A DNA stretch of 64,000 nucleotides. Source: a virus. Both the position numbers and the translations under genes were made by a program. The notes beneath the pieces are model-generated. The model saw only the letters and a program-made list of their open reading frames with translations. It ran no database searches and was not told the origin of the DNA. Positions 1-64,000 of this stretch are shown here, one piece after another; position 1 is the stretch's first letter, and each line of letters opens with the position of its first letter. The stretch lies in the IMG/VR virus record IMGVR_UViG_3300035664_000006, positions 1 through 64,000 of that record. The stretch is one strand, 5' to 3'.

Positions 1-490
1 TACCAGTGATGATATAGATTGGGTATGACAAGTAGAACTCGATGATGTGACTTGGAGTAAAGTCAGTATCACGAACGATAGTTTGGTGCCATGTACCGTC
101 TTGCTCTGTGAAGTAAGAAGCACCCCAATAGATAGCCCATCCATAACAGACTAGCCAGGTCCAGTGAGTGAAGTGGCGGTGTAATTCTTCTCTTGGAGCC
201 AATGATTGGCCGGACATCATAGCACGATCTCTTGTTTTCCAAATGTATCCATTGATACCAGCAAATAATAATACCTCAGCTACGATTTCAATGTACAACA
301 TGTTCATCCAGTATTTCTCAAATTCAGGTGCAAACGAGTCAAGACCAGCTGACCAGCCATAAACACCTTCGTACCAACGAATGAATGAATAGAATACCAA
401 ATAGAGCATCATACCAGCCCATAGGTTTACTTTATTTAACAACGGTGCAGCAGATGCATCGCTTTTTACGTTTTCAGATATAGCAGCCAT
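1..490 (-). CDS. pmoC: Particulate methane monooxygenase subunit C, 5' part (runs off the window)
   Basis: The first 163 codons read as PmoC, an integral-membrane subunit of the copper enzyme that oxidises methane to methanol. Visible hallmarks are RWYEGVYGWSAGLDSF near residue 40, WKTRDR, the YWGASYFTEQDGTWHQTI stretch, and the D/H-rich segment DTDFTPSHIIEFYLSYP near residues 143-160, which lies in the metal-binding region of the family. The start is set by AGGAGG (497-502) just upstream. A consensus sigma70-like promoter and a leader hairpin precede it. No pmoA or pmoB is visible next to it. PmoC of this type is related to AmoC, but the EQDGTWHQT and FTPSH blocks and phage context favour pmoC. 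The 3' end is outside the window, so intactness cannot be judged. Confidence 0.93.
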   Translation of the reverse strand, partial: MAAISENVKSDASAAPLLNKVNLWAGMMLYLVFYSFIRWYEGVYGWSAGLDSFAPEFEKYWMNMLYIEIVAEVLLFAGINGYIWKTRDRAMMSGQSLAPREELHRHFTHWTWLVCYGWAIYWGASYFTEQDGTWHQTIVRDTDFTPSHIIEFYLSYPIYIITG

Positions 491-528
491 TTTATACCTC
501 CTAATAGGTTTTATTGACTTTTAAATTC

Positions 529-548
529 GGTTTAACGCCCGTTAAACC
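529..548 (-). promoter_or_regulatory. Hairpin in the pmoC 5' leader
   Basis: GGTTTAAC-GCCC-GTTAAACC is a perfect 8-bp stem about 40 nt before the pmoC start. It sits between promoter and ribosome-binding site, without a T-run in the direction of pmoC, so it is more likely a stabilising or regulatory stem than a terminator. Confidence 0.5.
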
Positions 549-597
549 AGCTCGCGGGAGATAGAGCTACAACAACTGTTTAGTAGTTGATGTAAAT

Positions 598-626
598 ATT
601 ATATATCAGTGTGTCATGTTTGTCAA
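598..626 (-). promoter_or_regulatory. Sigma70-like promoter for pmoC
   Basis: TTGACA (621-626), 17-nt spacer, TATAAT (598-603). This is a perfect consensus. It gives pmoC a leader of about 100 nt. Confidence 0.8.
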
Positions 627-654
627 TTATTATTTATAATTACCTAGTAAAAAA

Positions 655-1968
655 CTAAAGTTTTTCACCTGGTGTGAAACCTCTAAAACATTTGAATCTT
701 GGAAACCGTAAGCTATAGGTACCGTCTCTGTTTTTAGTTATTGCATCAGCACGGATTTCAGCCAATTCACCAACAATTGTGCTACGGGACTGCCATATAT
801 CAAATCGAAGCTGGTCACTGAAACCACTACCAATGTTAACCAAGATTTCTCTGCCATCGTCGATGCCTTTACATACCAGCGCACCTGTGACTCCTTCATA
901 CTTACCTGTTCCTTCTTCAACGCTTACTATTCGTAAAGTTACTTCGATAAATGGTTTAAGTTTTAACCAAGCAACTGATCTATCACAGACATATGGTGCG
1001 TTGGGATCTTTTATTAGCATCCCTTCATATCCACCATCAATTGCCGTTTGATTGATTTCAAGATATCTGTTATAGCCATCAGTTGTGTCCAAATCAACTA
1101 ATTCTTGTTTTACCACTCTCACATTAAGCAGTTGTAGGAAAATCTTATCTTCAAACCAAGATTTCAGATTATTTGAACGTTGATGTTGTGAAACTTTGTA
1201 TGAACCTTTTTCAAAATCTGCTAATGGAATCATATCAAATAGATAAAGGATTGCATCATTAGTTGATACATTTTCCTTACGATTTACCTGAGTCATCAGA
1301 TCTTGGAATGATGAACTCATAATTTCCCCATCAAACACAGTGGGTTCTGTAAGAGTTTTAGCTACAAATGAAAATTGTTGTTTAACTTGTTCAAAATTTA
1401 ATAACTCTTTACCATTACGGCTATACTGGTCAACCCGACCACTCGGATAGACCACAGTAAGAATCCTAACTCCATCGAGTTTAACTTCCAGTAGTTTTTT
1501 CCCGGATACCTTAGATTCGTGGTTAGCACTATCATGGGCAAGCTGGCAACTGAAAACAGGAATAGCATAATCAGCATGTTTCTTTACTACTTTATTAATA
1601 GTTTTTACACTAGTACCACATCGTAGGTCTTTAATCAAGATTCTACGATACCAATTATTCCACTGTTCTTTAGTGGATTTGGCCATTAACTCTTTTATGG
1701 TGTCTCTAGCAAGATTGCCAGTACATGAACGATCAATAAAAGTAGAAACATGGTTAAAAAAATCATCCCAAGCAAGTCCAGGTCCGTCTTCATCGGTTTT
1801 CTCCTCGATTTGTTTAAGGCCAAATGTAGTGGTAGCACTAAGAGCCAACTTGCATCCTTCAAAGAAAGTATCATTGTTGGAAGTTAGCTCTTCTTTAATG
1901 ATACGTTCTTTTACCAATCGGCTATTGTCTGATTCTAATCGGTTAATTACCGTCCATGGGTGTCTCAT
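655..1968 (-). CDS. ATP-dependent DNA ligase, T4 gp30-like
   Basis: This 437-residue protein seals nicks in duplex DNA during replication and repair. The nucleotidyl-transferase motif I is EVKLDGVR near residue 165, with lysine as the adenylated residue. FDGEIM (motif III), YEGMLIKDP (motif IV) and WLKLKP (motif V) follow in order, then an OB-fold tail. Length fits T4 gp30. It ends in TAG two nucleotides from a small membrane-protein gene and belongs to the clpP transcription unit. The only uncertainty is the exact start; MRHPW is the first in-frame ATG after the upstream gene stop. Confidence 0.92.
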   Translation of the reverse strand: MRHPWTVINRLESDNSRLVKERIIKEELTSNNDTFFEGCKLALSATTTFGLKQIEEKTDEDGPGLAWDDFFNHVSTFIDRSCTGNLARDTIKELMAKSTKEQWNNWYRRILIKDLRCGTSVKTINKVVKKHADYAIPVFSCQLAHDSANHESKVSGKKLLEVKLDGVRILTVVYPSGRVDQYSRNGKELLNFEQVKQQFSFVAKTLTEPTVFDGEIMSSSFQDLMTQVNRKENVSTNDAILYLFDMIPLADFEKGSYKVSQHQRSNNLKSWFEDKIFLQLLNVRVVKQELVDLDTTDGYNRYLEINQTAIDGGYEGMLIKDPNAPYVCDRSVAWLKLKPFIEVTLRIVSVEEGTGKYEGVTGALVCKGIDDGREILVNIGSGFSDQLRFDIWQSRSTIVGELAEIRADAITKNRDGTYSLRFPRFKCFRGFTPGEKL

Positions 1969-1969
1969 A

Positions 1970-2128
1970 TTAATCCCTCGATTCGCCTAACACTAATAAA
2001 AAGATAGCAGCAAGTGGAGGTGATACAATTGCACTGATCAAGAACCACCAGAAAAAACTTCTGTTTCTATTTGAAGCACCATATGCTACTACAAAACAAA
2101 ATATAAGCCAAATTAATCCAAAAAACAT
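1970..2128 (-). CDS. Small two-helix membrane protein
   Basis: A 52-residue gene fits tightly between clpP and ligase (2-nt and 1-nt gaps). It begins MFFGLIWLIFCFVVAYG and has a second hydrophobic helix WWFLISAIVSPPLAAIFLLV, with the basic loop SNRNRS between. The spacing suggests translational coupling. Function is not recognisable; small phage inner-membrane proteins of this type are common. Confidence 0.72.
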   Translation of the reverse strand: MFFGLIWLIFCFVVAYGASNRNRSFFWWFLISAIVSPPLAAIFLLVLGESRD

Positions 2129-2130
2129 TG

Positions 2131-2751
2131 TTATACCCTCTTTGTAATAATTTCATCACACAAACCGTATTCAACTGCTTCTTGTGCAGATAAGAATGTG
2201 TCAAATTTCATTGTTTCAAACAATTCTTCATATGTCTTACCTGCGGTATTGTGATGTACATACAATTCTGTTAGTCTTTGATTTAAATACTTCGATTCGT
2301 TAAAATGTCTAGTGGCATCTTCGAATTGTAAATCTTGAACATGTACTGAACCTCTAGTACCAGGTGTGCCTGAGCTAACACGATGGATCATTGTACGTGA
2401 CTGAGGTAATGCAAATCGTTTACCTGGAGCACCGGCTTGTGCTAAGAATGAACCCATCGAACATGCTTGACCAATAATAATAGTCGATACATCCGGTTTA
2501 ATGAATTGCATTGTATCGTAAATAGCTAGTCCAGCGGAAACACTACCACCTGGACTATTGATATAGAATTGAATATCGTCATTTCCTTGACTTTCTAGGA
2601 ATAAGAATTGAGCAACAAGGATACTTGCTGAATGTTCATTCACATCTGTATCTAGCATTACGATACGATCTTTTAGTAAACGACTGTAAATGTCATATGA
2701 ACGTTCGCCACGTGCTTCTTGTTCTACGACCATAGGGATTAATGACGGCAT
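2131..2751 (-). CDS. clpP: ATP-dependent Clp protease proteolytic subunit
   Basis: This 206-residue serine peptidase normally stacks as tetradecameric rings fed by a ClpX/ClpA ATPase. The triad is visible: Ser in [10 protein letters not shown], His in MIHRVSSG, Asp in MKFDTFLSA. The N-terminal segment [16 protein letters not shown] is typical. No Clp ATPase is in the window, so it probably uses the host unfoldase. A ClpS adaptor gene lies at 47.5 kb in this genome. A promoter stands 30 nt upstream. The gene is co-directional with ligase. Confidence 0.96.
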
Positions 2752-2781
2752 TTTATTTCCTCGTGTGTTAAAATTATGTGT

Positions 2782-2810
2782 ATTATATTATATTAGTTGC
2801 ACATTGTCAA
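2782..2810 (-). promoter_or_regulatory. Sigma70-like promoter for clpP-ligase unit
   Basis: TTGACA (2805-2810), 17-nt spacer, TATAAT (2782-2787). Confidence 0.78.
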
Positions 2811-2812
2811 CT

Positions 2813-2995
2813 TTATTTGTGATCGTCGTCTTCTTTTTTTTCTAATTCTTGGTATTTCTCTAATTTAGCTTCAAGACATATAATCGTGTCTTCAAGCTGT
2901 TCAATGTGATTTGCAACCTGTTTAAAAAACTCTGATGAATTCTCAGCAGTCATTCTTAGCATATCACTTACTTTTTGTGGGGCTTCTTGTGTCAT
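2813..2995 (-). CDS. Small coiled-coil protein
   Basis: This 60-residue acidic protein has a heptad-rich centre (VANHIEQLEDTIICLEAKLEK) and a charged tail ending KKEDDDHK. It sits 1 nt from the downstream end of the phosphoesterase gene, so it is likely co-translated. No family recognised. Confidence 0.6.
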   Translation of the reverse strand: MTQEAPQKVSDMLRMTAENSSEFFKQVANHIEQLEDTIICLEAKLEKYQELEKKEDDDHK

Positions 2996-2996
2996 G

Positions 2997-3836
2997 TTAA
3001 ATCTCGATAATTAAATTTGGGTTCCAGCCAGTATTTTCACTGTATCTATCACTTTCATATCCTCGTGGATTACATACTAACCGGGTAGTTCCTATTTTAT
3101 AATCTAATACCTCATGGGTATGTCCAAAAGTCCAAAGAACAATTTTTGGATTATCGATTATAAACTTAGATAAATCACTATGATACCCACCGTTCATTTC
3201 ATATTGATCTGCATATTTGTCTACTATACTTAGATAGCTAGGTGAATGATGAGTTACTACTACTATTTTTTTATCAGAAGGTGCATTTTCAACCATCATT
3301 TCGATATAATCCATGCTTTTATGATGTCTATCGATGGTGTCAGCCATCTGCAACTTTCTATAGCCTTTATGATCATTCTTTATAAGAGCATAATCATTCA
3401 TCATGAAAGGAAGTTGATACATTGTTAGTGGATCACCCTTATGTGCATCTGTCCATAATGTTGCTCCAATGAACATTACATCATCAATAATAATAGATGA
3501 ATTTTCTAAAAAATGTACATTTGGATATAGTGAGCATTCTTCTTTCAAGTAATCTAATCCTGCATGAAATTTACCTTGGTAGAATTCATGATTACCAGCA
3601 ACATATATCACATCTTTAAAAGTATCTGAACATGATTGTAAGAATTTTCTAAATTCAAGAGCGGTTTCATATCTAGTTGAATTATTTGCATGTCCATTAA
3701 AATCTGCAGGGTAATCATGTAAATATTCTGACATCAATATGTCGCCAGATAGAATTAAAACATCTGCTTGTTGGCTATTAGTCAATGTAATCGGACTAAA
3801 TTCCATATGTAAATCACTAACTACTGTTATTTTCAT
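2997..3836 (-). CDS. Calcineurin-like metallophosphoesterase
   Basis: A 279-residue two-metal phosphoesterase with the full motif set: SDLHMEF (DxH), LSGDIL (GDx), AGNHEFY (GNHE), THHSPS and GHTHEV (GHxH). Phage members include DNA/RNA phosphodiesterases and 2',3'-cyclic or dinucleoside phosphatases; the sequence alone does not decide the substrate. It is 2 nt from the IF-1 gene, in one operon with it and the AbrB-like regulator. Confidence 0.88.
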   Translation of the reverse strand: MKITVVSDLHMEFSPITLTNSQQADVLILSGDILMSEYLHDYPADFNGHANNSTRYETALEFRKFLQSCSDTFKDVIYVAGNHEFYQGKFHAGLDYLKEECSLYPNVHFLENSSIIIDDVMFIGATLWTDAHKGDPLTMYQLPFMMNDYALIKNDHKGYRKLQMADTIDRHHKSMDYIEMMVENAPSDKKIVVVTHHSPSYLSIVDKYADQYEMNGGYHSDLSKFIIDNPKIVLWTFGHTHEVLDYKIGTTRLVCNPRGYESDRYSENTGWNPNLIIEI

Positions 3837-3838
3837 TT

Positions 3839-4057
3839 TTATAACCTGTAAATTACTCTTCCCTTGTTAAGATCGTATGGGCTAACCTCGATCTTTACTT
3901 TATCCCCTTGGATAACCCTGATTTTATGTTGTTTAAGTTTTCCACCCAAATAACATACCAAAACATGTTCGGTATTTTCTACCTGTACTTTAAACATATT
4001 ACCAGGTAATACATCATTGACCATACCGGTCATTTCTATCATATCTTCTTTACTCAT
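3839..4057 (-). CDS. infA: Translation initiation factor IF-1
   Basis: A 72-residue OB-fold protein, the same length as bacterial IF-1. MSKEDMIEMTGMVNDVLPGN, the FKVQVEN strand, the GGKLKQHKIRVIQGDKV core and the SPYDLNKGRVIYR end align without gaps to InfA. IF-1 occupies the ribosomal A site during initiation and assists fMet-tRNA selection. A phage copy could tune host ribosomes, consistent with bS21 and two initiator-like tRNAs elsewhere in this window. Start overlaps the stop of the AbrB-like gene, indicating coupling. Confidence 0.95.
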   Translation of the reverse strand: MSKEDMIEMTGMVNDVLPGNMFKVQVENTEHVLVCYLGGKLKQHKIRVIQGDKVKIEVSPYDLNKGRVIYRL

Positions 4058-4220
4058 TCTTTCGGATTATTAATCCTTCATTCTCCACTTTAATTGTTAA
4101 GGTATCACCTGGTTGCCAACCCATTTCTGCACGAATTTCTTCTGGTATGTTCATTAAAACATTATCAGAATCACCTGGTATTTCTTCAAATATATCTTCT
4201 ACGCTATAAGTAGTTGTCAT
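4050..4220 (-). CDS. AbrB/SpoVT-type DNA-binding protein
   Basis: A 56-residue swapped-hairpin protein. NVLMNIPEEIRAEMGWQPGD is the classic AbrB beta-strand/turn pattern (x-IP-x2-R-x2-MGW-x2-GD), and the C-terminal strand ENEGLIIRK completes it. Such proteins are antitoxins or transition-state regulators; no toxin partner is obvious here. Its stop codon overlaps the infA start. Confidence 0.78.
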   Translation of the reverse strand: MTTTYSVEDIFEEIPGDSDNVLMNIPEEIRAEMGWQPGDTLTIKVENEGLIIRKNE

Positions 4221-4734
4221 CTTTATTAGGTATTACTACCCATCCTATTTTCTTTAAGTCTGCTTTAATTTCATCAGTAACAAAACCTTCGCCAACAAAT
4301 CCTTCTCTGTCTCCATCTTTATCACCGATACCAGTACAATACCAATCGATATAGTCACCTTCTTCTTTGATATCTGCTATTATACCACCAGCATATCGCC
4401 AACTACAAGACCAATATTCTTCCTTTAGTATATCCCAGGTATTTTCTGGTTGTATAAATTGATTATTACATAGTGCAGCGTATAAGTTTTGAGCATAATT
4501 TTCTGATTCTTTAACCTTTGCTATAACCCAAGCAGTTGAACGCAGATCATATTCCATGTTATTTTTTTGCCAGACTGGATCTTGTTCTCTATCTTTTTTT
4601 TGTTGATCAAAATTAAGTAAGCTACTAAAATAATCATCATTTTCTGGATTGATACCTTCTTGTTCCAATGATTTTAGTCTGCATTCTTTACGAAATGAAC
4701 CACGTTCTAGGCTACTGTTTAGTTTTTTATTCAT
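4204..4734 (-). CDS. Conserved phage protein of unknown function
   Basis: About 176 residues if translation starts at MNKKLNSS; an in-frame ATG 54 nt upstream would overlap the preceding gene. The protein has an acidic, Trp-rich C-terminal half (WSCSWRYAGGIIADI, DYIDWYCTGI, EGFVTDEIKADLKKIGWVV). This resembles uncharacterised T4-like phage proteins. It overlaps the AbrB-like gene start by 17 nt. Confidence 0.62.
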   Translation of the reverse strand: MNKKLNSSLERGSFRKECRLKSLEQEGINPENDDYFSSLLNFDQQKKDREQDPVWQKNNMEYDLRSTAWVIAKVKESENYAQNLYAALCNNQFIQPENTWDILKEEYWSCSWRYAGGIIADIKEEGDYIDWYCTGIGDKDGDREGFVGEGFVTDEIKADLKKIGWVVIPNKDDNYL

Positions 4735-4747
4735 GATGGTGTACTTA

Positions 4748-5077
4748 TCATTTATGGTATTCTCCTTGAAAACAATGTCGAACTTCATGGCCTACTGTTA
4801 GCATGTTGGTATTTTTGGATGTATATATGACACAGCTGTCTTGAAATATATAATTGTGTTGCCACTGAGAACATGCAAGGACTTTATATGGAAATGGCTT
4901 TCCAACTGCTTGGATTCTTAACTTATCACAAGTTGCTTGGATATTATCCGAGGTTTTCCATTCTATTTTGCTTGAAGTAGTAAAATTGTTATTAGTTGAA
5001 AACTTTGCATATGGATCATCATAGTCAGCCGCGTGTACTGACGATGACAGTAATAGTAAAATTAGTAATTGTTTCAT
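4748..5077 (-). CDS. Small exported protein with HExxH metallopeptidase motif
   Basis: A 109-residue protein with an N-terminal signal peptide (MKQLLILLLLSSSVHA, cleavage likely before ADYDD) and a C-terminal GHEVRH segment, the HExxH zinc-protease signature, followed by CFQGEYHK. Four cysteines could form disulfides in the periplasm. It could act on a periplasmic or envelope protein. It is too small for a typical full metzincin domain, so activity is uncertain. Confidence 0.65.
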   Translation of the reverse strand: MKQLLILLLLSSSVHAADYDDPYAKFSTNNNFTTSSKIEWKTSDNIQATCDKLRIQAVGKPFPYKVLACSQWQHNYIFQDSCVIYTSKNTNMLTVGHEVRHCFQGEYHK

Positions 5078-5190
5078 TTATTCTCAAGTGTGTGTGTAAA
5101 ATGGGCTAAACGGGAGGATTTGAATCACCAAGGGTTATCCAGTGCCTATAATTGAGTAGAGGTATAACACCAATTAAGTCTATGTGGTAC

Positions 5191-5218
5191 ATTATATATG
5201 ATTTTATGATGATGTCAA
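5191..5218 (-). promoter_or_regulatory. Sigma70-like promoter upstream of the HExxH gene
   Basis: TTGACA (5213-5218), 16-nt spacer, TATAAT (5191-5196). A hairpin with 8-bp stem (5231-5251) lies just upstream, after the tail-fibre gene. Confidence 0.72.
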
Positions 5219-5259
5219 GATTTTTAGGTGACCCCATCTTATCGATGGGGTTTATATGT

Positions 5260-6477
5260 TTAAGGGCCGGTAAATGCAACCCAGTCAGTTCCATTGTATC
5301 CATAGAAATGATTACTTGTACTATTAAATATTATCCATCCCTTTTCTGGGTTAGCTGGAAATGAACCAGTTGAGTATGATGTTGCTTTGATTACCGGTGC
5401 ATTAAACACCCCTTTACTATCAAACGTAAATTCGTTATAATTTTCAGTATTATTTCCCGTCATTACCGTTATAGTAGTTGATGGGTGTATAGTACTCATC
5501 ACCGCGTCACTATCTAATTGAGAAATTATACCTGAAGTAGTAACATAAATGGAGTCTTCAGTTTCTTTATATGCATTAAATAACAAAGACCCTATGATAT
5601 CATTGGGTGATAACGCACTAGGTGAATTAATATCACCATTTGCTGATAATAACGATATATTAGGTGAGTTAACTATATCAGTACCTCTTGTTATTCCAAG
5701 TACTGTTAACATGTCAATTGCACCTGAATTTATAGTCAACCCATCTGAAAATATGTTAGATTCATTTAACGTAATCGAGCTAGTACCAATACTAGTAGAA
5801 ACTATTGTACCAGTTATGTCTATATTTCCAGTACCTGAAATAGATTTTGTATTTAAATCTAAATTAGAACCCAATTTACCATTCAAGGTAGTTGCAGTAA
5901 TATTACCATTGATAATAATATTACCAGTACCTGAAATAGATTTTGTATTTAAATCTAAATTAGAACCCAATTTACCATTCAAGGTATTTGCAGTAATATT
6001 ACCATTGATATTAATATTACCAGTTCCAGTTAAATTGTGTGAATTTAACGATAAATCACCACCTAATGATGGGCTTGGGTCATCTACTAATTCTTCTATA
6101 CCACCGGCTCCCAATGATACAGTTGCAAGTATTTTATTAAGGGTGTCATCATATGTAAATGATATATTACTATGACCAACATTATGGGTTAATAATGATG
6201 CTGAGGCATCCTGTGCTCTATCAGTGGTAAAATATAGGTTGGTTCCTTCTGTAATATTAGATGTTGATAAATTTGTACCACTAATATCGAGTTGTTGGGT
6301 TGAATCATTCCATGAAAGGCCAGCTCCCACAGTTGTCTTTAATACGTTTACACCACCAACTGTTACACCATCTCCCACAAATAGTTTTTTACTATCCGTA
6401 GTATATGCAATTTCACCAAGATCAAAGGTAGTTGTTTGACGTTGTGATTCTGTTCCTCTTCTAATTCGTAGCGACAT
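5260..6477 (-). CDS. Tail-fibre-like structural protein with internal repeats
   Basis: 405 residues. The N-terminal segment LRIRRGTESQRQTTTF...DLGEIAYTTDSKKLFVGDG matches the conserved N-terminal module of many phage fibre/receptor proteins. The middle carries Gly/Asn-rich beta repeats; one 32-residue unit (GKLGSNLDLNTKSISGTGNI) is duplicated nearly exactly, reflected as a 96-bp DNA repeat. The C-terminus ends in a WIIFNSTSNHFYGYNG head-like motif common in fibre tips. It has a T4-type late promoter and a strong terminator, so it is likely a late virion gene for host adsorption. Confidence 0.82.
   Translation of the reverse strand: MSLRIRRGTESQRQTTTFDLGEIAYTTDSKKLFVGDGVTVGGVNVLKTTVGAGLSWNDSTQQLDISGTNLSTSNITEGTNLYFTTDRAQDASASLLTHNVGHSNISFTYDDTLNKILATVSLGAGGIEELVDDPSPSLGGDLSLNSHNLTGTGNININGNITANTLNGKLGSNLDLNTKSISGTGNIIINGNITATTLNGKLGSNLDLNTKSISGTGNIDITGTIVSTSIGTSSITLNESNIFSDGLTINSGAIDMLTVLGITRGTDIVNSPNISLLSANGDINSPSALSPNDIIGSLLFNAYKETEDSIYVTTSGIISQLDSDAVMSTIHPSTTITVMTGNNTENYNEFTFDSKGVFNAPVIKATSYSTGSFPANPEKGWIIFNSTSNHFYGYNGTDWVAFTGP
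5831..6022. repeat. 96-bp tandem repeat inside the tail-fibre gene
   Basis: Two nearly identical 96-bp units start at 5831 and 5927, with a degenerate third copy beginning near 6023. They encode 32-residue fibre repeats and could expand or contract by recombination, changing fibre length. Confidence 0.85.
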
Positions 6478-6521
6478 GTGCTATCTCCATATTTCTGTGA
6501 TCTTAATAGATCTGTATAGTG

Positions 6522-6529
6522 TATTTATA
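6522..6529 (-). promoter_or_regulatory. T4-type late promoter for the fibre gene
   Basis: TATAAATA on the minus strand, 45 nt upstream of the fibre start, is the T4 late-promoter core. Confidence 0.6.
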
Positions 6530-6553
6530 AAAAATAGGAGATATATATAAACA

Positions 6554-6590
6554 AAAAAAATAGGACCCGAAGGTCCTATTTTTATTTTTC
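6554..6590. terminator. Bidirectional intrinsic terminator
   Basis: AATAGGACC-CGAA-GGTCCTATT flanked by A-run on one side and T-run on the other; it follows the RNA ligase gene and precedes the fibre promoter. Confidence 0.85.
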
Positions 6591-7475
6591 TAGAAAATTT
6601 CTAACCCATTGTAACCTATCTTGTTCATCTAATGCAGTAAATTCATCGATATTGGCCTGAATATGGGCAATAAGTGGATAATACTCCTCATCAACTTTTT
6701 CTTTTACATTAGATGCCAACAATTTAGTGGTATTTGGGTTACGTGCTACAAATTTTTTCACCAAGTAATATGGTGATTTTATTTTAGCACTAATTCCATC
6801 ACTTGTATAAAACACAAACCCTTCATGTTTTACACATTTTACGATTTTTAACAGTGTTCCAACAGTTAGTTGATGGAATTTTACTTCGTGGCATTGAAAC
6901 TGTTTTGATAACAAATACAATTCACCAGGTTCAACCATTATTTTACTGTTCCAGTAATTTTCACGATAACCCAAAAGGTGCATACCAACTTCTTCTGGTA
7001 TGATATGTGGATCATTTGGATGCACACATTCAAACATAAAGGTAAATCCCTTCCAGTTTTTACAAACTTCACGGTACACTTCACGATCTATCAATTCCAA
7101 TGCCATTTTTACATAGTCAGAATCAGTTGACCCAGTAGTTGATACCAAGATATCATCATTGTACCAAGTTATAGCAACCATAAAGCCATTAACTTTACGA
7201 AATGCTGATACTATGACAGAATCATCTAAAATTGGAGCACGTTTTTCGATACCATAGTTATAAATCTTAGTAAATGGACGTGAAACAATGTTGTAATCGT
7301 CATCAACCAATGTTCCACGACATTCTTCTAAATATTCATTCCATAAGTTGTCATAAAAGACTTTTTTCTTGTATTTCAATACATAAACTCCTGGATATGA
7401 TGTTTCTTTACGTGAAACCAAATTTGGATTGTTTTCTACAAAGTGTTTTATATCTTGGTTAACTAAAAAAGTCAT
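6582..7475 (-). CDS. T4 RNA ligase 1-like RNA ligase
   Basis: 297 residues from the ATG that overlaps the previous stop (TAATG). The nucleotidyl-transferase core is visible: EECRGTLVDDDYNIVSRPFTK before motif I, the adenylation motif RKVNGF (K-x-N-G, lysine nucleophile) near residue 105, EGFVFY (motif IV) and SAKIKSPYY (motif V). In T4 this enzyme repairs tRNA cut in the anticodon loop by host nucleases. It is close to a Ro-like protein and a large RNA array, a combination that parallels bacterial Ro-RtcB neighbourhoods. No polynucleotide kinase-phosphatase partner is visible in the window. Confidence 0.85.
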   Translation of the reverse strand: MTFLVNQDIKHFVENNPNLVSRKETSYPGVYVLKYKKKVFYDNLWNEYLEECRGTLVDDDYNIVSRPFTKIYNYGIEKRAPILDDSVIVSAFRKVNGFMVAITWYNDDILVSTTGSTDSDYVKMALELIDREVYREVCKNWKGFTFMFECVHPNDPHIIPEEVGMHLLGYRENYWNSKIMVEPGELYLLSKQFQCHEVKFHQLTVGTLLKIVKCVKHEGFVFYTSDGISAKIKSPYYLVKKFVARNPNTTKLLASNVKEKVDEEYYPLIAHIQANIDEFTALDEQDRLQWVRNFLEK

Positions 7476-8026
7476 TATTTCCACCCATGTAATCTAATTT
7501 CACCGGTTAATGCATCTTTTACGATATCATCTAATAATGATACCACGTTTCCAGTTGCATCGAACCCAACATCACGAACTCTACAATGAGTCAATCCGCT
7601 AGGATTACCATGTAGATGACCGTGCAACATCACTGACCCCCTATGACATTGATTCCATTCTGAAATTGGATAATGCATCATACAAATTTTATGACCATTA
7701 TGATTAATTTCAAGATATTTGTGAATAGCCTCAAAGCAATTACGAAATTCAGCATTTTCAACTAATTTATTATCATGGTTTCCTTCAATAAGGATTTTAC
7801 GACCATTCAATCGTTGAATATATGCTGTTGCTTTTGATGGTTTACAGAATGCAACATCACCAAGGATATAAATTAAGTCATCTGGTGATACATTTTCATT
7901 CCATATCCTAACCATTTCTTCATTCATATGATTTGCATCATTGAATTTTCTGGTGTCAGGGTTAAATTTCAAAATATTAGCGTGATCAAAATGTAGTCAA
8001 AGGTCTGACGTTATAAAAACTTTCAT
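7475..8026 (-). pseudogene. Metallophosphoesterase interrupted by an in-frame TGA
   Basis: A strong AGGAGG precedes ATG at 8024-8026, but codon 10 is TGA (7997-7999), inside what should be the SDLHFDHANIL metal motif. The reading frame resumes with LHFDHANIL and continues through LGDVAF, EGNHDN, MHYPIS and LHGHLHGNPSG to a normal end. Removing six nucleotides would restore DxH. The remaining open frame could only start at a TTG (7970-7972) and would lack the first metal ligands. This could be recent decay, an assembly error or programmed readthrough; other genes nearby use TGA as stop, arguing against recoding. Confidence 0.7.
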
Positions 8027-8319
8027 CAGACTACCTCCTTACTCATTACGAGTGATAAACAATGTTGATGTTCTACCCAAATACCATTAAATTGGGTAAT
8101 CTTTTTATATAATGTGTGTATTATACTTTGTTTTTCTTCATCTGTCAACTTTCTATCATTAAATCCCTTCGATATATTTTTGGAATGTGAGATAAATTGT
8201 AAATTTACTGGATGGCGTAAAAGTTGGTATGGTATATTGAATTCAAATCCAAGTTTTCTTGGTACGATATGATCTCGAACCCATCCCTTTGTGTTTTTAT
8301 TACTAAATATACCAAACAT
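8026..8319 (-). CDS. Small HNH-fold-like protein
   Basis: 97 residues. RDHIVPRKLGFEFN...RHPVNLQFISHSKNISKGF follows the beta-beta-alpha metal pattern of HNH nucleases (DHIVPR, N, and K at typical spacing), but the last ligand is not obvious. It overlaps the next start codon (TGATG). Could be a compact nuclease or an anti-restriction derivative. Confidence 0.55.
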   Translation of the reverse strand: MFGIFSNKNTKGWVRDHIVPRKLGFEFNIPYQLLRHPVNLQFISHSKNISKGFNDRKLTDEEKQSIIHTLYKKITQFNGIWVEHQHCLSLVMSKEVV

Positions 8320-8361
8320 TTTTAAATTTGATTAAGTGTAGATCGGATGTTATCCATGTAT

Positions 8362-8589
8362 TCATTGTTTTAAGTCTCGTATTCGGTCCATAGCGAAGAT
8401 ATAAACATGTTTAAATTCATCACCAGTAGGGCAGGTTGTTGTTAAATCTGCTAAATTATTACATATATCTGAACATTCGTCAATAGTTTTATTTCGGAGT
8501 TCATTTATTAACGTAGCTAACTCTTGTTTGTTGAAAACATAGCCATGTTCTCGTTCATAAAACGAATCCAAGTTATTCAATATGCTCAT
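8362..8589 (-). CDS. Hypothetical small acidic protein
   Basis: 75 residues, mostly helical (ELATLINELRNKTIDECSDI), overlapping the upstream gene by 17 nt. No family recognised. Confidence 0.55.
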   Translation of the reverse strand: MSILNNLDSFYEREHGYVFNKQELATLINELRNKTIDECSDICNNLADLTTTCPTGDEFKHVYIFAMDRIRDLKQ

Positions 8590-8827
8590 AATTACTCCAT
8601 TTATTGATAAATTTATCGTGTTTTTCTTTAGTCATAAAATGTAATGTATCGACACCTGATTTATAACAATAATATGGATTTAGCATACCATCGTGCTTCT
8701 GTAATTCAGAGTACATATGACTTACATATGTAGAATAATCATTGGTTGATGCCATTAGATAAGCTTCAAAGTTTCTCCAATAAGCTGGTTTACTTGTATC
8801 TGTAAATTCTGTTTTATAACCTTGCAT
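8573..8827 (-). CDS. Hypothetical small protein
   Basis: 84 residues, aromatic-rich (PAYWRNFEAYLMAS, NPYYCYKSGVDTLHFM). It is the first gene after a consensus promoter. No family recognised. Confidence 0.58.
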   Translation of the reverse strand: MQGYKTEFTDTSKPAYWRNFEAYLMASTNDYSTYVSHMYSELQKHDGMLNPYYCYKSGVDTLHFMTKEKHDKFINKWSNYEHIE

Positions 8828-8858
8828 AATATCACTACCATCGATGTATTAAAATTGA

Positions 8859-8887
8859 ATTATACATCATTAAGATGGTAATGTCAA
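8859..8887 (-). promoter_or_regulatory. Sigma70-like promoter
   Basis: TTGACA (8882-8887), 17-nt spacer, TATAAT (8859-8864); serves the small genes to its left. Confidence 0.75.
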
Positions 8888-8903
8888 TAAATAGTTTGGA
8901 TAA

Positions 8904-9176
8904 CTACTCACTGTTTTTAATTTTATCAAACAGTTCTTGTTGTTCTTTTTTATATCTACGATACTGGCATTCTAACGTTTTGTATACAATGAAATATAAA
9001 AACATACCAATTCCATATATAACAACAAATATTGCCAATGGGAAAGCATACTCATTAGGTAAGAAAGCTAATGACCATCCTATAACCAGTACGATTATTG
9101 ATAAAACTGTAATCCAGTTGGTATCTTTAAACAACCATTGTATAAAATACCATAGTTCTTTAATTTTGTGTTTCAT
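8904..9176 (-). CDS. Small membrane protein with two transmembrane helices
   Basis: 90 residues from the ATG overlapping the previous stop (ATGA). Helices: WITVLSIIVLVIGWSLAFL and FPLAIFVVIYGIGMFLYFIV, followed by a charged cytosolic tail (YRRYKKEQQELFDKIK). Function unknown. Confidence 0.62.
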   Translation of the reverse strand: MKHKIKELWYFIQWLFKDTNWITVLSIIVLVIGWSLAFLPNEYAFPLAIFVVIYGIGMFLYFIVYKTLECQYRRYKKEQQELFDKIKNSE

Positions 9177-9613
9177 TCTATTGCCCAAGATAAAATAAGG
9201 TTATCAACAACAGTAGCGGCTAATTTACCATCGTATTGCCCTGCATATTGTGCTTTTAATGCCTTTATTGCAGCTGGCTTACCACCTTCTTGAACATGTG
9301 GAATAATAAATGCTTCAATTTCTGCAGCAGTTAATTGTTTTGGCATGTAAACTTCAAGAATGCCTTTTTCAGTTTGATATAATGAAATATCAATACCTTT
9401 AGCAGTACCAACCGTAATACATTTGTCTAAATTCTTATCGAATTTCTTAATAACTGCAGAAACTTCGGCATCAGTTGATTCGCGTTTCCCATCATTCAAC
9501 CCAACATTGGCAGCTTCGCTATATAAAGTAGTTAATAGAGAAATTGCAGTTTTTGCAGTACCTTCTTTTCGTAAGGCAAATAAATCAGTTTTAATTTTAG
9601 CTAGTAATGTCAT
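9173..9613 (-). CDS. YqeY/GatB-tail-like protein
   Basis: 146 residues. The pattern of helical N-terminus with KTAISLLTTLYSEA, central DAEVSAVIKKFDKNLDKC, then E-x3-LEVYMPKQLTAAEIEAFI and a final helical segment fits the YqeY family, which resembles the tRNA-interacting tail of the GatB amidotransferase subunit. Its proximity to a tRNA cluster is suggestive, but no enzymatic activity is established for the family. Confidence 0.75.
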   Translation of the reverse strand: MTLLAKIKTDLFALRKEGTAKTAISLLTTLYSEAANVGLNDGKRESTDAEVSAVIKKFDKNLDKCITVGTAKGIDISLYQTEKGILEVYMPKQLTAAEIEAFIIPHVQEGGKPAAIKALKAQYAGQYDGKLAATVVDNLILSWAIE

Positions 9614-9803
9614 TGTTTTTACCTTCTCTGTGTGTGTTGATCCAATTTACAGCTTCTTCAGCCAATGATGAATCTAGATTCGCGCCGACTATTACATCGG
9701 AAATAATATTACCAATTTCTATTAAATCAGGTTGGTATAATCCACAACCATTTTCTAATAAAACCTCGTTAATTTTGTCAAGTGTTTGTTCTATATATGT
9801 CAT
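9597..9803 (-). CDS. Hypothetical small acidic protein
   Basis: 68 residues starting MTYIEQTLDKINEVL. It overlaps the start of the YqeY-like gene by 17 nt, suggesting coupling. It lies immediately downstream of the terminator of the Ro-like gene. No family recognised. Confidence 0.55.
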   Translation of the reverse strand: MTYIEQTLDKINEVLLENGCGLYQPDLIEIGNIISDVIVGANLDSSLAEEAVNWINTHREGKNNDITS

Positions 9804-9817
9804 GATATTTATAATGA

Positions 9818-9840
9818 AAAAGGGGGCCGAAGCCCCCAGA
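9818..9840 (-). terminator. Intrinsic terminator of the Ro-like gene
   Basis: GGGGGC-TTCG-GCCCCC followed by TTTTT on the minus strand, directly after the stop codon. Confidence 0.88.
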
Positions 9841-9843
9841 TTG

Positions 9844-11256
9844 TTAAACAGCGTATCTAGGAACCATAATTGTTTTAAGACAGATACCTTCTGGTGTGAA
9901 GTCACTCATGTCTGCTGCAAGCAATGCTTTAACAATAGCTGGGCTGAAGCCAGAAACCATAGCTGCACCTGATTTGTCAGATTTAACTGGTACATTGTCA
10001 GATGAATTAATGTTCCAGAACACAATTTGTGGAACAGTGTAACCTGCTGCCGCATATTTGCGTTCAATCATTTGAATTGCACTATCATCGTAATGGCTGC
10101 AGCAATTAAATTGCATGTCGCTCATTATCAACAACATTTCTGGCATTTCAGCTTGTGGAACATCAAACTTAGTTGCTACATCTAAAATTAAATCAAATGC
10201 AGCGTGTAAGTTGGTACTCATACCCCATGCAGATTTAACCATTTGAGTTGCTTTTTCTACAACGTTGCCTCGTAAAGTCAACAATTCTGGTTTTTCATTA
10301 AACGTGATAAAAGTATCTTTAAATTTACCAGTGTTTTTATCAGCTAAGTATAAACCTAGTGATACTGCAACATCCATGCAAGTTACCTCTGATTTAGAAG
10401 TATGCCCACCTGCACGACAGGACATTGAGCCACTAACATCAACCAATGGTAAGATATTAGCATCACCAACAAAGTTTGGTAAAGCATCCCATTGTGCAAC
10501 GATATGATCTTTTTCAGTTCTATCGAATCCATAGCTACCGACACCTTTAAGAACATCGTATGGGAATACTGCACCAGCATTTACTTTCACACCAGCTTCA
10601 CCTTTTACCAAAGCTTGAACATATTCGGCAAACTTTGGAGTATGGCGGTTAAATGCTTTTTTATAGCGCGAACTTGCCAATGATGGTACATGATTGAAGT
10701 TGATATTATCCCAATCATTCGCACACATTTGAGTTTCAACAACGGAAGTTAAAGAAACTAAAGTTTTACGGTATTGTTTTGGACTCCAACCTAAAAATTT
10801 ACGGAATTCAACTGCAACTGGACCTTTACGAGGTGTCCATTTAGCAGCTAAACCGTTGCCATCAGTCAACGCATTTTTCAACATTGTGAAAGCTTCAGTT
10901 TTCATTTCTTGAGTTTTGAACACAAAAATGTCATCCCAACGGCCCAATTCAGGTACTTTAGATAATAATACTTTTGCAGCATCGATATCAACAGTTTCTA
11001 AATGAGCTAAAATGTCTCTGAAAACTTTACGTTCGCCAGAACCGCCACGAGCATCACGTGCCCATAATGCAATACGCATTGCCAAGTCTTTATCTTCAAC
11101 ATATGCTGCTGTAAAAGCAGGAATAATGTCTTTACCACGGCTTGCGCCTACATTGTAGAAAAAAGAAACAACATTGTTTCCTGTGTTCTTTAATGCCTTC
11201 ATCCCGTTAGATGTTCTAGATTCCTGGTTATTTACTGCTTCTATAAATGTTGTCAT
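9844..11256 (-). CDS. Ro60-like ring protein (DUF2828/TROVE-type helical repeats plus vWA domain)
   Basis: 470 residues. The N-terminal two thirds are HEAT-like helices (MRIALWARDARGGSGERKVF, LGWSPKQYRKTLVSLTSVVE, VPSLASSRYKKAFNRH). The C-terminal third is a von Willebrand A domain with an intact MIDAS: LPLVDVSGSMS, then WGMSTNL and LIMSDMQF. This architecture matches DUF2828 proteins, relatives of Ro60, a ring that binds Y RNAs and misfolded RNAs. Its own leader contains the stem plus CAGCA element found in at least 18 RNAs downstream, which is the best evidence that it is the partner of that array. It has its own promoter and terminator. Binding to those RNAs is an inference. Confidence 0.8.
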   Translation of the reverse strand: MTTFIEAVNNQESRTSNGMKALKNTGNNVVSFFYNVGASRGKDIIPAFTAAYVEDKDLAMRIALWARDARGGSGERKVFRDILAHLETVDIDAAKVLLSKVPELGRWDDIFVFKTQEMKTEAFTMLKNALTDGNGLAAKWTPRKGPVAVEFRKFLGWSPKQYRKTLVSLTSVVETQMCANDWDNINFNHVPSLASSRYKKAFNRHTPKFAEYVQALVKGEAGVKVNAGAVFPYDVLKGVGSYGFDRTEKDHIVAQWDALPNFVGDANILPLVDVSGSMSCRAGGHTSKSEVTCMDVAVSLGLYLADKNTGKFKDTFITFNEKPELLTLRGNVVEKATQMVKSAWGMSTNLHAAFDLILDVATKFDVPQAEMPEMLLIMSDMQFNCCSHYDDSAIQMIERKYAAAGYTVPQIVFWNINSSDNVPVKSDKSGAAMVSGFSPAIVKALLAADMSDFTPEGICLKTIMVPRYAV

Positions 11257-11273
11257 TGTATTTTTCCTATATC

Positions 11274-11308
11274 AGGTTAGTTTGTGTTTATTGTTTGCTG
11301 TAACTAAT
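11274..11308 (-). promoter_or_regulatory. Y-RNA-like stem element in the Ro-like gene leader
   Basis: TTAGTTACAGCAAAC...AAACTAACCTG forms a 6-bp stem with the ACAGCA segment immediately inside, the same arrangement as the free RNA elements at 12.9-25.8 kb. Placed about 20 nt before the start codon it could let the Ro-like protein bind its own mRNA. Confidence 0.62.
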
Positions 11309-11318
11309 TTACGTATGC

Positions 11319-11347
11319 ATTATATTACATTTCAACAGTTGTGTCAA
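11319..11347 (-). promoter_or_regulatory. Sigma70-like promoter of the Ro-like gene
   Basis: TTGACA (11342-11347), 17-nt spacer, TATAAT (11319-11324). Confidence 0.78.
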
Positions 11348-11367
11348 GACATTTTAATAAATATTTG

Positions 11368-11400
11368 TGTAGTTCGCGATACGGGAATATCCAACTACTC
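11368..11400 (+). promoter_or_regulatory. Conserved hairpin leader of a homing endonuclease gene (copy 1)
   Basis: GTAGTT-CGC-GATA-CGGGAA-TATC-C-AACTAC. The outer 6-bp stem is shared with copies at 33.9, 36.1 and 46.6 kb, while the inner 4-bp stem here is GATA/TATC instead of GGAA/TTCC: compensatory change that supports a folded RNA. Confidence 0.7.
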
Positions 11401-11423
11401 TATAACTAACTGGAGTTACAGCA

Positions 11424-12203
11424 ATGTATTTACACAACAAATATACCATATGGTATAATTCTATTATTTCACGAGCATTGACTCGATCATTAGATAAATC
11501 TTGTTATTTTGAAAAACATCATATTGTTCCGCGTTGTTTAGGAGGAACAAATGATAAAAATAATATCGTAAAATTAACTGCCAGAGAGCATTTTATCTGT
11601 CATTTACTGTTAGTAAGAATGGTAGACGATCGTGTGGCTAAATCAAAACTTTCATATGCTGTGTGGCAAGTTACAAAACGGTATACGGTTTCATCGAAAA
11701 TGTATGAAATGCTTCGAATTCAACTTTCGGCTAATACAAAAGGCATTCCAAAAAGCGAAGCACATAAAGAAGCGTTAAGAAAACCAAAATCTAATACAGC
11801 AAATATGAAAGGTGGCCCCGGTGCTGTAAAAGGAAGAAAAATATCAGAGAAAGGGTTAGAAAATATTCGAGCTGCTGCTAAACGTAGAGATCTGTCTGGA
11901 AATAAAAATCCGTTTTATGGAAAAGCGCATACTGAAGAAATGAAACAGCATTATCGTAATTTATTTACAGGACAAAAATTATCTGACGAACATCGTCAAA
12001 AAATTAGTCAAGGGCTTAAAGGAAAATCTACTTGGAATAAAGGAATACCTGCATCAATAGAACACAGAAATAATGTAAGTAAAAGTTTGATTGGAGATAT
12101 TTACATTACAGATGGTATTAATAATAAACGTATTAAACCAGTTGAATTTATAAACTACGACCAAACTGTATGGAGACGAGGAAAAGTTCGAAAAAATATT
12201 TAA
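11424..12203 (+). CDS. HNH homing endonuclease with NUMOD3 repeats
   Basis: 259 residues, plus strand against the local direction. The N-terminal HNH core is YFEKHHIVPRCLGGTND...NIVKLTAREHFICHLLL. It is followed by NUMOD3-type DNA-binding modules (GNKNPFYGKAHTEEM, GQKLSDEHRQKISQGLKGK). The leader carries the conserved hairpin and GGAG Shine-Dalgarno. It is inserted between the promoter of the Ro-like gene and a second copy of the same gene start (12315), consistent with mobility. A paralogue is at 46668-47459. Confidence 0.87.
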   Translation: MYLHNKYTIWYNSIISRALTRSLDKSCYFEKHHIVPRCLGGTNDKNNIVKLTAREHFICHLLLVRMVDDRVAKSKLSYAVWQVTKRYTVSSKMYEMLRIQLSANTKGIPKSEAHKEALRKPKSNTANMKGGPGAVKGRKISEKGLENIRAAAKRRDLSGNKNPFYGKAHTEEMKQHYRNLFTGQKLSDEHRQKISQGLKGKSTWNKGIPASIEHRNNVSKSLIGDIYITDGINNKRIKPVEFINYDQTVWRRGKVRKNI

Positions 12204-12216
12204 TAAGGTTTTGGAA

Positions 12217-12315
12217 TTAACAATACCGTTGCTGCCAATCTATCATATCGATGATATGATCCTGCAACGGGTTTTCTCCGTACCATTTTTCCAACGCTTC
12301 TACGAATGTAGTCAT
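12217..12315 (-). CDS. Short ORF sharing its start region with the Ro-like gene
   Basis: A 32-residue ORF starting MTTFVEALEKW, nearly the same as MTTFIEAVNN of the Ro-like protein. Its leader also duplicates the Ro-gene leader including the stem plus CAGCA element and a consensus promoter. It probably reflects duplication of the Ro-gene 5' end followed by loss of the body. It may be a peptide gene or a relic that keeps only the regulated leader. Confidence 0.5.
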   Translation of the reverse strand: MTTFVEALEKWYGENPLQDHIIDMIDWQQRYC

Positions 12316-12333
12316 TGTGTTATCTCCTATGTC

Positions 12334-12370
12334 AGGTTAGTGTGTTAATTTTGTTTGCTGTTTACTAAAC
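12334..12370 (-). promoter_or_regulatory. Second Y-RNA-like leader stem
   Basis: TTTAGTAAACAGCAAAC...CACTAACCTG: stem TTAGT/ACTAA with ACAGCA on the 5' strand, ahead of the short ORF at 12217-12315. It duplicates the leader of the Ro-like gene. Confidence 0.58.
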
Positions 12371-12381
12371 TATAAGTGTAT

Positions 12382-12409
12382 ATTATAGCAGATTTAACTT
12401 GTTTGTCAA
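12382..12409 (-). promoter_or_regulatory. Sigma70-like promoter of the duplicated leader
   Basis: TTGACA (12404-12409), 16-nt spacer, TATAAT (12382-12387). It overlaps the end of the next gene. Confidence 0.7.
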
Positions 12410-12682
12410 GTTTTTTATTGAAATTGCAACCATGTCTTTAATATATTCATTGTAATCATCTGGGTGAACATATTCATCACGACCATTAACAGTCATTCCG
12501 TATCGATAATCATCCAACGGAAATACGCATGTTTCTTGAGGTTCATGTGCATACGTTGCTGTAGAATTTCTGAGGACTGCCCCTAATTCATATTCATCAT
12601 CCATATTCAATCTCAATATAAATATCATTTCATATGGTCTCTTAGGTCTTACTACTGCGAATTCAGTATATTGTGGGATCAT
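12383..12682 (-). CDS. Hypothetical protein
   Basis: 99 residues from the ATG overlapping the previous stop (TTATGA). Mixed alpha/beta with VVRPKRPYEMIFILRLNMDD and DEYVHPDDYNEYIKDMV. No family recognised. It is coupled to the gene at 12679-12867. Confidence 0.58.
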   Translation of the reverse strand: MIPQYTEFAVVRPKRPYEMIFILRLNMDDEYELGAVLRNSTATYAHEPQETCVFPLDDYRYGMTVNGRDEYVHPDDYNEYIKDMVAISIKNLTNKLNLL

Positions 12683-12867
12683 AAATTTAATAAAAACCAA
12701 GTTGCATGTGAGTCATCGTTAAAAGTTATTTGATACACATCATTAATTTTAGATTTATTACCTTTATATACTTCTTTAACATAAGAATATGAAGAAACAT
12801 AACCAGCCTCAAATGATTTATCAATCAACAAAGAATTTTGGTCAAGTGTAATCGTAATAGTTTTCAT
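12679..12867 (-). CDS. Hypothetical small protein
   Basis: 62 residues, MKTITITLDQNSLLIDKSF, mainly beta. It directly follows the RNA element at 12887-13101 and may be co-transcribed with the RNA group. No family recognised. Confidence 0.55.
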   Translation of the reverse strand: MKTITITLDQNSLLIDKSFEAGYVSSYSYVKEVYKGNKSKINDVYQITFNDDSHATWFLLNL

Positions 12868-12886
12868 AGTAATTATCAAGTTAAAC

Positions 12887-13101
12887 AGGATGGCCGGAAG
12901 GATGTATTTTATTTTCTGGTTGTCATCTACCACTTGGGGACTTGATCCACAACCCTATCTGATTTAGTCTAATCAGCAAACATTCATTTTCTAATGGCAA
13001 TATCTATCTTTCGCGTTAGAAGCTATCTAGATTTCTTCTAGAAATATCCGATTGATGTAAACATCACCGGAGAATAGGTTGTAATATGCAGAAACCATCC
13101 T
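12887..13101 (-). ncRNA. Large structured RNA with the Ro-type closing stem (element 1)
   Basis: Ends AGGATGG/CCATCCT with TTTCTGCA immediately inside the 5' strand, a variant of the family motif. At about 215 nt it is the largest member. It holds several hairpins: TGATG-TTTA-CATCA, TCTAGA-AGAAA-TCTAGA, CTGATT-AGACTA-AATCAG and a GGTTGT/ACAACC stem. No clear tRNA-like module. Not recognised as a known RNA class. Confidence 0.55.
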
Positions 13102-13111
13102 AAAAAGTAAC

Positions 13112-13217
13112 AGGCTAGTGTTTGTTGAAGGTTTATACTGGCTCTTCCTTCCAGTTCGACTAGCAGTATGTTCGCCAGTCCATCCATTATGAAAAATTGG
13201 AGTGCTGTATCTAGCCT
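13112..13217 (-). ncRNA. Y-RNA-like element 2
   Basis: Closing stem AGGCTAG/CTAGCCT, family motif ATACAGCA just inside, and an internal 6-bp stem ACTGGC/GCCAGT. It is 10 nt from element 1, in the same transcript. Confidence 0.6.
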
Positions 13218-13227
13218 AAATATTAGC

Positions 13228-13319
13228 GGAATAGATTATGCCATATGTTTTACTTCTAATAGCAAAGAAGTGTTTCTGAAGCGGGTATTAGCCGCGAAAT
13301 TGTTGCTGTATCTATTCCT
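13228..13319 (-). ncRNA. Y-RNA-like element 3
   Basis: Closing stem GGAATAGAT/ATCTATTCC followed by ACAGCA. The interior has two hairpins, GCGG-CTAATAC-CCGC and ACTTCT-TTGCTATT-AGAAGT. It is the first RNA after the promoter at 13331-13359. Confidence 0.6.
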
Positions 13320-13330
13320 AATCTTTATAT

Positions 13331-13359
13331 ATTATATAGTAATTTTATTTCTTTGTCAA
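13331..13359 (-). promoter_or_regulatory. Sigma70-like promoter of RNA elements 3-2-1
   Basis: TTGACA (13354-13359), 17-nt spacer, TATAAT (13331-13336). Confidence 0.75.
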
Positions 13360-13470
13360 TAACTTTTTGATAAATAGTTATGGTAATCAAAAATATTGGA
13401 AGTATTTTGAAACCTAGTCTAGAGTATCTAGGCTGTCCCATAATACATTATTTATACTAGAGGAAACACT

Positions 13471-14277
13471 ATGGCAACATTTTGTTCTTGCATCATATGC
13501 AAAAAAGAACTATCTATCAAGGGATTTCATTCCCATTTTATTCGTTTACATACTATTGATGGTAATATAGCTACCAAACAGTATGCAGCATTATCGGTTA
13601 ACAAAGTTAAACAAAACACGATTATAAAAAATAATACAGCCAGGATTAACTATGCAAATGATCCAACACATTGTAAAGAATGTGATTGTTGTTTGCCATA
13701 TAACAAACGATTTAATAATTTCTGCAACAGTTCGTGCTCTGCAAAATATAATAATCTAAAAAAAGATTATAATAAATTTAAACCAGGTCCTAAAAAAGTT
13801 ATCACCGTTAAATCGAAACAACGTAAGGTAAAAGAAAAAAAAGTTATCGAAAATCAATTTACTAAAATATATCTTTGTAAATGTAAAATTTCCAATAAAG
13901 TTTGGTTCTCTCCAACTATTAAAACTATTCATCCATCTATAACTGATACCAGAAAACAATATGCATATCAATGCAGATTTACATTTAGTATTTCTAAATA
14001 TCCTCAGTGGTTTAACTATTCATCAAAGTTAATATTAACGTATGGGTGGTATAGTGCAGCAAATAAAGGGAATAATTTGTCTGGGTGTTCTAGAGATCAT
14101 TTATTATCAGTATATGACGGTTTTATCAATAATATTGATCCAATACTTATAAGTCATCCCGCTAATTGTGAAATAGTACCACATAAATTAAACCAATCTA
14201 AACATAAAAAATCTAAAATCTCACTCGATGAATTATTACTGAGGATAGAATTATTTGATAAGATGCATGAGAGCTGA
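13471..14277 (+). CDS. HNH homing endonuclease with N-terminal zinc finger
   Basis: 268 residues. N-terminal CSCIICKK...FHSHFIRLH is a C2H2-like finger, and a second Cys cluster CKECDCC...FCNSSCSAKY follows. The C-terminal SRDHLLSVYDGF...ISHPANCEIVPHKLNQ is an HNH core. Plus-strand insertion between RNA elements and a tRNA-Cys gene. A hairpin CCTAG/CTAGG stands in its leader, unlike the leader of the other plus-strand endonucleases. A GAGG Shine-Dalgarno precedes ATG. Confidence 0.82.
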   Translation: MATFCSCIICKKELSIKGFHSHFIRLHTIDGNIATKQYAALSVNKVKQNTIIKNNTARINYANDPTHCKECDCCLPYNKRFNNFCNSSCSAKYNNLKKDYNKFKPGPKKVITVKSKQRKVKEKKVIENQFTKIYLCKCKISNKVWFSPTIKTIHPSITDTRKQYAYQCRFTFSISKYPQWFNYSSKLILTYGWYSAANKGNNLSGCSRDHLLSVYDGFINNIDPILISHPANCEIVPHKLNQSKHKKSKISLDELLLRIELFDKMHES

Positions 14278-14343
14278 ACAGGAGAATCGAACTCCTCTAA
14301 CATGATTTTGCAGACCATTCCATTACCACTCTGGCAGTTCAGC
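14272..14343 (-). tRNA. tRNA-Cys(GCA) with extended acceptor stem
   Basis: Acceptor GCTGAAC/GTTCAGC, anticodon loop CTGCAAA, T-arm AGGAG-TTCGATT-CTCCT. No CCA is encoded. The flanks continue pairing, so the acceptor helix extends to about 19 bp (14261-14279 with 14337-14355). A weak D-arm (CCA/TGG). Extended helix suggests RNase III-like or unusual end processing. Confidence 0.82.
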
Positions 14344-14367
14344 TCTCATGCATCTCTTGTTTTATAC

Positions 14368-14452
14368 AGGTTAGCCATCTTCTTAGGGCTTTTCATGTCC
14401 CTGAACCGATGTCCGTTCTTAAGTGAAAAGTTTTGGATGCTGTAGCTAACCT
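14368..14452 (-). ncRNA. Y-RNA-like element 4
   Basis: Closing stem AGGTTAGC/GCTAACCT, then TACAGCA. The interior has stem CTTTTCA/TGAAAAG and a small hairpin GAAC/GTTC. No tRNA-like T-loop. Lies between the tRNA-Cys gene and groES. Confidence 0.62.
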
Positions 14453-14459
14453 TAAATCT

Positions 14460-14747
14460 TTATTCTAAAATACCGAAGATTTCAGGTTCTCTTAGAACAA
14501 TACATTCGATATCTTCAATTTTTACTTCAACACCTGCACCTTTTGGAAAGATAACAGTGTCGCCAACTTTTACAGTCATTTCACGTACAATTCCATTATC
14601 TAGTTGCTTACCTTCACCAACTGCAATAACTTCACCTTCTGAAGTTTTTATACTTTTATCTTCTGGAATTACAATACCAAAAGAATTAGTATTAATTACT
14701 TCTTTTTTCTTAACTACTACGCGATCATCTAATACGTGTGCTTTCAT
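14460..14747 (-). CDS. GroES-like co-chaperonin
   Basis: 95 residues, the length of GroES. MKAHVLDDRVVVKKKE is the first strand; SFGIVIPED is the mobile-loop region, followed by EGEVIAVGEG, VKVGDTVIFPKGAGVEVKIE and ECIVLREPEIFGIL. It would cap host GroEL during folding of phage proteins, like T4 gp31. It is 1 nt from a parvulin gene, forming a folding operon driven from the promoter at 15436-15464. Confidence 0.93.
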   Translation of the reverse strand: MKAHVLDDRVVVKKKEVINTNSFGIVIPEDKSIKTSEGEVIAVGEGKQLDNGIVREMTVKVGDTVIFPKGAGVEVKIEDIECIVLREPEIFGILE

Positions 14748-14748
14748 A

Positions 14749-15021
14749 TTAGGCAGTTCTATTAATTAGATGATAACCAAATTGTGTTTGCACTGGGTCA
14801 CTTAGGCCGCCAACTGGCAATCCAAATGATACATCTTCAAATGGTTGAACCATCTGTCCACGACCAAATGAACCTAAACTTCCACCATTCTGTCCACTTG
14901 GACATTTCGAGTGTTGTTGTGCTAACACACCAAAATCTGCACCTTCACTAATCTGTGTTGCCAATGACTGTGCTTCTTCTAAAGTTCCTACTAAAATATG
15001 TCTTGCTGATACTTGTGTCAT
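14749..15021 (-). CDS. Parvulin-type peptidyl-prolyl isomerase
   Basis: 90 residues, a single PpiC domain. SARHILVGTLEEAQSL, ADFGVLAQQHSKCPSGQNGG, LGSFGRGQMVQPFEDVSFGL and TQFGYHLI match parvulin signature positions. It catalyses cis-trans isomerisation of prolyl bonds in the cytoplasm. No signal peptide. It is paired with groES. Confidence 0.94.
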   Translation of the reverse strand: MTQVSARHILVGTLEEAQSLATQISEGADFGVLAQQHSKCPSGQNGGSLGSFGRGQMVQPFEDVSFGLPVGGLSDPVQTQFGYHLINRTA

Positions 15022-15047
15022 AAATTCCTTTATTATTGAATTAAAAC

Positions 15048-15157
15048 AGGATACGTGTTTTTAGCCTGGCGCTCTCCCAACTGAGCTACATTTCTATTGA
15101 AATGGTAGGACTTGAACCTACGACATCTAGGGTATATAAACTTGCTGAATGTATCCT
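15048..15157 (-). ncRNA. tRNA-mimic Y-RNA-like element 5
   Basis: Closing stem AGGATAC/GTATCCT, then ATTCAGCA. The interior reads in permuted order: anticodon-stem 3' strand, T-arm GTAGG-TTCAAGT-CCTAC, acceptor-like stub CATTTC-AATA-GAAATG, D-arm TAGCTCAGTTGGGAGAGC, anticodon-stem 5' strand CCAGG. So the tRNA-like body is opened in the anticodon loop and its acceptor is closed by a short loop. It lacks free CCA ends, so it cannot be charged as such. Confidence 0.72.
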
Positions 15158-15168
15158 AAAAAATTAGC

Positions 15169-15266
15169 AGGGTCACTGTATTATACTGGCATACAACCAT
15201 TATACTTCTAGACGGAATCGAACCGTTCCACCAGTTTGGCTTAATATAAAATGCTGAACTGACCCT
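15169..15266 (-). ncRNA. tRNA-mimic Y-RNA-like element 6
   Basis: Closing stem AGGGTCA/TGACCCT, then GTTCAGCA. Interior: AACTGGTGG, T-arm ACGG-TTCGATT-CCGT, an almost absent acceptor stub, D-arm GTATAATGGTTGTAT and GCCAG, which pairs with CTGG. Permuted order as in element 5, with the acceptor stem reduced to a few nucleotides. Confidence 0.7.
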
Positions 15267-15271
15267 AAATT

Positions 15272-15346
15272 TGGAAGCGGGAGTTGGATTTGAACCAACG
15301 ACCTCTGGGTTATGAGCCCAGCCATCTACCACTGATATACCCCGCG
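15272..15346 (-). tRNA. Initiator-like tRNA-Met(CAT)
   Basis: Anticodon loop CTCATAA in a stem with three consecutive G:C pairs (GGG/CCC), unpaired C1:T72, encoded CCA. These are initiator tRNA hallmarks. T-arm GTTGG-TTCAAAT-CCAAC. Confidence 0.85.
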
Positions 15347-15358
15347 ATAATTCTTGTT

Positions 15359-15428
15359 ATAACTGATACTATCGTAGATTTATATGTGATCTATGATCGC
15401 TATTATTATATGTAATAGCATCAGTTAT
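15359..15428 (-). ncRNA. Stem-closed RNA segment of unknown type
   Basis: Ends ATAACTGAT/ATCAGTTAT form a 9-bp stem, with an internal TAGAT/ATCTA hairpin. It is the first feature after the promoter at 15436-15464. Confidence 0.4.
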
Positions 15429-15435
15429 TTTTAGT

Positions 15436-15464
15436 AGTATACTTGATAATATTATAGTTGTCAA
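15436..15464 (-). promoter_or_regulatory. Sigma70-like promoter of tRNA-fMet, elements 6-5, parvulin and groES
   Basis: TTGACA (15459-15464), 17-nt spacer, TATACT (15436-15441). Confidence 0.75.
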
Positions 15465-15475
15465 GTATTTAAAAC

Positions 15476-15527
15476 AGGCTCATTTTTTCTTGTTTGCAAT
15501 AAGATTATGATATGCTGAATTGAGCCT
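15476..15527 (-). ncRNA. Hairpin-class Y-RNA-like element 7
   Basis: 52 nt. Closing stem AGGCTCA/TGAGCCT, then ATTCAGCA and only a small terminal hairpin. Minimal member of the family, between two tRNA genes. Confidence 0.62.
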
Positions 15528-15533
15528 AAAATT

Positions 15534-15610
15534 TGGAGCGGTATACCGGGCTCGAACCGGTCTTATTCTAACTTGGAAGGATAGTGCCATACCTACTAGG
15601 CGAATACCGC
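15534..15610 (-). tRNA. tRNA-Gly(TCC)
   Basis: Acceptor GCGGTAT/ATACCGC, anticodon loop CTTCCAA, T-arm ACCGG-TTCGAGC-CCGGT, encoded CCA. The anticodon stem has one T-T mismatch. Confidence 0.88.
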
Positions 15611-15620
15611 AATGTTTAAC

Positions 15621-15673
15621 AGGATACGTTTTATTTCACCAATTGAAAGTTTTGTATTTGCTGAATGTATCCT
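15621..15673 (-). ncRNA. Hairpin-class Y-RNA-like element 8
   Basis: 53 nt. Closing stem AGGATAC/GTATCCT, ATTCAGCA, then TTTC-AATTGGT-GAAA hairpin. Confidence 0.65.
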
Positions 15674-15679
15674 AAAACT

Positions 15680-15755
<76 letters not shown>

Positions 15756-15763
15756 ATTATTCT

Positions 15764-15904
15764 TTAAACTTTGTGTTTAGTGCCACACACTGTACAAGTG
15801 GCGTTAACTTTTTTGAAATCAAGGTTCATTACTCGCATACCTTTTCCGTATGTTTTGTCTTGAAATTCATGATTACAATTGCATTTCTTTACTTCTACAG
15901 CCAT
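15764..15904 (-). CDS. Small zinc-ribbon protein
   Basis: 46 residues. CNCNHEFQ near the start and TCTVCGTKH near the end give two Cys pairs spaced for a zinc ribbon. Its start overlaps the stop of the next upstream gene (TAATGG). Too short for the usual annotation threshold, but coding is supported by spacing and coupling. Possible nucleic-acid or protein adaptor. Confidence 0.68.
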   Translation of the reverse strand: MAVEVKKCNCNHEFQDKTYGKGMRVMNLDFKKVNATCTVCGTKHKV

Positions 15905-16083
15905 TAGGCACCTCTTTTAATAAGAATGTTAATACGATTTTGATATTTACGTTTATCACGTGGTCTAACAGTTTTTTCAACTAGTTCTTGTAATTTAGCT
16001 AAACTAAAATTACCAATTCTAACTCTACCATTTTTAGTTTGATTAGGGTTAGCTTTTCTGTTTCCTTTACTAATAGTTGCCAT
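15904..16083 (-). CDS. Small basic phage protein
   Basis: 59 residues, strongly basic (ISKGNRKANPNQTKNGRVRI, RPRDKRKYQNRINILIKRG). Similar small basic proteins with an SLAKLQELVEK-like helix are common in phages. Probably nucleic-acid binding. First gene after the promoter at 16095-16123. Confidence 0.66.
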   Translation of the reverse strand: MATISKGNRKANPNQTKNGRVRIGNFSLAKLQELVEKTVRPRDKRKYQNRINILIKRGA

Positions 16084-16094
16084 TTGATGTCCTT

Positions 16095-16123
16095 ATTATA
16101 CTATTATTTATTATTGTTGTCAA
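16095..16123 (-). promoter_or_regulatory. Sigma70-like promoter
   Basis: TTGACA (16118-16123), 17-nt spacer, TATAAT (16095-16100). Drives the basic protein, zinc ribbon, tRNA-Thr and following RNAs. Confidence 0.76.
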
Positions 16124-16143
16124 TATCTTTTTTAAAGAAGATT

Positions 16144-16467
16144 TTATAATCCGAGTATCTTTCGTTTTTGTTCTGAAGCAATGAATAATGGAATACTATC
16201 AATAGTTTTAACATATTCTACATCATATAATGCATGTTTACAAACCTCTAGCAAGTCTTCCGGTTTACAGTAAAGTTGTACAGTATGATATCTATTATAA
16301 TCTTCTTCAAGAAGATCATCTGCCTTAGTTTGTTTCATATCAATAATACAATCAATGTCAGATAATCTGTCAATTGTGTCAGTATCTAAATTAGTATACA
16401 GAAAAGTAATTTCATCGTTTTTTTCAATTTGTTCATTGAATATATGTTCTAATTCCGTTATATGCAT
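16144..16467 (-). CDS. Hypothetical protein
   Basis: 107 residues starting MHITELEHIF after a GAGGG ribosome-binding site. Acidic alpha/beta pattern with alternating hydrophobic strands (EITFLYTNL, HTVQLYC, YVKTIDSIPLFIA). No family recognised. Confidence 0.6.
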   Translation of the reverse strand: MHITELEHIFNEQIEKNDEITFLYTNLDTDTIDRLSDIDCIIDMKQTKADDLLEEDYNRYHTVQLYCKPEDLLEVCKHALYDVEYVKTIDSIPLFIASEQKRKILGL

Positions 16468-16474
16468 CTTACCC

Positions 16475-16783
16475 TCATTCTTTATTGTTGTCAAGTGTTT
16501 TTATATTTTCTTCGATAAATTTAATTGCTTCATCGACTGGTAATTCACCTACTTCCACATGAAATACATTTCTGTCTTGTGCATGAGCACCATGTGAATT
16601 AAATGCTACTGTTGGCAATTCTTTATCAAATTTAGATACCAATCTTTCATCATTATATGTATCTAACACTTCTTCAACAACTTCCTTTTTCTTACTGAAA
16701 ATTGCATCCCAATTATCACGATATGCATTGGATGTGCATTTAGTCTGGATTATATCACCAGTTACATCATTTCTTGTTGCCAT
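16475..16783 (-). CDS. Conserved phage protein of unknown function
   Basis: 102 residues beginning MATRNDVTGDIIQTKCTSNA, a start seen in many T4-like phage small proteins. Helical C-terminus (ELPVDEAIKFIEENIK). Function unknown. Confidence 0.65.
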   Translation of the reverse strand: MATRNDVTGDIIQTKCTSNAYRDNWDAIFSKKKEVVEEVLDTYNDERLVSKFDKELPTVAFNSHGAHAQDRNVFHVEVGELPVDEAIKFIEENIKTLDNNKE

Positions 16784-16793
16784 TGTATATCCT

Positions 16794-16973
16794 TTACATT
16801 TTTGTTGCCAATATAGTTTTGGCTAATTCTTTTGTTGCGATTAAATCATTCTGACTAAATGAACTTTTAATCTTTTCTGAAAATTCAATTCTTTCTTCTA
16901 TTGTCATTAATCTATAAATTATTTTTATCAATTCATAATCAAATTCAGTTGGTTCTTCTAAATTTTCAAACAT
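16794..16973 (-). CDS. Small helical protein
   Basis: 59 residues, charged and helical: FENLEEPTEFDYELIKIIYR, MTIEERIEFSEKIKSSF. Located between the Ala tRNA gene and 16475-16783 in one direction. No family recognised. Confidence 0.55.
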   Translation of the reverse strand: MFENLEEPTEFDYELIKIIYRLMTIEERIEFSEKIKSSFSQNDLIATKELAKTILATKM

Positions 16974-17001
16974 AATAATTATCTAGTCAGTGTGTTAAAA
17001 T

Positions 17002-17076
17002 TGGTGGAGCTATCCGGGTTCAAACCGGAGACTATGCCTTGCAAGGGCATTGTGTTATCAACTATACCATAGCCCC
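17002..17076 (-). tRNA. tRNA-Ala(TGC)
   Basis: Anticodon loop CTTGCAA, acceptor GGGGCTA/TAGCTCC with the G3:U70 identity pair of alanine tRNAs, A73 and encoded CCA. Confidence 0.93.
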
Positions 17077-17085
17077 AATTTAAAT

Positions 17086-17114
17086 ATTATATCAGTTATT
17101 CTACATTGTGTCAA
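17086..17114 (-). promoter_or_regulatory. Sigma70-like promoter of tRNA-Ala unit
   Basis: TTGACA (17109-17114), 17-nt spacer, TATAAT (17086-17091). Confidence 0.77.
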
Positions 17115-17146
17115 GAAAACTGATAAAAATTGATTTAAAAAGTATC

Positions 17147-17222
17147 TGCTCCATCTCCTGGAATCGAACCAGGCTCGAACGGTTTAACAGACCGACCGCA
17201 CACCTTGTGCGTTAAATGGAGC
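17147..17222 (-). tRNA. tRNA-Asn(GTT) with extended acceptor stem
   Basis: Anticodon loop CTGTTAA, acceptor GCTCCAT/ATGGAGC, T-arm CCTGG-TTCGATT-CCAGG, no encoded CCA. Flanks AAGTATCT/AGATACTT extend the acceptor helix by 8 bp (17140-17154 with 17216-17230), as in the Cys and His genes. Confidence 0.85.
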
Positions 17223-17249
17223 AGATACTTCTTGGATTTATTCGTTTTG

Positions 17250-17345
17250 TAGTTTAGTATCAAGAGTGAGTTGTACCAAGATACCGATCATTCAAAATAT
17301 TGTTATACAATATCTAAATCTCGCACCGCATGTTATTGTAAACTA
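17250..17345 (-). ncRNA. Stem-closed RNA segment of unknown type
   Basis: Ends TAGTTTA/TAAACTA, with internal hairpins ATATTGT-ATA-ACAATAT and GTATC/GATAC. No recognisable class; related in style to the long-stem RNAs at 23.6-23.9 kb. Confidence 0.4.
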
Positions 17346-17365
17346 TCTTTTATTTATATTTTATC

Positions 17366-17426
17366 AGGATGCCTTTAACATTTTCAATTTTTCAGATTGA
17401 CGTTTAAAGTTTGCTGAATGCATCCT
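17366..17426 (-). ncRNA. Hairpin-class Y-RNA-like element 9
   Basis: 61 nt. AGGATGC/GCATCCT, ATTCAGCA, then CTTTAA/TTAAAG enclosing CAAT/ATTG. Confidence 0.65.
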
Positions 17427-17436
17427 AAAACTTTAC

Positions 17437-17521
17437 AGGATCTTTTTGGTGGATTTGAACCACCTAACTTACGATTACGAGTCGTTTGTATTTTCCAAAG
17501 GAAAGTTGCTGTAAAGATCCT
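17437..17521 (-). ncRNA. Cloverleaf-like RNA with CAGCA motif (element 10)
   Basis: Closing stem AGGATCTTT/AAAGATCCT then TACAGCA. Interior order differs from other members: hairpin TTTCC-TTT-GGAAA, an anticodon-like arm ACGA-CTCGTAA-TCGT (CGT, threonine), then T-arm GGTGG-TTCAAAT-CCACC directly before the closing stem. It may be a divergent tRNA-Thr with an odd D-arm, or an intermediate between tRNA and the Y-like family. No CCA encoded. Confidence 0.55.
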
Positions 17522-17527
17522 AAATTT

Positions 17528-17616
17528 TGGCGGAAGATGTGAGATTCGAACTCACGCAACCCTTTCGAGGTTGACGGTTTAGCAAACCGCTCCATTAACC
17601 ACTCTGGCAACCTTCC
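17528..17616 (-). tRNA. tRNA-Ser(GCT)
   Basis: Long variable arm, anticodon loop TTGCTAA, acceptor GGAAGGT/ATCTTCC, G73, encoded CCA. Confidence 0.93.
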
Positions 17617-17624
17617 TATATTCA

Positions 17625-17710
17625 TGGTAGCCGAGGGCGGAGTCGAACCGCCACGCCCGAAAGCAAGGGATTTTAAATCCCTCATGTACTACCAATTTCA
17701 TCACTCGGCC
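17625..17710 (-). tRNA. tRNA-Leu(TAA)
   Basis: Long variable arm, anticodon loop TTTAAAA, T-arm GGCGG-TTCGACT-CCGCC, encoded CCA. Confidence 0.92.
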
Positions 17711-17726
17711 ATTAATCATTTTTAGC

Positions 17727-17804
17727 AGGTTAGTTGCTTACCTAAAGCTAATCACGTATAGCGACCGGAATCGAACCGACTGTTTATTTTGCTGTAGCTA
17801 ACCT
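17727..17804 (-). ncRNA. tRNA-mimic Y-RNA-like element 11
   Basis: Closing stem AGGTTAGC/GCTAACCT-type, TACAGCA, T-arm GTCGG-TTCGATT-CCGGT, very short stub CGC/GTG, D-arm GCTT-TAGGT-AAGC. 78 nt; permuted order as in elements 5 and 6. Confidence 0.68.
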
Positions 17805-17811
17805 AAAAACT

Positions 17812-17886
17812 TGGAGGCAGCGGGATGATTCGAACATCCGTCCTTTGGGTTATGAGCCCAACAATCTACCACTGATATACGCTGCG
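17812..17886 (-). tRNA. Initiator-like tRNA-Met(CAT), second copy
   Basis: Same GGG-CTCATAA-CCC anticodon arm as the copy at 15272, unpaired C1:C72, encoded CCA. The two copies differ in acceptor and T-arm, so they are not a recent duplication. Confidence 0.84.
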
Positions 17887-17902
17887 TTAATTCTTTGTGT
17901 AT

Positions 17903-17930
17903 ATTATACACGATTTTTTAATCTTGTCAA
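17903..17930 (-). promoter_or_regulatory. Sigma70-like promoter
   Basis: TTGACA (17925-17930), 16-nt spacer, TATAAT (17903-17908); start of the tRNA-Met/Leu/Ser unit. Confidence 0.74.
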
Positions 17931-17943
17931 GATTAATTTTAAC

Positions 17944-18064
17944 AGGATCCTTTTTTACGTTGCTTTACCAGACTAAGCTAATCCCAGGTAGTTTTTCGGG
18001 GATGTTGGATTCGAACCAACGATCTGCGGCTCCCAATGCAATTATTGAATGCTGAACGGATCCT
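17944..18064 (-). ncRNA. tRNA-mimic Y-RNA-like element 12 (proline-like)
   Basis: Closing stem AGGATCC/GGATCCT, GTTCAGCA, then TTGGGAGCCGCAGATCG, T-arm GTTGG-TTCGAAT-CCAAC, stub ATCCC...GGGAT and D-arm TAGCTTAGTCTGGTAAAGCA. The TTGGGAG stretch and stub resemble the anticodon and acceptor region of tRNA-Pro(TGG), so this copy probably derives from a proline tRNA. Confidence 0.74.
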
Positions 18065-18109
18065 AAAACTTTTAAAATTGTTAAAGAGCTTATTAACTAA
18101 TATGTGTAC

Positions 18110-18137
18110 ATTATACATTAATTAAATTATATGTCAA
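18110..18137 (-). promoter_or_regulatory. Sigma70-like promoter of element 12
   Basis: TTGACA (18132-18137), 16-nt spacer, TATAAT (18110-18115). Confidence 0.73.
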
Positions 18138-18577
18138 GTATAATTTGCTTCCCATCCATCTTTTTCAGTAAAAAATCTTACTGCCTTGATATTTGGATAT
18201 TCACCAGCATCGAACCAATGTTTTACATTAGCAGGAACACTGATTAAATCATTTGGTCCCACATCAAGTTCATAAACAGTATCAGATACATTAAAAAAGA
18301 ACCTTGCAGTACCATGAGTAAATAAACGCATTTCATAATCAGTATGATAATGCTCTTTTTTAAACTGCTCTCTTAATGATTGATAGTTGTTAGTTGATCT
18401 ATCCAATACAATAGTATCATTGTAAGGAACATCATAATCATATTTTATTTGTTCTATAATGTTCTCATCGGTTGGAACATGGACATATAATACATTAATA
18501 TTATCTAATTGTCTAGCAATTTCTTCATATTCCATGTAAGTAGTAAAATCTTCTGTGTTATCATAAATTTTTAACAT
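18134..18577 (-). CDS. Acireductone dioxygenase-like cupin
   Basis: 147 residues. The cupin metal site EHYHTDYEMRLFTHGTARFF and the block LDVGPNDLISVPANVKHWFD, then VRFFTEKDGWEANYT, match acireductone dioxygenase (ARD). It opens the acireductone ring in the methionine salvage pathway, giving the keto acid and formate with Fe, or CO with Ni. Start chosen at MLKIYDNT. A phage copy could affect S-adenosylmethionine recycling. It lies between two RNA-rich segments and next to tRNA-Trp. Confidence 0.87.
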   Translation of the reverse strand: MLKIYDNTEDFTTYMEYEEIARQLDNINVLYVHVPTDENIIEQIKYDYDVPYNDTIVLDRSTNNYQSLREQFKKEHYHTDYEMRLFTHGTARFFFNVSDTVYELDVGPNDLISVPANVKHWFDAGEYPNIKAVRFFTEKDGWEANYT

Positions 18578-18616
18578 AATACTACTTATCTTTTGCACTA
18601 TAATAGTGCTAAAATT

Positions 18617-18690
18617 TGGCAGCGCGGGAGGGATTTGAACCCCCAAGAATGGTTTTGGAGACCATCATGATACCATTTCATCACCGGGCT
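18617..18690 (-). tRNA. tRNA-Trp(CCA)
   Basis: Anticodon loop CTCCAAA, encoded CCA. Acceptor AGCCCGG/CCGCGCT contains a C4:C69 mismatch. Confidence 0.88.
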
Positions 18691-18700
18691 AAAAAATAAA

Positions 18701-18823
18701 TTCCAGGATAGTTTAATCTCTATGAAACCTCTATCTTCCTATTGAAAGTTATCTGGAACGGGCTAACTCACTCTTGTTTATTTTAATAGGTTAAGAGCTT
18801 AACCGCCACAAAGGGCTCCTATT
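18701..18823 (-). ncRNA. Two small stem-closed RNA segments
   Basis: 18701-18758 is closed by TTCCAG/CTGGAA. 18785-18823 is closed by AATAGG/CCTATT with an inner hairpin GGTTAAG-CT-CTTAACC. Neither has the CAGCA motif. Significance unclear. Confidence 0.35.
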
Positions 18824-18826
18824 GTT

Positions 18827-18918
18827 TGGCGGAAGCGGTGAGATTCGAACTCACGGAAGGTATTAACCTTCGTCTGATTTCAAGTCAGGTGCATTAAACC
18901 ATGCTCTGCCACACTTCC
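18827..18918 (-). tRNA. tRNA-Ser(TGA), overlapped by an HNH gene
   Basis: Anticodon loop CTTGAAA, long variable arm, acceptor GGAAGTG/CGCTTCC, encoded CCA. Its 5' 39 nt double as the 3' end of an HNH endonuclease gene. A second copy of the tRNA 5' segment lies at 19326-19347, beyond the endonuclease. Confidence 0.9.
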
Positions 18919-19260
18919 TTTTTTCTTTTTAATATTTCTAGATTTGTAAGTATCTAACTGTGAATCACAATTACTACATACAAAACGTAAATTTTCAATT
19001 CTATTATCGTTAGACACGCCATTTATATGGTCAAGAATTAATGGCATAGGTTTACCTTGCCATTCAGGACCAATGTCACAGCATTGACATCTATATGCTA
19101 TCATATTATTCTTGATAATTCTATTTTTTAAATTATGACGAGCGTATGTTGAATTTTCTATAAAAACATCTTCGTCTTTTAAGCGAATAGAATCTAGATA
19201 TTGAGTTGATCCAGTTTCTTTACCTTTGTTCCAAGGTGTGCATCCTTTTTTTGCTGGCAT
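18880..19260 (-). CDS. HNH endonuclease inserted in a tRNA-Ser gene
   Basis: 126 residues. MPAKKGCTPWNKGKE start, zinc-binding CQCCD...CSNC, and LILDHINGVSNDNRIENLRF form the HNH core. The reading frame ends inside the anticodon region of tRNA-Ser. A T4-type late promoter (19290-19297) and GGAG precede the start. The arrangement suggests a mobile gene that targets tRNA-Ser and regenerates it by carrying a replacement 5' end. Confidence 0.85.
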   Translation of the reverse strand: MPAKKGCTPWNKGKETGSTQYLDSIRLKDEDVFIENSTYARHNLKNRIIKNNMIAYRCQCCDIGPEWQGKPMPLILDHINGVSNDNRIENLRFVCSNCDSQLDTYKSRNIKKKKGSVAEHGLMHLT

Positions 19261-19289
19261 AGTGGTCTCCAAAATAAACTTTATATGTT

Positions 19290-19297
19290 TATTTATA
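19290..19297 (-). promoter_or_regulatory. T4-type late promoter for the HNH gene
   Basis: TATAAATA on the minus strand about 30 nt before the HNH start. Confidence 0.55.
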
Positions 19298-19325
19298 TGC
19301 ATTAGTTTGAAATACTAATGCAATA

Positions 19326-19347
19326 GGCCATGCTCTGCCACACTTCC
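19326..19347 (-). repeat. Duplicated 5' segment of tRNA-Ser
   Basis: GGAAGTGTGGCAGAGCATGG repeats the first 20 nt of tRNA-Ser(TGA) at 18899-18918, then diverges. Interpreted as the displaced 5' end after HNH gene insertion. Confidence 0.8.
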
Positions 19348-19352
19348 ATAAT

Positions 19353-19378
19353 TTGGAGGCAGGTCTATGACCTGCCTC
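19353..19378 (-). terminator. Strong GC-rich hairpin
   Basis: GAGGCAGGTC-ATA-GACCTGCCTC, 10-bp stem, between tRNA-Leu(TAG) and the tRNA-Ser/HNH unit. No T-run, so termination is only possible. Confidence 0.45.
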
Positions 19379-19384
19379 AATAAT

Positions 19385-19462
19385 TGGTACCCTCCCTCAG
19401 ATTCGAACTGAGACTATACGGTATCTAAAACCGTCTCCTCTACCAAATTGGGATAAGAGGGC
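19385..19462 (-). tRNA. tRNA with TAG anticodon (leucine), short variable loop
   Basis: Anticodon loop TTTAGAT reads CUA/CUG codons. Acceptor GCCCTCT/GGAGGGT, encoded CCA. The variable loop is only 5 nt (ATAGT), unlike bacterial leucine tRNAs, which have long variable arms. Charging identity is therefore uncertain. Confidence 0.78.
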
Positions 19463-19468
19463 AATATT

Positions 19469-19720
19469 CTATTTATCTGTTAAATCTACTGCTAATAATA
19501 AAAAAGTTAGCATCTTTTCATCTTTCAATCCAATCCAGTATGGTCCAGTAGATTGGCTTGCTCTATAATGATGCCAAATACTGACATTTATACCATATTT
19601 TTCTTGTAATGTATATCTACATTCTTGTGCGCCTTTGGACCATGTGCTATTGAATCGTAATGCTACAACATATCCATAGTGGTATAGATGATGTGTTTTA
19701 TTCAGTTTAACAACTTTCAT
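19469..19720 (-). CDS. Hypothetical phage protein
   Basis: 83 residues starting MKVVKLNKTHHLYHYGYVVA. Contains STWSKGAQECRYTLQEKYG and YWIGLKDEKML, resembling small T4-like proteins of unknown role. Located between two tRNA genes. Confidence 0.6.
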   Translation of the reverse strand: MKVVKLNKTHHLYHYGYVVALRFNSTWSKGAQECRYTLQEKYGINVSIWHHYRASQSTGPYWIGLKDEKMLTFLLLAVDLTDK

Positions 19721-19735
19721 ATTATTAATATATTC

Positions 19736-19811
19736 TGGAGCTAATAATCGGGATCGAACCGATGACCTCCACTTTACCAAAGTGGTGCTCTACCTACTGA
19801 GCTATATCAGC
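19736..19811 (-). tRNA. tRNA-Thr(GGT)
   Basis: Anticodon loop TTGGTAA in CCACT/AGTGG, T-arm ATCGG-TTCGATC-CCGAT, encoded CCA. Confidence 0.92.
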
Positions 19812-19820
19812 TATTTAAAT

Positions 19821-19895
19821 TGGCACCCTCGGAGGGAATCGAACCCCCATCATCTAGTTCGTAGCCAGGTATTCTATCCATTAAACTACAAGGGC
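19821..19895 (-). tRNA. tRNA-Arg(ACG)
   Basis: Anticodon loop CTACGAA, T-arm GGGGG-TTCGATT-CCCTC, G73, encoded CCA. Confidence 0.91.
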
Positions 19896-19896
19896 A

Positions 19897-20343
19897 TTAC
19901 AATAACTTTAAATGACCAGTTATTGGGTCAATATGTTCTGGATAATCTGGACCAATCGCTAAACAAGTATAAGTTGGTACTCCACCGAATTCAGTTAATC
20001 CTGCATCTTTAATTAATTTTACATTTACACCATTATCAATGGCTTGTTGGTAAATGTCAAGCAATTCTTCTTCACTATCAACTGAAACACAAACTTTGGT
20101 AAATCTACCTTCTAACCATTCTTTAAGAGGTTGTTTATTTAATTGGATTACAGCACAATTTCCTACCTGAGATTCATATTTGTGATAACCATCGTTATAA
20201 ACGATAGATGCATCTAAATATATCTCGCTGTAGTTAAGAACAGCGCCTAATGATGCGTGGCTTGCTTGAGCTGCAATTTTGCCTTTTCTCATATTAAGGT
20301 CTTTTCTAACTACAATTACTTGTTTTGGTTCATTATTAGCCAT
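19897..20343 (-). CDS. Peptidyl-tRNA hydrolase 2 (archaeal/eukaryotic type)
   Basis: 148 residues, the family length. KQVIVVRKDLNMRKGKIAAQ, SHASLGAV, KVCVSVDSEEELLDIYQQA, LIKDAGLTEFGGVPTYTCLA and IGPDYPEHIDPITGHLKLL carry the Pth2 signature. It releases peptides from drop-off peptidyl-tRNA. Bacteria normally use the unrelated Pth1, so this is a notable form. It is placed 1 nt after tRNA-Arg in the tRNA cluster. Confidence 0.93.
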   Translation of the reverse strand: MANNEPKQVIVVRKDLNMRKGKIAAQASHASLGAVLNYSEIYLDASIVYNDGYHKYESQVGNCAVIQLNKQPLKEWLEGRFTKVCVSVDSEEELLDIYQQAIDNGVNVKLIKDAGLTEFGGVPTYTCLAIGPDYPEHIDPITGHLKLL

Positions 20344-20361
20344 ATTTTTTCTCTTTTTATC

Positions 20362-20474
20362 AGGATTTGCTTTTTACGGTTTCCTATCCACTAGAAGAAC
20401 TCTTATAATTAAGAGTGTAGGATTCGAACCTACGTTCCCGGCCTGGAATGCTAATTGTATGCTGTATAGATCCT
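20362..20474 (-). ncRNA. tRNA-mimic Y-RNA-like element 13
   Basis: Closing stem AGGAT/ATCCT, CTATACAGCA, T-arm GTAGG-TTCGAAT-CCTAC, stub ACTCTT-AATTAT-AAGAGT, D-arm TCTTCTAGTGGATAGGA, then ACCG pairing with CGGG before the T-arm. Clear permuted tRNA order. Confidence 0.72.
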
Positions 20475-20483
20475 AAAATTGTT

Positions 20484-20759
20484 TTACTTCAGCTGTGATT
20501 TTTTGAACATACGGTCCAATTTAGAGTCTAATTTAGACTCAATTGTCTTACAATGTTCAACACATTTCAAGTGTTGTTCTTTTGCAGCCGATTGCATCTG
20601 ATTACAGTTATGTTTCAATGTTTGAATTTCTTCATTTGTTAACTTTGAATTAGCTTCTACAACATCGATTTCATGCTGTAATTTAGCGATATCAGAGTTT
20701 GTAGCACAACCAGTTAACCCAATTAATGCAACTGTAAATAAAATACCTAATTTTCTCAT
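20484..20759 (-). CDS. Small Lpp-like lipoprotein
   Basis: 91 residues. Signal peptide with lipobox LTGC at residues 15-18, then a continuous heptad coiled coil (AKLQHEIDVVEANSKL) and two Cys. Resembles murein lipoprotein; an outer-membrane spanin subunit is an alternative, but no inner-membrane spanin gene is adjacent. Confidence 0.75.
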   Translation of the reverse strand: MRKLGILFTVALIGLTGCATNSDIAKLQHEIDVVEANSKLTNEEIQTLKHNCNQMQSAAKEQHLKCVEHCKTIESKLDSKLDRMFKKSQLK

Positions 20760-20786
20760 GTTATACCTTTGTTAATTAAAAATTGC

Positions 20787-20877
20787 AGGATGATATGTTC
20801 TTGGCGGAGCCGAGGGATTCGAACCCCCTATAGATACCCACTTATCGGCTTCGGGATTACAGTGCTGTAATCATCCT
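20787..20877 (-). ncRNA. Y-RNA-like element 14 with a tyrosine-tRNA-like 3' half
   Basis: Closing stem AGGATGAT/ATCATCCT, TACAGCA. The motif lies within GATTACA-GCAC-TGTAATC, a 7-bp hairpin. The remainder reads like a class II tRNA 3' half: CTGTAAT, long variable arm, T-arm GGGGG-TTCGAAT-CCCTC and GGCTCCGCCA. The D-arm is missing. Confidence 0.6.
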
Positions 20878-20888
20878 TTGTTATACAA

Positions 20889-21302
20889 TTAAGATAATCG
20901 TTCTTTTTCTGATTCCATAAAGCGTGTTCGTTTTACAAGTGATAAAACGAATTCTGACTCAGCGATTGATTTGGAATCAAGGTCAATTCGCAAGTTCAAG
21001 AAGTAAGAAATATCATTATGAACCAGTTTAATGGAACTATAGTCTGTTACTTCCGCAGTGAATGATTTTGGAATTTGAATTACAATATCCAATACACGTT
21101 CAAAGTGTTTATCCGCATCAACAAAGTATTGTTCAACAAATGTTTTTAAGTGATGTGGTGTATTTCTTAATGTTTCGGATTTATAGTTTCTATAATTTCC
21201 GACTGAAACTGTTACCGCTTCAATAAGGTCAGTACCAGTGTATCTAGGATACTCAGGGATTAAGTTGTAAGGTTTTTTTACTTCTTGTTCAATTACTAGC
21301 AT
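20889..21302 (-). CDS. Hypothetical protein
   Basis: 137 residues from MLVIEQEVKKPYNL. Alpha/beta pattern ending in a basic helix (LVKRTRFMESEKERL). No family recognised. Confidence 0.6.
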   Translation of the reverse strand: MLVIEQEVKKPYNLIPEYPRYTGTDLIEAVTVSVGNYRNYKSETLRNTPHHLKTFVEQYFVDADKHFERVLDIVIQIPKSFTAEVTDYSSIKLVHNDISYFLNLRIDLDSKSIAESEFVLSLVKRTRFMESEKERLS

Positions 21303-21330
21303 TATATCATTCCGATAATAGTTAAAAAAT

Positions 21331-21404
21331 TGGCAGGGATACACGGATTCGAACCATGGATGACTGGATCAAAACCAGTTGTGTTACCATTACACCATAT
21401 CCCA
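21331..21404 (-). tRNA. tRNA-Gln(TTG)
   Basis: Anticodon loop TTTTGAT, unpaired T1:T72 as typical for weak first pairs in glutamine tRNAs, T-arm CATGG-TTCGAAT-CCGTG, encoded CCA. Confidence 0.9.
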
Positions 21405-21415
21405 ATTGTTATTAC

Positions 21416-21533
21416 AGGTTAGCATTTTAAGTTTTCCCAATTAAACTACATTAAGTGACCAACCTTAACGCTGGGATTCGAACCCAGAACTTTCTTTTAC
21501 AATAAGATTTAATAAAATTGCTGAAACTAACCT
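21416..21533 (-). ncRNA. tRNA-mimic Y-RNA-like element 15
   Basis: Closing stem AGGTTAG/CTAACCT, TTTCAGCA, T-arm CTGGG-TTCGAAT-CCCAG, stub GTTAAG/CTTAAT, D-arm GTTT-AATTGGGA-AAAC. 118 nt, permuted order. Confidence 0.72.
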
Positions 21534-21571
21534 ATTGGTCGTATTCGCTGGTGACTACCCTCGAATATTCT

Positions 21572-21832
21572 TTAAATTATTTCTATAAAGTCTTCTATCA
21601 TACTTTTTGCTTTCTTGTATGATTTTTCATTCCACAATATGTCAGAATTATTTGGAGCATGTCCAGGATTTCCACCTAAATGACTGGTACTTATCAAGTA
21701 CTCTCCTGCATCAGGATAAAAATAATTTATAAATGCTTGCCCATACCTATAGGTTGGAACTTTTACTAACATCCATGTAAAATGAGCGTTAAATTCTTCA
21801 TACTGTTGTGTTGTTATTGAAAATTCAGTCAT
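21572..21832 (-). CDS. Hypothetical protein
   Basis: 86 residues; aromatic-rich (AHFTWMLVKVPTYRYGQAFI, NYFYPDAGEYLI). No family recognised. Confidence 0.58.
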   Translation of the reverse strand: MTEFSITTQQYEEFNAHFTWMLVKVPTYRYGQAFINYFYPDAGEYLISTSHLGGNPGHAPNNSDILWNEKSYKKAKSMIEDFIEII

Positions 21833-21853
21833 GTTATATTTAAGTTAAGATTA

Positions 21854-21917
21854 CAGGATACACATTTTTACGGGTTTGATTAGCTGTCAAATGTATTATT
21901 GTTGCTGTAGGTATCCT
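21854..21917 (-). ncRNA. Hairpin-class Y-RNA-like element 16
   Basis: 64 nt. AGGATAC/GTATCCT, CTACAGCA, then ACATTT/AAATGT. A promoter stands 20 nt upstream, so the RNA begins just before the closing stem. Confidence 0.68.
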
Positions 21918-21936
21918 AAAACTGTTTATGCTATGT

Positions 21937-21964
21937 ATTATACAGCATTTTAAATCATTGTCAA
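21937..21964 (-). promoter_or_regulatory. Sigma70-like promoter of element 16
   Basis: TTGACA (21959-21964), 16-nt spacer, TATAAT (21937-21942). The -10 box is embedded in ATGCTGTATAATACATAGCAT, an arrangement repeated at the promoter of element 17. Confidence 0.74.
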
Positions 21965-21968
21965 TGTT

Positions 21969-22514
21969 TTAGTTAAAAACAATTGCCAATGTAAAACGGT
22001 GTTGTGGACCAATAATTGATTGTGGTCTAATTGCATGTGGAATATTTGCATCGAAAACAATTAATCTTCCAGGCGTATACGGTGAAGTGAATTGTACTTC
22101 TTTATTATCTTCTGTATAAAATTGAGTTTCACCGTGCCAGCCATCTTGCCAATCTAAATTTACATAATACAATAATACTTTTTTTTGATTATGTATGTGT
22201 GTAAAATTCACATCACTAGGGGTTGAGCAATTGACAACTGATTGATACATAGTCAGACCATCTATCATTTCACTTACAACCGTATTTTCAATATATTTCA
22301 TAATACCAATATTATCAATATCTTGTTGAGAAAATACAGAATGAAAAAAATAATCATTAGCTTTTTTATCAGGTTGATTTGTATCAGACCATCCAATTCT
22401 GAATAAGGAGTTTCTACAAAAATCATATGCCTTACTCCTAAAATCCATTGGAAATAATCCATCAAATACTTCTATTTTTTTATCATTTTCTAATGATAAT
22501 GAACGATGCTTCAT
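21969..22514 (-). CDS. 2-oxoglutarate/Fe(II) oxygenase-like protein
   Basis: 181 residues with a jelly-roll pattern: NFTHIHNQKKVLLYYVNLDW, WHGETQFYTE, PGRLIVFDANIPHAIRPQ, RFTLAIVF. The distal His-x6-Arg (HAIRPQ region) and GRL strand fit prolyl-hydroxylase-like enzymes frequent in T4-like phages. The first ligand pair reads HIH rather than the usual HxD, so metal binding needs checking. Substrate unknown. Confidence 0.78.
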   Translation of the reverse strand: MKHRSLSLENDKKIEVFDGLFPMDFRSKAYDFCRNSLFRIGWSDTNQPDKKANDYFFHSVFSQQDIDNIGIMKYIENTVVSEMIDGLTMYQSVVNCSTPSDVNFTHIHNQKKVLLYYVNLDWQDGWHGETQFYTEDNKEVQFTSPYTPGRLIVFDANIPHAIRPQSIIGPQHRFTLAIVFN

Positions 22515-22651
22515 TTTAATTCCTTATCTAGTATATCTACGTTGTCAATATTTAATTTGGGGGATGATGTTGGACTTTAACCAAATCTTTAAACTCTTCG
22601 TCTAATATGTTCATTACTATGTAATTGTTACAATACACATCTCATAAACAT

Positions 22652-22726
22652 TGGAGCGGGTAATGAGATTCGAACTCACGACATTCAGGTTGGCAACTTG
22701 AAGCTCTACCACTGAGCTATACCCGC
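22652..22726 (-). tRNA. tRNA-Gly(GCC)
   Basis: Acceptor GCGGGTA/TACCCGC, anticodon loop TTGCCAA, D-arm GCTCAGTGGTAGAGC, encoded CCA. Confidence 0.92.
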
Positions 22727-22758
22727 TTAAAATATTAAGGTTGCCCAGCTCTAGAGTT

Positions 22759-22835
<77 letters not shown>

Positions 22836-22841
22836 ATAATT

Positions 22842-23006
22842 CTATTTAAACGGAGTTTTTTCACAGGCTAATGCATGATGATATGCTATTTTCATAGCCT
22901 CATATTTTTCCGTTGCTTCGCTTAATTGTTGCTGTAATTTTAGCATATCTTGTTCTACATAGTCAAGATTTCTTTTAACGATATCCGATGTTCTTTTACC
23001 TGCCAT
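22842..23006 (-). CDS. Small coiled-coil protein
   Basis: 54 residues: MAGKRTSDIVKRNLDYVEQD, then LKLQQQLSEATEKYEAMK. It ends in TAG between tRNA-Ile and the next gene. No family recognised. Confidence 0.6.
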   Translation of the reverse strand: MAGKRTSDIVKRNLDYVEQDMLKLQQQLSEATEKYEAMKIAYHHALACEKTPFK

Positions 23007-23008
23007 AC

Positions 23009-23383
23009 TTACCTCGCAAATCTTTTAGATTTTAACAATGACGATAATTCTTGTTCAAATGAAAAAGGTTTATTATCTTCTGGTCTATCGTAAATATAAT
23101 CTGGAACAATGATACCGATACAAGTTAGTGCATTGTCTAAACTAGGTTCATTAAAAGTTGCCCAAGGCAAGTTATTCGAAGAATGTTTAAATAACCACAA
23201 TAAACCATGCATTTGTTCACTAGTACCGCCATTCAACACATACATTGTTTTATGGTTCTCTGCCCAAACTGTAAGTATTTCATTACCAGGGAAATTATTG
23301 TTGATTTCCTGTAAGCAATGTGCAGCTTGAATTCCATGTTGTATGGAACTTAGGTACATATTTGTTATAAAGTATCCTCTCAT
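23009..23383 (-). CDS. Phage protein, possibly distant Pth2-fold
   Basis: 124 residues from MRGYFITNMYLSSIQHGIQA. The GIQAAHCLQEI helix and NGGTSEQMHGLLWLF segment recall the peptidyl-tRNA hydrolase 2 fold (GKIAAQ/SHA and later helix), and the gene sits among tRNAs. Similarity is weak and functional residues are not evident. Confidence 0.58.
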   Translation of the reverse strand: MRGYFITNMYLSSIQHGIQAAHCLQEINNNFPGNEILTVWAENHKTMYVLNGGTSEQMHGLLWLFKHSSNNLPWATFNEPSLDNALTCIGIIVPDYIYDRPEDNKPFSFEQELSSLLKSKRFAR

Positions 23384-23400
23384 ATATTCCTCTGTGTGTT

Positions 23401-23475
23401 TGGAGGTAACGGGTAGATTTGAACTACCGACCAACTCCGTATGAAGGAGCTGCACTACCACTGTGCTACGTTACC
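23401..23475 (-). tRNA. tRNA with CAT anticodon (elongator Met or Ile2)
   Basis: Anticodon loop TTCATAC, fully paired acceptor GGTAACG/CGTTACC, so not an initiator. Could be elongator Met or the lysidine-modified Ile2 species; encoded CCA. Confidence 0.88.
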
Positions 23476-23494
23476 ATTATATAAACTAATTAGG

Positions 23495-23568
23495 GGTGAC
23501 CGATGGGACTTGAACCCATAAAAACCTGAATCACAATCAGGGTCGTCTACCAATTCCGACACGGCCAC
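23495..23568 (-). tRNA. tRNA-His(GTG) with extended acceptor stem
   Basis: Anticodon loop TTGTGAT, acceptor GTGGCCG/CGGTCAC, T-arm ATGGG-TTCAAGT-CCCAT. No CCA and no encoded G at -1. Flanks ACTAATTAGG/CCTAATTAGT add a further 10-bp helix, as in the Cys and Asn genes. Confidence 0.84.
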
Positions 23569-23591
23569 ACCTAATTAGTCTAATCTTATAT

Positions 23592-23698
23592 TAAACTACA
23601 CTACGGAAGGATTCGAACCTTCGGTTGCCGTCGCATTCAACACACCAGTGTACCGTTACGAATCGAACGTATCTTACCACCATTTATAGTGTAGTTTA
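23592..23698 (-). ncRNA. Long-stem RNA with two T-arm-like hairpins
   Basis: 107 nt closed by a perfect 12-bp stem TAAACTACACTA/TAGTGTAGTTTA. It contains two T-arm-like hairpins, TACG-TTCGATT-CGTA and GAAGG-TTCGAAT-CCTTC, and a D-arm-like ACAC-TGG-TGTGT between. No CAGCA motif. Not a normal cloverleaf. Confidence 0.55.
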
Positions 23699-23714
23699 TT
23701 ATAAAATCATATAG

Positions 23715-23825
23715 TAAAGTGCATTAAACAAGGGAAAACGAATGTTATACATCCTCCTGTCTCCTGCCCTCAAGCTCAACACCCTCCTGGCCAGTGATGT
23801 CAAGGTGACTGATTAATGCACTTTA
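23715..23825 (-). ncRNA. Long-stem RNA rich in Shine-Dalgarno-like motifs
   Basis: 111 nt closed by a perfect 13-bp stem TAAAGTGCATTAA/TTAATGCACTTTA. The loop contains CAGGAGGGTG, GAGGGCAGGAGACAGGAGG and no tRNA-like arms. The AGGAGG clusters could pair with the 16S rRNA 3' end, but this is speculation. Confidence 0.5.
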
Positions 23826-23834
23826 ATATAAAAT

Positions 23835-23941
23835 CATATAATAAAGCATACTACACGGAATTGAACCGTCTTCATTCAAGCCCGGAGCTCAAACTGTGAT
23901 CCACACAACGCTGATCAGACGCTAATATGCTTTATTATATG
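23835..23941 (-). ncRNA. Long-stem tRNA-like RNA
   Basis: 107 nt closed by a perfect 16-bp stem CATATAATAAAGCATA and its complement. Inside are a T-arm GACGG-TTCAATT-CCGTG directly before the 3' strand, hairpin TGTG-GAT-CACA and AGC-TCCGG-GCT. Resembles a tRNA with a greatly lengthened acceptor and abnormal D/anticodon arms. Confidence 0.52.
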
Positions 23942-23945
23942 ATTG

Positions 23946-24578
23946 TTAATTCCATTTCATGAAATTTATTAATTCCTGTATTTTTTCTTTTTTAGATTCA
24001 TCTGATAATTTTTTAAATTCGGCCCATCTTATTCTAATGCCAGTCCATCCCAGGTCAGATAAAATTTGAGTTCTAATATTATCGTGTGCAACGATACGTG
24101 TGTCAACGTAATGCTGTTCCCCGTCTATTTCCAAGTATAGTTTTTCTTGTATATTTGCAAAATCAACTATATATCTGTTAATATTATGCTGAAATTTTTT
24201 ATTTACAATATGGACAAAACATTCTAAAAAGTATTGTTCAGGATATGAAATTTTGGACGAATGATTTAAAACATATGGTATTTTATCTGGGTTTAATTCT
24301 AAATATTTTTTTCGATGTTCAGAAATCTTCTGTTTTGTTTCTTCGCTATGTTTTCTACCTGTACTAATTATTGACATCTTTTTTCGATGTTCATCGGAGA
24401 TAATATATTCAATTCCAGTTTCTTTTGCTTTTATATATTGATTTTTACCTTTCTTTCCCAACATACCATATGATGGTTTAACTATAATACCATTTGGATT
24501 ACTTTTACATCTTATTTCATGTTGTGTTAATGAATTTTTATTTTTACATTCTCTACCGCAATATTTGCACTTTAACAT
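23946..24578 (-). CDS. Homing endonuclease: zinc finger, NUMOD3, Vsr/EDxHD-like nuclease
   Basis: 210 residues starting at MLKCKYCGRECK (GGAG upstream). N-terminal C2H2-type finger (CKYCGREC...HEIRC), middle NUMOD3 (SDEHRKKMSIISTGRKHSEE), C-terminal nuclease with EIDGEQHY, AHDNIRTQIL and GWTGIRIRWAEF. The last block fits Vsr-like EDxHD nucleases, which are known from homing endonucleases associated with split-intein genes. Inserted in the RNA cluster next to tRNA-Lys. Confidence 0.8.
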   Translation of the reverse strand: MLKCKYCGRECKNKNSLTQHEIRCKSNPNGIIVKPSYGMLGKKGKNQYIKAKETGIEYIISDEHRKKMSIISTGRKHSEETKQKISEHRKKYLELNPDKIPYVLNHSSKISYPEQYFLECFVHIVNKKFQHNINRYIVDFANIQEKLYLEIDGEQHYVDTRIVAHDNIRTQILSDLGWTGIRIRWAEFKKLSDESKKEKIQELINFMKWN

Positions 24579-24638
24579 GTATATCTCCAATACTATTTTA
24601 TTTATCAATTAAAGTCAAGTGCTTTAACATATTAGTAT

Positions 24639-24715
24639 TGGTGTGGGTGAATGGATTCGAACCATCGACCTAGAATTTAAAAGATTCTTGCTACTACCTA
24701 CTGAGCTACACCCAC
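24639..24715 (-). tRNA. tRNA-Lys(TTT)
   Basis: Anticodon loop CTTTTAA in AGAAT/ATTCT, acceptor GTGGGTG/CACCCAC-type with wobble, encoded CCA. Confidence 0.93.
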
Positions 24716-24783
24716 CAAATTTTCTTGCCTTCTTTTTCTGTTTTTGTCTTTCGTTTCATAATTATTTCCTATGTTGTTATAAC

Positions 24784-24844
24784 AGGATACGTTTTTACTA
24801 GTTGAATTAAAAGTTCAGTGTAAATTGTTTGCTGAATGTATCCT
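24784..24844 (-). ncRNA. Hairpin-class Y-RNA-like element 17
   Basis: 61 nt. AGGATAC/GTATCCT, ATTCAGCA, then GAA-CTTTTAA-TTC hairpin within ACT/AGT. Confidence 0.66.
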
Positions 24845-24863
24845 AAAACTGTTTATGCTGTTA

Positions 24864-24891
24864 ATTATACAGCATTTTTATACGTTGTCAA
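24864..24891 (-). promoter_or_regulatory. Sigma70-like promoter of element 17
   Basis: TTGACA (24886-24891), 16-nt spacer, TATAAT (24864-24869). The -10 lies in ATGCTGTATAATTAACAGCAT, near-identical in layout to the promoter of element 16. Confidence 0.74.
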
Positions 24892-25204
24892 TTATTTTAT
24901 CTGGATATTGTGCATCACGGCGTTCAATTTCAGCATATGGACTGTATCCAGGCTGTAATTCCGTGATATTAGTAAATCCATTGGTTTCTGTAATCAAACT
25001 ATCATTAGAATCGATAGAACCACGATATTTACTACCATAACTACCTTCTAATTTACCAGTACTCGGATTAAGATCACCCCATTTAGTGTGATTACCACCG
25101 ATAACTTCAATATAGTAGGTTTTACCAGTTCGGTATGAATAAACAACATGTCTACCGGTATCTTCAGTTTTTGTAAAAAATTTCTTTCGGGTTTCTTCGT
25201 CCAT
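24878..25204 (-). CDS. Hypothetical protein
   Basis: 108 residues starting MDEETRKKFFTKTED. A small beta-rich protein (HVVYSYRTGKTYYIEVIGG). Its last codons overlap the promoter of element 17. No family recognised. Confidence 0.58.
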   Translation of the reverse strand: MDEETRKKFFTKTEDTGRHVVYSYRTGKTYYIEVIGGNHTKWGDLNPSTGKLEGSYGSKYRGSIDSNDSLITETNGFTNITELQPGYSPYAEIERRDAQYPDKIIDNV

Positions 25205-25222
25205 AATAGTTTCCTTTGTGTT

Positions 25223-25296
25223 TGGTGCCTCCTGATGGAATCGAACCACCGCAACCAGTGTGTAAGACTAGTGTTCTCCCATTAAACTAAGGAGGC
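25223..25296 (-). tRNA. tRNA-Val(TAC)
   Basis: Anticodon loop CTTACAC, acceptor GCCTCCT/AGGAGGC, encoded CCA. Confidence 0.92.
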
Positions 25297-25308
25297 TAAA
25301 ATTGTTGA

Positions 25309-25587
25309 TTAGACAGTTCGTTCTTCAAGTACTTGTTGTTCCCATTTACTTTTTAAATAGATCTTTTGACCATGCAACCAATATTCTTCTTCTGTGAAAT
25401 TAGTAATAACAGCAGGGCCATGTTCATTATGATATTTCCCATCTTGGCAATAACAAGTTCTGCTGCCATCATATCTAATAATTGCTGGACCATCGGTGTT
25501 ATGCGATCTTCCATTCTTCATAAAAACTATTGTTGTATCAGATACGCTAATAGTGAGTTCTGGATTGTCTGGGTTAATATATTCCAT
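25309..25587 (-). CDS. Small protein with MORN-like repeats
   Basis: 92 residues from MEYINPDNPEL. Two related repeats, KNGRSHNTDGPAIIRYDGS and DGKYHNEHGPAVI, then YWLHGQK, follow the x-G-x-H-x2-x-GPA pattern seen in phage and bacterial repeat proteins. Function unknown. Confidence 0.65.
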   Translation of the reverse strand: MEYINPDNPELTISVSDTTIVFMKNGRSHNTDGPAIIRYDGSRTCYCQDGKYHNEHGPAVITNFTEEEYWLHGQKIYLKSKWEQQVLEERTV

Positions 25588-25612
25588 AATTACCAAATTG
25601 TAAAGTTAAAAT

Positions 25613-25688
25613 TGGTGCTACCGACTGGGATCGAACCAGTATAGCTGAATTTTCAGTCCAGTGCATGAACCATCACTGCCACAGTAGC
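25613..25688 (-). tRNA. tRNA-Phe(GAA)
   Basis: Anticodon loop CTGAAAA, acceptor GCTACTG/CGGTAGC, T-arm ACTGG-TTCGATC-CCAGT, encoded CCA. Confidence 0.93.
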
Positions 25689-25697
25689 AAAATTATC

Positions 25698-25750
25698 AGG
25701 ATACGCTTTTTCATTTTTCAAGAATGTTTTTTAATTGCTGCATGTATCCT
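25698..25750 (-). ncRNA. Hairpin-class Y-RNA-like element 18
   Basis: 53 nt. AGGATAC/GTATCCT, ATGCAGCA, then CATT...AATG hairpin. Confidence 0.63.
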
Positions 25751-25773
25751 AAAACTGTGTAAATTATAACGTA

Positions 25774-26304
25774 TTATTTGAACATTTGCAAGATATTTTT
25801 CATAGCATCTGTATTACTATCCCATGTTTGTCCGCCAAATCGTCCGTATTCTATACGGTTATCAGCAGACCATTTATTATAATAATCGGACAATTCACCA
25901 TTGCATTCCAATAGTTCATCACCGTAATTAATTATCATTACATTAGGATTCATGCAATCACGAATTGAATAAACCTTCTCAAACGCTTCTTTAATACCCA
26001 TGCCATGTTGTATTAGTACTAGAATAGCAATTGCTGTACTTCTACTAACACCAGCATGACAATGAATTAAAACTTTATCAGTATCAGTAAATGTTTTACT
26101 GAATTCTAAAATATTTTCAATATTTTGTAAAGTAGGATGTTGATATCCTTCTAATGGTACTTCAATATCATGAAATCTTTCTACATGATGTGGAACATCA
26201 CATTCAAATACTTTGGTAGTTGGATCAACAATGCTAATGACTTTAGTATGGGTTGGTGCCCATAAACTTGCTTCGTATAATCCTGATATTGTTATATCTA
26301 ACAT
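25774..26304 (-). CDS. Dual-specificity protein phosphatase
   Basis: 176 residues. The active-site loop LIHCHAGVSRSTAIAI contains the C-x5-R signature with His before Cys; HDIEVPLEGYQHP upstream supplies the general acid region. Likely dephosphorylates phosphoproteins in the host cytoplasm; could pair with the kinase-like protein at 28.4 kb. Single gene between element 18 and tRNA-Glu. Confidence 0.88.
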   Translation of the reverse strand: MLDITISGLYEASLWAPTHTKVISIVDPTTKVFECDVPHHVERFHDIEVPLEGYQHPTLQNIENILEFSKTFTDTDKVLIHCHAGVSRSTAIAILVLIQHGMGIKEAFEKVYSIRDCMNPNVMIINYGDELLECNGELSDYYNKWSADNRIEYGRFGGQTWDSNTDAMKNILQMFK

Positions 26305-26320
26305 TTTTTACCTCAAAAAT

Positions 26321-26376
26321 TGGCGGGGCTATGGTTGCTGTTAAAATCCACAACTGGATTTCATCTTTTTTGCCCC
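26321..26376 (-). other. Truncated tRNA-like segment with CCA end
   Basis: GGGGC...GCCCCGCCA with inner hairpin AAATCC-AGTTGT-GGATTT and an AACAGCA stretch. Lacks T- and D-arms. Either an eroded tRNA or a mini RNA; it could be a remnant of the otherwise missing tRNA-Asp, which cannot be shown. Confidence 0.4.
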
Positions 26377-26382
26377 ATTAAT

Positions 26383-26456
26383 TGGCATTCCCAACGGGTG
26401 TTGATCCCGTGCTATAACCTTGAAAGGGTTATGTTCTACCGTTAAACTATGGGAAT
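26383..26456 (-). tRNA. tRNA-Glu(TTC) with unusual T-loop
   Basis: Anticodon loop CTTTCAA, acceptor ATTCCCA/TGGGAAT, encoded CCA. T-loop is ATCAACA instead of TTCRANY. Confidence 0.83.
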
Positions 26457-26464
26457 ATAAACTT

Positions 26465-26574
26465 TTATATAGAAACACACTCGTTTCTGAGCTTTCGGTA
26501 TGTATGCCTACACTTTAGGATAGCCCCTGCGTCCAGTTGCTCATTATCCCTACCGTGAATGTGTTTTTATATAA
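26465..26574 (-). ncRNA. Long-stem RNA
   Basis: 110 nt closed by a 15-bp stem with one wobble (TTATATA-x-AAACACA arms). Contains AGGGATA/TATCCT. Sits between tRNA-Pro and tRNA-Glu. Same size class as the RNAs at 23.6-23.9 kb. Confidence 0.5.
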
Positions 26575-26576
26575 AT

Positions 26577-26655
26577 TGGTCTCCGTGGTAGGATTTGAAC
26601 CTACGAATCCTCTCGATCCCAAATCGAGCGCTCTACCAAACTGAGCTACACGGAG
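26577..26655 (-). tRNA. tRNA-Pro(TGG)
   Basis: Anticodon loop TTTGGGA in CTCGA/TCGAG, acceptor CTCCGTG/CACGGAG, encoded CCA. Confidence 0.93.
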
Positions 26656-26668
26656 ATAATTAAAAAAA

Positions 26669-26751
26669 TGGTGGAGAAGGTAGGAATCGAACCTACTTGT
26701 CAGAGACGGGCGGGTTACAGCCGCTTGCCCTACCATTAGAGCATCTTCTCC
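26669..26751 (-). tRNA. tRNA-Tyr(GTA)
   Basis: Anticodon loop CTGTAAC, long variable arm, acceptor GGAGAAG/CTTCTCC, encoded CCA. First gene of the tRNA cluster in the direction of transcription. Confidence 0.92.
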
Positions 26752-26761
26752 ATAATTTATA

Positions 26762-27003
26762 ACACTCTCCCACTATGTGTTTAGACGGTTCGTATCCGAA
26801 TTGAGAGTGTATATTAAAACACACTCACTTTAACTTGTCAAGAACCGTAATTCTTAATGCTGATCTAGTATGTTTTAATATTAAATCTAACAGCACCATA
26901 CACAGGCGGTCCATATATCTTTACGATACCGCTCTTTGGGATAAGCAAAGGCTCGCTGCCCCAATTAAGTATGCTCTTATCTAATAGCCAAGCTATTAGA
27001 TTT
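26762..27003 (-). ncRNA. Three consecutive stem-closed RNA segments
   Basis: 26762-26810 (ACACTCTC/GAGAGTGT), 26812-26880 (TATTAAAACA/TGTTTTAATA, with inner AAGAA/TTCTT) and 26883-27003 (AAATCTAA/TTAGATTT, beginning with a 10-bp hairpin ATCTAATAGC/GCTATTAGAT). No ORF or tRNA arms. They fill the gap between tRNA-Tyr and the next gene; individual function unknown. Confidence 0.42.
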
Positions 27004-27090
27004 AAATAACTTTTCCCTTTGTCGCACTAGGCAGTCTGAAGAGTACTCGACTGATTCACAGCGGTCCAGTTTTTATTATACAGTGATCTC

Positions 27091-27621
27091 TTACACTGTT
27101 GTTTGCATTAGAACTTTTGCTTTTTCTACTGAAATTTTAAACCATTCACCTTTTCTTTCTTTAGAATGAATACTTAAAACATTTAGCAAATGATTCTCTG
27201 CATATTTTCTGTCAGATGTCCATTTTATGTCAACATAAGAATATGAGTTTGTTGGATCATAGATATTATATGTACTGATTCTTGATTCATAATCAGTAGT
27301 CATTCCAGCTTTAATCCATCCATTCCAAATCGGATTTGATATTAAATATATAAACCCTTCTTTAATTGAAGATTGTTCCCTTACAATAGTTTTCTCATCT
27401 TCTATTTGTTGTCTTATTCTACATAAATGTTCATATAACGTATTCTGTATTCCTTTATTATTGATAATATTCTGTTTTGTTTTATCATCTCTAATTAAAG
27501 GTTTTATAGAATTTAAAATCACCCGTTTCTTACCCAGTTTTTTTATCTTCTTGTTATAAATATTTTCACGAATACGTTGAAAATTGCTTTTATAATCTTT
27601 ATTTCTTATTAATTTAGCCAT
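27091..27621 (-). CDS. GIY-YIG-superfamily nuclease (T5orf172/MUG113-like)
   Basis: 176 residues from MAKLIRNKDYK. A basic helical N-terminus is followed by a C-terminal domain GFIYLISNPIWNGWIKAGMT, STYNIYDPTN and HLLNVLSIHSKERKGEWFKI, the T5orf172-type GIY-YIG variant. It may be a homing-type nuclease or act on nucleic acid ends. It has its own consensus promoter. Confidence 0.75.
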   Translation of the reverse strand: MAKLIRNKDYKSNFQRIRENIYNKKIKKLGKKRVILNSIKPLIRDDKTKQNIINNKGIQNTLYEHLCRIRQQIEDEKTIVREQSSIKEGFIYLISNPIWNGWIKAGMTTDYESRISTYNIYDPTNSYSYVDIKWTSDRKYAENHLLNVLSIHSKERKGEWFKISVEKAKVLMQTTV

Positions 27622-27625
27622 ACTA

Positions 27626-27654
27626 ATTATACGTTGTGTATCTCTGTGTGTCAA
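27626..27654 (-). promoter_or_regulatory. Sigma70-like promoter of the GIY-YIG gene
   Basis: TTGACA (27649-27654), 17-nt spacer, TATAAT (27626-27631). Confidence 0.76.
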
Positions 27655-27682
27655 CTACTTTTTTTTAAGGAGTCTAAAACTA

Positions 27683-27716
27683 AAAAACCCTGAGAGTTTT
27701 CACTTTCAGGGTTCTT
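27683..27716 (-). terminator. Intrinsic terminator
   Basis: AACCCTGA...TCAGGGTT followed by TTTTT on the minus strand; separates the segment at 27.8 kb from the GIY-YIG gene. Confidence 0.75.
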
Positions 27717-27791
27717 TGAAAAATTAACTTATAATATTAAATTATGTCTTCAAAGAACCCTCACGATACTCCGGTGTGCGATCATTATTAA

Positions 27792-27854
27792 TTAAACTAA
27801 ATACACACCATACAGACGCAATCGAGCCGCCTTTTAAGGTTGATTGTAGTTTAA
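27792..27854 (-). ncRNA. Small stem-closed RNA segment
   Basis: 63 nt closed by TTAAACTA/TAGTTTAA, between a consensus promoter (27934-27962) and a terminator (27683-27716). No ORF in this stretch, so it is probably a small noncoding transcript. Confidence 0.45.
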
Positions 27855-27933
27855 ATTGTTGATGTAATGATTGCATTTCCATTTGTATCAATTTTCCTTT
27901 TATTCATTCAGCTGACCCCAACTGATATGATGT

Positions 27934-27962
27934 ATTATACTATTATTTATCTTTCATGTCAA
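27934..27962 (-). promoter_or_regulatory. Sigma70-like promoter
   Basis: TTGACA (27957-27962), 17-nt spacer, TATAAT (27934-27939). A second weaker promoter (TTGACA, TAAAAT) lies at 28033-28061. The gene-free stretch 27622-28081 thus holds promoters, one small RNA and a terminator. Confidence 0.7.
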
Positions 27963-28081
27963 GAACTATTTTATTTCTTGTAATAGTATTTTTATTTAGC
28001 TACTTGTTATAAAAAGTATCTAATATGTGTATATTTTAGCACTTTTTTTAAAAATTGTCAATAATTATTTTTATTTATCTA

Positions 28082-28369
28082 TCATGTTCTAGCTGGTAGT
28101 GTTTTTTGTACTCTAAAATAGGGACTTAACACTTTCATAAATGTTTTAAAGCTATAGATACCATCACCTGGTCCATCACCTTGAAAAACATTAGCATACC
28201 ATGAATCTGGGTATTCAGCAATGAATAAATTTCCATTTTTCGATTTCTTAATATGTTTTTTAACGAACTGTTGTAATTCTTGTGGTATCTTAGTACCAGT
28301 AAATCCACCGAAATGTAGATTTACTGCAGTTGGTTTATAATTATTTTCTAAAATTTGATGTATTTTCAT
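28082..28369 (-). CDS. Small phage protein with MKIxQIL-type N-terminus
   Basis: 95 residues. MKIHQILENNYKP shares the short N-terminal helix pattern found in five other proteins here (28.4, 29.5, 37.1, 37.4 and 55.5 kb). Its stop overlaps the start region of the kinase-like gene direction. Function unknown; possibly virion-internal. Confidence 0.6.
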   Translation of the reverse strand: MKIHQILENNYKPTAVNLHFGGFTGTKIPQELQQFVKKHIKKSKNGNLFIAEYPDSWYANVFQGDGPGDGIYSFKTFMKVLSPYFRVQKTLPART

Positions 28370-28971
28370 TAATCTACTACCGGGTCAATTAAAACTGGAA
28401 CATTTCCACGCATCATGATATTCCCACTGTGTATATCTGGTTGTGAATTCTGAAATATATCAGCATTCCACATAGCACTGATTATTTCATAGATTCCTGG
28501 AAACTGTTTTTTTAAAGCAATTTCTTCTGGAGTCCACTCCCCATCATATGATACTTTATATACCATTTCTTGAATATTATCCATGATTTCTTCAATTTTA
28601 ATCCATTCATCGCGAGTAACTTCTCGTAATTTCTCTAGTCTAACTGCATAAGCATCATTTCCTATACGGATATATGAACCTTTTATTTTAGGTAGATTAG
28701 GATTATTTTGATTACGTCTAGCATAATTGAAGAAAGTAAAGTATGATTTATCATTTTTGAATATCTTGAACACCCAAGGATATGAAGGATGTTCATATGC
28801 AGATCCATATGATCCAGATCCGAGATGTCTAAATCCATAATCCTGCATAATTAACTGCCATTCATCCAATGATGCATATAAAGGTTTATCCCTTATATCC
28901 CCACCCATAATTTCCTTTGCTTTTTTATAAAGCCCAATGTTTTTATAACCAGTCAATTCATTTATTCTCAT
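28369..28971 (-). CDS. Protein-kinase-like protein
   Basis: About 200 residues from MRINELTGYK. It has a glycine-rich loop LGSGSYGSAYEHP, a lysine in WVFKIFKND, and a catalytic-loop-like PDIHSGNIMMRGNVPVLIDPV near the C-terminus (HxGN and a DFG-equivalent IDP). This is a minimal kinase fold found in phages and could phosphorylate host or virion proteins. The N-terminal MRINEL motif hints at packaging into the virion. Confidence 0.78.
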   Translation of the reverse strand: MRINELTGYKNIGLYKKAKEIMGGDIRDKPLYASLDEWQLIMQDYGFRHLGSGSYGSAYEHPSYPWVFKIFKNDKSYFTFFNYARRNQNNPNLPKIKGSYIRIGNDAYAVRLEKLREVTRDEWIKIEEIMDNIQEMVYKVSYDGEWTPEEIALKKQFPGIYEIISAMWNADIFQNSQPDIHSGNIMMRGNVPVLIDPVVD

Positions 28972-28986
28972 AATGTATTTATTCAT

Positions 28987-29004
28987 AGGAGGGGAACATG
29001 TTCC
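28987..29004. promoter_or_regulatory. 18-bp perfect palindrome
   Basis: AGGGGAACATGTTCCCCT directly upstream of the kinase-like gene; either an RNA hairpin or an operator. Confidence 0.5.
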
Positions 29005-29084
29005 CCTGTTCATCGCTATCGCTCTTCACTATTCTCTTATTATCAATAGTAATAATTGTTTTTAAATACTATTCAACTAGATTA

Positions 29085-29493
29085 CGAGCATACTTTGCCC
29101 CACAAAGGGGGCAAAAAATAAAAATTTCAACTGAGTTGACTTCACACTGATATTACACTATTACAGAGGCGGTCAGCCGGTACCTCGAAGTGCTGTCTTT
29201 ATCTGACGGCGGGTTCATTCATACATATCAGCGCACAAATGTCCGTAGGGTTCTTATCCCTTCTTTAGCCTATTTTTCCATTGCTCAAACATTCGAAATC
29301 GGTTTTACAAAGGCGTATCCGATCATCATCTACAACACGAGGTGTAGGTAGTCAAATGAGTCATTGCTTCAGCACAATTGTTTCCATCTACGCGAAGGAC
29401 ATTCCGTATCTCTGGGCACTATTTTTCCTTACCAGTGCAGGTTTTATCTGAAGTGTATTGCCTAAGTTGTGCCTGAGTTTGAGCCTTAATATT
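29085..29493 (-). ncRNA. Candidate ~400-nt noncoding RNA
   Basis: Between the promoter at 29499-29527 and a GC-rich hairpin (GCCCC/GGGGC near 29098-29115) there is no ORF longer than about a dozen codons, yet base composition is markedly less AT-rich than local spacers. Short complementary runs are frequent. It does not show RNase P, tmRNA or 6S signatures. Large ornate phage RNAs near tRNA clusters (GOLLD/ROOL type) are a possible comparison, not an identification. Confidence 0.6.
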
Positions 29494-29498
29494 TGACT

Positions 29499-29527
29499 AT
29501 TATACTCCTTACTCAGGCATTTGTCTA
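29499..29527 (-). promoter_or_regulatory. Promoter of the ~400-nt RNA
   Basis: TAGACA (29522-29527), 17-nt spacer, TATAAT (29499-29504). Confidence 0.65.
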
Positions 29528-29534
29528 GAACTTT

Positions 29535-31484
29535 TTAAAATTGAGGTTCTTGTGGTGGTAATGATGTAGGTGTTTCTGGTTCCCACTGATTTAGATGACT
29601 AAATTCAGCTTGTGAAACATGAAACATATTATTGGGGTATTGAGCACTGTTTAATTTATATTTTGATCTATATTTATTGATAGCAGCAATTGGAGTATCT
29701 GCATCAATTGTTTCTTCTCCAGACCCATTTGGACCTACAACAGTCCATTTTGTAATACCAGCAGGTGGTTTAGACACATTTGATGGAACTTGTCTAGTTT
29801 CTTTATTTTTAAGTAAGAATGATTTCAATGCACTAAGTGGAACAATCCCTGCTTGGAACCTAGTAAACAAATTGATAACATCATTGGCATCTTTTGTTGA
29901 AATCATCGGTGTCAAACCTTTTTTAGAAGTGCCTGGGTCAGCGAATTTAGTAGGTTGTTTAGCATTTTCTGGTTCTGATTTATTATAATATTGAACACTA
30001 CTTGGTTGGATTAATTTATATAATCGTTTAGCATATTCTTCTTTATACTTGTTTCTATCACACGCGATATCCAATGCTACCACAAACCGATAAAGTGTAT
30101 TTTCTAGTTTAGATAAATCATCATTCAACCAATCATCACCTGGGCCTCTAAACTCAACTCGGTTTGAATGCAAGTTCAAGCTTACAAATTTGTCTGTGTA
30201 CGACCCATGAATGATTTTCCCTGCTAAACTTGCAAGGTTTTTTTGTAATTCGATTAAAACACCATATGCATTAGCTGGATTATTTTTAATATTAAGACCA
30301 ATTTGTGAAATAGCACTTTTACAAAATGTATTAGAAGAACGTTGGAATTGGTTTAGTATATATTCATCACCTACAAATAATGCAAGTTTTACATAATCTA
30401 AGTTTTCTAATGAAAAATCTTCAATACTAACATTCATATGTAATCCACAATTATGATCGGTATAACAACCATTAGACCTTGCCCAATCAACGACGGTGTG
30501 AAGATCATCAATCATTTCTGATAATGTTAATTTTTTACTAACAATTTCTACACCTGAATCACCTGGTTCAGCACCTGTTAAGCTTGAGTCCTTTTCAATT
30601 ACGTAAAGATTACCTTTGTGCTGTTGACACCCATGATAACTGCTACAGCCAACTGCACGGAGGCCAGTTTCATTTTCAAAACTAGAAGCTAATGCTTCCA
30701 TATTTCTGCCACTAAGATCTGGTTCTATGCGATGCGGCCAATAAAGATCATATTCATTTTCTACATCAGTCATATCATGCAAGCCCATATATTGTAAGAA
30801 ATCCGATTCAAATTCTGATGAATCTGCAGATTCATACCATTCAGCTCTAGCACTGTCATAATTTTTATCTTCTTTTCTAATACTATAAGATATCTTATCT
30901 TCAAGTGCGTCGTTAACGATTTCGGTTGCTTGATCAAGTAGTAAATGTGGATGTTCTGTATCTCTAAATAAATCTGATTGATCAGGATTTGGTTTTTCTA
31001 CAGAACGAAGAGCTGAACTTTTTCTATATGCTTCAACTTCGGCACGTTGTTCATTATCAAGTTCTAATTCATCATATGCTTTTTCATATTCATCATCTTC
31101 GTCCCAATCATAATCAATAATATATTCTCGGACTTGTTCATCTGCTACTTCTTTCCAGTTTTTAAATAATTTTCCATCATAAAACTCTTGGAATTTGTCA
31201 TTTAGACTATCGATTACATTATCAATCTCATAATCGTTATGGCCATCATATGAGAAAAAACGTCTAATTTGATCAATTGAATCACAACTTTCATCATAAT
31301 CATAATCTGGTTCAGTATCGGAATCATAATCATCGCTATTCTCAACATCGGGTACATATAGTTCAAATTCAATACCACAATATGCATTGATTTGTTTACT
31401 TAATTTTTTTAAATTAGTTGGAGACATCGACACTTCGATTAATTTTTCTTCTGATAATTCTACTTTAAATTCATTAAAACGCAT
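29535..31484 (-). CDS. Amidoligase-like protein
   Basis: 649 residues. After a very acidic N-terminal third, the amidoligase (glutamine synthetase-like COOH-NH2 ligase) pattern appears: YCGIEFELYVPD, SGVEIVSKKLTLSEMIDDL, DHNCGLHMNVSIE, VSLNLHSNRVEFRGPGDDW. Such enzymes form isopeptide or amide bonds on proteins or peptides. It begins MRFNEFKVELSEE, the shared N-terminal motif, so it may be packaged with the DNA. Comparable proteins occur in large T4-like phages. Substrate unknown. Confidence 0.8.
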   Translation of the reverse strand: MRFNEFKVELSEEKLIEVSMSPTNLKKLSKQINAYCGIEFELYVPDVENSDDYDSDTEPDYDYDESCDSIDQIRRFFSYDGHNDYEIDNVIDSLNDKFQEFYDGKLFKNWKEVADEQVREYIIDYDWDEDDEYEKAYDELELDNEQRAEVEAYRKSSALRSVEKPNPDQSDLFRDTEHPHLLLDQATEIVNDALEDKISYSIRKEDKNYDSARAEWYESADSSEFESDFLQYMGLHDMTDVENEYDLYWPHRIEPDLSGRNMEALASSFENETGLRAVGCSSYHGCQQHKGNLYVIEKDSSLTGAEPGDSGVEIVSKKLTLSEMIDDLHTVVDWARSNGCYTDHNCGLHMNVSIEDFSLENLDYVKLALFVGDEYILNQFQRSSNTFCKSAISQIGLNIKNNPANAYGVLIELQKNLASLAGKIIHGSYTDKFVSLNLHSNRVEFRGPGDDWLNDDLSKLENTLYRFVVALDIACDRNKYKEEYAKRLYKLIQPSSVQYYNKSEPENAKQPTKFADPGTSKKGLTPMISTKDANDVINLFTRFQAGIVPLSALKSFLLKNKETRQVPSNVSKPPAGITKWTVVGPNGSGEETIDADTPIAAINKYRSKYKLNSAQYPNNMFHVSQAEFSHLNQWEPETPTSLPPQEPQF

Positions 31485-31516
31485 TGTAAATCCTTAAATT
31501 TAATGTATTTATTAAT

Positions 31517-32068
31517 TTAGTAGTCATCCTCAAATTCTTCATTGTCGTCATATGCAGATGGATTATCATAGTACTTATAATATCCTTCATTTTCTTTTAA
31601 TACTCTGATTTTATCCCCCATTTGAACCTGCAACATAGTTAAATGTGATTCTTTTAAAATATCAGTGATGAACCATAACGTACCACACCCACCACCATAA
31701 GTCTTGATTGGACCGTGCTTAATACTGGTTTGCTGTAAACTTTCTCTAAGCAATGAACCATATTCGGTTATGATTCTAGTAATACCTTTTTCACGATTTT
31801 TCAATCTAATTTTATCGTGTTCTGTAAGTTGTGTAATAATAGCAGTATTGCTATCATCGATCAGTAGCAAACAATCTTTGATCTTTATAGATCCTTTTGT
31901 ATGACTAGAATCGGGTCTTTCACGAGTTGACCATTTTACATTACACTCTACGTGATCTACGTAATAAGAAGTACCCTTTGTTGTTATTATCCACATCGGT
32001 ATACTACTATCTTCTAAATGTTTTTTATTAAAATGAAATAATAAATCATCACACGCTAATTCTATCAT
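31517..32068 (-). CDS. Hypothetical protein
   Basis: 183 residues from MIELACDDLLFHF, with AAGGA upstream. Contains strands PMWIITTKGTSYYVDHVE and TYGGGCGTLWFITDIL and an acidic tail ending EEFEDDY. No family recognised. Upstream of the amidoligase gene in the same direction. Confidence 0.6.
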   Translation of the reverse strand: MIELACDDLLFHFNKKHLEDSSIPMWIITTKGTSYYVDHVECNVKWSTRERPDSSHTKGSIKIKDCLLLIDDSNTAIITQLTEHDKIRLKNREKGITRIITEYGSLLRESLQQTSIKHGPIKTYGGGCGTLWFITDILKESHLTMLQVQMGDKIRVLKENEGYYKYYDNPSAYDDNEEFEDDY

Positions 32069-32100
32069 AATTTTTCCTTGATTAATTTTTGGCATAAAAA

Positions 32101-32141
32101 AACCCAAGCTATCTTGATTTCTCAAGACAGTACTTGGGTAA
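32101..32141 (-). terminator. Intrinsic terminator with inner stem
   Basis: ACCCAAG...CTTGGGT enclosing CTTGA/TCAAG, then TTTTTT on the minus strand; follows the gene at 32193-32555. Confidence 0.82.
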
Positions 32142-32192
32142 AAAAAGGAGTTTTTTAAATTTTTAAAAAATCTTGTAATCTACAACATGGTA

Positions 32193-32555
32193 TTAGATCA
32201 AAGATTTATATAATGAACCAGACAATTGGAAGTTTGATTTCCAATTCCATTCATCCAACACTAATTGATTAAAAGTAGTGTCATCTAACTCGATAACATC
32301 TTCGATACTCAATTCGAGCATTCTGATAGCACGGGTATAGCTTTGTTCATACGAATTGGGAACTGCTGGCAAGTTTTTAACTTTTGCAATGCTATCTAAT
32401 TCACCGGTATTAACCAGTTTCAAGTTATTTTTAGTGATAACTACCACTGCTTTTTTAAAATCTTCGACAGATTCGATATATTCAGCAATGTGTTTTTCTT
32501 TGTTTTCACGAACTACTGCTAGTAATTCTTCTCTTTTGATTTTTACTGTTTTCAT
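32193..32555 (-). CDS. Hypothetical protein
   Basis: 120 residues from MKTVKIKREELLAVV. Helical, charged. No family recognised. Monocistronic before a strong terminator. Confidence 0.6.
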   Translation of the reverse strand: MKTVKIKREELLAVVRENKEKHIAEYIESVEDFKKAVVVITKNNLKLVNTGELDSIAKVKNLPAVPNSYEQSYTRAIRMLELSIEDVIELDDTTFNQLVLDEWNWKSNFQLSGSLYKSLI

Positions 32556-32594
32556 AACGTTATTTTCGATGTTTCTCATAATAAACTGTATTAT

Positions 32595-32669
32595 TGGTGC
32601 GCTTGATGGGATTCGAACCCATTATCGTAAGTTTTAGAGGCTTTTGCTATACCGAGCAGCTTCAAGCGC
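32595..32669 (-). tRNA. tRNA with CTA anticodon (possible amber suppressor)
   Basis: Acceptor GCGCTTG/CAAGCGC, T-arm ATGGG-TTCGAAT-CCCAT, A73 and encoded CCA are regular. The only anticodon loop with T33 is CTCTAAA, giving CTA, which reads UAG. The anticodon stem is weak (C31:A39 and A27:A43 mismatched). TAG is used as a stop by several genes in this window, so suppression would cause readthrough. Stands apart from the main tRNA cluster. Confidence 0.65.
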
Positions 32670-32684
32670 GTAATTATAAAGATA

Positions 32685-32707
32685 GTAGGGATTTCTCCCT
32701 ACTAGGT
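32685..32707 (-). promoter_or_regulatory. Hairpin between promoter and suppressor-like tRNA
   Basis: TAGTAGGGA-GAAA-TCCCTACTA, 9-bp stem in the short leader. Confidence 0.5.
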
Positions 32708-32709
32708 AT

Positions 32710-32738
32710 AGTATATCATTCAGATCGTTGTCTGTCAA
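32710..32738 (-). promoter_or_regulatory. Sigma70-like promoter of the CTA-anticodon tRNA
   Basis: TTGACA (32733-32738), 17-nt spacer, TATACT (32710-32715). Confidence 0.73.
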
Positions 32739-32863
32739 GTATTACTTTATTATTCACCTTACATCACGCCATCCAGTGCGAGATTTTGCGGTTCAATCGG
32801 ATAAATTAATACTTGAAAACATTCTAAAGGTTACAAAGTATATAAAAACTAATAAATAAAAGT

Positions 32864-33526
32864 ATGATAAACATAATTTATAAACTTGTAAATAGACGTA
32901 AAGCGAACAACAATGAATACCCATGTTATTATATAGGAAGTAAAATGGGGTATATTCCTGGTAAATATTGGGGTTCATCAAGGAACCCAATATTATTGCA
33001 AGAGTTAAAAGACAACATTTCTGATTTTGAAATAGAAATATTAGAATATGTTGACGACCCCCAAAAGTTAACTACAAGAGAATTACATTATCATCAAACA
33101 TATAATGTGGTATATGATGATGCATATTATAATTTACAATTAGCTGGTATAAAATTTTCAAGTGTTGGGTTTGTATGGTGTCATGACCCAATATCATTGG
33201 TTAAAGCATATATGCCAAAACATAAAATCCCAAATGGATGGGAAATAGGTAAAACACCACAAGCAAAAATAAAAGCTGAATCACGCACAGGGTATAAACG
33301 TGGTGATGCACAATTAAAAACACACCTTTCAAATGCAGTGACGAGATTAGAATGGATATTAAAAGATCCTGATGGGAATATACACATTGTTGATAAATTG
33401 CATAAATTTTGTGAAGAAAATAATGTATCATCAAGACTTCGACTTGTTAATCATATTGGAAAACCAATTAAGAAAGGAAAAAGTAAAGGATGGTGTGTTA
33501 TTGAAGTAAGAGATACCAAGGGGTGA
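32864..33526 (+). CDS. GIY-YIG homing endonuclease
   Basis: 220 residues, plus strand. N-terminal IIYKLVNRR...CYYIGSKMGYIPGKYWGSS is the GIY-YIG core; ETREL-like TTRELHYHQTYNVV follows with the catalytic Glu region. The C-terminal half (WILKDPDGNIHIVDKLHKFC) is a NUMOD-type DNA-binding module. Ends at a perfect hairpin. Confidence 0.82.
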   Translation: MINIIYKLVNRRKANNNEYPCYYIGSKMGYIPGKYWGSSRNPILLQELKDNISDFEIEILEYVDDPQKLTTRELHYHQTYNVVYDDAYYNLQLAGIKFSSVGFVWCHDPISLVKAYMPKHKIPNGWEIGKTPQAKIKAESRTGYKRGDAQLKTHLSNAVTRLEWILKDPDGNIHIVDKLHKFCEENNVSSRLRLVNHIGKPIKKGKSKGWCVIEVRDTKG

Positions 33527-33538
33527 CCCCCTTGGTAG
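33517..33538. terminator. Hairpin terminator after the GIY-YIG gene
   Basis: ACCAAGGGG-TGA-CCCCTTGGT, 9-bp GC-rich stem overlapping the stop codon. Confidence 0.6.
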
Positions 33539-33580
33539 GCGATTTTGTAACAAGGAGCCACCCCCGGAACTCGCTGGATA

Positions 33581-33676
33581 TTAAGCAGCGATAGCATCAA
33601 AGATGCCATCTACAGTGTAGAATTCAAATTTTGTATTTGCTTTTGCATTTACTTTAAATGCTTGATTTACGGTCAT
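33581..33676 (-). CDS. Short ORF of unknown function
   Basis: 31 residues, MTVNQAFKVNAKANTKFEFY, with GGAG 15 nt upstream. It follows the long-stem RNA at 33735-33816 and the promoter at 33896-33923. Low complexity and small size make it uncertain. Confidence 0.4.
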   Translation of the reverse strand: MTVNQAFKVNAKANTKFEFYTVDGIFDAIAA

Positions 33677-33734
33677 CGCCTACCGATTCTCCAATGTTCT
33701 TTTATCCAGCAATCGAATCTAAGTCAGGCCCATT

Positions 33735-33816
33735 ATAAAACATATTAGCACTTCCCTTTTAAGGGGCAGGAAGTTTATGGCTATGGCCCCACTCTGATAC
33801 CTCTAATATGTTTTAT
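33735..33816 (-). ncRNA. Long-stem RNA
   Basis: 82 nt closed by a perfect 14-bp stem ATAAAACATATTAG/CTAATATGTTTTAT; inner GGGGCC...GCCCC and ACTTCC/GGAAGT. It lies outside the tRNA cluster, behind its own promoter. The gene-free stretch 33527-33999 holds this RNA, the short ORF and control elements. Confidence 0.5.
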
Positions 33817-33895
33817 GGTGGACCTGGCGATGTTCTGCCCATCGCGTCTTACCAAACTATTACAACATCTTCAACGAATTCTTTAATTAATGTGT

Positions 33896-33923
33896 ATTAT
33901 AGCACATAAAAACTGTTTGTCAA
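33896..33923 (-). promoter_or_regulatory. Sigma70-like promoter
   Basis: TTGACA (33918-33923), 16-nt spacer, TATAAT (33896-33901). Confidence 0.72.
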
Positions 33924-33943
33924 TAATAAAAGATAAATAAAGA

Positions 33944-33975
33944 TGTAGTTCGCGGAACGGGAATTCCCAACTACT
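33944..33975 (+). promoter_or_regulatory. Conserved hairpin leader of a homing endonuclease gene (copy 2)
   Basis: GTAGTT-CGC-GGAA-CGGGAA-TTCC-C-AACTAC, preceded by GATAAATA (late-promoter-like) and followed by AAGGAG before the start. Confidence 0.68.
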
Positions 33976-33999
33976 TTAATACTTTCAAGGAGTATCAAC

Positions 34000-34674
34000 A
34001 TGAATATTTATACAATCTATAAATCTACAAATACATTTAATAATAAAACATATATAGGATTCACAACGGATTTCAATAAACGTAAATCCGAACATAGGTA
34101 TAGATTCAAAACTGGTTCTACTAAATTTTATAACGCCATAAAAAAGTACGGCTGGCAGTCATTTGCATGGGAAATTATATATCAATCATCAGAGTATGAA
34201 TACACAAAAAATGTAATGGAAACATATTTTATTAATGAATACGATTCATATGTAAATGGGTATAACTCAACTAAAGGCGGTGACGGTATAGACTCGGAAT
34301 CTGCACGGTTATTTCAACAAGATATGATTAAAAATAACACTCATATTTTTCAAGGTGACAAAAACCCAACGTACTCAAGAATACTAAATGGAACTCATAA
34401 TTTTTTAAATAATAATTTTCAACGGAATATTTCTAATAATAGAGTTAAAAATAATACACATAATTTTCAAGGAGCCCGTAATCCATCCCATCAGAGATTA
34501 ATTGATGGAACACATAATTTATTAGGAGGTGAAATACAACGTAAATCATCTATAAAAAGATTACAAGATGGAACACATAATTTTATAATTCAATATACTT
34601 GCCCGTACTGTGGTAAAATTGGAAAAGGTCCTAACATGAAACGATATCACTTTGATAAGTGTAAACTGAAATAG
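34000..34674 (+). CDS. GIY-YIG homing endonuclease with C-terminal zinc finger
   Basis: 224 residues. MNIYTIYKSTNTFNNKTYIG is the GIY-YIG core; KRKSEHRYR, the ETYFINEYDSYVNGYNST catalytic region, then repeated THNF/GxxNP modules, and a zinc finger YTCPYCGKIG...RYHFDKCK. T4 Seg-like free-standing endonuclease; leader hairpin shared with three other genes. Confidence 0.86.
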   Translation: MNIYTIYKSTNTFNNKTYIGFTTDFNKRKSEHRYRFKTGSTKFYNAIKKYGWQSFAWEIIYQSSEYEYTKNVMETYFINEYDSYVNGYNSTKGGDGIDSESARLFQQDMIKNNTHIFQGDKNPTYSRILNGTHNFLNNNFQRNISNNRVKNNTHNFQGARNPSHQRLIDGTHNLLGGEIQRKSSIKRLQDGTHNFIIQYTCPYCGKIGKGPNMKRYHFDKCKLK

Positions 34675-34691
34675 TTATCATATGTGACCTG

Positions 34692-34798
34692 TATTTAATT
34701 TTGTCTATACCGCACACCCTTGCGACTTCAGCCTGTTAAGGTAGAGCTACTAAATAGAACTCTATGACTTCTATACTTTCACATAGATAAATTAAATA
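34692..34798 (-). ncRNA. Long-stem RNA
   Basis: 107 nt closed by TATTTAATTT...AAATTAAATA with continuing pairs; inner hairpin TAGAG/CTCTA. Behind a consensus promoter (34877-34904). Again the ~107-nt size class. Confidence 0.48.
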
Positions 34799-34876
34799 TC
34801 TAACTATGGTTCAATAATGGCGTACCACTCCTAATCGTTTGTACTATGTACCGGATTTAAGTTAGAATATTTACTT

Positions 34877-34904
34877 ATTATAGCATATTTATATGAGATG
34901 TCAA
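34877..34904 (-). promoter_or_regulatory. Sigma70-like promoter
   Basis: TTGACA (34899-34904), 16-nt spacer, TATAAT (34877-34882). Upstream of the long-stem RNA at 34692-34798. Confidence 0.72.
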
Positions 34905-34907
34905 GAA

Positions 34908-34976
34908 CTATTTTCTTTTTACACGTGGTTTAATTCTTGGTTTACCGGTTAATGAGTTGTTTCTGCTTCTAGCCAT
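34908..34976 (-). CDS. Tiny basic peptide
   Basis: 22 residues, MARSRNNSLTGKPRIKPRVK, ending in TAG. Highly basic. A consensus promoter (35008-35035) stands 30 nt upstream, which supports expression. Confidence 0.5.
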   Translation of the reverse strand: MARSRNNSLTGKPRIKPRVKRK

Positions 34977-35007
34977 TGTAAATACCTCGTTTGTTAGTGA
35001 TGGGGCT

Positions 35008-35035
35008 ATTATACCTCAATTTCAGATGTTGTCAA
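35008..35035 (-). promoter_or_regulatory. Sigma70-like promoter of the basic peptide
   Basis: TTGACA (35030-35035), 16-nt spacer, TATAAT (35008-35013). Confidence 0.72.
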
Positions 35036-35077
35036 GAACTTCTAAAAGAATAAATACTACTATTAATGGAGAAGTTT

Positions 35078-35515
35078 GTGGATATAGGAATACCAAATTT
35101 TGATTTTTTTAGTCTTGTGCAACAATGTGGGTTTCCTATTGCATTAGCTGTGGTATGTGGATGGTTTGTTATGCAAGCAATCCAGTTAGTACTTGGGTCT
35201 GTTGTAAAATCCATTAAGAAGATGACATTTTTAATTAAATCAATGGATGGACGTGTGAAACAGATGAATGTTGATATTATTGAGATTGATAAATTGATTT
35301 CACAAGCATTGAATGTTCAATCATTGCCAGAAAAAATACATCATGAAGTAGCTGCAGTTATGAATAGTCATGATGTGAAACAACCGATACCAACTAAACC
35401 AGTGCCTGATAATCCTAAAAAATCAATCCGTGAGAAATTTAAAAATGCGGTTGATAATGTGATTGATAAAAATGTTGATTCAATCGTAGAAAAAGTAGAA
35501 GGAATTACAAAATGA
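35078..35515 (+). CDS. Single-TM protein 1 of a tandem set
   Basis: About 145 residues, plus strand. A GTG start after GGAGAAG is favoured over the ATG 12 nt upstream because it gives an N-terminus (V/M-DIGIPNFDFFS) like that of the third gene. One helix, CGFPIALAVVCGWFVMQAI, then a long charged, partly coiled tail with a Pro-rich linker. Overlaps the next start (ATGA). Resembles small phage holin-like or YvrJ-like membrane proteins, but no family is certain. Confidence 0.65.
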   Translation: MDIGIPNFDFFSLVQQCGFPIALAVVCGWFVMQAIQLVLGSVVKSIKKMTFLIKSMDGRVKQMNVDIIEIDKLISQALNVQSLPEKIHHEVAAVMNSHDVKQPIPTKPVPDNPKKSIREKFKNAVDNVIDKNVDSIVEKVEGITK

Positions 35516-35793
35516 GCCCAGAATATATAAAATTTTTTTCTGATACAATAACCCCGATTCTTGGTAGTTGTGTGTTAGGTGCGTTTATATTCACTGCATT
35601 AAAATTTGTACTTGGTGATGTAATTACATCTGTTAGGACATTTGCTAGTATAGTTACTGCATTGGAGAACAGAGTAAGAATAACATCTAATGAATTGATT
35701 AAAATTGATGTTACAGTTTCTGCAAAACTGGGATTACGCCCTGATTTGGACAGAATTGCGAGATCAGTTAGAGATGATTGTAGGAGAGATTAA
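35512..35793 (+). CDS. Single-TM protein 2 of a tandem set
   Basis: 93 residues: MSPEYIKFFSDTITPILGSC, helix LGAFIFTALKFVLG, then TSNELIKIDVTVSAKLGL. The tail motif (I-x-IDxxxSxxL) matches the corresponding part of its neighbours, so the three are paralogues. Confidence 0.62.
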   Translation: MSPEYIKFFSDTITPILGSCVLGAFIFTALKFVLGDVITSVRTFASIVTALENRVRITSNELIKIDVTVSAKLGLRPDLDRIARSVRDDCRRD

Positions 35794-36051
35794 ATGGATA
35801 TAACACAAATAGCAGATATTATAAATCGTTATGGATTTCCAATAATTGCCGCAGGATATATGTTGAAAATGGTGAAATATGTTTGGGATTTTACAATAAA
35901 TGAGATTAATCCGGTACTGGTAGATGCAAATAAAGAATTAATTTCACTAATTGATAAAATTCGTCTAGTTGATGCGGATTGCCTTCGAATTACTGCAAAA
36001 TTGAATACAGTTCTTCAAATGCGAGAAAGTGAACAAAAAAATGATAAATAA
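35794..36051 (+). CDS. Single-TM protein 3 of a tandem set
   Basis: 85 residues: MDITQIADIINRYGFPIIAA, helix then VLVDANKELISLIDKIRLVD. The YGFPIIA segment parallels CGFPIAL of protein 1. It follows protein 2 without a gap. Confidence 0.62.
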   Translation: MDITQIADIINRYGFPIIAAGYMLKMVKYVWDFTINEINPVLVDANKELISLIDKIRLVDADCLRITAKLNTVLQMRESEQKNDK

Positions 36052-36057
36052 GAATGT

Positions 36058-36089
36058 AGTTCGCGGAATGGGGATTCCCAACTACTTTA
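36058..36089 (+). promoter_or_regulatory. Conserved hairpin leader of a homing endonuclease gene (copy 3)
   Basis: GTAGTT-CGC-GGAA-TGGGGA-TTCC-C-AACTAC, followed by AAGGAG; loop differs from copy 2 while stems are conserved. Confidence 0.68.
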
Positions 36090-36110
36090 ATACTTTCAAG
36101 GAGTATCAAC

Positions 36111-37094
36111 ATGAATATTTATCAACATCAATGTGTGTTTGCTGATAATTTAGCAACACAACACTATTATTCTATAATAGAAAATGCAATTCAACAACCT
36201 CGTAAAAAATATAGAAAAACAAACCCTCTATATCAATATTACGAAGAGCATCACGTACTGCCAAAATCAATATTTCCAGAATATAAAAAATCATTATGGA
36301 ACAAAGTTTTATTGACAGCAGAAGAACATTATAATTGTCATAAATTATTACTAGAAATGACAGATGGTAAAAATAGATCAAAAATGGTTTGTGCATTATG
36401 GTATATGACATCTGCAAGAACACTAGACATGCATAGAAAAATACAGTCTGGTGAAGAATTTGAACAAGCAAAAATAAATTGGTCTGAATATATGTCAGAA
36501 TTAAAATTAGGTAAAAAATGTTCTCAGGAAACAAAAGATAAAATATCCGCTTCTAATAAAGGTCGAAAACCATCTGCAGCTGCAATAGAAGCAGTAATAA
36601 AATATAATACTGGAAGAAAGAGATGCCCGATTTCTGTTGAGAAATCAAGATTGGCACAACTTGGTAATACTAATGTAAAAGGAAGAAAATGTTGGACGAA
36701 CGGTATAGAAGATACATTTTCAAACGACTGCCCTGGTGAAGGATGGCATATAGGAAAAACGTATAAGCACTCTGAACTCACCAAACGAAAAATTGGAGAA
36801 GCCGGTAAAGGTAGAGTGATATCTGATGAAACAAGAAAGAAGATGAGTGAAAAAAGTAAAGGTATTAAAAAGGCTGATGATTTTGGTGCTAAAATAAGTA
36901 TAGCCAAAAAAGGAAAGAAAACAAACCAACAAGAAATAATGGGGAGAAAATATGCTTCAATGAATGATGAAGAATTTAATTCTTATATTTCTAAAATGAA
37001 ATCATTATTAGCAAAAAACAGAGCAACTAATCTTCGTACAAAATGGATAAATATTGTAGAAGACCTTAATAGGGACAGTAATGAGAGTAAGTGA
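36111..37094 (+). CDS. HNH homing endonuclease with NUMOD3 repeats
   Basis: 327 residues. HNH core YYEEHHVLPKSIFPEYKKS...KVLLTAEEHYNCHKLLL; then NUMOD3-like modules (GKKCSQETKDKISASNKGRK, SELTKRKIGEAGKGRVISDE, KMSEKSKGIKK). Its 3' end overlaps the start of the next gene by 14 nt, as typical for free-standing endonucleases inserted between phage genes. Confidence 0.87.
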   Translation: MNIYQHQCVFADNLATQHYYSIIENAIQQPRKKYRKTNPLYQYYEEHHVLPKSIFPEYKKSLWNKVLLTAEEHYNCHKLLLEMTDGKNRSKMVCALWYMTSARTLDMHRKIQSGEEFEQAKINWSEYMSELKLGKKCSQETKDKISASNKGRKPSAAAIEAVIKYNTGRKRCPISVEKSRLAQLGNTNVKGRKCWTNGIEDTFSNDCPGEGWHIGKTYKHSELTKRKIGEAGKGRVISDETRKKMSEKSKGIKKADDFGAKISIAKKGKKTNQQEIMGRKYASMNDEEFNSYISKMKSLLAKNRATNLRTKWINIVEDLNRDSNESK

Positions 37095-37377
37095 ATTTAT
37101 AAATGAAGATTGGCAAAAAGTAAATAAAAAAGATAAAACTGACGGCATGAGTAAAAAGGCAGTTAGCACATATCGTAATGAACATCCAGGTTCAAAATTA
37201 CAAACAGCGGTTACTACAAAACCTAGTAAGTTGAAGAAAGATAGTAAAGATGCTAACAGGCGTAAAAGTTTTTGTGCAAGAATGGGTGGAATGAAAAAAG
37301 CAAATGCCAGTGCTGAAACAAAGAGAGACCCTGATAGTCCAATCAATAAAGCATTGCGTAGATGGAATTGTGAATAA
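37081..37377 (+). CDS. Phage protein with GMSxKAV/RRKSFCARM motif (DUF6321-like)
   Basis: 98 residues. MRVSEFINEDWQKV start, DGMSKKAVSTYRNEHPGSKL, RRKSFCARMGGMK and PINKALRRWNC are features of a small conserved phage family, often described as virion-associated. Ends at the ATG of the next gene (ATGA). Confidence 0.75.
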   Translation: MRVSEFINEDWQKVNKKDKTDGMSKKAVSTYRNEHPGSKLQTAVTTKPSKLKKDSKDANRRKSFCARMGGMKKANASAETKRDPDSPINKALRRWNCE

Positions 37378-37766
37378 TGAAAGTGAGTGAAGTAATTTCT
37401 GATAAAACCTCAGATATGGCTATAAATGAATTAGTAAGATATGTTAATGAAAAGTGGAATAAAGTTGGCTTACAGGTTGATTTTGGCACACATTTTGGTC
37501 AACGGATAAATGACGAACGTAATAATCCACCGATTGACGTTAATGAAGTTGCTAAATTATTTGACAAATTATTTGTCAATGCGGGTAAAGCAATTTCAAA
37601 ATTGCCGATTGGATTTAAATCAGTGATGAATGACCCAGATACACATATCAATGTTATGTTTAAGATAGTAGAAGCAGGTGGACATAAAGTAGTTATGTTA
37701 ACTTCTATTATTAGAAAATCTAAATTTAGATCAGATACAAAAGTATTTAGAGAAGAATTGCCGTAG
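37377..37766 (+). CDS. Phage protein of unknown function
   Basis: 129 residues starting MKVSEVISDKTSD. GTHFGQRINDERNNPPIDVNEVAKLF resembles a small phage alpha/beta family of the RNase-toxin-like type, but no catalytic residues can be assigned. Ends before a GC-rich terminator. Confidence 0.6.
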   Translation: MKVSEVISDKTSDMAINELVRYVNEKWNKVGLQVDFGTHFGQRINDERNNPPIDVNEVAKLFDKLFVNAGKAISKLPIGFKSVMNDPDTHINVMFKIVEAGGHKVVMLTSIIRKSKFRSDTKVFREELP

Positions 37767-37809
37767 GACCGTGACTTTGTTACGAAGGCGATAGGTAGCT
37801 ACTACCTTT

Positions 37810-37836
37810 GGAACGCTGAATCGCTACCAGCGTTCC
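37810..37836 (+). terminator. Hairpin after the plus-strand block
   Basis: GGAACGCT...AGCGTTCC, 8-bp stem. Confidence 0.55.
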
Positions 37837-37849
37837 ATAAAGTGTAGTG

Positions 37850-38008
37850 TTATATTTTCAAATGTGTTTTACATTTAGCTGCTAGTGCATCCCAAACGTA
37901 TATTATACATATTTCTACAAAGCTTATGATGGATACACCTAAAATTATTAATAAAAGGAATATTGAACATAGTATTGATAATGGGGTAAAGCTTCTTCTG
38001 GTTCTCAT
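37850..38008 (-). CDS. Small single-TM protein
   Basis: 52 residues from MRTRRSFTPLS, helix ILCSIFLLLIILGVSIISFV, basic N-terminus inside. Directly downstream of the adenylate cyclase gene; function unknown. Confidence 0.5.
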   Translation of the reverse strand: MRTRRSFTPLSILCSIFLLLIILGVSIISFVEICIIYVWDALAAKCKTHLKI

Positions 38009-38016
38009 AATGTATC

Positions 38017-40074
38017 CTACTTGGTTGTAGCTCTGTAAATTCCATCCCATGAAAGTGGTAATTTAGTTTTTTTCATTTGTTCACATCTTTCAATCCATAA
38101 CTCGTAGCTATGTTCCATTTGGCCATCAAATTCACTCATTAATTCTTTAGACATTTTAATAGCTTGGTCAAACTGTTGAGAACGATATGCTAATAACATG
38201 AAGTTATGTTTTGTTCTTGCTTCTTCGTATGAATCCAAATTTACATTATCGGTTAACAGTGGTGTATAAATTTGTAATCCAACTGTTTTACCTTTCACTG
38301 CAATATTATCAAGTTCTAATGTAAAAATTTCATCTTTAACTAACGCATTTGTATTAGGTCCAATAATAAGTAATACACCATAAGATTTAGTTTGACCTTC
38401 TAATCTAGCAGCAGTGCTAACTGAATCACCTAACACATCGTATCCAAATTTATCTTTAGAACCAATATTACCAATTAGTGTTTCACCGGTATTAACCCCA
38501 GCCCCCATACCAACTGGTGGACGGCCACTAGCAGTAAGTTCAATATTGAAATCTTCGATTGCTTTAATCATTTGTTGAGCAGTTTTAACTGCAGTTACGG
38601 CATGATTAGGATCATCTAATGGCGCACCGTGAACATGTAAACTTGCATCGCCGATGAATTTAATCAATGTACCGTCATTCTTTAATACTGGTACACTCAA
38701 CGCAGTCATATAATCATTCATGATTTGTGTAAGACCTTCTACATCATCACCGAACGATTCTCCTAGGGTTGTAAATCCACGTAAATCTGTCATGACAATT
38801 GAAAGTTCTTTACGTTCTCCACCTAGTTTAATAAGTTCTGGGTTCTTTTGTAATTTTTCTACGATAGTAGGGTTAACATATGAGCCAAATTGTTTTTTAA
38901 TCTGCATTTTTTGTAAGAACTCACTTACAAATTTCACACCATATGCATGTAATGCAACTAGTATAATACCACTTACAAATGCAGTAATATCAAACAAGTA
39001 CAAGTATTCGCTAAACACATATTGGCTACCAAACACTGATCCAACGGTTAATACAACAACGGCACCTAACCCAACATAAATCCATCTAGTTAAGAATAAT
39101 AGCAGAATGCCGATGACTAGTAAAGATAAGATTTCAACGCCATCTGCATAATCTGGACGTTGTATTACTACGTTATTCATTATAGTACCAATAACTGCTG
39201 CTTGTGCTTCATGTGGGAATACCGAACCTTTTGCAGTTGGAATAGGATTACCGATACCTGCAGCAGTCGGGCCAACGATAACTATTGAACCGTTGAGATC
39301 ATCAGGTATATTAGATAAACTTATACTGGTTGACGATTGGCTCCAATCTATCCAAACACGACCTAGTGGATCAGTCGTAATTGGACCGAACTTTGGAATT
39401 CTCATTTTCTCAACACCAAATTCATTTAGTTTTACTTGAAAAGTTGAATCACCACTCGATGCTAACGCAACTGTTTCTAAACTTAATGATGGATATAGTT
39501 TATCACCAACTGAAACTACTAATGGCATCCTGCGATTAACACCATCAATTTCGGGTAGTGTATTAACTGTACCAACCCCGGCTACAGATTCTTCTATGAC
39601 TGGAATATTAGCAATAATACCTGGATATTGAATGACACGATCAATAAATTCTGGTCCTAATACTACTGACCCTGTGATTTTAGGTGTATTTTTAGAAAGA
39701 TCAGCCGGGATATTAGGGAGAATAACAGGATAACTTGATAAGGCATTCGCGAATGCCTTATCACCACCTTGGCGATCAGTTTCTGGCATTAGGACATTGA
39801 ATACCACTAATCCGGCATTATGCTCATACAGGTTTTGGATTATATCTGCATAGATGGTTCTCTTGAATGGCCATTGACCATACTTGTCTAACGATGACTC
39901 GTCTATATTAATTGTATAGATTGAATTTTCAGTGGTTGGCTTTGATGTAATTAACGTATCAAAATATCGTAATCTTATACTTTCTATAAATGATGGATCG
40001 GATACCCGTACACCAACAATTAAAAATAACGTTAATAATGCAGTCCATGGACTTAAAAGAATTTTTTTAATCAT
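38017..40074 (-). CDS. CHASE2-domain class III adenylate cyclase
   Basis: 685 residues. One N-terminal TM, an extracytoplasmic CHASE2 sensor (about 30-310; FDTLITSKPTTENS, DESSLDKYGQWPFKR), three TM helices (320-400) and a class III cyclase domain (about 435-615). Catalytic features: TDLRGFTTLGE, LIKFIGDASLHVHGAP with the substrate Lys, and GYDVLGDSVSTAARLEG with the ATP-type Asp. The transition-state Asn of VNxAAR is Ser here, so activity needs testing. It would make cAMP in response to an envelope signal. Last gene of the curli-like block; ATG overlaps the ATP-grasp stop. Confidence 0.9.
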   Translation of the reverse strand: MIKKILLSPWTALLTLFLIVGVRVSDPSFIESIRLRYFDTLITSKPTTENSIYTINIDESSLDKYGQWPFKRTIYADIIQNLYEHNAGLVVFNVLMPETDRQGGDKAFANALSSYPVILPNIPADLSKNTPKITGSVVLGPEFIDRVIQYPGIIANIPVIEESVAGVGTVNTLPEIDGVNRRMPLVVSVGDKLYPSLSLETVALASSGDSTFQVKLNEFGVEKMRIPKFGPITTDPLGRVWIDWSQSSTSISLSNIPDDLNGSIVIVGPTAAGIGNPIPTAKGSVFPHEAQAAVIGTIMNNVVIQRPDYADGVEILSLLVIGILLLFLTRWIYVGLGAVVVLTVGSVFGSQYVFSEYLYLFDITAFVSGIILVALHAYGVKFVSEFLQKMQIKKQFGSYVNPTIVEKLQKNPELIKLGGERKELSIVMTDLRGFTTLGESFGDDVEGLTQIMNDYMTALSVPVLKNDGTLIKFIGDASLHVHGAPLDDPNHAVTAVKTAQQMIKAIEDFNIELTASGRPPVGMGAGVNTGETLIGNIGSKDKFGYDVLGDSVSTAARLEGQTKSYGVLLIIGPNTNALVKDEIFTLELDNIAVKGKTVGLQIYTPLLTDNVNLDSYEEARTKHNFMLLAYRSQQFDQAIKMSKELMSEFDGQMEHSYELWIERCEQMKKTKLPLSWDGIYRATTK

Positions 40075-40946
40075 GATATTTTATCTATAATAAATGATGA
40101 TATTGCATCAGCAACATTGGTATTGCAATACTTGTCAAACCCACTAAATCCTGGATTTGAATTAGCTTCACATACTCTAAACCCTCGATCATCAAAAAGC
40201 AGATCAATCCCTGCAATCGTAAGATTTAATACTTCAGCCGTTTTAAGTGCTATTTCTTCAATTTCAGATGATACGGGAAATGATTCACCAGTACCACCAT
40301 TGGTTATATTAGCTCTGAAGTCATCTTCCGGTGCAGTTCGTTTCATTGCACCTAATACTTTACCACCTACTACAAATACTCTTAAATCTTCACCGGGTCT
40401 ATGTGCTAGATATTCTTGGGCAATAAGAGTTTTTTCATTATGTACAGCATCTACAAATTCAATAAATTTTATATATTCTTGTTTAGTTTTACAAAGATAA
40501 ACACCTTCGCCGAAGCTACCAACTACTACCTTTACTACACATGGAAATCCGATAGTTTTTTCAACTAAATCTGATCTTGAGGTAGATTTAACTATCATGG
40601 TATGTGGAACTGCGATGCCAGCATTCGCTAATATTTCACTTGATTGGAATTTATCTTGTACTAAGTTAATACTTTCACTACCATTATAACACGGAATTCC
40701 TTCTAATTCAAAGTATCTAATTACAGATAATTCAGCACGTGATATTCCTGCACCAAGTCGTACTAATACTGCTCTTGGTCTAGCTAATCGTTCCCCATCA
40801 TAAAATATTCCATGATTTAGAATAACATCGAATTTATTGAAGTAGCACACTCTGATATGAACATCCTTATCTGCAAAACTTTGTATAAGTTTTGAGGTTT
40901 CATAGTCAAATTCTTTTCTTTGTTTGGTTAAAATTAAAACGGTCAT
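40071..40946 (-). CDS. RimK-like ATP-grasp ligase
   Basis: 291 residues. VQDKFQSSEILANAGIAVPH, GFPCVVKVVVGSFGEGVYL, AQEYLAHRPGEDLRVFVVGG and LLFDDRGFRVCEANSNPGF are the ATP-grasp blocks of RimK-type enzymes, which attach amino acids (often glutamate) to protein or small-molecule carboxylates. In this block it could modify an amyloid or signalling protein, but that is a guess. Coupled to the cyclase gene. Confidence 0.87.
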   Translation of the reverse strand: MTVLILTKQRKEFDYETSKLIQSFADKDVHIRVCYFNKFDVILNHGIFYDGERLARPRAVLVRLGAGISRAELSVIRYFELEGIPCYNGSESINLVQDKFQSSEILANAGIAVPHTMIVKSTSRSDLVEKTIGFPCVVKVVVGSFGEGVYLCKTKQEYIKFIEFVDAVHNEKTLIAQEYLAHRPGEDLRVFVVGGKVLGAMKRTAPEDDFRANITNGGTGESFPVSSEIEEIALKTAEVLNLTIAGIDLLFDDRGFRVCEANSNPGFSGFDKYCNTNVADAISSFIIDKIS

Positions 40947-40978
40947 AATACCTTAAATATGTTTCAATTATTTATCGG

Positions 40979-42094
40979 TTATTGACCTTGCTGTATAGTA
41001 ATCTTGGGACATCCACCCGTAGTAGCACAATTAAAATTAATTGAATATGATTGTTGAGAACTACCACTTTGAGATAAGCTTAAATCAGTTGGTTGACCAG
41101 ATAATGAAATCTTGCCCATATGATTACCAGATCCTTGTTGTAAAGTGTCAATGTGCTTATTATCACCACTTATATCGAGTTCTAAATATTGATTGCCGGA
41201 ATCTTTTTGTTGTAGTGATAATGTATTGTTGTTTCCGTTTACATGTGTGAAAATACCTTTAGAACCACCGGTATTCTGTTGTAATAGTGAAGCAGTATTA
41301 TTATTTCCTAAAATACTTAATTCCGTATAATTTACTGAAGCATTCGACGTTGATGTTTCACTTATTGAAATTGTATTATTAGAACCGTTGCCATAATATT
41401 CTATATAATTGTTTTTAGACCCTGATTGAGTTATTGTTATAGTATTAGAATTACCAAGTTGTTCTATATAAACTTGACTATCGGACGTTGCTCTATTGAT
41501 AAATGATTGAACATTCGCAACATTAAATGAATTTGCATTAAAATTAGCAGATGAACCGCCACAGCACAATGTTGGTACAAAAAAACTTGAAGAAGTAGCT
41601 AGGTTGTTAGATGGTACTACGACTATTCCATTACCAATATTCCAATCTAACTGTAGTACCGCACCACCACCGTTTTCATACCACCATACATCTATGGCAT
41701 AAACTTGTCCAGCAGTCAATGTAATGGTACCAGAACCATTAAAGTTATTAGGTCCCTGTTCTACCCAGTTATTAATTACAACTGTGTTATCAATGGACAT
41801 ATAAAATCCATCGTCACTTCGATCATAAAAAGTTATGGTTTTACTACCAGATGAACCAGGCCACAAAATACTTCCAGTGAAATGAATTATTACACCATCA
41901 GCTCTTCCCGAACCCATAACAACTCCTCCTCCCCAGTCATAATTTAATGAGGTAGATACACCAGACGATAAAATTGCGCCATTTGTATTCCTGGATGGAG
42001 TTGCGCCACCGGCAGCATATACAATATAATCTAAACCAGCCACTCCATCGGCATATACGTTTATACAAAATAATAACAACAGAATAAATTTCAT
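40979..42094 (-). CDS. Exported PA14-like/curlin-repeat protein
   Basis: 371 residues with signal peptide MKFILLLLFCINVYA. Residues about 40-165 follow the PA14 fold (HFTGSILWPG, TITFYDRSDDGFYMSIDN, AIDVWWYENGGGAVLQLDW), a carbohydrate-binding module. From about 200 on there are curlin-type repeats (VYIEQLGNSNTITITQSGSK, SILGNNNTASLLQQ, NNNTLSLQQKDSGN). It may be a surface amyloid with a binding head. ATG overlaps the FecR-gene stop. Confidence 0.83.
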   Translation of the reverse strand: MKFILLLLFCINVYADGVAGLDYIVYAAGGATPSRNTNGAILSSGVSTSLNYDWGGGVVMGSGRADGVIIHFTGSILWPGSSGSKTITFYDRSDDGFYMSIDNTVVINNWVEQGPNNFNGSGTITLTAGQVYAIDVWWYENGGGAVLQLDWNIGNGIVVVPSNNLATSSSFFVPTLCCGGSSANFNANSFNVANVQSFINRATSDSQVYIEQLGNSNTITITQSGSKNNYIEYYGNGSNNTISISETSTSNASVNYTELSILGNNNTASLLQQNTGGSKGIFTHVNGNNNTLSLQQKDSGNQYLELDISGDNKHIDTLQQGSGNHMGKISLSGQPTDLSLSQSGSSQQSYSINFNCATTGGCPKITIQQGQ

Positions 42095-43185
42095 TTTAAT
42101 TGTAATACTCCTGATGATTGAATTATATTCACAATATTACCACCAGGGCTACCATCGCCGATGAGTGTAGATGCGGCAACGCTATTTTGTGTAATATTAA
42201 TTGATGTATTTGAGCTGTATCCTTGTGTTTTTATTTCTGAATAATGCTCAAATGGTGCTACTCGAAATGCAACACCTTTTCCTTTATCTCGGTCATCATT
42301 GCCGTTTTTATCCCATAATACACAAACGTTATTAACTGCATTACACCCCAATTTTCCTGCAGCTGATAACATCGCTAACATACGTGCTTGTTCTATTTCT
42401 TCACCACTTTTTGCCACTTGACTGGCCAATCTTCTAGTAGCCTCTGCTTCTATTTCTTCTAATTCTTTATCTCGTGGTGATTTCATAGCTTCTTTCATGA
42501 CTCGTTGTACTTCTACTGGTTTCACTATTATAAGGTTGTTGGATATTTTTGATTCAATAATATTAATTGATGTAGGTGGCGTTGGACTCATTGTTGCACT
42601 TTGAACATAAGTTGCTTGGAATGCTTCTTCTAATGAAACTTTACCTGCTAGGGTTTCTACATCAATTTTACCAACTTTGCATTTGTTTTCTTCTAATTCA
42701 TACTTTTTAATGTCTTTTTCATCTTTACAACTTGGTACTAGAACAATTAAACTCTGTCCAGATTCATCAACCGTCATTGTAAAATCAGTGCCTCTAACTG
42801 CAATAGCAGCAGTTGGTGTTTTTATATTCACTTGTTGTGGATTATTTTTAGCTATTTGACCAGATGCATACCTAACAGTACCCATACCTACCTTGAGTGC
42901 TAATTTACCTGCATCACTTGATTTTGGGTCGAATACAAAGTCGTCTATTAATAGACGACTATTTTCTGTTATCTTTACTTTTGTATCATCTTTAAAAATT
43001 ATGTTGCTAATACAACCACCAGTTATATAAATATCCATACTTTCAATTGCAGCACCTTTATCACCTGGTAAATTTTGTTTATTTCGTTCTATTTTACAAT
43101 TGGTACTAGATACATCGGCAACTGTACCTATTCCGGCTGAAACATTAACAGATAATAAACAAAGTATTACTGCAATAATTGGCAT
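42091..43185 (-). CDS. Exported FecR-domain protein
   Basis: 364 residues with signal peptide. The FecR domain spans about 60-190 (TENSRLLIDDFVFDPKSSDA, KTPTAAIAVRGTDFTMTVDE). A long helical stretch (RDKELEEIEAEATRRLASQV) and a C-terminal segment with NITQNS and IIQSSGVLQLK recalling curlin strands. FecR-domain proteins and CHASE2 cyclases are often neighbours in bacteria, suggesting envelope signal input to the cyclase. Confidence 0.84.
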   Translation of the reverse strand: MPIIAVILCLLSVNVSAGIGTVADVSSTNCKIERNKQNLPGDKGAAIESMDIYITGGCISNIIFKDDTKVKITENSRLLIDDFVFDPKSSDAGKLALKVGMGTVRYASGQIAKNNPQQVNIKTPTAAIAVRGTDFTMTVDESGQSLIVLVPSCKDEKDIKKYELEENKCKVGKIDVETLAGKVSLEEAFQATYVQSATMSPTPPTSINIIESKISNNLIIVKPVEVQRVMKEAMKSPRDKELEEIEAEATRRLASQVAKSGEEIEQARMLAMLSAAGKLGCNAVNNVCVLWDKNGNDDRDKGKGVAFRVAPFEHYSEIKTQGYSSNTSINITQNSVAASTLIGDGSPGGNIVNIIQSSGVLQLK

Positions 43186-43187
43186 AA

Positions 43188-43982
43188 TTATCTTGCAATT
43201 GCGGATTGTGCATTCACTATTGTGCTTGAACTTGATCTAACTGTAATGGTATTGTTATCACCAGTTGTTTTCAAATCAATTGTAGTATCATTTGACCCTT
43301 GTTGTTGGGTAGTAATCGCATTATAATTACCAGCGATGACTTCTTTTAAATAATGTCCAGTTGCACCGGCTACATCACTTTGTTCAACATTTAATAAGTT
43401 ATTATTACCTGTAATGCTTAAGAGAGAAGTACCATTTGTACTAGATAAATTTTCAGTAACTTGGTTGGTTCCTCCGGTAATGGTGAGTGTACTAGTAATA
43501 TAGTTTCCAATTATATTTTGCATCACGATGTTAGTATTGCCGGTGATAGTTTCAGTTACTTCAACATGTTGATTATCTGTGGAATTTGTATCACCAATAA
43601 CTAATCTATTTTTATTATCATTACCAGATATGGTGTTAGTATATTTATTGTTCCCACCTTTAATACTATATTGCGCCCAGTTATTATTACCATGATGTGT
43701 CATTGATAAAATATTATTACTACCATTAATAGTTGCATAATTTGATGCACTGGCTGGATCTGGTGTATTAGTAGTTATGTTAGTGGTTTGATCCGTTGTG
43801 ATAGTACCAGAAATACCACCGACTGTATTGGTTCCACCTACTTGTTCTATTGTAATAGTATTTGAATTTCCTATTTGTTCTATGAAGACACTGTTAGGAC
43901 CGGTAGCAGTTCCAACAGCCATGGTTAAATTAGAAAACAATATCACTGATGATATTAATAAATAATTCAATAATTGTTTCAT
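43188..43982 (-). CDS. Curlin-like amyloid subunit
   Basis: 264 residues with signal peptide ending at NLTMA. N-terminal SVFIEQIGNSNTITIEQVGG is the canonical I-x-Q-x-G-x2-N-x3-I-x-Q curlin repeat; degenerate N/Q/T-rich repeats continue to the end (NNNLLNVEQSDVAG, NYNAITTQQQGSNDT, GDNNTITV). Predicted substrate of the adjacent CsgG channel and nucleator or major subunit of an extracellular fibre. Only two curlin-type genes are visible. Confidence 0.85.
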   Translation of the reverse strand: MKQLLNYLLISSVILFSNLTMAVGTATGPNSVFIEQIGNSNTITIEQVGGTNTVGGISGTITTDQTTNITTNTPDPASASNYATINGSNNILSMTHHGNNNWAQYSIKGGNNKYTNTISGNDNKNRLVIGDTNSTDNQHVEVTETITGNTNIVMQNIIGNYITSTLTITGGTNQVTENLSSTNGTSLLSITGNNNLLNVEQSDVAGATGHYLKEVIAGNYNAITTQQQGSNDTTIDLKTTGDNNTITVRSSSSTIVNAQSAIAR

Positions 43983-43996
43983 TTCAATATGCTCCT

Positions 43997-44797
43997 TTAT
44001 TGTTTAAACGCCCAATGCCCTTTACGAGCCCCTTCACGAATTGTATCGACAACTGCTGCTTGGACTGCTTTATTAGTTGCTCTATTGATACTCTCGTTTA
44101 TACTACCGCCTATTTCAGCCTCTAATGCTTTAGTATCAGCAGCTATAAATCTTAAAACACCGAATTTATCCATATAACTTAGGACAGTCTTGGTCACTGT
44201 TACCGAAGTTAAAATCTCACCGGATGTTACTGAAACTGTTCGTAGACTGACAGTTACGGTATCACTTTGGTATTGTGTTTCACCACCAATTCCAAAAATT
44301 CTTACACCTGCACCACCAGTCAATGTATTTGAATCATACCCGACAATCGCTCCTTCTGCCAATATTCCAGCAAATAACATCGCTGGTAATGGTTGTGCAT
44401 CTTTGCCCTGAAATTGCTCACGAGCTTGTCGAATCATCTGCCGTTCTTTAATCAAGTTTTCTAGGCCGACACGTTCAACAACAGTAAACCATCTCGCATC
44501 ACCTACATCTTGTAATGCTTTAATTAAGTAATTTTCAGCCCCTTGTGTAACTGCAGAACTTAAACTAGCTATATTTGGCATAGATTTACGTTGCCCAGTT
44601 TTATCAGTAAATCCATATACTGCAATTGGAATAGGTCCTGATGATGGCGGATCCAATTTATTTTCATCTTTATATAAAAATAAACTTTTTTCAATAACTG
44701 GATCATCAAATTGTTCACCAGTAATTAATTTATTGATAGCACTACTTGTAGCACACCCTTGCAACAATATCATTGACAGTATAATAATTTTTTTCAT
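43997..44797 (-). CDS. csgG: CsgG-type curli secretion channel lipoprotein
   Basis: 266 residues. Lipobox LLQGCATS. VYGFTDKTGQRKSMPN, ARWFTVVERVGLENLIKERQ, the constriction-loop region and GYDSNTLTGGAGVRIFGIGG, TQYQSDTVTVSLRTVSVTSG and EILTSVTVTKTVLSYMDK align along the entire CsgG family. It forms a nonameric outer-membrane pore for curlin export. Between csgF and the curlin gene. Confidence 0.95.
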   Translation of the reverse strand: MKKIIILSMILLQGCATSSAINKLITGEQFDDPVIEKSLFLYKDENKLDPPSSGPIPIAVYGFTDKTGQRKSMPNIASLSSAVTQGAENYLIKALQDVGDARWFTVVERVGLENLIKERQMIRQAREQFQGKDAQPLPAMLFAGILAEGAIVGYDSNTLTGGAGVRIFGIGGETQYQSDTVTVSLRTVSVTSGEILTSVTVTKTVLSYMDKFGVLRFIAADTKALEAEIGGSINESINRATNKAVQAAVVDTIREGARKGHWAFKQ

Positions 44798-44799
44798 AA

Positions 44800-45279
44800 T
44801 TAGAAATAAAATGTCCCAGCTGGTACTTTCATTGTTGTGGTCTGTAAAGGATTTGAATTATTAGTAATATTGATAATTATCAATCCTTGATCAGAACCTG
44901 CTCCTAAACTCCAAGTGACATTATTCCCACCAAGATCTGGCATATTTCCACATACCGTACCTGGTGATGTACATGTTGTCCCTTCGCTAAACATTGAGTC
45001 AGTTAATTGTTTAGCCAACTGTGAGTATATTCTAGATTCTAAATTAGCTAAGAATTTAGCTTGCGGGGTATTTTGTGCATCAGATAACGCTTTTGCTTGT
45101 AATGCATCAGCAGCTGCTTTATTTTTATCTGCTGCTTGTGTTTCTAGCTGATTAATCGTTAATACATGTGAACTATATCCAACACCACTAAATGCTGGAC
45201 TATTGAATGTATGCTGCAACTCGGCAGATTGTACAACATATGGCCCGATTAAAAATAAAAAACCTAGTATTTTTCTCAT
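44800..45279 (-). CDS. csgF: CsgF-type curli assembly factor
   Basis: 159 residues. Signal peptide, then the CsgF N-terminal segment LQHTFNSPAFSGVGYSSHVL, which in E. coli inserts into the CsgG pore, and the C-terminal NVTWSLGAG...GLIIINITNNSNPLQTT and VPAGTFYF. First gene of the block. The start is at MRKILGF, behind an unbroken run of eight G in the ribosome-binding region. No csgE homologue is seen. Confidence 0.9.
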   Translation of the reverse strand: MRKILGFLFLIGPYVVQSAELQHTFNSPAFSGVGYSSHVLTINQLETQAADKNKAAADALQAKALSDAQNTPQAKFLANLESRIYSQLAKQLTDSMFSEGTTCTSPGTVCGNMPDLGGNNVTWSLGAGSDQGLIIINITNNSNPLQTTTMKVPAGTFYF

Positions 45280-45283
45280 GAAT

Positions 45284-45316
45284 ATCCCCCCCCTTAAGTT
45301 ATTTAAAAAGAGGGGT
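45284..45316 (-). promoter_or_regulatory. csgF leader with G8 tract and complementary C-run
   Basis: ATACCCCTC upstream can pair with GGGGGGGGATAT, which includes the ribosome-binding region of csgF. The homopolymer could slip in replication, and the hairpin could hide the ribosome site. A TATAAT lies just upstream but with no good -35, so transcription may come from the bilin genes. Confidence 0.5.
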
Positions 45317-45335
45317 ATTATTATAATACTAGTAG

Positions 45336-46010
45336 TTAATTGACTGGGAATAAGCAATGGTTAACGTATAAATGAGATTGCTCTTCTGATAAGCCTAATG
45401 ACATTAGGACTCGTGGGTTATGGGGGTTAAGACGTTGATTTTCAATGTAATATTGATGTTTACTTGAAATATCGTCTATGGTATGGTTTGTATCTATTAA
45501 GGATACCATATATGCAGTTAACGTTGATGAAACCGTATTTAAAATCTGATCTAATTCTTCATCTGATTGAACATTGCCTGCTGCAATGATGGAATCTGAA
45601 AATATTCGTTTACCCCAATCTGGTAGTTCACGTTTCTTATTCCATTCTAGTTTTTCTGATTCTTCTTTAAACCAATCGGACAATGAATGGTTAGCTATTA
45701 CTGGACTAAAATCATGAAAACATCCAGTTATTTTATTTTTACCTGCAAATACATCAAACCCAAATATAGGAGCAGGATTGTGATAATGCGGGTAAATACA
45801 ACAATGCATCATCCACAATCCACGGGCATCTAGCACATCAATGATATTGACATGTGCTTTTCGATATAATGAAGAACTCCAGGTTTGATTAGACCAACCT
45901 GGGTTGTTAAACTGTCCAGCAATCGGATCAGAAACTTCTTCACCTGATTGCTGGAAAGTATTTAAAAATAACTGTTGTATATCTGTAAGAGTACACAACA
46001 ATTTATTCAT
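45336..46010 (-). CDS. Ferredoxin-dependent bilin reductase (PcyA/PebS/PcyX family)
   Basis: 224 residues. GLWMMHCCIYPHYHNPAPIF, GFDVFAGKNKITGCFHDFSP with the conserved Asp of the family, and the helical C-terminus with QHYYIENQR-like SKHQYYIENQRLN are typical. The enzyme reduces biliverdin to a phycobilin using ferredoxin. It overlaps the heme oxygenase gene by 8 nt, so heme is probably taken to a reduced bilin in two steps. PcyX-type phage enzymes from non-cyanobacterial hosts are the nearest concept. Confidence 0.87.
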   Translation of the reverse strand: MNKLLCTLTDIQQLFLNTFQQSGEEVSDPIAGQFNNPGWSNQTWSSSLYRKAHVNIIDVLDARGLWMMHCCIYPHYHNPAPIFGFDVFAGKNKITGCFHDFSPVIANHSLSDWFKEESEKLEWNKKRELPDWGKRIFSDSIIAAGNVQSDEELDQILNTVSSTLTAYMVSLIDTNHTIDDISSKHQYYIENQRLNPHNPRVLMSLGLSEEQSHLYVNHCLFPVN

Positions 46011-46539
46011 GTAATTCCTTCATAATTTTAATAGCCCATTTAAATGCAACTCTTGCTTCATCACCTAAATCATCAGTAAGTTCTTCACGAATTGCATTTC
46101 TAAGCCCTTCAACATCATCGAATTGGTAAAACTTACCAGAACCTGGTACTGTTTTAGCGATATATTGTCCACCATATAAATCGCCCATATGACGAACATA
46201 AAGATGAGCTTTAATTAAATGTTTAGTTGATGGTTCATTTAATAATCCTAACACATAATTGTTATATGCCAGTGTTGCTGGTAAAAATGTATAATGTGTG
46301 TTAGGATCTCTTAATTCGATAAAATCTTGATAAATTCCAGGTAGTCTTTCAACGCCTGGTAAGTTATCAAAATATCCTAACACTTTGCAACCAAATTCAA
46401 CTGGTCCATATGCTGCAATCATCTGATACAGGTAATTAGTATATAGTTCAGTTGAAATCTTACCAGTTAATAATAATTTTGCAAAGTTAGTTTTCTCTGC
46501 TTCCGTATGTAAATCTTTTGTAATTTCACGTAATGACAT
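46003..46539 (-). CDS. Heme oxygenase
   Basis: 178 residues from MSLREITKDLH. Proximal histidine in ITKDLHTEAEKTNFAKLL, distal-helix glycines in HMGDLYGGQYIAK. Converts heme to biliverdin, CO and iron with reduced ferredoxin, feeding the adjacent bilin reductase. Shine-Dalgarno AAGGA and a perfect promoter precede it. Phage heme oxygenases are known from cyanophages. Confidence 0.92.
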   Translation of the reverse strand: MSLREITKDLHTEAEKTNFAKLLLTGKISTELYTNYLYQMIAAYGPVEFGCKVLGYFDNLPGVERLPGIYQDFIELRDPNTHYTFLPATLAYNNYVLGLLNEPSTKHLIKAHLYVRHMGDLYGGQYIAKTVPGSGKFYQFDDVEGLRNAIREELTDDLGDEARVAFKWAIKIMKELHE

Positions 46540-46562
46540 ATTTTTCCTTATAATAATCATAT

Positions 46563-46591
46563 ATTATATCACTGTGCTGGAATAGTGTCAA
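46563..46591 (-). promoter_or_regulatory. Sigma70-like promoter of the bilin operon
   Basis: TTGACA (46586-46591), 17-nt spacer, TATAAT (46563-46568). Could also read into the csg block. Confidence 0.77.
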
Positions 46592-46598
46592 GAAAAAA

Positions 46599-46643
46599 TA
46601 TAAATAAAGATGTAGTTCACGGAATTGGCGTTCCTAACTACTT
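46599..46643 (+). promoter_or_regulatory. Late promoter and conserved endonuclease leader hairpin (copy 4)
   Basis: TATAAATA, then GTAGTT-CAC-GGAA-TTGGCG-TTCC-T-AACTAC. The only copy with a perfect T4 late core upstream. Confidence 0.7.
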
Positions 46644-46667
46644 TAATACTGTAAAGGAGTATCAACA

Positions 46668-47459
46668 ATGATATTTATAGAAAATAAGTATACCATATGG
46701 TATAATAAAATTATTAATTCCTCAAAAACTCGTAAATTATCAAATAATGTATATACAGAAAGACATCACATTATACCAAGAAGTGTTGGAGGGTCTAATG
46801 ATGACAGTAATATAGCAATTCTTACTGCCCGTGAGCATTTTTTATGCCATTTATTATTAGTTAAAATGACTTCTAATAAAGAACGGGTTAAGATGATATA
46901 TGCTTCTTGGAGAATGGTTTGCACATCTAACAGATATCAAGTAAGACATAAAACAACATCACGGATTTATCAAAAAATTAGAGAAGATTATATCAATGTT
47001 GTTAAAAATAGAAAAATGACTGATGAAACAAAACAAAAATTAAGAGAAGCTAACCTAGGTAAAAAGCATAGTGATGAAAGTAAAGCAAAAATGTCCAAAT
47101 CTAGAGCTGGTATACTATTAAATGAAATACACGGGATAGAAAAAGCAAATAAGATTAGGGAAAAACGTTCTGCTTCATTAAAAGGTAAAAATGCTGGAAA
47201 AACTCCTAGATTAGGTGCAAAATTAACAGAAGAATCCAAGCAGAAAATATCCGATAAAGCAAAACTCCGTAAAAAAGAATGCGAATATTGTAAAAATCAG
47301 TATTCTCTTTTAACTTACAATCGTTATCATGGTAAAAATTGTAAATTATCTGGGAATACTGATATTAGATTAATGAAAACTTGTGTATATTGTGATAAAA
47401 CTATGGACCCAGCAAATTATGCAAGATATCATGGTGATAAGTGTAAATTAAAACATTAA
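46668..47459 (+). CDS. HNH homing endonuclease with NUMOD3 and zinc-finger tail
   Basis: 263 residues, close paralogue of the gene at 11424. HNH core YTERHHIIPRSVGGSNDD...NIAILTAREHFLCHLLL, NUMOD3 modules (KMTDETKQKLREANLGKKHS), and two C-terminal fingers CEYCKN...RYHGKNCK and CVYCDK...RYHGDKCK. Its last 4 nt overlap the convergent clpS stop. Confidence 0.87.
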   Translation: MIFIENKYTIWYNKIINSSKTRKLSNNVYTERHHIIPRSVGGSNDDSNIAILTAREHFLCHLLLVKMTSNKERVKMIYASWRMVCTSNRYQVRHKTTSRIYQKIREDYINVVKNRKMTDETKQKLREANLGKKHSDESKAKMSKSRAGILLNEIHGIEKANKIREKRSASLKGKNAGKTPRLGAKLTEESKQKISDKAKLRKKECEYCKNQYSLLTYNRYHGKNCKLSGNTDIRLMKTCVYCDKTMDPANYARYHGDKCKLKH

Positions 47460-47758
47460 TCTTCACATTCAATTTTTATCTGGAGTGGAAACCCATTTTC
47501 TCTGGCTAGTTTAGTAGCATCAACGGCTTTAATTTCAGCGATTTCAAAATCATATACACCTGCGATACCTGAACCAGTTTCATGCACTTGCATAGTAACA
47601 TCATAAGCAGTTGATTCTGAATGTCTGAATACATCTACGAGCATCATGATTACGAAATCAATTGGTGTATGGTCATCATTTAGCACGATGACTTTCCAAC
47701 GTTTTGGTTCTTCTACGCGGATTTTTACTTTTTCTTCAATTTTAACGTCTGTTGACAT
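47456..47758 (-). CDS. clpS: ClpS adaptor protein
   Basis: 100 residues. RWKVIVLNDDHTPIDFVIMM and LVDVF, DVTMQVHETGSGIAGVYDFE are the ClpS N-degron-binding core. It delivers N-end-rule substrates to the ClpAP protease; with phage ClpP at 2.1 kb it suggests control over host proteolysis. Start chosen at MSTDVKIEEK. Confidence 0.94.
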   Translation of the reverse strand: MSTDVKIEEKVKIRVEEPKRWKVIVLNDDHTPIDFVIMMLVDVFRHSESTAYDVTMQVHETGSGIAGVYDFEIAEIKAVDATKLARENGFPLQIKIECED

Positions 47759-47780
47759 AATGGATTTCCTGTGTAAGTGA

Positions 47781-48209
47781 TTATTTAATTTCAATTTGGC
47801 GAGGTTTTAATGCCTCTGGTACAACATATTCTAATTCGATTCGTAACAACCCATCTTTAACCTCTGCACCAATAACCTCGATATATTCAGCTAATGGAAA
47901 TTGCACTAAAAAGTTTCGTGAAGCCAATCCACGATGTAAATATTCCCAGTCTGATGAATCATTGGTATCGATATGTTCACCTGTGATAGTAAGAATATTT
48001 TGGTCAACTTCGACATGAATTTCTTCTTTACTAAATCCTGCTACGGCTAATTCGATACTGTAATTAGTTTCATTGTATTTTAAAATATTATGTGGTGGAT
48101 AATTGGATTGTGTTGTACTAACTTTGTTGTTAAGCATCCGATCAAATCCCACCAATGCTCTATTTAAATTTGCTAATGTTGCTGTACCAATTGTTCTAAT
48201 TGTTGCCAT
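47781..48209 (-). CDS. Small heat shock protein (Hsp20/IbpA type)
   Basis: 142 residues with an alpha-crystallin domain (NYSIELAVAGFSKEEIHVEV, LTITGEHID, YLHRGLASRNFLVQFPLAEY, VKDGLLRIELEYVVPEAL). Typical of T4-like phages. Downstream of dnaK. Confidence 0.93.
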   Translation of the reverse strand: MATIRTIGTATLANLNRALVGFDRMLNNKVSTTQSNYPPHNILKYNETNYSIELAVAGFSKEEIHVEVDQNILTITGEHIDTNDSSDWEYLHRGLASRNFLVQFPLAEYIEVIGAEVKDGLLRIELEYVVPEALKPRQIEIK

Positions 48210-48225
48210 TTTATATCTCCTTATA

Positions 48226-48268
48226 TAAGCAAGAACAATCGTGAACCCATTGTAGGCATTTCACGATT
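48226..48268 (-). terminator. Large hairpin between dnaK and hsp20
   Basis: AACAATCGTGAA...TTCACGATTGTT, 12-bp perfect stem. No T-run; could attenuate or protect the mRNA ends. Confidence 0.5.
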
Positions 48269-48296
48269 GTTATTATAACATACTACTTTAAATAAA

Positions 48297-50186
48297 TCAA
48301 ACTTCTTTAAACTCAGCTTGTACAACGTCTTCATCATTAGATGGTGATGATTCAGATGGTTGATCGGCTGCCTGTTTTTTCATGAAAACTGGACTTGCTG
48401 CTTCAAATAATTTCTGGACTGATTCATTGATTTTTTCAATATCATCGCCCTTTGAAACATCGTCAATATATTGAACTGCAGTTTCAAAAGCAGATTTTTC
48501 TTCATCTGATAATTGATCTTTTACTTCATCAAAGTCTTTCTGTAAGGTATGACGTTGTGATTCAGCTTGATTACGAGCTTCGATCAACTCTTTTTGTTTT
48601 TTATCTGCTTCAGCATTTTCTTCAGCATCTTTTACCATACGTTGAATTTCTTCTTCAGTTAAACCTGAATCAGATTTAATGGTAATATTATTTTTCTTAC
48701 CTGTTGATTTATCTTGTGCTGAAATATGCATGATACCATTGGCATCGATATCGAATGTTACTTCGATTTGTGGAGTACCACGTCGAGCTGGTTCAATACC
48801 GTCTAAGTTGAATTCACCCAATTGTTTATTATAAGCATACAGTTCACGTTCACCTTGTCCCACCTTGATTGTTACTGCGGGTTGATTATCCTCAGCGGTT
48901 GAGAATGTTTGACTCGCTTTCGTAGGGATTGTGGTATTTTTCTGAATCAATTTAGTCATCACACCACCCATGGTTTCGATACCCAATGACAATGGTGTTA
49001 CGTCTAATAACAAGATATCAGTTTTGTCGCCTGATAAAACTGCACCTTGAACCGCTGCACCAGCAGCCACTGCTTCGTCTGGATTAACATCTTTACGTGG
49101 TGCCTTGCCAAACAATTTTTCAACTGCTTCTTGGACTTTTGGCATACGGGTTTGCCCACCGACTAAGATAACTTCATCAATTTCAGATAAATCGACTTTA
49201 GCATCTTTAATTGCAACTTTACATGGTGCAATACTACGTTCGATCAAGTCATCTACTAATGCTTCGAATTTAGCCCGAGTTAATTTTACGTTTAGGTGTT
49301 TTGGACCAGTTGCATCAGCGGTGATATATGGTAAATTGACATCTGTTTGTTCAGATGATGATAACTCGATTTTAGCTTTTTCTGCTGCTTCTTTCAAGCG
49401 TTGTAAAGCCATGGTATCATTTTTTAGATTCACGCCGGTGTCTTTTTCGAATTCACTTACTAGGTGATCCATTAAACGTTGGTCGAAATCTTCACCACCT
49501 AAAAATGTATCACCATTTGTTGATAATACTTCGATTTGTTTTTCGCCATCAATGTTAGCGATTTCGATGATTGAAATATCAAATGTACCACCACCTAGAT
49601 CATATACAGCAACTTTACGATCCTTGCTGTCAGCTTTATCAACACCGTATGCAAGTGCAGCAGCAGTTGGTTCATTGATAATACGAAGAACTTCAAGTCC
49701 AGCGATACGACCAGCATCTTTAGTTGCTTGACGTTGTGAGTCATTGAAATAAGCAGGAACAGTGATAACAGCTTGTGATACTTCATATCCTAAGTAGTCT
49801 TCAGCAGTTTTTTTCATTTTACGTAAAACTTCTGCTGAAATTTGTGGGGGTGCTAATTTGTCACCATTTGCTTCAACCCATGCATCACCATTTTCAGCTT
49901 TAATAATTGAATATGGCATCAGGTCGATATCTTTTTGAACTGCATCTTCGTCAAATTTACGACCGATAAGACGTTTCGCAGCGTAGATTGTATTTTTTGG
50001 ATTTGTAACAGATTGCCGTTTAGCGGCTGCACCTACTAATACTTCTGCATCAGTATATGCAATGATTGATGGGGTAGTGCGTGTACCCTCTGAATTTTCG
50101 ATTACTTTTGTTGAGCCATTCTCTAAAATAGCTACGCAAGAATTTGTGGTACCTAAATCGATACCGATTACTGTATTTTTACTCAT
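48297..50186 (-). CDS. dnaK: Hsp70 chaperone DnaK
   Basis: 629 residues, full length. [19 protein letters not shown] phosphate-1 loop, [34 protein letters not shown], the linker [19 protein letters not shown] and the substrate-binding domain with a lid. No dnaJ or grpE is in the window, so it probably works with host co-chaperones. Full-length dnaK is unusual for a phage but reported in large genomes. Confidence 0.97.
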
Positions 50187-50259
50187 AATGTTCTCCTTTA
50201 TTAAGCGAGTTATAATTTGGCACTATGCCTATGTTAAACCCATATGGCGTTTAACGTAA

Positions 50260-50538
50260 TTATTTATCATCTTCTAAAGAAATGTGAGACCATTCCTTTA
50301 ATTTTTTTAATTTATTTTCAGCAGATATTTCAATACCTTCTTTACTTATGATATTATTACAAGCTAGAAGATAAATCATTGCTTGTAAATCTCCAATTTC
50401 TTCTTCAAGATGTTGACGATTTGTTTCACCTTTCCATTCGGTATCTAACCCAAACCTGAAAATTTTGGATATTGCCTGAATAACTTCGGCACATTCTTCT
50501 TGAGTAATACTAAGTATTTCTCTATGTTGTTCTTCCAT
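50260..50538 (-). CDS. MazG-like nucleotide pyrophosphohydrolase
   Basis: 92 residues from MEEQHREILS. TQEECAEVIQAISKI and EEIGDLQAMIYLL give the E-x2-E and E-x2-D metal pattern of all-alpha NTP pyrophosphatases. In phages it is thought to lower (p)ppGpp or sanitise nucleotides. Confidence 0.85.
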   Translation of the reverse strand: MEEQHREILSITQEECAEVIQAISKIFRFGLDTEWKGETNRQHLEEEIGDLQAMIYLLACNNIISKEGIEISAENKLKKLKEWSHISLEDDK

Positions 50539-50564
50539 AAAAAATCCCATGATTTAAAGATTGA

Positions 50565-50593
50565 ATTATACCATGGGGATTCTATAATGTCAA
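50565..50593 (-). promoter_or_regulatory. Sigma70-like promoter of mazG-like gene
   Basis: TTGACA (50588-50593), 17-nt spacer, TATAAT (50565-50570). Confidence 0.76.
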
Positions 50594-51654
50594 CTAGAAT
50601 GTCTAGTTTTCTTTAAAGCTTTATCTTTTTTATCTTGCTCTTTCTTTAAAGCTTTATCTTTTTTATCTTGCTCTGCTTTCAAGACTTCTTCTAATAATCC
50701 TGGATTTTGCTTACACAGTGCATGTTCAATTATATATCTAGCAGTTTCAAAATCTAATCGCCGTCTCCTAACCCCGGATTTTGTATTTCCTTTAAATGGT
50801 GCTAAAAAAACATCATGTGTATTGGTTCTATAATATTCTAATAAGATATTACAATCATCGATTAACATGTTTATATCTACTGGTGTATTAATTAATATTT
50901 TCGATGATGATCTACTACTAACTTTAACTGGACTGGTAATTTTGTCCGGTGTAGTGAAACATATTCTATCAGCGTTGGTACTATCAAAACAGATAACACC
51001 GAAATTCCCATCATGATTATTAAACTTGATTAAATTTTTACCTAGGTTTAAAGAAGTCAAAGCAAATTTATTTAATGATTTAAATGAGCCGATCAACTGA
51101 TCATTTTTGTAGATATCATAATCATCAGATAATTCAGGACCCCATGTAATAACTATAACTGGGTGTTCAGTGTCTTCAAATGGATTTTCTTCTAGTATGT
51201 TGATACTACGGATTCTCTTAGATTTATTTGAACTTATCTGATATGTTTCTGGGATTATAGCAACCCCATAATCAAAACTATTCAAACATTGATTTAACCC
51301 TATAACATATAAATCTTCGCATGATGGAAATAGTTCAAAGTATTCCTTGACATTATTTAACTTGTTTCTAGCTGCTGACACTTTGGCCAAATATGGTGGA
51401 TTAGTAATGCATAAATCAGTATGGTGTGGCGGGATACTCTTTAAACTATCGTTAATAGGCCAGTTAAATGAATGATCTATGTCGTAGCCTTTTACTGCAT
51501 AGTTATCAGCAAATGGGGAAAGTAAATCTCCGCCACCGGCAAATGGGTCAACTATCTGTACAAAATTTAAAGAATCAATAAATAATTGAATATTTGACTT
51601 AATCCATAAATCCTTTTTTGTAAAAAACTGTCCTAGTTCAACCTTTTTTGTCAT
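50590..51654 (-). CDS. N6-adenine DNA methyltransferase
   Basis: 354 residues. QIVDPFAGGGDLLSPF is the S-adenosylmethionine motif I, TDLCITNPPYLAK the catalytic NPPY motif. The C-terminus ends with two copies of a Lys-rich repeat (EQDKKDKALKK), encoded by an exact 30-bp DNA repeat. It is 8 nt from a candidate endonuclease gene, suggesting a type II restriction-modification pair. Confidence 0.87.
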   Translation of the reverse strand: MTKKVELGQFFTKKDLWIKSNIQLFIDSLNFVQIVDPFAGGGDLLSPFADNYAVKGYDIDHSFNWPINDSLKSIPPHHTDLCITNPPYLAKVSAARNKLNNVKEYFELFPSCEDLYVIGLNQCLNSFDYGVAIIPETYQISSNKSKRIRSINILEENPFEDTEHPVIVITWGPELSDDYDIYKNDQLIGSFKSLNKFALTSLNLGKNLIKFNNHDGNFGVICFDSTNADRICFTTPDKITSPVKVSSRSSSKILINTPVDINMLIDDCNILLEYYRTNTHDVFLAPFKGNTKSGVRRRRLDFETARYIIEHALCKQNPGLLEEVLKAEQDKKDKALKKEQDKKDKALKKTRHSS

Positions 51655-51662
51655 ATATGTCC

Positions 51663-52478
51663 TTATAATGAGTTAACAAAATCAATCAGTGATTCACAAT
51701 TTCCACAATTTATATTTACATATTGTTGGCATAATGTATTAAGCTCTGGGATATGGCTTTCACCCCATTTACCATCTATTAATACATAAAAATGCATGTT
51801 ATCGGTGTTATGTTTATTAACATACGCAATTGCTTCATTGATAAAATTTTTAGATTCTTTTACTTGATGCGATTGAGAAGACCCAGCTGCTTCTGTATAT
51901 TTCGCAAAAACGTGAATAGTGATATCACCTCCATTACAAATAAAATCTATACTGCGAGCATTTGCTTCTTTTACATCTTTCTTTTTCTTTATTGTATTGG
52001 CTATGATAATATCGCCGTTGCATAGAGTATATAACCCATTTACAGGTTTATTCCATGTAAAGGTATTATTAACATATTTTTGTAAAGTTGCAAACTGTGT
52101 TAACTCATCAACTGTTTGTCTACATGCATTTCTGCTAAATGGAATGGTTATTCTTGGATCAGATATTAATAACAATTGTGCAATCTCAGAAATCATTTCT
52201 TTTGAAACATTAGTGATGTCATCAACATTGTATATATGACTCAAATCCCTAACAATATAATTAGATATTTTATCACCAATTTCGTTATAATCAGTATCTT
52301 TACTATTTCTGCCAGTTTTAGTTTTTTTAAACTTGGGAAAAATTGAACTACACGGATTTGCGGCAATATATTCCCATACTAGCCTATCTTCTATGTAATT
52401 AGATTGATTGGTTTCAGATCTGCTTTCCTTAATATTTTTAGCACCATTTTTATATTCTGTTTTAATTACGACTGACAT
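51663..52478 (-). CDS. Candidate type II restriction endonuclease
   Basis: 271 residues. The segment NARSIDFICNGGDITIHVFAKYTE shows a D-x(n)-x-AK pattern compatible with a PD-(D/E)xK fold, followed by SSQSHQVKESKNFINEA. Adjacent methylase supports the call. Specificity cannot be predicted; loss of activity cannot be excluded. Confidence 0.65.
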   Translation of the reverse strand: MSVVIKTEYKNGAKNIKESRSETNQSNYIEDRLVWEYIAANPCSSIFPKFKKTKTGRNSKDTDYNEIGDKISNYIVRDLSHIYNVDDITNVSKEMISEIAQLLLISDPRITIPFSRNACRQTVDELTQFATLQKYVNNTFTWNKPVNGLYTLCNGDIIIANTIKKKKDVKEANARSIDFICNGGDITIHVFAKYTEAAGSSQSHQVKESKNFINEAIAYVNKHNTDNMHFYVLIDGKWGESHIPELNTLCQQYVNINCGNCESLIDFVNSL

Positions 52479-52590
52479 ATATCTTCCATGATAAAATCAA
52501 GGAAGCATGAAATTATAGTAAACTATCAATGAACATCATGTTCATTTACTTCCTTGTGTAAATTAATTATAGCATCGTTGATTGTGAATG

Positions 52591-52821
52591 TCAACGTTTT
52601 TTTGGTAGTGCTTCTTTTTGTAATTTTTTCTTTAGACGAGATTTTGCTGCACCTTTTGCTTTCTTTCTTGTAGTAGTTGGTTTTTCATAAGATTCTTTAG
52701 CACGTAAATCATCTAACTTACCACTTTCTTCTACTTTCTTTTTAAATTTTCTTAACGCTTGATTAATATTATCGCTTTCTTTTACTGTAATGCCAGTTCT
52801 AGTCTTCTGGTTGATTATCAT
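52591..52821 (-). CDS. rpsU: Ribosomal protein bS21
   Basis: 76 residues from the ATG with GAGG upstream. ITVKESDNINQALRKFKKKV, RAKESYEKPTTTRKKAKGAA and the basic tail KSRLKKKLQKEALPKKR match bS21, the last small-subunit protein to assemble, located near the mRNA exit site. Phage bS21 may replace the host copy and bias initiation. Confidence 0.93.
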   Translation of the reverse strand: MIINQKTRTGITVKESDNINQALRKFKKKVEESGKLDDLRAKESYEKPTTTRKKAKGAAKSRLKKKLQKEALPKKR

Positions 52822-53218
52822 CTTCATCCTCATCGATTTCATTTTGCAGTTGATCTGCTATCCAATCTAAATTAAAAATCCTATTTTTAGAAATTAGATT
52901 GTATGGTGTTATTTCATTATTAGTAATGTAGTGAACATTTGGTTGTGCTAATAAAAAAGTAACGAATTCTCGTGTAATAGTATTACAATTATCAATATCA
53001 ATAATTACAACATCTACCATATGTGATACACTCAACAACCAATCAATATCGGTCTCATCGTTTTCATAAATGAAAACATTAAGATCATCAATGCTTTTAC
53101 TTAAAATTGATTGGAATTGTTGTTTAACGTGTAACGATGGACTTACCAAAAGGTAGCTTACACTTAGATTAAAAATTTTATCAGGTGGGGTTATTACAGT
53201 AATACGACCTAGTTGCAT
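52799..53218 (-). CDS. Hypothetical phage protein
   Basis: 139 residues, alpha/beta with a Rossmann-like alternation (MVDVVIIDIDNCNTITREFV, NVHYITNNEI) and an acidic tail. Overlaps the bS21 start by 23 nt. No family recognised. Confidence 0.6.
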   Translation of the reverse strand: MQLGRITVITPPDKIFNLSVSYLLVSPSLHVKQQFQSILSKSIDDLNVFIYENDETDIDWLLSVSHMVDVVIIDIDNCNTITREFVTFLLAQPNVHYITNNEITPYNLISKNRIFNLDWIADQLQNEIDEDEDDNQPED

Positions 53219-53238
53219 ATATCCTTCTTATATAAGTT

Positions 53239-53265
53239 ATCACCTAATAAACGTTTATTAGGTGA
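53239..53265 (-). terminator. Palindromic hairpin after rlpA
   Basis: TCACCTAATAAACGTTTATTAGGTGA, perfect 13-bp arms without T-run. Confidence 0.55.
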
Positions 53266-53285
53266 TTTAGTTGTATATGTATTTA

Positions 53286-53750
53286 TTACCCAACGACATC
53301 TAATGATACTCTTTGTATACCATCGATTCCAATTGCTTTTGCTGCACCTTTTGACAAATCCATAATCCTATTTTTAACCCACGGGCCTCTGTCATTGATT
53401 TTAACAATCACAGATTTGTTGTTCTTCAAATTAGTAACTTTCACTTTACTATGAAGTGGGATAGTTCTATGTGCTGCTGTCATTGCGTTCTTGTTGAATA
53501 CTTCACCAGATGCAGTTTTACGACCATGGAATTGAGAACCATAAAATGATGCGATTCCTACCATATTATTTCTTTTTACTGGTTTGGTTTTTTTATATAT
53601 TACTTTTTTATCATTCTTGTTAGAATGTGTTTCATGTTTTTGAACAGCCTTTTTTACTACTGCATGATGAACATGTTTATGCTCTTTTGCTGAAGTAAGT
53701 GAAGGCATTAGACTAACTAATAAAGTTAGAATTATAAGTGAATTTTTCAT
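53286..53750 (-). CDS. RlpA-like exported protein
   Basis: 154 residues from MKNSLIIL. Signal peptide to LTSAKE, a His/Lys-rich linker, then a double-psi beta-barrel (GIASFYGSQFHGRKTASGEV, MTAAHRTIPLHSKVKVTN, VKINDRGPWVKNRIMDLSKG) with the catalytic-type Asp of RlpA lytic transglycosylases. Likely acts on peptidoglycan. Preceded by a ~300-nt structured leader. Confidence 0.87.
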   Translation of the reverse strand: MKNSLIILTLLVSLMPSLTSAKEHKHVHHAVVKKAVQKHETHSNKNDKKVIYKKTKPVKRNNMVGIASFYGSQFHGRKTASGEVFNKNAMTAAHRTIPLHSKVKVTNLKNNKSVIVKINDRGPWVKNRIMDLSKGAAKAIGIDGIQRVSLDVVG

Positions 53751-53765
53751 TTTTTCTCCTTTCAC

Positions 53766-54057
53766 TTGGTGTATCCTTTAATAGCGATACATTACATTAA
53801 GGGAGATAACTGCCAAGGATTGTTAACCCTTATGTCACTGGCGTTTTCTCCATCCGCTATTCAACTGTCACTTGTAATAGCTTAGGCGAGTATGGCTTCC
53901 CGACCTTCGGGTTTCTTCATTGGCCAAGACTCGCGGGATCATTAAATAACTCATGATCCAACTATCTCAGTTTCTTTACGAAACGTATTGTATATATCAT
54001 TTTCCCTAATGCTTCGGTATAAAAATGATATATCACTAAGTATTTACTACTTAATGT
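53766..54057 (-). promoter_or_regulatory. Structured leader RNA upstream of rlpA-like gene
   Basis: Transcription from 54064-54092 would give a leader near 290 nt with no ORF. It has a 13-bp hairpin GATATATCATTTT/AAAATGATATATC, TTGGATCATGAG...GATCC, CCCGAAGGTCGGG and GCTATT...AATAGC with conserved-looking joining bases (AAGCCATACTCGCCTAAGC). The architecture is riboswitch-like; GEMM and ydaO switches often precede cell-wall genes, but the consensus bases are not clearly met. Confidence 0.5.
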
Positions 54058-54063
54058 ACAACA

Positions 54064-54092
54064 ATTATACTACTATATAATTAAATTGTCAA
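54064..54092 (-). promoter_or_regulatory. Sigma70-like promoter of the rlpA leader
   Basis: TTGACA (54087-54092), 17-nt spacer, TATAAT (54064-54069). Confidence 0.77.
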
Positions 54093-54307
54093 CCCCACGA
54101 TAGGGTTATTTCATCAATTTTAGTAATATTGGAACGATTAAAGTCGAATGAACTAAAGTTCAGATATGATAATAATTTAGTCATCTCTTGTTCATCTACT
54201 TCTATTGATTGATCAGTTACCCAATTATTTGCTATTTTCAAATAATCAGGCATCTGATCAACAAGTTCTACATCTATTTCAAACGGTGTTTTTATTAGAA
54301 GTTTCAT
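54089..54307 (-). CDS. Hypothetical small acidic protein
   Basis: 72 residues, MKLLIKTPFEIDVELVDQMP. Ends inside the -35 of the rlpA promoter. No family recognised. Confidence 0.55.
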   Translation of the reverse strand: MKLLIKTPFEIDVELVDQMPDYLKIANNWVTDQSIEVDEQEMTKLLSYLNFSSFDFNRSNITKIDEITLSWG

Positions 54308-54361
54308 ATTTTTCCAAATCTATGTAAAGTATTTACCTTACCTATAGAAATGTAAAAACTA

Positions 54362-54733
54362 CTACATTTTATGTACAATGAATGCAGTCTTAATACCGTT
54401 GAACTGCAACGTTCTTGGATCAAATGCCAATTTGAGAACATGATAATTTGCTCTTAATCGCTGTTTAATTGTATCGAAGATTTCTTTAGATGTTTTTGAT
54501 TTACCTGATAATTGATCAGCTAATCGTTTTACATCTTCTTTATACAAAAGAACAGACGAGTTGTCATTTATATGGTTTTCAAGTTGTGCAAACAATTCAT
54601 TGATTTTTTCAGAACGCTTATCAGCTTCTAAAATGAATTCGTTATCTGAATATTGAATACCTGAACTTTTGCCTTTATTAAGGTTTAGTGGTGTTACGAA
54701 TACAACTGGTAATGATGCTAATTGCTTGGACAT
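54362..54733 (-). CDS. Hypothetical phage protein
   Basis: 123 residues, MSKQLASLPVVFVTPLNLNK; mainly helical centre, then NYHVLKLAFDPRTLQFNGIK. No family recognised. Own promoter at 54763-54791. Confidence 0.58.
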   Translation of the reverse strand: MSKQLASLPVVFVTPLNLNKGKSSGIQYSDNEFILEADKRSEKINELFAQLENHINDNSSVLLYKEDVKRLADQLSGKSKTSKEIFDTIKQRLRANYHVLKLAFDPRTLQFNGIKTAFIVHKM

Positions 54734-54762
54734 ATTGGTTCCTAAAAATTGAAAGAGACTTT

Positions 54763-54791
54763 ATTATAAAATAATGGTTGATGTTTGTCAA
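54763..54791 (-). promoter_or_regulatory. Sigma70-like promoter
   Basis: TTGACA (54786-54791), 17-nt spacer, TATAAT (54763-54768). Confidence 0.76.
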
Positions 54792-54795
54792 CAAC

Positions 54796-55083
54796 TCATA
54801 CAATAATACTAGTAGTAGCTTTAGTATAAGAACTTGCAAATTCTTTTTCAGTTGGTTCTGCTACAACAACAGTGGACCGAAAGATTTTCAAATCCCTACT
54901 AGGATCAACTGTGAATACAAATGGAACCATTCCGATCCCACCATCTGCACTTGTTAATGCTCTTGGTTTTGAAACTTTTAAATAATCAGATCTTTCTTCT
55001 ACCAATGTTCCTAAGATTTCTTCACCTGATGTTAATTTAATGGTGATTACTTCACCAATTGATAATCCTTTATCGATAATCAT
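54796..55083 (-). CDS. Sm-like (LSm fold) phage protein
   Basis: 95 residues. GEVITIKLTSGEEILGTLVE followed by DYLKVSKPRAL and a later strand MVPFVFTVDPS resembles the Sm1/Sm2 strand pattern of LSm proteins seen in T4-like phages. RNA binding is plausible but not demonstrated. Start overlaps the glutaredoxin stop (ATGA). Confidence 0.6.
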   Translation of the reverse strand: MIIDKGLSIGEVITIKLTSGEEILGTLVEERSDYLKVSKPRALTSADGGIGMVPFVFTVDPSRDLKIFRSTVVVAEPTEKEFASSYTKATTSIIV

Positions 55084-55382
55084 ACTGCCTCTTGTAAGTA
55101 TTGTCTTAATTCTGTAAATCCGCCAATGTAATTACCATCAACAAAAATTTGTGGAACTGCTCTTGCAGTTGGAACTGCTTCTAATAAATCTTCACGAGAC
55201 CACTTGTCGCCTGAAATATTTCTTTCTTCGTATTCATATCCTTTCATTCGTAACAAAGCTTTGGCTTGATCACAGAAAGTACACAGATCCTTGGACCATA
55301 CAATAGCTACATTGGTAGTTGATGGTTTGGTGAGAAATCCTTCTGCATTTACAATATAATCTTCTGGAACTTTCCCTGTCAT
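55080..55382 (-). CDS. Glutaredoxin
   Basis: 100 residues. Active site KDLCTFCDQAKALL (CxxC), cis-Pro in ARAVPQIFVDG, and GGFTELRQYL. Likely electron donor to the ribonucleotide reductase encoded just upstream, similar to T4 NrdC. Confidence 0.92.
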   Translation of the reverse strand: MTGKVPEDYIVNAEGFLTKPSTTNVAIVWSKDLCTFCDQAKALLRMKGYEYEERNISGDKWSREDLLEAVPTARAVPQIFVDGNYIGGFTELRQYLQEAV

Positions 55383-55383
55383 A

Positions 55384-55545
55384 TTATGCTTTCTCGACTT
55401 CTACAATTACAGTACTGCCAACTAATTCTTGAACAATTGATTCTACTGTTGCTTCGAACTCGTCGCCTACTAATGGTGCAACTGCATCACCTTTGATTAA
55501 TTTGCTTAATTTAATTACTACTACTTCTTCTTGAATTTGTGCCAT
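55384..55545 (-). CDS. Small acidic protein
   Basis: 53 residues, MAQIQEEVVVIKLSKLIKGD, beta-rich. Fits with no gap between the glutaredoxin gene and the PGDYG gene. No family recognised. Confidence 0.62.
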   Translation of the reverse strand: MAQIQEEVVVIKLSKLIKGDAVAPLVGDEFEATVESIVQELVGSTVIVEVEKA

Positions 55546-55546
55546 T

Positions 55547-55990
55547 TTATTTTCCTATACTATATGTTTGTTGGAATATGTCTTTTTTGACAACTCCGTA
55601 ATCATTCTCACCATGTCTAACGATTACATCTTCTTTTGCTTTATAATGCAACGGTTCACCCCATGATGTGTCTACAACTCCATCATGATCGGCTAACTTT
55701 GCAATTTTAATGATTTTCTTTGGAACACATGTGCCATCACCATTATCATCTTTCAATTCATTGAATTTTTCAGGAGGCATACTATATTGTTCACCTTTCG
55801 GTCCAGTGAGAATATACCATCCTTTTTTATAATGTTGTGGTTTTCCATTACTTTCTAAGGTATCAATGGTTCCAGGTTTATCGGCAATTTCATAGTGTTC
55901 TGGATTGCCTTTTTTATAAGTTTCAAATGCACCGGTTTTAAACCAATTATCGGTGATACCTTCTGAAACTATATTAATTAAATCTCTCAT
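55547..55990 (-). CDS. PGDYG-type phage protein
   Basis: 147 residues from MRDLINIVSEG. C-terminal VRHGENDYGVVKKDIFQQTY corresponds to the PGDYG motif family; YILTGPKGEQYSMPPEKF precedes it. The short N-terminal helix resembles the putative packaging motif of the 28-37 kb proteins. Confidence 0.7.
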   Translation of the reverse strand: MRDLINIVSEGITDNWFKTGAFETYKKGNPEHYEIADKPGTIDTLESNGKPQHYKKGWYILTGPKGEQYSMPPEKFNELKDDNGDGTCVPKKIIKIAKLADHDGVVDTSWGEPLHYKAKEDVIVRHGENDYGVVKKDIFQQTYSIGK

Positions 55991-56019
55991 AATTATCCTT
56001 ATCAACTGATTGGAATATG

Positions 56020-56048
56020 ATTATACACCATATTCCAACTGTTGTCAA
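56020..56048 (-). promoter_or_regulatory. Sigma70-like promoter
   Basis: TTGACA (56043-56048), 17-nt spacer, TATAAT (56020-56025). Start of the PGDYG-glutaredoxin unit. Confidence 0.76.
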
Positions 56049-56052
56049 TTAC

Positions 56053-56103
56053 TTATGCATTTTTAACTGCATTAATCTTTGCTTTTTCTAACAAATAACT
56101 CAT
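56053..56103 (-). CDS. Possible 16-residue peptide after nrdB
   Basis: MSYLLEKAKINAVKNA with GAGG 9 nt before the ATG, 8 nt after the nrdB stop. Coding is uncertain. Confidence 0.35.
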   Translation of the reverse strand: MSYLLEKAKINAVKNA

Positions 56104-56111
56104 AATTTACC

Positions 56112-57224
56112 TCATATGGTTGGTAGTGCATCGTAGTCAAGTTCATCACTCATCGCTCCGATGATATAATTTGTGCTTTCTGACTCTTGCAAAGCGGTTT
56201 GTTTTTTACTGCTGTCGCTATGCTTATTAAACCATGGGATCGGTGTAGTTTTAGGTGCAGTGCCTTGATACTTAATACCAATTTCTTTTAGTGCACCAAC
56301 TGCGGTATAATCAACAAAATCTTTTAAAATATTGGCATTTAACCCGATGACTGGTCCTTTCATAAACAAGTAATCAGCCCACGCCTTTTCTTCTCTAATA
56401 ACTGACTCATAAATCCCATATACTTCACGTTCTAATCTTACCTTGGCTGCCGCAAATCTTGGATCATCTTTAACTACTTGGTTGATCAAGTAAGCAGTCC
56501 AATCTTTATGCAACAACTCGTCTTGTAAAATTAATGCAATGATATTGCCATTACCGATGAATAGTTTATTTTCAACCATTGCTAAACTGGTGGCAAATGA
56601 AACCATAAACCTAAATGCTTCTAGTGCATAACTGGCATGTAAAGCCAACCAAATATGATCTATATGAGTATCTTCATTATAGATGAAACTGATAGTATCT
56701 TTAACTTCTGTTAGACAGTTATATACATGTAATCTATTATAATATTTACCAACACTCGATGCCATATCGATAATTTCTTTTGTATCATGAATGGTATTAA
56801 ATACTTCTTTTGGTACATTATAGATATTACGAATGATATGACTATAACTACGGCTATGAATATTTGTTTCAAACATAGACCATATAGACATAAGTGCTTC
56901 TACTTCTGGTAAGCTAGAAACTGGACCAAAAATTTGAATCGGTGCTCTTCCTTGCAAACTATCTAAAGCAGTTTGTCTTAACAAATTACTAGTGAATATA
57001 TGTTTAACCGCATCACTAGCATCTTTAAAATCATTTGCATCTTTACTCAATGAAATTTCTTCTGGAATCCAGTAAAACCCCCGTTGAGTTTGTTCAAATT
57101 TTGCTATTTTATTATATTTTGTTTCTTCAAACCGTTGAATAGTTACTGGCCCTGCTGGGTCAAGGAACATTTTACGATTTAAATAATCCGTTTGTGTTTT
57201 TAAGTTATATTGCTGTTCTGACAT
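56112..57224 (-). CDS. nrdB: Class I ribonucleotide reductase beta subunit
   Basis: 370 residues. RQTALDSLQGRAP carries the first metal Asp, LILQDELLHKDW a later Glu/His pair, and HSRSYSHIIRNIY the radical Tyr region. The helix carrying the second ligand pair reads WSMFETNIHSRSY. The usual family spacing is E-x2-H; here it is E-x3-H, one residue more. Makes deoxynucleotides with NrdA (encoded in pieces upstream). Confidence 0.94.
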   Translation of the reverse strand: MSEQQYNLKTQTDYLNRKMFLDPAGPVTIQRFEETKYNKIAKFEQTQRGFYWIPEEISLSKDANDFKDASDAVKHIFTSNLLRQTALDSLQGRAPIQIFGPVSSLPEVEALMSIWSMFETNIHSRSYSHIIRNIYNVPKEVFNTIHDTKEIIDMASSVGKYYNRLHVYNCLTEVKDTISFIYNEDTHIDHIWLALHASYALEAFRFMVSFATSLAMVENKLFIGNGNIIALILQDELLHKDWTAYLINQVVKDDPRFAAAKVRLEREVYGIYESVIREEKAWADYLFMKGPVIGLNANILKDFVDYTAVGALKEIGIKYQGTAPKTTPIPWFNKHSDSSKKQTALQESESTNYIIGAMSDELDYDALPTI

Positions 57225-57233
57225 TCCTTGTCC

Positions 57234-57374
57234 TTATTCGTCTGGTAATCTTCTTTCGTGATAAATTACTAATGCATCTTCTAGTAATTCGATTTGTTTT
57301 TCGATCCTCCATTTTACTAGAGGATCGGTTTCTGTTTCTAATTTTTGTTTTAAGTGTTCGATATTGGCATCCAT
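57234..57374 (-). CDS. Small coiled-coil protein
   Basis: 46 residues, MDANIEHLKQKLETETDPLV, helical; overlaps the upstream gene by 25 nt and precedes nrdB. No family recognised. Confidence 0.58.
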   Translation of the reverse strand: MDANIEHLKQKLETETDPLVKWRIEKQIELLEDALVIYHERRLPDE

Positions 57375-57622
57375 GCATTTACCTTTATCAATTTTTTAAT
57401 ACCTGGAACACGTCTAATTAAGAATACTTTTCTACATGGTCCTTCTTTCTTAATGAAATCGTGTGCATCAACATAATTCACAGTTTTCGTAAAAGGTGAC
57501 TCTAATCTGATATACCAACCCCATGGTTCCATATTAAATTTGATATTTTTTCCAATACTTAATAATGTATTAGAGCTATATGGATCGCCATCGATATGTG
57601 TTTCTATTTTAAATATTTTCAT
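57350..57622 (-). CDS. Hypothetical small protein
   Basis: 90 residues, MKIFKIETHIDGDPYSSNTL; basic C-terminal part. Lies between nrdA and nrdB. No family recognised. Confidence 0.55.
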   Translation of the reverse strand: MKIFKIETHIDGDPYSSNTLLSIGKNIKFNMEPWGWYIRLESPFTKTVNYVDAHDFIKKEGPCRKVFLIRRVPGIKKLIKVNAWMPISNT

Positions 57623-57634
57623 TATTTCCTTCTT

Positions 57635-58609
57635 TTATAATTTGCAAGATTCGCAATAACTTTCATCATCTTCATTGATACCACTTGGTAATTCAACTTC
57701 ATCTTCTGATTTTGAACCAGCTTTATCTATAAGTGAGTAATAAAAACCTTTTAATCCCCACTTATGTCCTAACATCAAATTCTTCGCAATTAATGTTCCT
57801 GGTACTTTTCTATCTGGAAAGTGTTTAGGCGAATAAAATGAATTTACACTGATTGATTGGTCAACATATGCTGCTAATACCGCTGCAGTTTTTAAATACC
57901 CGATGCAATCAGTTTGTTCCCACATTAACTGATATTTGTTTTTCAGTTTATGGTATTCTGGAACAACTTGTGTTAATGATGCGGCTTTTGATTCTTTAGT
58001 TTGAATTAACTGCATTGGCATTTCAATACCATTGGTGCTATTAATAACAACCGAACTAGATTCAACAGGAGCAATTGCCATTTGTGTAGCATTACGAACA
58101 CCGCTAACTTTCATTCTTTCACGTAATTGTTCCCAAGGCAGTTCTGGCGTAAAATCGGTTAATTCATTTACACCTTCTGCACGTAGTTCCCACGGGAATA
58201 TACCTTGACCATATCGGGTTTTTGCACTATCTAAACATGGTCCACGTTCTTCTGCTAATTCAACACTAGATTCAGTTAAGTAGAATGCCTGGTGTTCCAT
58301 AAAAGATTTAACTTCGGCTAACATTTCAGGCTCACCGTATTTCAACCCGCGTTTAGCAGCCCAGTATGCTAAATTAGTAACGCCAATCCCAATAGGACGA
58401 ATTTCATCGTTTGATAGTTTAGAGTGGATTGACAAGAAGTCTTGATAATCTAAGATATTGTTCAGGCTACGATGAAGGATACGGCAAGCTCTACGCATAT
58501 CTTCTGGATTTCTGCAATTACCCCAATTGATTGAACCTAAGGTACACAGTGCTATTTTTGGAACTTTTCTAGTGCATTCTTTTTTAATTATTCTCATTTC
58601 TATTTCCAT
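57635..58609 (-). CDS. nrdA: Ribonucleotide reductase alpha subunit, C-terminal fragment
   Basis: About 324 residues. After a 19-residue lead (MEIEMRIIKKECTRKVPK) it continues NrdA at IALCTLGSINWGN, which holds the second redox Cys. IGIGVTNLAYWAAKRGLKYG, ATQMAIAPVESSSVVINSTN and the C-terminal ESYCESCKL shuttle cysteines are present. The start overlaps the end of a homing endonuclease gene, and no intein C-terminal motif precedes IALC. It may assemble non-covalently with the other fragments, as in phage Aeh1. Confidence 0.9.
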   Translation of the reverse strand: MEIEMRIIKKECTRKVPKIALCTLGSINWGNCRNPEDMRRACRILHRSLNNILDYQDFLSIHSKLSNDEIRPIGIGVTNLAYWAAKRGLKYGEPEMLAEVKSFMEHQAFYLTESSVELAEERGPCLDSAKTRYGQGIFPWELRAEGVNELTDFTPELPWEQLRERMKVSGVRNATQMAIAPVESSSVVINSTNGIEMPMQLIQTKESKAASLTQVVPEYHKLKNKYQLMWEQTDCIGYLKTAAVLAAYVDQSISVNSFYSPKHFPDRKVPGTLIAKNLMLGHKWGLKGFYYSLIDKAGSKSEDEVELPSGINEDDESYCESCKL

Positions 58610-59291
58610 ATAATTTACAATTATCAAAATGATATTGAGTCATTTTACTGATCCCACCTGTTTTATTACAATGTGGGCATGTTACTTTTTTCATCGGCTT
58701 GCCTGTTTTAGAATTAGACATATTGATATTATTTTTTAATCTTAATTCAGGCGATTGTTCGTGTTTAAGCCATTTTTTAAAATTTGATATACTTATTTCT
58801 TTTCTATCTATAATTCTGCATACTGTTGGTTGTTTTCTTCCTTTAAGAGAAATACTAGTTTTAATGTTTGGAATACCTTTACGTGGACTAGGTTTTCCTT
58901 TATTATATGGTGATTTTCCTTTTCTAGCGATAGACACACCTAGGTTTGGAATACCTTTACGTGGACTAGGTTTTCCTTTATTGTGAGAAATAAAACTTAT
59001 CCCTAATGTTGTAAACTTACCGTCACCATTATGCATGTTATAACTTCGTATATCATTTTTGGCATCTAAAAGCGTTAAAAGCTCTGTTTCTAAATTAACC
59101 ATATCGATAGGTTCACCAATTGCTAAAATCGTTCTCCCCCATTCATCATAATTTTTCTTAATCAATGGTTTTACAATTTTACTAGAACATATATAACCAT
59201 AATGTGGGTGACAATTTTTTCTAGTGCGTGACCCTAAGTACCATCTTAGGGATACTTTATTCTTCCAAATATATACAAATGCTTGGCTCAT
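58584..59291 (-). CDS. GIY-YIG-like homing endonuclease between nrdA fragments
   Basis: 235 residues. FVYIWKNKVSLRWYLGSRTR is a GIY-YIG variant; NLETELLTLLDA the Glu region; NKGKPSPRKGIPN is repeated with matching 35-bp DNA repeats (58870 and 58950 regions). C-terminal finger VTCPHCNKTG...YHFDNCK. Overlaps both nrdA pieces (ATGA at its start, about 26 nt at its end). Confidence 0.83.
   Translation of the reverse strand: MSQAFVYIWKNKVSLRWYLGSRTRKNCHPHYGYICSSKIVKPLIKKNYDEWGRTILAIGEPIDMVNLETELLTLLDAKNDIRSYNMHNGDGKFTTLGISFISHNKGKPSPRKGIPNLGVSIARKGKSPYNKGKPSPRKGIPNIKTSISLKGRKQPTVCRIIDRKEISISNFKKWLKHEQSPELRLKNNINMSNSKTGKPMKKVTCPHCNKTGGISKMTQYHFDNCKLYGNRNENN
58868..58985. repeat. Direct 35-bp repeat inside the endonuclease gene
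   Basis: A segment encoding GKPSPRKGIPN occurs twice, about 80 bp apart, nearly identical at DNA level. Possible slippage site altering the DNA-binding region. Confidence 0.75.
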
Positions 59292-60322
59292 AATAATAAA
59301 TCTGTAATATCATCATCTTCTGTCAATTCCCTAACTTTCTTCATATCACCGTTAGACAATAAAACCTTGTGTTGCCCTGGAATTAATACTTCAGTACCAT
59401 CGTCTAAACTAAGTTTAAACTCTCCTTCATCATCTAATGATTTTAATGGAACTGTTGGCAAATTTATCTCTAAACATAAATTTGATTGGTATATTGTGTG
59501 ATGTTCTGGATCAAATGGTCCTTGCTTCATTACATTATCAATGAACACTAAGTAGATTCTACCGGTATCAGTTCTTTCTTTTAGAATACCACCTTTGAAT
59601 ACTTCTTCAGCACTCATTGTTTTTTTACGTAAGTCTTTACGTTTTTCGTATTTTACGTAGAGTTCTTCAAATTTTGTGGTATTTTGATAGAATGCTTCGT
59701 ATAAATCTGGTACTTCATTCGGATCAAAGAAAGTAATGTTTCCTTTATCCTTAAAACGTCTCCAAAAGAATGCTGATAATACAACACCATAATCCATATG
59801 GCGAACACGAGTTTCTTCAGTTCCTTGATTGTTTTTAAGTACAATCAGGTCATCGAATTGATAATGCCAAATTGGGTAAAATACTGTTGCCGATGCATTT
59901 CTAACACCACCTTGCGAGTTATGTGTTAATACCATTTGACTTTCTTTACTGGCAGATGCAAAGAAAGTATGAGTATCCTCTACTGTGATATCGATATAAT
60001 TCTCGTCATTGTTTTGGTCAAAATCAGCTACTAATAATCTAGTGAACCCAACTTCAGTGAGAATACGGTCATCATTAGTAAGGTCTTTCGGTTTCTTCTG
60101 TAGGAATTCTCCAGAGTCACTCCACACCATAATTGGATGATTTACCGAACAGTTTAATACCACGCCGTTTTCGAACTCTAACCGAACTTGGTCTTCGGAT
60201 TGCACAACTGTATTCCATTTATCGGTTACTGTCTTAAAGACGATATCGCCTTGCTCGTTTTTAGTTTTAATTTTCATACCTACTGTCAGGTCTTTAATTT
60301 GAATTTTTTTAGTTTTTACCAT
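59288..60322 (-). CDS. nrdA: NrdA middle fragment with C-half of a split intein
   Basis: 344 residues. The first 135 residues are an intein C-part: LEFENGVVLNCSVNHPIMVW (block B-like), DENYIDITVEDTHTFFASAS (block F) and ending QMVLTHN (block G). Splicing there would expose Ser of SQGGVRNASATVFYP, the NrdA sequence that follows ...DLRSC in the upstream gene. NLCLEINLP with the catalytic thiyl Cys follows. The C-terminus (FKLSLDDGTEVLIPGQHKVL, MKKVRELTEDDDITDLLL) is not NrdA but resembles an intein block B, so a second intein piece may be present. Confidence 0.9.
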   Translation of the reverse strand: MVKTKKIQIKDLTVGMKIKTKNEQGDIVFKTVTDKWNTVVQSEDQVRLEFENGVVLNCSVNHPIMVWSDSGEFLQKKPKDLTNDDRILTEVGFTRLLVADFDQNNDENYIDITVEDTHTFFASASKESQMVLTHNSQGGVRNASATVFYPIWHYQFDDLIVLKNNQGTEETRVRHMDYGVVLSAFFWRRFKDKGNITFFDPNEVPDLYEAFYQNTTKFEELYVKYEKRKDLRKKTMSAEEVFKGGILKERTDTGRIYLVFIDNVMKQGPFDPEHHTIYQSNLCLEINLPTVPLKSLDDEGEFKLSLDDGTEVLIPGQHKVLLSNGDMKKVRELTEDDDITDLLL

Positions 60323-61403
60323 TTTTGTGTTCTTCTTTTGTAATTATTTCAATGTCGTTAAATTTTGAGGACATATTATATTGACTAACTTTTAATACTG
60401 TTCTTCCTCTAGTTTCTCTGTAGTATTTGTCCAATAAATCTTTTGACTTAAAAAAAATACCATCTACTTTATAAAAAACTTTGGTTGATGGGTTGGCATA
60501 GTTAGCAAAATTGGTTTGATATTCTTCTTTGCTTATAGTTATGACCTTTCGGTCAATAAGAGAATAGACTACAACATTTCCAGTATTATGATGCTTATGC
60601 AAATCCTTATTATACGTTTCTTTTTTGATAAGTTTTTTCTCACCAGTAACTCTGTCTATTACTGAAATTTCGCCAAACGTATGTCCAACGTATCTACCAT
60701 TTGAATTATGAAACTCATGATGGGGTACTGTAACTCGCCTACCAGTAATAGTATCGTAGGCTACTATTTTACCTTTAGTAATACCAACATATTTTGGATT
60801 AGAATAAAAAATAGTTTTTGATATTCTGCAAGTATTTCCGGTAGACGTATCTAGTGCCAGTACATAGTCTTTAAATTCAGTAGTATGTGTATTAGGATTA
60901 CAATCTTTAACATAAATCTTTTTAATTCCAGTGTCGGTCCTGATATTCATCATGCCTTTTGACACATGTAGATGTCTTCCAGTAGCAAATTCTTCTACGG
61001 TTACTCGATAAGTATTTCCATTAGAATCTTTACACAAGACAGTACCTGCACCGCAATTGGTTCCACCTGCGCTGATAGAATTTATAAAAAGCGGATTCTT
61101 CCCAACTTGATGCTTTTTGTGAAAAAGTTTTTCTGCTTCAAATGCCAATACTCTTGTATTAAAATATTCTATCTTATATTTAAACAACTCAGGATGTTCT
61201 TTTAATTTTTGGACAAAATCAATTGTAGTTGAGCTAGTAAAATATTTTATTAGTAAGTCATGTTCGTTACTTCCCTCAACTCCACGAGAACCAGAATAAA
61301 ACTTTCCAGTTTCGATGTCATTAAGTGTATAACAGTAATAAGTTGAATTTGTTAGCATATTTGTTAAAGATCCGTTATATGATTCTTGTAGATAATTTAG
61401 CAT
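60309..61403 (-). CDS. Homing endonuclease between the split-intein halves
   Basis: 364 residues. N-terminal YYCYTLNDIETGKFYSGSRG is a divergent GIY-YIG core. Residues about 120-330 hold five or six repeats of about 33 residues with V-x-D-x2-TG at one end (YVLALDTSTGNTCRISK, KIVAYDTITGRRVTVP, EISVIDRVTGEKKLIK), probably a DNA-reading array. Overlaps the IntC gene by 14 nt. A hairpin covers its ribosome-binding site. Confidence 0.8.
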   Translation of the reverse strand: MLNYLQESYNGSLTNMLTNSTYYCYTLNDIETGKFYSGSRGVEGSNEHDLLIKYFTSSTTIDFVQKLKEHPELFKYKIEYFNTRVLAFEAEKLFHKKHQVGKNPLFINSISAGGTNCGAGTVLCKDSNGNTYRVTVEEFATGRHLHVSKGMMNIRTDTGIKKIYVKDCNPNTHTTEFKDYVLALDTSTGNTCRISKTIFYSNPKYVGITKGKIVAYDTITGRRVTVPHHEFHNSNGRYVGHTFGEISVIDRVTGEKKLIKKETYNKDLHKHHNTGNVVVYSLIDRKVITISKEEYQTNFANYANPSTKVFYKVDGIFFKSKDLLDKYYRETRGRTVLKVSQYNMSSKFNDIEIITKEEHKNGKN

Positions 61404-61442
61404 TTCTCATACCTCCATTATTATTTATGCTGGTATGAGAAA
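61403..61442 (-). promoter_or_regulatory. Shine-Dalgarno-hiding hairpin of the endonuclease
   Basis: TTTCTCATACC and GGTATGAGAAA form an 11-bp stem that includes GGAGGTATGAGAA ribosome-binding/start region; the loop contains CATAAATA, close to a late promoter core. This mimics the I-TevI control scheme of T4. Confidence 0.6.
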
Positions 61443-61447
61443 AACTG

Positions 61448-62407
61448 TTATTTATTGTTGGAATCGTACTCGTCTAAAACTTCAACCCAAGTTTCTGGAG
61501 TAACACAACAGGATCTAAGATCACCAAACCATTTTTTAAGGAATGGAATGAATCCGGTATGCATAATTTCACCATTTCTAATAGGTGAACCTAGTGGGCG
61601 CAATCTACCAACTTCTAAGCCTATGCCAGCACGTTTACTGGCATATTTTGCCATCATTTCGCCAGAAGCAAATATAGAGTCAAGATCGTCATCGCTCCGT
61701 ATAAGGACGCAGCTAGAAAATTGTTTTGTTGGAGTTCCAAGCCCAGCAAGAACAGGAGTAGCAAGAGTGAATAGACCATCGGACGCAGCATTATAATATT
61801 CCTTTATGTATTTCATTCTAGCAGAATTTGGTTCTTCTTTATGAAAGACCGTAGCTGCCGCAACCATATATCTAACTTGTGGAGTTTCGTATACTTCTTT
61901 GGTAGCACGATTTCTTAATAGATATTTTTCTATTAATTGTTCAATTGCTGCATAGGAATATTGTTCGTCTTTATCATGGTCAATGAACGAGTCCATTTTA
62001 TTCCATTCATCTTCTGCATACCAATCTAGAAGTTCTGGAGTATAAAGTCCTATTTCTATGTTTTTCTTTACGATGTCATAAAGTTTTGGTGGTTGATATT
62101 GTCCATATACATCTTTACGAAGCATTGACAACCGTTGTTTACCAGCCACATATTGATAATTTGTATGTCCGATATCAGGATTGGCTTCTATGTCAATAAG
62201 ATTAACTATTGCACGTAATGTAATTTCATCGATTTCTTTGGTCGTAATGCCATCATAATAATGCGGTTGACTTTCGATTTCAATCATTGACTGGCTAACA
62301 TCAGCGATACCGCTACATACTTTAGCGATTTGATGCTGCCATTTTTCTAGGTTTAATGGTTCTTTAGTACCATTTCTTTTGATTACTGTTATTTTATTCA
62401 TATCCAT
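61448..62407 (-). CDS. nrdA: NrdA N-terminal fragment with short split-intein N-half
   Basis: About 319 residues. ATP-cone start MNKITVIKRNGTKEPLNLEK, FSSCVLIRSDDDLDSI with the first redox Cys, GIGLEVGRLRPLGSPI. NrdA ends at GDLRSC; then CVTPETWVEVLDEYDSNNK is a 19-residue intein N-part with block A only, followed by a stop. The matching C-part is in the next-but-one gene. Such short natural IntN pieces are rare. Confidence 0.92.
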   Translation of the reverse strand: MDMNKITVIKRNGTKEPLNLEKWQHQIAKVCSGIADVSQSMIEIESQPHYYDGITTKEIDEITLRAIVNLIDIEANPDIGHTNYQYVAGKQRLSMLRKDVYGQYQPPKLYDIVKKNIEIGLYTPELLDWYAEDEWNKMDSFIDHDKDEQYSYAAIEQLIEKYLLRNRATKEVYETPQVRYMVAAATVFHKEEPNSARMKYIKEYYNAASDGLFTLATPVLAGLGTPTKQFSSCVLIRSDDDLDSIFASGEMMAKYASKRAGIGLEVGRLRPLGSPIRNGEIMHTGFIPFLKKWFGDLRSCCVTPETWVEVLDEYDSNNK

Positions 62408-62555
62408 ATGATGTGTACTCTCAATCCGTATTACTATATTAATTCTGTTTAGGTAGTATTTAGTGGGTTGGATTGATGTGTGAAAAATTTTGTAAGTCAT
62501 TGAAATAGAACAGAATCTTATAAAAAGACGCTGTACTATTCAATGAATTATAGAT

Positions 62556-62584
62556 ATTATACACTGCATAACAAGAAATGTCTA
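62556..62584 (-). promoter_or_regulatory. Promoter of the nrdA group
   Basis: TAGACA (62579-62584), 17-nt spacer, TATAAT (62556-62561). Confidence 0.68.
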
Positions 62585-62593
62585 GTGAAATTT

Positions 62594-64000
62594 TTAACTA
62601 ATTGCTGTGTAGGTATAATGTAGATACCCAGCATCATTTGTAAGAAGGTTGGTATACGCAATGCTTAACGAATAGGGATCCTCACCATTATCAAGTATCC
62701 CACCATTGATATCTAAGAAAGACACTTGGAAATCTAGTAATAGTGAGTTATCCATTGTGCCTGTACAGTTATATTCATCAGTTAATTGAATATGTTTAGC
62801 ATCAATATCTACTACTATTGATAAAACCCCAGATCTAGTTTCGTTGTTTAAATTTTTATAATAATATTTGATATTATAGGTAATAGAACCATCTGGCACC
62901 CCATCCACTGAACCTGCTAATGGTAATCTAAATAAAGCAGTACTATAAGTATTATATCCTAAAGAAACTCTGGTGGTTCCAAATGAACTATATTCACAAT
63001 GACCACTAACTTCTGGAATATATGCATAGGTAAGTGATGGATGTGATGATATTGCGGTGCGGTCTGATTTAATATTGTTAATAACATTTCCGTAATATCT
63101 AGAATAAATTTGTGGGAATTCTTGATTATTTACATTCCCAAAATTGTTTCCTACATTGTATAATTCTATATTAGAAACATTATTACCTGTACCTAAATCT
63201 ATGAATATGGCATTTTGTTGCACACTATAGAACTTGTAATTATTGATTATAGTATCTCTTGAACCAAATTGTTGACCAATATTTACACCATCTGAATTAA
63301 AACCTAACACAAACCCTTGCTTTACATTAGTGACATATCCTTCATCAAACAAATTATTTATAATATCATTATCTGAATATACTCCGTAGTTGAAACCTGA
63401 AATATATATATTTTTAAAAATGTTACGTTCACATGTTACAAGTGAGGTAAAACCATATAATGCAATGCCTTTACTTAATTTGGTAATATCACCGACCCAT
63501 CCTCCTTGTAGATTTAAATCTTCGAACGTACTATCCCTAACTGACTCTAATTGCAATGCAACTTGATCAATTGATGAAGTTATAATTGATAATCCTTTAA
63601 ATAATATGTATCGTGGTTGATTTGTATATTGGACATCGTTGGAATCGTTTGTAAAGTTACCATCTAGATTTGTATCTATTAATCTACTACCCATTCCTGC
63701 TGGATTGCCAGGTGTAGATAAATCATTGACAAATCTAACTACTGGAGTGGCTGATGTATGACTGATTATAGTTTTACTAGAACCTTCCCCTATGATCGTA
63801 GCGTAGCTTGGAATGAATAATGTCCCAGTAATTTTATATGTACCTGCTGGTATTTTTAATGTAATTCTTTTATATGAATTATTATATGCTGTCCCTGCTG
63901 TATTCAAAAATAATTGATCAATTGCTCGTTGTAATGAGATAGTATCATCTACGATGCCGTCACCAATTACCCCAAAATCTTTTGTTGAAACATAATCATC
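62594..64000 (-). CDS. Tail spike-like beta-helix protein (5' end outside window)
   Basis: At least 469 residues; the frame stays open to the window edge. STKDFGVIGDGIVDDTISLQ is the entry motif of pectate-lyase-type beta-helix proteins, followed by GTYKITGTLFIPSYATIIGE and repeated N/D-rich rungs. The C-terminal third changes to a beta-sandwich-like domain. Typical receptor-binding or capsule-degrading phage spike. Confidence 0.85.
   Translation of the reverse strand, partial: DDYVSTKDFGVIGDGIVDDTISLQRAIDQLFLNTAGTAYNNSYKRITLKIPAGTYKITGTLFIPSYATIIGEGSSKTIISHTSATPVVRFVNDLSTPGNPAGMGSRLIDTNLDGNFTNDSNDVQYTNQPRYILFKGLSIITSSIDQVALQLESVRDSTFEDLNLQGGWVGDITKLSKGIALYGFTSLVTCERNIFKNIYISGFNYGVYSDNDIINNLFDEGYVTNVKQGFVLGFNSDGVNIGQQFGSRDTIINNYKFYSVQQNAIFIDLGTGNNVSNIELYNVGNNFGNVNNQEFPQIYSRYYGNVINNIKSDRTAISSHPSLTYAYIPEVSGHCEYSSFGTTRVSLGYNTYSTALFRLPLAGSVDGVPDGSITYNIKYYYKNLNNETRSGVLSIVVDIDAKHIQLTDEYNCTGTMDNSLLLDFQVSFLDINGGILDNGEDPYSLSIAYTNLLTNDAGYLHYTYTAIS

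Follow-up and report, generated by a model that had tools for sequence, protein, structure and literature searches.

The closest described relatives of the locus studied here are the pmoC-phages, large tailed phages of freshwater with genomes of 159–527 kb that carry a stand-alone, methanotroph-like pmoC without pmoA or pmoB (Chen et al. 2020, PMC7674155). In those phages pmoC was co-expressed with structural genes, late expression was concluded, and the gene was generally among the top-20 transcripts in three large phages. Their scaffolds often end inside pmoC, which was attributed to assembly against the host copy, and some of their pmoC genes were found to be fragmented; this was left unexplained, and transcription of the gap in LR_6 was low (Chen et al. 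2020, PMC7674155). The phage analyzed here is alike in that it is a freshwater tailed phage, probably a large one, with a methanotroph-like pmoC standing alone, its contig also ends in pmoC, and an HSP20 gene is likewise present. It differs in having a PmoC of the Methylomonas lineage and a conserved leader, and the main text of Chen et al. 2020 (PMC7674155) contains no promoter, hairpin, endonuclease, intron or Methylomonas. The gene and its setting belong to the known pmoC-phage kind, and the phage-owned leader RNA is new.

Other viral systems share individual features with this locus. Viruses of Thaumarchaeota carry amoC, according to work cited in Chen et al. 2020 (PMC7674155), and there too a virus holds just the C subunit of an enzyme from this superfamily, but the host is archaeal and the process is ammonia oxidation, whereas the gene reported here is a bacterial pmoC. 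In T4-like cyanophages the psbA gene, as in S-PM2, is a host energy gene with an intron and with the gene of a free-standing homing endonuclease, F-CphI, adjacent to it, and collaborative homing has been shown for the pair (PMC6083498). Relatives of our phage similarly have group I introns and an adjacent homing-endonuclease-like gene at pmoC, but the S-PM2 enzyme is Endo-VII-like whereas the neighbors of phage pmoC are GIY-YIG/NUMOD3-like, as many as four introns occur in one pmoC gene, and the case for homing at pmoC comes from adjacency and co-occurrence. By analogy, the intron and endonuclease pattern at pmoC appears to match the collaborative homing of psbA and F-CphI. Structured RNAs are also found beside other auxiliary metabolic genes of phages, since PhotoRC RNA motifs occur near the photosystem genes of cyanobacteria and cyanophages (the term appears in Weinberg et al. 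2010, PMC2864571); in sequence and structure these differ from the pmoC leader.

The window, by which we mean the whole 64,000-nucleotide stretch analyzed, comprises bases 1–64000 of a linear virus record fragment of 95,883 bp (95.9 kb), whose head, ligase and ribonucleotide reductase genes identify it as phage. Its pmoC lies on the minus strand, starting at base 490 and remaining open to base 2, and is cut off after 163 amino acids because the virus record itself stops there. The truncated product matched PF04896 (AmoC) with an E-value of 2.8e-72 and 243.5 bits, above the curated cut-off of 26.7. Two IMG/VR contigs from different metagenomes, L044 and L002, were 100% identical to the window over their overlaps of 10,490 bp and 1,016 bp, respectively. 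Both run past the window end and complete pmoC as a gene of 253 amino acids with no frameshift and no intron; beyond it they contain small ORFs in non-host sequence, and no pmoA or pmoB. Neither pmoA nor pmoB was found in the record or in 11 relatives, and the Methylomonas LW13 control returned two copies of each. We conclude that pmoC is a real part of this phage and that the gene is intact. The original prediction had listed a pmoC start with AGGAGG, a TTGACA-N17-TATAAT promoter, an 8-bp hairpin and nearby ligase and clpP genes, with no pmoA or pmoB; each of these elements was located, the absence of pmoA and pmoB extends to the whole record, and the frameshift named as a possible refutation did not appear. 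The promoter and hairpin lie at 498–640, outside the range of 1–490 that had been given (Table 1).

Table 1. Features at the phage pmoC locus and group I introns in the pmoC alleles of related phages.
Feature	Record	Position	Strand	Remarks
Phage pmoC, 5' part (163/253 codons)	window	2–490	-	PF04896; completed in L044 and L002
Shine-Dalgarno AGGAGG	window	497–502	-	TTAGGAGGTAnAAATG-like context, also in Methylomonas pmoC
Leader RNA hairpin	window	524–553	-	Match to covariance model R1, 38 bits
Sigma-70-type consensus promoter TTGACA-N17-TATAAT	window	598–626	-	12/12 consensus match
TATAAATA, T4-type late-promoter consensus	window	631–638	-	5' of the -35 box, at -148 relative to the start codon
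ATP-dependent DNA ligase, upstream of pmoC	window	655–1968	-	PF01068, phrog_114
ClpP protease gene	window	2131–2751	-	PF00574; in the syntenic block holding pmoC in related phages
Consensus promoter of clpP	window	2782–2810	-	Promoter scan
Convergent ORF, 265 aa	L044	10791–11588	minus	NUMOD3 motif; beyond window base 1
Group I intron	L287	10659–10916		
Group I intron	L019	10615–10863		
Group I intron	L290	9784–10032		
Group I intron	L291	10643–10893		
Group I intron	L297	10130–10382		
Group I intron, first of two	L298	10596–10844		
Group I intron, second of two	L298	10898–11149		

The gene belongs to the pMMO lineage and not to amoC: it falls within the Methylomonas pmoC clade, and the matching host copy in LW13 adjoins pmoA and pmoB. 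In a PmoC tree of 57 phage and 79 bacterial sequences, the bacterial ones picked for their closeness to the window and the bootstrap not fully settled, the window lineage (L044, L296 and L045) nests inside Methylomonas PmoC with support of 100/98. A second phage group (L282, L285, L323, L287, L019, L321, L020 and L025) nests with Methylobacter-like hosts (96/88), L291 has no resolved position, and the remaining phage PmoCs fall outside the bacterial sequences, which were selected by closeness to the window. Well-supported branches of this tree force at least three changes of label. Related phages have clpP, ligase, phosphoesterase and other genes in a similar order around pmoC, and because these phages are related while their PmoCs fall in different host clades, one locus carries pmoC from different hosts. 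A comparison of PmoC with the phages in GenBank gave no match. The host is probably a methanotroph, and the ancestry of the gene points to the genus Methylomonas.

The completed PmoC in L044 has kept all of the copper ligands, D131/H135/H148 and N202/H206/H220, which we take to be the counterparts of Bath D156/H160/H173 and N227/H231/H245, an assignment that only partly follows Chen et al. The dN/dS of the window pmoC was 0.08 when compared with phage L296 and 0.05 when compared with Methylomonas, and the gene is under strong purifying selection. The best reading is that a tailed phage, probably a large one, carries it as a Methylomonas-derived auxiliary metabolic gene and has neither pmoA nor pmoB. 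These results bear out the prediction of a stand-alone, phage-borne pmoC of methanotroph origin with consensus expression signals: the proposed match to a methanotroph pmoC was to the Methylomonas clade, and a best match to amoC, which had been named as contrary evidence, did not occur. The phage PmoC may join the PmoA and PmoB of the host, in which case methane oxidation would be kept going during infection, presumably to the benefit of the phage. We know of no phage for which assembly of pMMO with phage PmoC has been demonstrated.

The 64-kb window has 25 perfect TTGACA-N16–18-TATAAT promoters where 0.24 would be expected, and every one of them is on the minus strand. Exact-consensus sigma-70 promoters at such a frequency on a single strand of 64 kb are unusual. 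With these counts, the promoter of pmoC is therefore real and not special to pmoC, being an ordinary member of the sigma-70-type set of the phage. In a syntenic relative of 372 kb, perfect promoters are nearly absent from the 60–180-kb block of tail sheath, portal, baseplate and head genes. The late-promoter consensus TATAAATA was found within 200 nt upstream of pmoC at 40 of 58 phage loci, which are not all independent, against about 2 expected from mononucleotide shuffling. It is the commonest feature shared among phage pmoC leaders, and those bearing it include the unrelated leaders of alphaproteobacterial-type phages. In the record, it also precedes a tail-fibre-like gene (5260–6477) and a virion gene (66082–67029), and in the 372-kb relative ATAAATA is upstream of 20 of the 78 late-block genes compared with 22 of 259 others. 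Across the window TATAAATA is not enriched (14 found, 15.5 expected), so that the copy at the window pmoC may be due to chance; for the same reason, our argument for late use is drawn from the leaders and the relative and not from the window count. Tandem promoters probably match the combined evidence best, including the published late-type co-expression: transcription of pmoC would be begun by the host polymerase shortly after infection and then sustained by a late factor.

The leader hairpin had originally been mentioned as a mere detail, but it is the most distinctive part of the locus, being both conserved and specific to pmoC. Its core at 529–548 is a perfect 8-bp stem, GGTTTAAC-GGGC-GTTAAACC, which sits 46 nt upstream of the pmoC start codon without overlapping the ribosome site. 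By itself an 8-bp hairpin is unremarkable, as there are 32 in the window and the leader fold had a z of -1.9; its significance comes from its conservation alone. Six distinct versions were found 42–46 nt before pmoC in related phages. The inner AAC-GGGC-GTT is nearly invariant among them, with one GAC and one GGGU as exceptions, and the outer stem has compensating changes, five of ten pairs being altered on both sides while 96.7% of cells pair. The covariation score, which is based on these six sequences from related phages, was 0.627, compared with 0.263 +/- 0.060 for shuffled and at most 0.193 for slid versions. Analysis of whole leaders with RNAalifold found this hairpin as the sole helix.

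Searches with the covariance model (R1) gave one match per phage, always at pmoC, in 10 of 30 records, and none elsewhere in the 30. In 20 methanotroph genomes, with the 150 best candidates scored per genome, there was no convincing match (best E 0.05). The exact core pattern matched 12 times in all of IMG/VR: eight matches were in pmoC-phage records and had stems of 9–11 bp (L002 was matched through its own contig), and four were in other sequence, with stems of only 3–4 bp. A looser hairpin pattern was also searched in viral contigs; among the matches listed, either the stem was short or the surrounding sequence was unrelated, as would arise by chance. Rfam has no family matching the pmoC leader. 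The hairpin is missing or altered in the close relatives L321, L020 and L025, and in L004–L008, which are other phages with a Methylomonas-type PmoC, and therefore is not essential for phage pmoC generally.

Host leaders have a TTGACA box with a -10 of TAGACT and a hairpin of their own, CCCGAT-TTG-ATCGGG, of another sequence and in another place, and the phage hairpin is not present in host pmoC leaders. From this it follows that the hairpin is phage-owned and persists through exchange of the coding sequence. The leader predates the coding sequence now behind it: the hairpin is common to phages whose PmoC derives from different host lineages, so either the coding sequence has been swapped while the leader stayed or the leader has moved between phages. 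Our best guess is that the hairpin probably acts in cis on the pmoC mRNA, where it may guard against decay from the 5' end or, alternatively, present its fixed AAC-GGGC-GTT core for binding by a protein or RNA. Termination or a block of the ribosome is unlikely, because the ribosome site is uncovered and the window has no U tract. A possible pairing between the GGG loop and CC stretches close to the ribosome site looked too weak by eye and was set aside.

Group I introns (RF00028, 64–105 bits) interrupt the pmoC alleles of seven relatives, with 11 introns at seven sites, including two in L298 and four in L299. When the exons were joined, six alleles yielded an intact PmoC; for L299, a single junction out of four could be placed only to within a few bases. 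A stretch of ~75 nt that encodes the region of the second copper site contains six of the seven sites. Altogether, 12 of the 15 intron matches (8 records) fall in pmoC, above the gathering score. No group I intron was found in 30 further records, mostly of alphaproteobacterial-type pmoC-phages, or in the window allele. In the L299 allele (IMGVR_UViG_3300047476_001516, 1530–2612) the four introns are in tandem in the last third of pmoC, separated by exons of only ~22–30 nt.

The convergent ORF beyond the window (Table 1) lies 28 bp from the end of pmoC. Of the seven intron alleles, five (L287, L019, L290, L298/L328 and L299) have a convergent GIY-YIG-like ORF just downstream of pmoC, and among about two dozen intronless gamma-type loci such an ORF was present in the window lineage only. 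The association of ORF and intron gave a Fisher value of ~0.002, based on rough lineage counts of 5/7 vs 1/18. The strength of the family assignment varies among these ORFs: that of L299 was above the GIY-YIG cut-off, that of L044 above NUMOD3 only, that of L287 had a weak SegE match, and that of L019 had no Pfam match and was related to the others by phmmer similarity. L019 and L290 have the same intron site and similar neighboring ORFs; both features are missing from L323 and L321, with which they are syntenic. The ORF of the window lineage resembles that of the four-intron allele (277 bits). By analogy with these relatives, the published fragmented pmoC genes are probably also intron-interrupted, and spliced introns would explain the low-level transcription of the LR_6 gap. 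A search of open-access literature found no article with both pmoC and a group I intron, and the one with pmoC, intron and phage concerned tRNA introns; introns and homing genes at phage pmoC thus appear to be undescribed in that literature.

We consider it likely that the intact pmoC is expressed from a phage-owned cassette of sigma-70 promoter, late motif and structured 5' leader, and that its PmoC sustains methane oxidation in the host. It is hardly credible that the locus is instead an assembly chimera with host DNA at the pmoC end of a phage that has no pmoC. The contig does stop within pmoC, as host–phage assembly confusion would produce (Chen et al. 2020, PMC7674155), but the two contigs from other metagenomes are identical to it through the junction and continue beyond pmoC into non-host sequence that includes an ORF resembling homing endonucleases; furthermore, pmoA and pmoB are both missing and L296, a 90%-identical relative, has the same arrangement. 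The leader might also have been inherited from a methanotroph along with pmoC, keeping host regulation, and indeed the ~15 nt immediately preceding the start codon are Methylomonas-like and host leaders too have a TTGACA box and a hairpin. The different -10, the different sequence and place of the host hairpin, the poor R1 result in methanotroph genomes and the occurrence of the hairpin across phages with PmoC of different hosts make this very unlikely. An intrinsic terminator or attenuator, in which the hairpin would curb read-through into pmoC from the promoter (or the ligase gene) and the loop would not matter, likewise strikes us as improbable. The hairpin is intergenic and a T-rich stretch follows it in L282, L323, L285 and L287, but the window and L291 lack a U tract there, and a terminator scan does not report it. 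It is situated downstream of pmoC's own promoter, and in the 30 records it was never found between other genes. Moreover, a terminator would have no need for a loop core and closing pairs that are nearly invariant while the outer stem covaries.

For the hairpin we favor a role in stabilizing the message or as a binding site, and tandem promoters remain our preferred account of timing. The original prediction was that expression is probably early, and purely early expression from the sigma-70 promoter would fit its perfect consensus and the avoidance of the structural block by this class of promoter. That view is too narrow, given TATAAATA beside the promoter and in most phage pmoC leaders, the commoner ATAAATA before late-block genes of the 372-kb relative and the late-type co-expression already published (Chen et al. 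2020, PMC7674155), and we regard it as rather doubtful. As for the protein, PmoC might be no catalytic replacement, and instead inhibit or interfere with the host enzyme, or merely maintain membrane copper or the stability of the complex. Only one of the three subunits is carried, and Chen et al. (PMC7674155) had no data on its mode of working, but the retention of both copper sites, the strong purifying selection and the fast growth of hosts under infection in Lake Rotsee (Chen et al. 2020, PMC7674155) render a non-catalytic PmoC quite improbable.

A wider possibility, which we put forward tentatively while leaning somewhat against it, is that pmoC is a mobile, phage-regulated cassette. The leader RNA would control the gene, neighboring endonucleases would cut the alleles of co-infecting phages and so spread introns, adjoining DNA and the pmoC allele itself, and ‘fragmented’ pmoC genes would be functional ones with self-splicing introns. 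The parallel with psbA suggests that homing endonucleases may help to transfer energy genes between phages. The conserved, phage-owned leader and the probable tandem promoters suggest that phages invest in controlling pmoC, and these findings bear on whether phage pmoC aids or hinders methane oxidation. The leader itself is a short, testable RNA.

Several other features of the window were noted, all on the minus strand. Ribonucleotide reductase genes at 56112–62500 are interspersed with GIY-YIG-endonuclease-like ORFs, and an ORF among them (59288–60322) is intein-like, combining intein splicing and ribonucleotide reductase barrel regions. A permuted two-piece tmRNA (33581–33880; Rfam, 92.5 bits) and a Polynucleobacter-1 RNA (29287–29443; RF01718, 64 bits) are both also present in the related L291. 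In addition to ClpP, there is a proteostasis set of GroES-like, ClpS, HSP20 and full-length DnaK (HSP70, E 3e-259) genes at 14460–14747 and 47456–50186. A CHASE2 sensor fused to an adenylate/guanylate cyclase domain (38017–40074) adjoins a RimK-like ATP-grasp gene (40071–40946). Curli-like genes at 40979–45357 encode CsgG (E 2e-49), CsgF, a FecR-domain protein and a protein in which curlin repeats are combined with a PA14 domain. Heme oxygenase and ferredoxin-dependent bilin reductase genes are adjacent (45336–46560), an arrangement familiar from cyanophages, in what is presumed to be a methanotroph phage.

What the first reader, a model, noticed from the sequence alone, without database searches (positions are those of the whole stretch)
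23592..23941. Second RNA family: ~107-111-nt segments closed by long perfect stems
Seen: three consecutive segments (23592-23698, 23715-23825, 23835-23941) are closed by perfect 12, 13 and 16-bp stems of unrelated sequence. Further members of similar size lie at 26465-26574 and 34692-34798, and an 82-nt one at 33735-33816. Uniform length and perfect but different stems suggest selection on structure. They lack CAGCA. Their interiors differ (two T-arms, purine-rich, tRNA-like).
Basis: seen in the sequence. Interest (0 to 1): 0.72.

Follow-up and report, generated by a model that had tools for sequence, protein, structure and literature searches.

The report
Helix-capped RNAs in phage tRNA arrays
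Between its many tRNA genes this uncultured virus of bacteria carries small RNA genes whose two ends zip together into one shared kind of helix; related genes sit in dozens of other viruses' tRNA arrays, and evolution has preserved their folds (one with a pseudoknot) although nobody knows what they do.

Summary
Four of the six segments (S1 23592-23698, S2 23715-23825, S3 23832-23944, S4 26465-26574, all minus strand) look like real RNA genes inside a phage tRNA array. S4 has homologs at about 40 loci (31 distinct sequences aligned): 22 of 35 proposed pairs show changes on both sides that keep the pair, four of them in a pseudoknot helix. S3 (9 sequences) has 19 of 28 such pairs, S2 (5 sequences) 7 of 43; S1 has two relatives. 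In 540 gaps between tRNAs of related phages there are 37 closing helices of at least 18 pairs, against 0 in shuffles. A U.G version of the helix occurs only on the tRNA-sense strand (13 v 0). The 82-nt segment is the spacer of a permuted tmRNA; the segment at 34692 is unsupported. No Rfam family or deposited phage matched; three models failed on the T4 species 1/2 region. Most likely: stable small RNAs, co-transcribed with tRNAs, freed by tRNA end-processing and protected by the helix. tRNA or translation mimicry is an inference only.

The parts
26465..26574 (-). S4 RNA: closing helix, CGGU/ACCG helix, GGAUA/UAUCC helix, near-invariant loop AACUGGACGCAGGGGC, hairpin with GGCA loop, pseudoknot
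   Evidence: 31-sequence alignment, 22/35 pairs with both-side changes; alternative pseudoknot and hairpin stems; tRNA-Pro ends 2 nt before, tRNA-Glu starts 8 nt after
26539..26543 (-). S4 pseudoknot, 5' strand (UGAGC)
   Evidence: pairs with GCUCA at 26488-26492; covaries in relatives
26488..26492 (-). S4 pseudoknot, 3' strand (GCUCA)
26523..26538 (-). S4 near-invariant loop AACUGGACGCAGGGGC
   Evidence: almost every column invariant over 31 sequences (part of it was the search pattern)
23832..23944 (-). S3 RNA: tRNA-like, 19-bp perfect closing helix, hairpin with 5-nt UGGAU loop, T-arm GGUUCAAUUCC
   Evidence: 9-sequence alignment, 19/28 pairs with both-side changes
23715..23825 (-). S2 RNA: purine-rich core, extended closing helix
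   Evidence: 5-sequence alignment, 7/43 pairs with both-side changes; homologs L060, L073, L285, L301
23592..23698 (-). S1 RNA: hairpin with 7-nt UUCGAUU loop plus T-arm GGUUCGAAUCC; present or absent as a unit
   Evidence: homologs in L285 and L301 with one compensated closing pair; cleanly missing from L073
26811..26881 (-). further member, 71 nt, not in the finding
   Evidence: helix AUAUUAAAACAUACU//AGUGUGUUUUAAUAU, z -4.3; homolog in L073, weak match in L051
33735..33816 (-). 82-nt segment: spacer between the two pieces of a permuted tmRNA gene; related closing helix
   Evidence: RF04321 match 33581-33880, 92.5 bits; the segment lies between CCACCA and the 5' piece
   Evidence: 10-bp stem, z -0.9, no motif, only near-identical homolog

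Best explanation
S1-S4 are noncoding RNA genes built into the phage's tRNA array. Each is a compact folded core enclosed by a closing helix of common pattern (5' arm roughly AUAUUAAARYRYAYU, 3' arm AGURYRYUUUAAUAU). Inferred mechanism: they are transcribed together with the tRNAs; cuts at the 3' end of the upstream tRNA and the 5' end of the downstream tRNA (RNase Z/E and RNase P), possibly helped by cleavage of the helix, release them; the helix then holds both ends together and protects the RNA from exonucleases. Cores are exchanged as cassettes, probably by recombination at the similar closing arms. The cores probably act on tRNA handling or translation during infection, for example as mimics or decoys. 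Shown by computation: genes on the tRNA strand, conserved folds including a pseudoknot, shared helix, presence or absence as a unit. Inferred: release, stability, function.
For: Covariation of S4 (91.5% of cells paired, 22 pairs changed on both sides, 0/500 shuffles reach this, slid controls 28-42% paired; seven alternative pseudoknot helices). S3 and S2 covariation. In 33 S4-bearing loci with tRNAs every detected tRNA is on the S4 strand, and in 17 the profile match starts within 1 nt of an upstream tRNA end. Helices of >=14 pairs between tRNAs: 52 against 1.4 expected; >=18 pairs: 37 against 0, and 15 on the other strand. U.G-bearing helix motif 13 v 0 by strand. Shared arm consensus. Clean absence of S1 in L073 with the breakpoint in the closing arms. 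Precedent: T4 makes two small RNAs from its tRNA region, detected by Northern blot, function unknown (PMC9697503, PMC3014915).
Against: No transcript data. S1-S3 have no tRNA abutting on both sides in the window (23, 146 and 263 nt to the downstream tRNA), so tRNA processing alone would not trim all of them. 23 of 52 helix-closed segments in relatives are more than 60 nt from an upstream tRNA. Some ordinary tRNAs here also have long leader-trailer pairing, so a helix alone is not specific. Nothing ties any core to a target.
Confidence: 0.6

Rival explanations
1. The helices are only processing punctuation: spacers that mark cut sites (RNase III or others) between tRNAs, and the interior does not matter.
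For: Many lie directly between tRNAs; the helix consensus is shared by unrelated interiors.
Against: S4's interior is nearly invariant over 31 sequences and its inner helices covary; S3's inner hairpin and T-arm covary.
Confidence: 0.15
2. S1 and S3 are decaying or divergent serine tRNA genes (CGA and GGA loops, long variable region) with extended acceptor stems.
For: T-arm directly 5' of the closing 3' arm; GGA kept in all nine S3 sequences; ARAGORN calls overlap three S3 homologs, in L063, L109 and L134; two real tRNAs in the window carry 13 extra leader-trailer pairs.
Against: No RF00005 match even at E<=5; in S3 the 7-nt anticodon loop is reduced to 5 nt by a covarying pair; no CCA after the acceptor; does not apply to S2 or S4.
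Confidence: 0.15
3. Small DNA elements with terminal inverted repeats (MITE-like), mobile at the DNA level.
For: S1 is gained or lost as a unit; inverted-repeat ends.
Against: U.G pairs on the tRNA strand only, more long helices on that strand (37 v 15), conserved inner folds and position. Target-site duplications were not examined.
Confidence: 0.05

Closest known systems
T4 species 1 and 2 RNAs (rnaC, rnaD)
   Same: Small RNAs of about 120-140 nt in a phage tRNA cluster; function unknown; rnaC has a T-arm-like hairpin near its 3' end (sequence).
   Different: Models of S4, S3 and a third helix-closed family find nothing in the T4 tRNA region.
GOLLD and ROOL RNAs
   Same: Structured RNAs of unknown function encoded in phages and prophages, often near tRNA islands (PMC12286853).
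   Different: Much larger, with other folds; neither reached the gathering score in the window.
Permuted tmRNA (RF04321)
   Same: The 82-nt segment is its spacer and has a related closing helix.
   Different: S1-S4 lack tmRNA parts and do not match the model.
Canonical tRNA (RF00005)
   Same: S1 and S3 have a T-arm next to the closing helix and an anticodon-like hairpin.
   Different: No covariance-model match, 5-nt loop in S3, no CCA, 12-19 bp closing helix.

Membership tests
Canonical tRNA (RF00005) | covariance-model match | tested here: not met
   no tRNA match to 23560-23960 at E<=5
Canonical tRNA (RF00005) | 7-nt anticodon loop | tested here: not met
   S3: covarying closing pair leaves 5 nt; S1 does have a 7-nt loop
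Canonical tRNA (RF00005) | T-arm with a tRNA-type loop | tested here: met
   S1 and S3
T4 species 1/2 RNAs | location in a phage tRNA array on the tRNA strand | tested here: met
T4 species 1/2 RNAs | sequence-structure homology | tested here: not met
   R1, R2, R3 give no hit in L160
T4 species 1/2 RNAs | discrete stable RNA in infected cells | not testable with these tools
   needs RNA data
Permuted tmRNA (RF04321) | 82-nt segment lies between acceptor CCA and the 5' piece | tested here: met
GOLLD / ROOL / any Rfam family | Rfam match | tested here: not met
   no gathering-level match to S1-S4; only chance-level matches at E<=5
Helix-closed array RNAs (this work) | AA.YRYAYT closing helix near tRNAs on the tRNA strand | tested here: met
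   S1-S4 and 26811-26881; 34692-34798 fails

The most novel reading that the evidence does not exclude
Tailed phages with large tRNA arrays keep a modular library of RNA cassettes: interchangeable folded cores in one standard closing helix, swapped by recombination at the helix arms, acting as trans-acting decoys or modulators of host translation or of RNA-targeting defence.
Probability: 0.25. Interest if true: 0.88.

Novelty: new variant of a known kind. Interest (0 to 1): 0.72.

Why it matters
Small RNAs in phage tRNA clusters have been known from T4 for decades without a function. Here are families with covariation-supported folds, one a pseudoknot absent from Rfam, in dozens of metagenomic phages and in none of 50,697 deposited phage records at the sensitivity used. 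The shared closing helix gives a search handle, and the recurrent cores (S4 above all) are short enough to synthesise, probe and test.

Tried and rejected
Relatives through a neighbouring large protein gave few arrays. blastn with seven queries (four S4 variants, one S3, two other families) against deposited phages: no match. Rfam at E<=5: chance matches only. HDV-like ribozyme considered for S4 because its topology partly resembles it; rejected for want of any model match and because of an extra helix. Homology to T4 rnaC/rnaD tested with three covariance models: none. RNA ligase, RtcB and RNase III genes in eight records: none found, though most records are fragments. S4's loop has no other near match on either strand of the window. 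Most hits of the S2 pattern scan, and part of the S4 pattern scan, were chance and were filtered by profile.

Full report
Setting. The window is part of a 95.9-kb virus record with 26 tRNA genes, all on the minus strand, a permuted tmRNA and homing endonuclease genes. The six segments of the finding lie in or near this tRNA array. All statements below read the minus strand, the strand of the tRNAs.

Observation. Perfect stems were found at 23592-23698 (12 bp), 23715-23825 (13 bp), 23832-23944 (19 bp, longer than reported) and 33735-33816 (14 bp); the stem at 34692-34798 has 10 bp. Markov-shuffled windows give 11.4 stems of 10 bp or more, 0.8 of 12 and 0.2 of 13, so the 10-bp stem alone is ordinary. 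Folding z-scores are -2.9, -2.3, -5.2 and -4.3 for S1 to S4, and -0.9 for 34692. The 82-nt segment is the spacer between the acceptor end (CCACCA) and the 5' piece of the permuted tmRNA, so it is explained.

The stems are not unrelated. Anchored on the inner end, the 5' arms of S1 (AACTACACT), S2 (AAGTGCATT), S3 (AAGCATATT), S4 (AAACACATT), the segment 26811-26881 and the tmRNA spacer all fit AA.YRYAYT; only 2 of 623 chance 10-bp arms do, and 34692-34798 does not. The motif was defined after seeing these arms, so the 0.3% is a guide and not a test; but much the same pattern recurs in 23 of 52 helix-closed segments of other phages.

Relatives. A scan with the CAGCA motif of the neighbouring family brought in about 90 tRNA-array contigs. 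In 540 gaps between same-strand tRNAs (118 kb) there are 52 closing helices of at least 14 pairs against 1.4 in shuffles, and 37 of at least 18 against none; the opposite strand gives 15 of at least 18. A helix version with a U.G pair near its inner end occurs 13 times on the tRNA strand and never on the other, which points to RNA and not DNA as the selected form, although related phages are not independent counts. One 4.9-kb contig binned with a planctomycete MAG holds 15 tRNAs and, by eye, about eight such segments (L305); it is probably phage.

S4. A 15-nt piece of the core, and then a profile, found homologs at about 40 loci. On the alignment of 31 distinct sequences a structure with closing helix, CGGU/ACCG, GGAUA/UAUCC, a short hairpin and a pseudoknot pairs 91.5% of cells; 22 of 35 pairs show changes on both sides; none of 500 shuffles reaches these figures, and slid versions pair 28-42%. 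The alignment was not fitted to the structure, but the structure was read from these sequences. The short hairpin looks poor in that count (47%) because of the alignment: read sequence by sequence it is present in all but two of 34, with a GGCA loop nearly always and at least eight different stems; the pseudoknot appears as CCUAGC/GCUAGG, CCUGGC/GUCAGG, CUGAGC/GCUCAG, CAGAGA/UCUCUG and others. The loop AACUGGACGCAGGGGC is almost invariant; part of it was the search pattern, so its conservation is partly by selection. In all 33 S4 loci with tRNAs, every tRNA found is on the S4 strand; the match starts within 1 nt of an upstream tRNA in 17 of them, and in many loci the tRNA's CCA is itself part of the helix.

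S3, S2, S1. S3 has homologs in six contigs outside its close relatives; 19 of 28 pairs show both-side changes. It looks like a tRNA with a long variable region, T-arm and a GGA loop, yet a covarying pair reduces the loop to 5 nt, no tRNA model matches and the acceptor runs on into the closing helix. S2 has five distinct sequences and seven such pairs. S1 has two further sequences, with one compensated closing pair and, in those two, a 6-bp hairpin stem under a UUCGAUU loop. In L073 S1 is missing and the junction lies in the TTTAATATAA of the closing arms; this fits loss or gain by recombination between arms of neighbouring cassettes. Elsewhere the near-identical record G002 lacks exactly the tRNA-Phe gene, so clean unit changes occur in this array.

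Mechanism. Shown: RNA genes of the tRNA strand, conserved folds, common helix, unit gain or loss. Inferred: co-transcription, release by tRNA end-processing, protection by the closing helix. This is weakest for S1-S3, which have no tRNA on both sides in the window. The function is open. tRNA or translation mimicry is suggested for S1 and S3 by the T-arm and for all by location, and by nothing more.

Comparison. T4's species 1 and 2 RNAs come from the tRNA region, are seen on Northern blots and have no known function (PMC9697503, PMC3014915). They are the nearest precedent in kind, but not homologous by three covariance models. GOLLD and ROOL are much larger (PMC12286853). No Rfam family matches, and no deposited phage record matched in blastn with words of 11 bases. 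The papers library holds open-licence papers only, so an earlier description in a subscription journal cannot be excluded.

Noticed in passing
window 15043-15160, 17940-18067, 21420-21535 (minus); L034 9206-9320: CAGCA elements: hairpins AGGATNC..CAGCA .. GNATCCTG whose interior, in several, is a tRNA-like gene in circularly permuted order (T-arm half first, then D-arm half); ARAGORN in circular mode wraps two of them. Short versions hold no tRNA. Widespread in tRNA-array phages.
   Followed up: partly
window 33581-33880 (minus): Phage-encoded permuted tmRNA (RF04321, 92.5 bits).
   Followed up: partly
L131, L134, L144, L093, L080, L083, L089, L118, L122 and others (A8): Another helix-closed family (GUAAGC .. 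GCAAAUAGUGC), 12 sequences aligned; not in the window.
   Followed up: partly
window 29287-29443 (minus); L036 4341-4497: Polynucleobacter-1 RNA (RF01718) in this phage and in a relative.
   Followed up: no
window 14261-14355 and 17140-17230: Ordinary tRNA-Cys and tRNA-Asn genes with about 13 extra leader-trailer pairs beyond the acceptor stem; dozens of similar cases in related contigs.
   Followed up: partly
window 32595-32669 (minus): tRNA with CUA anticodon (called tRNA-Pyl), a possible amber suppressor.
   Followed up: no
window 25613-25688 against G002: Near-identical record lacks exactly the tRNA-Phe gene.
   Followed up: no
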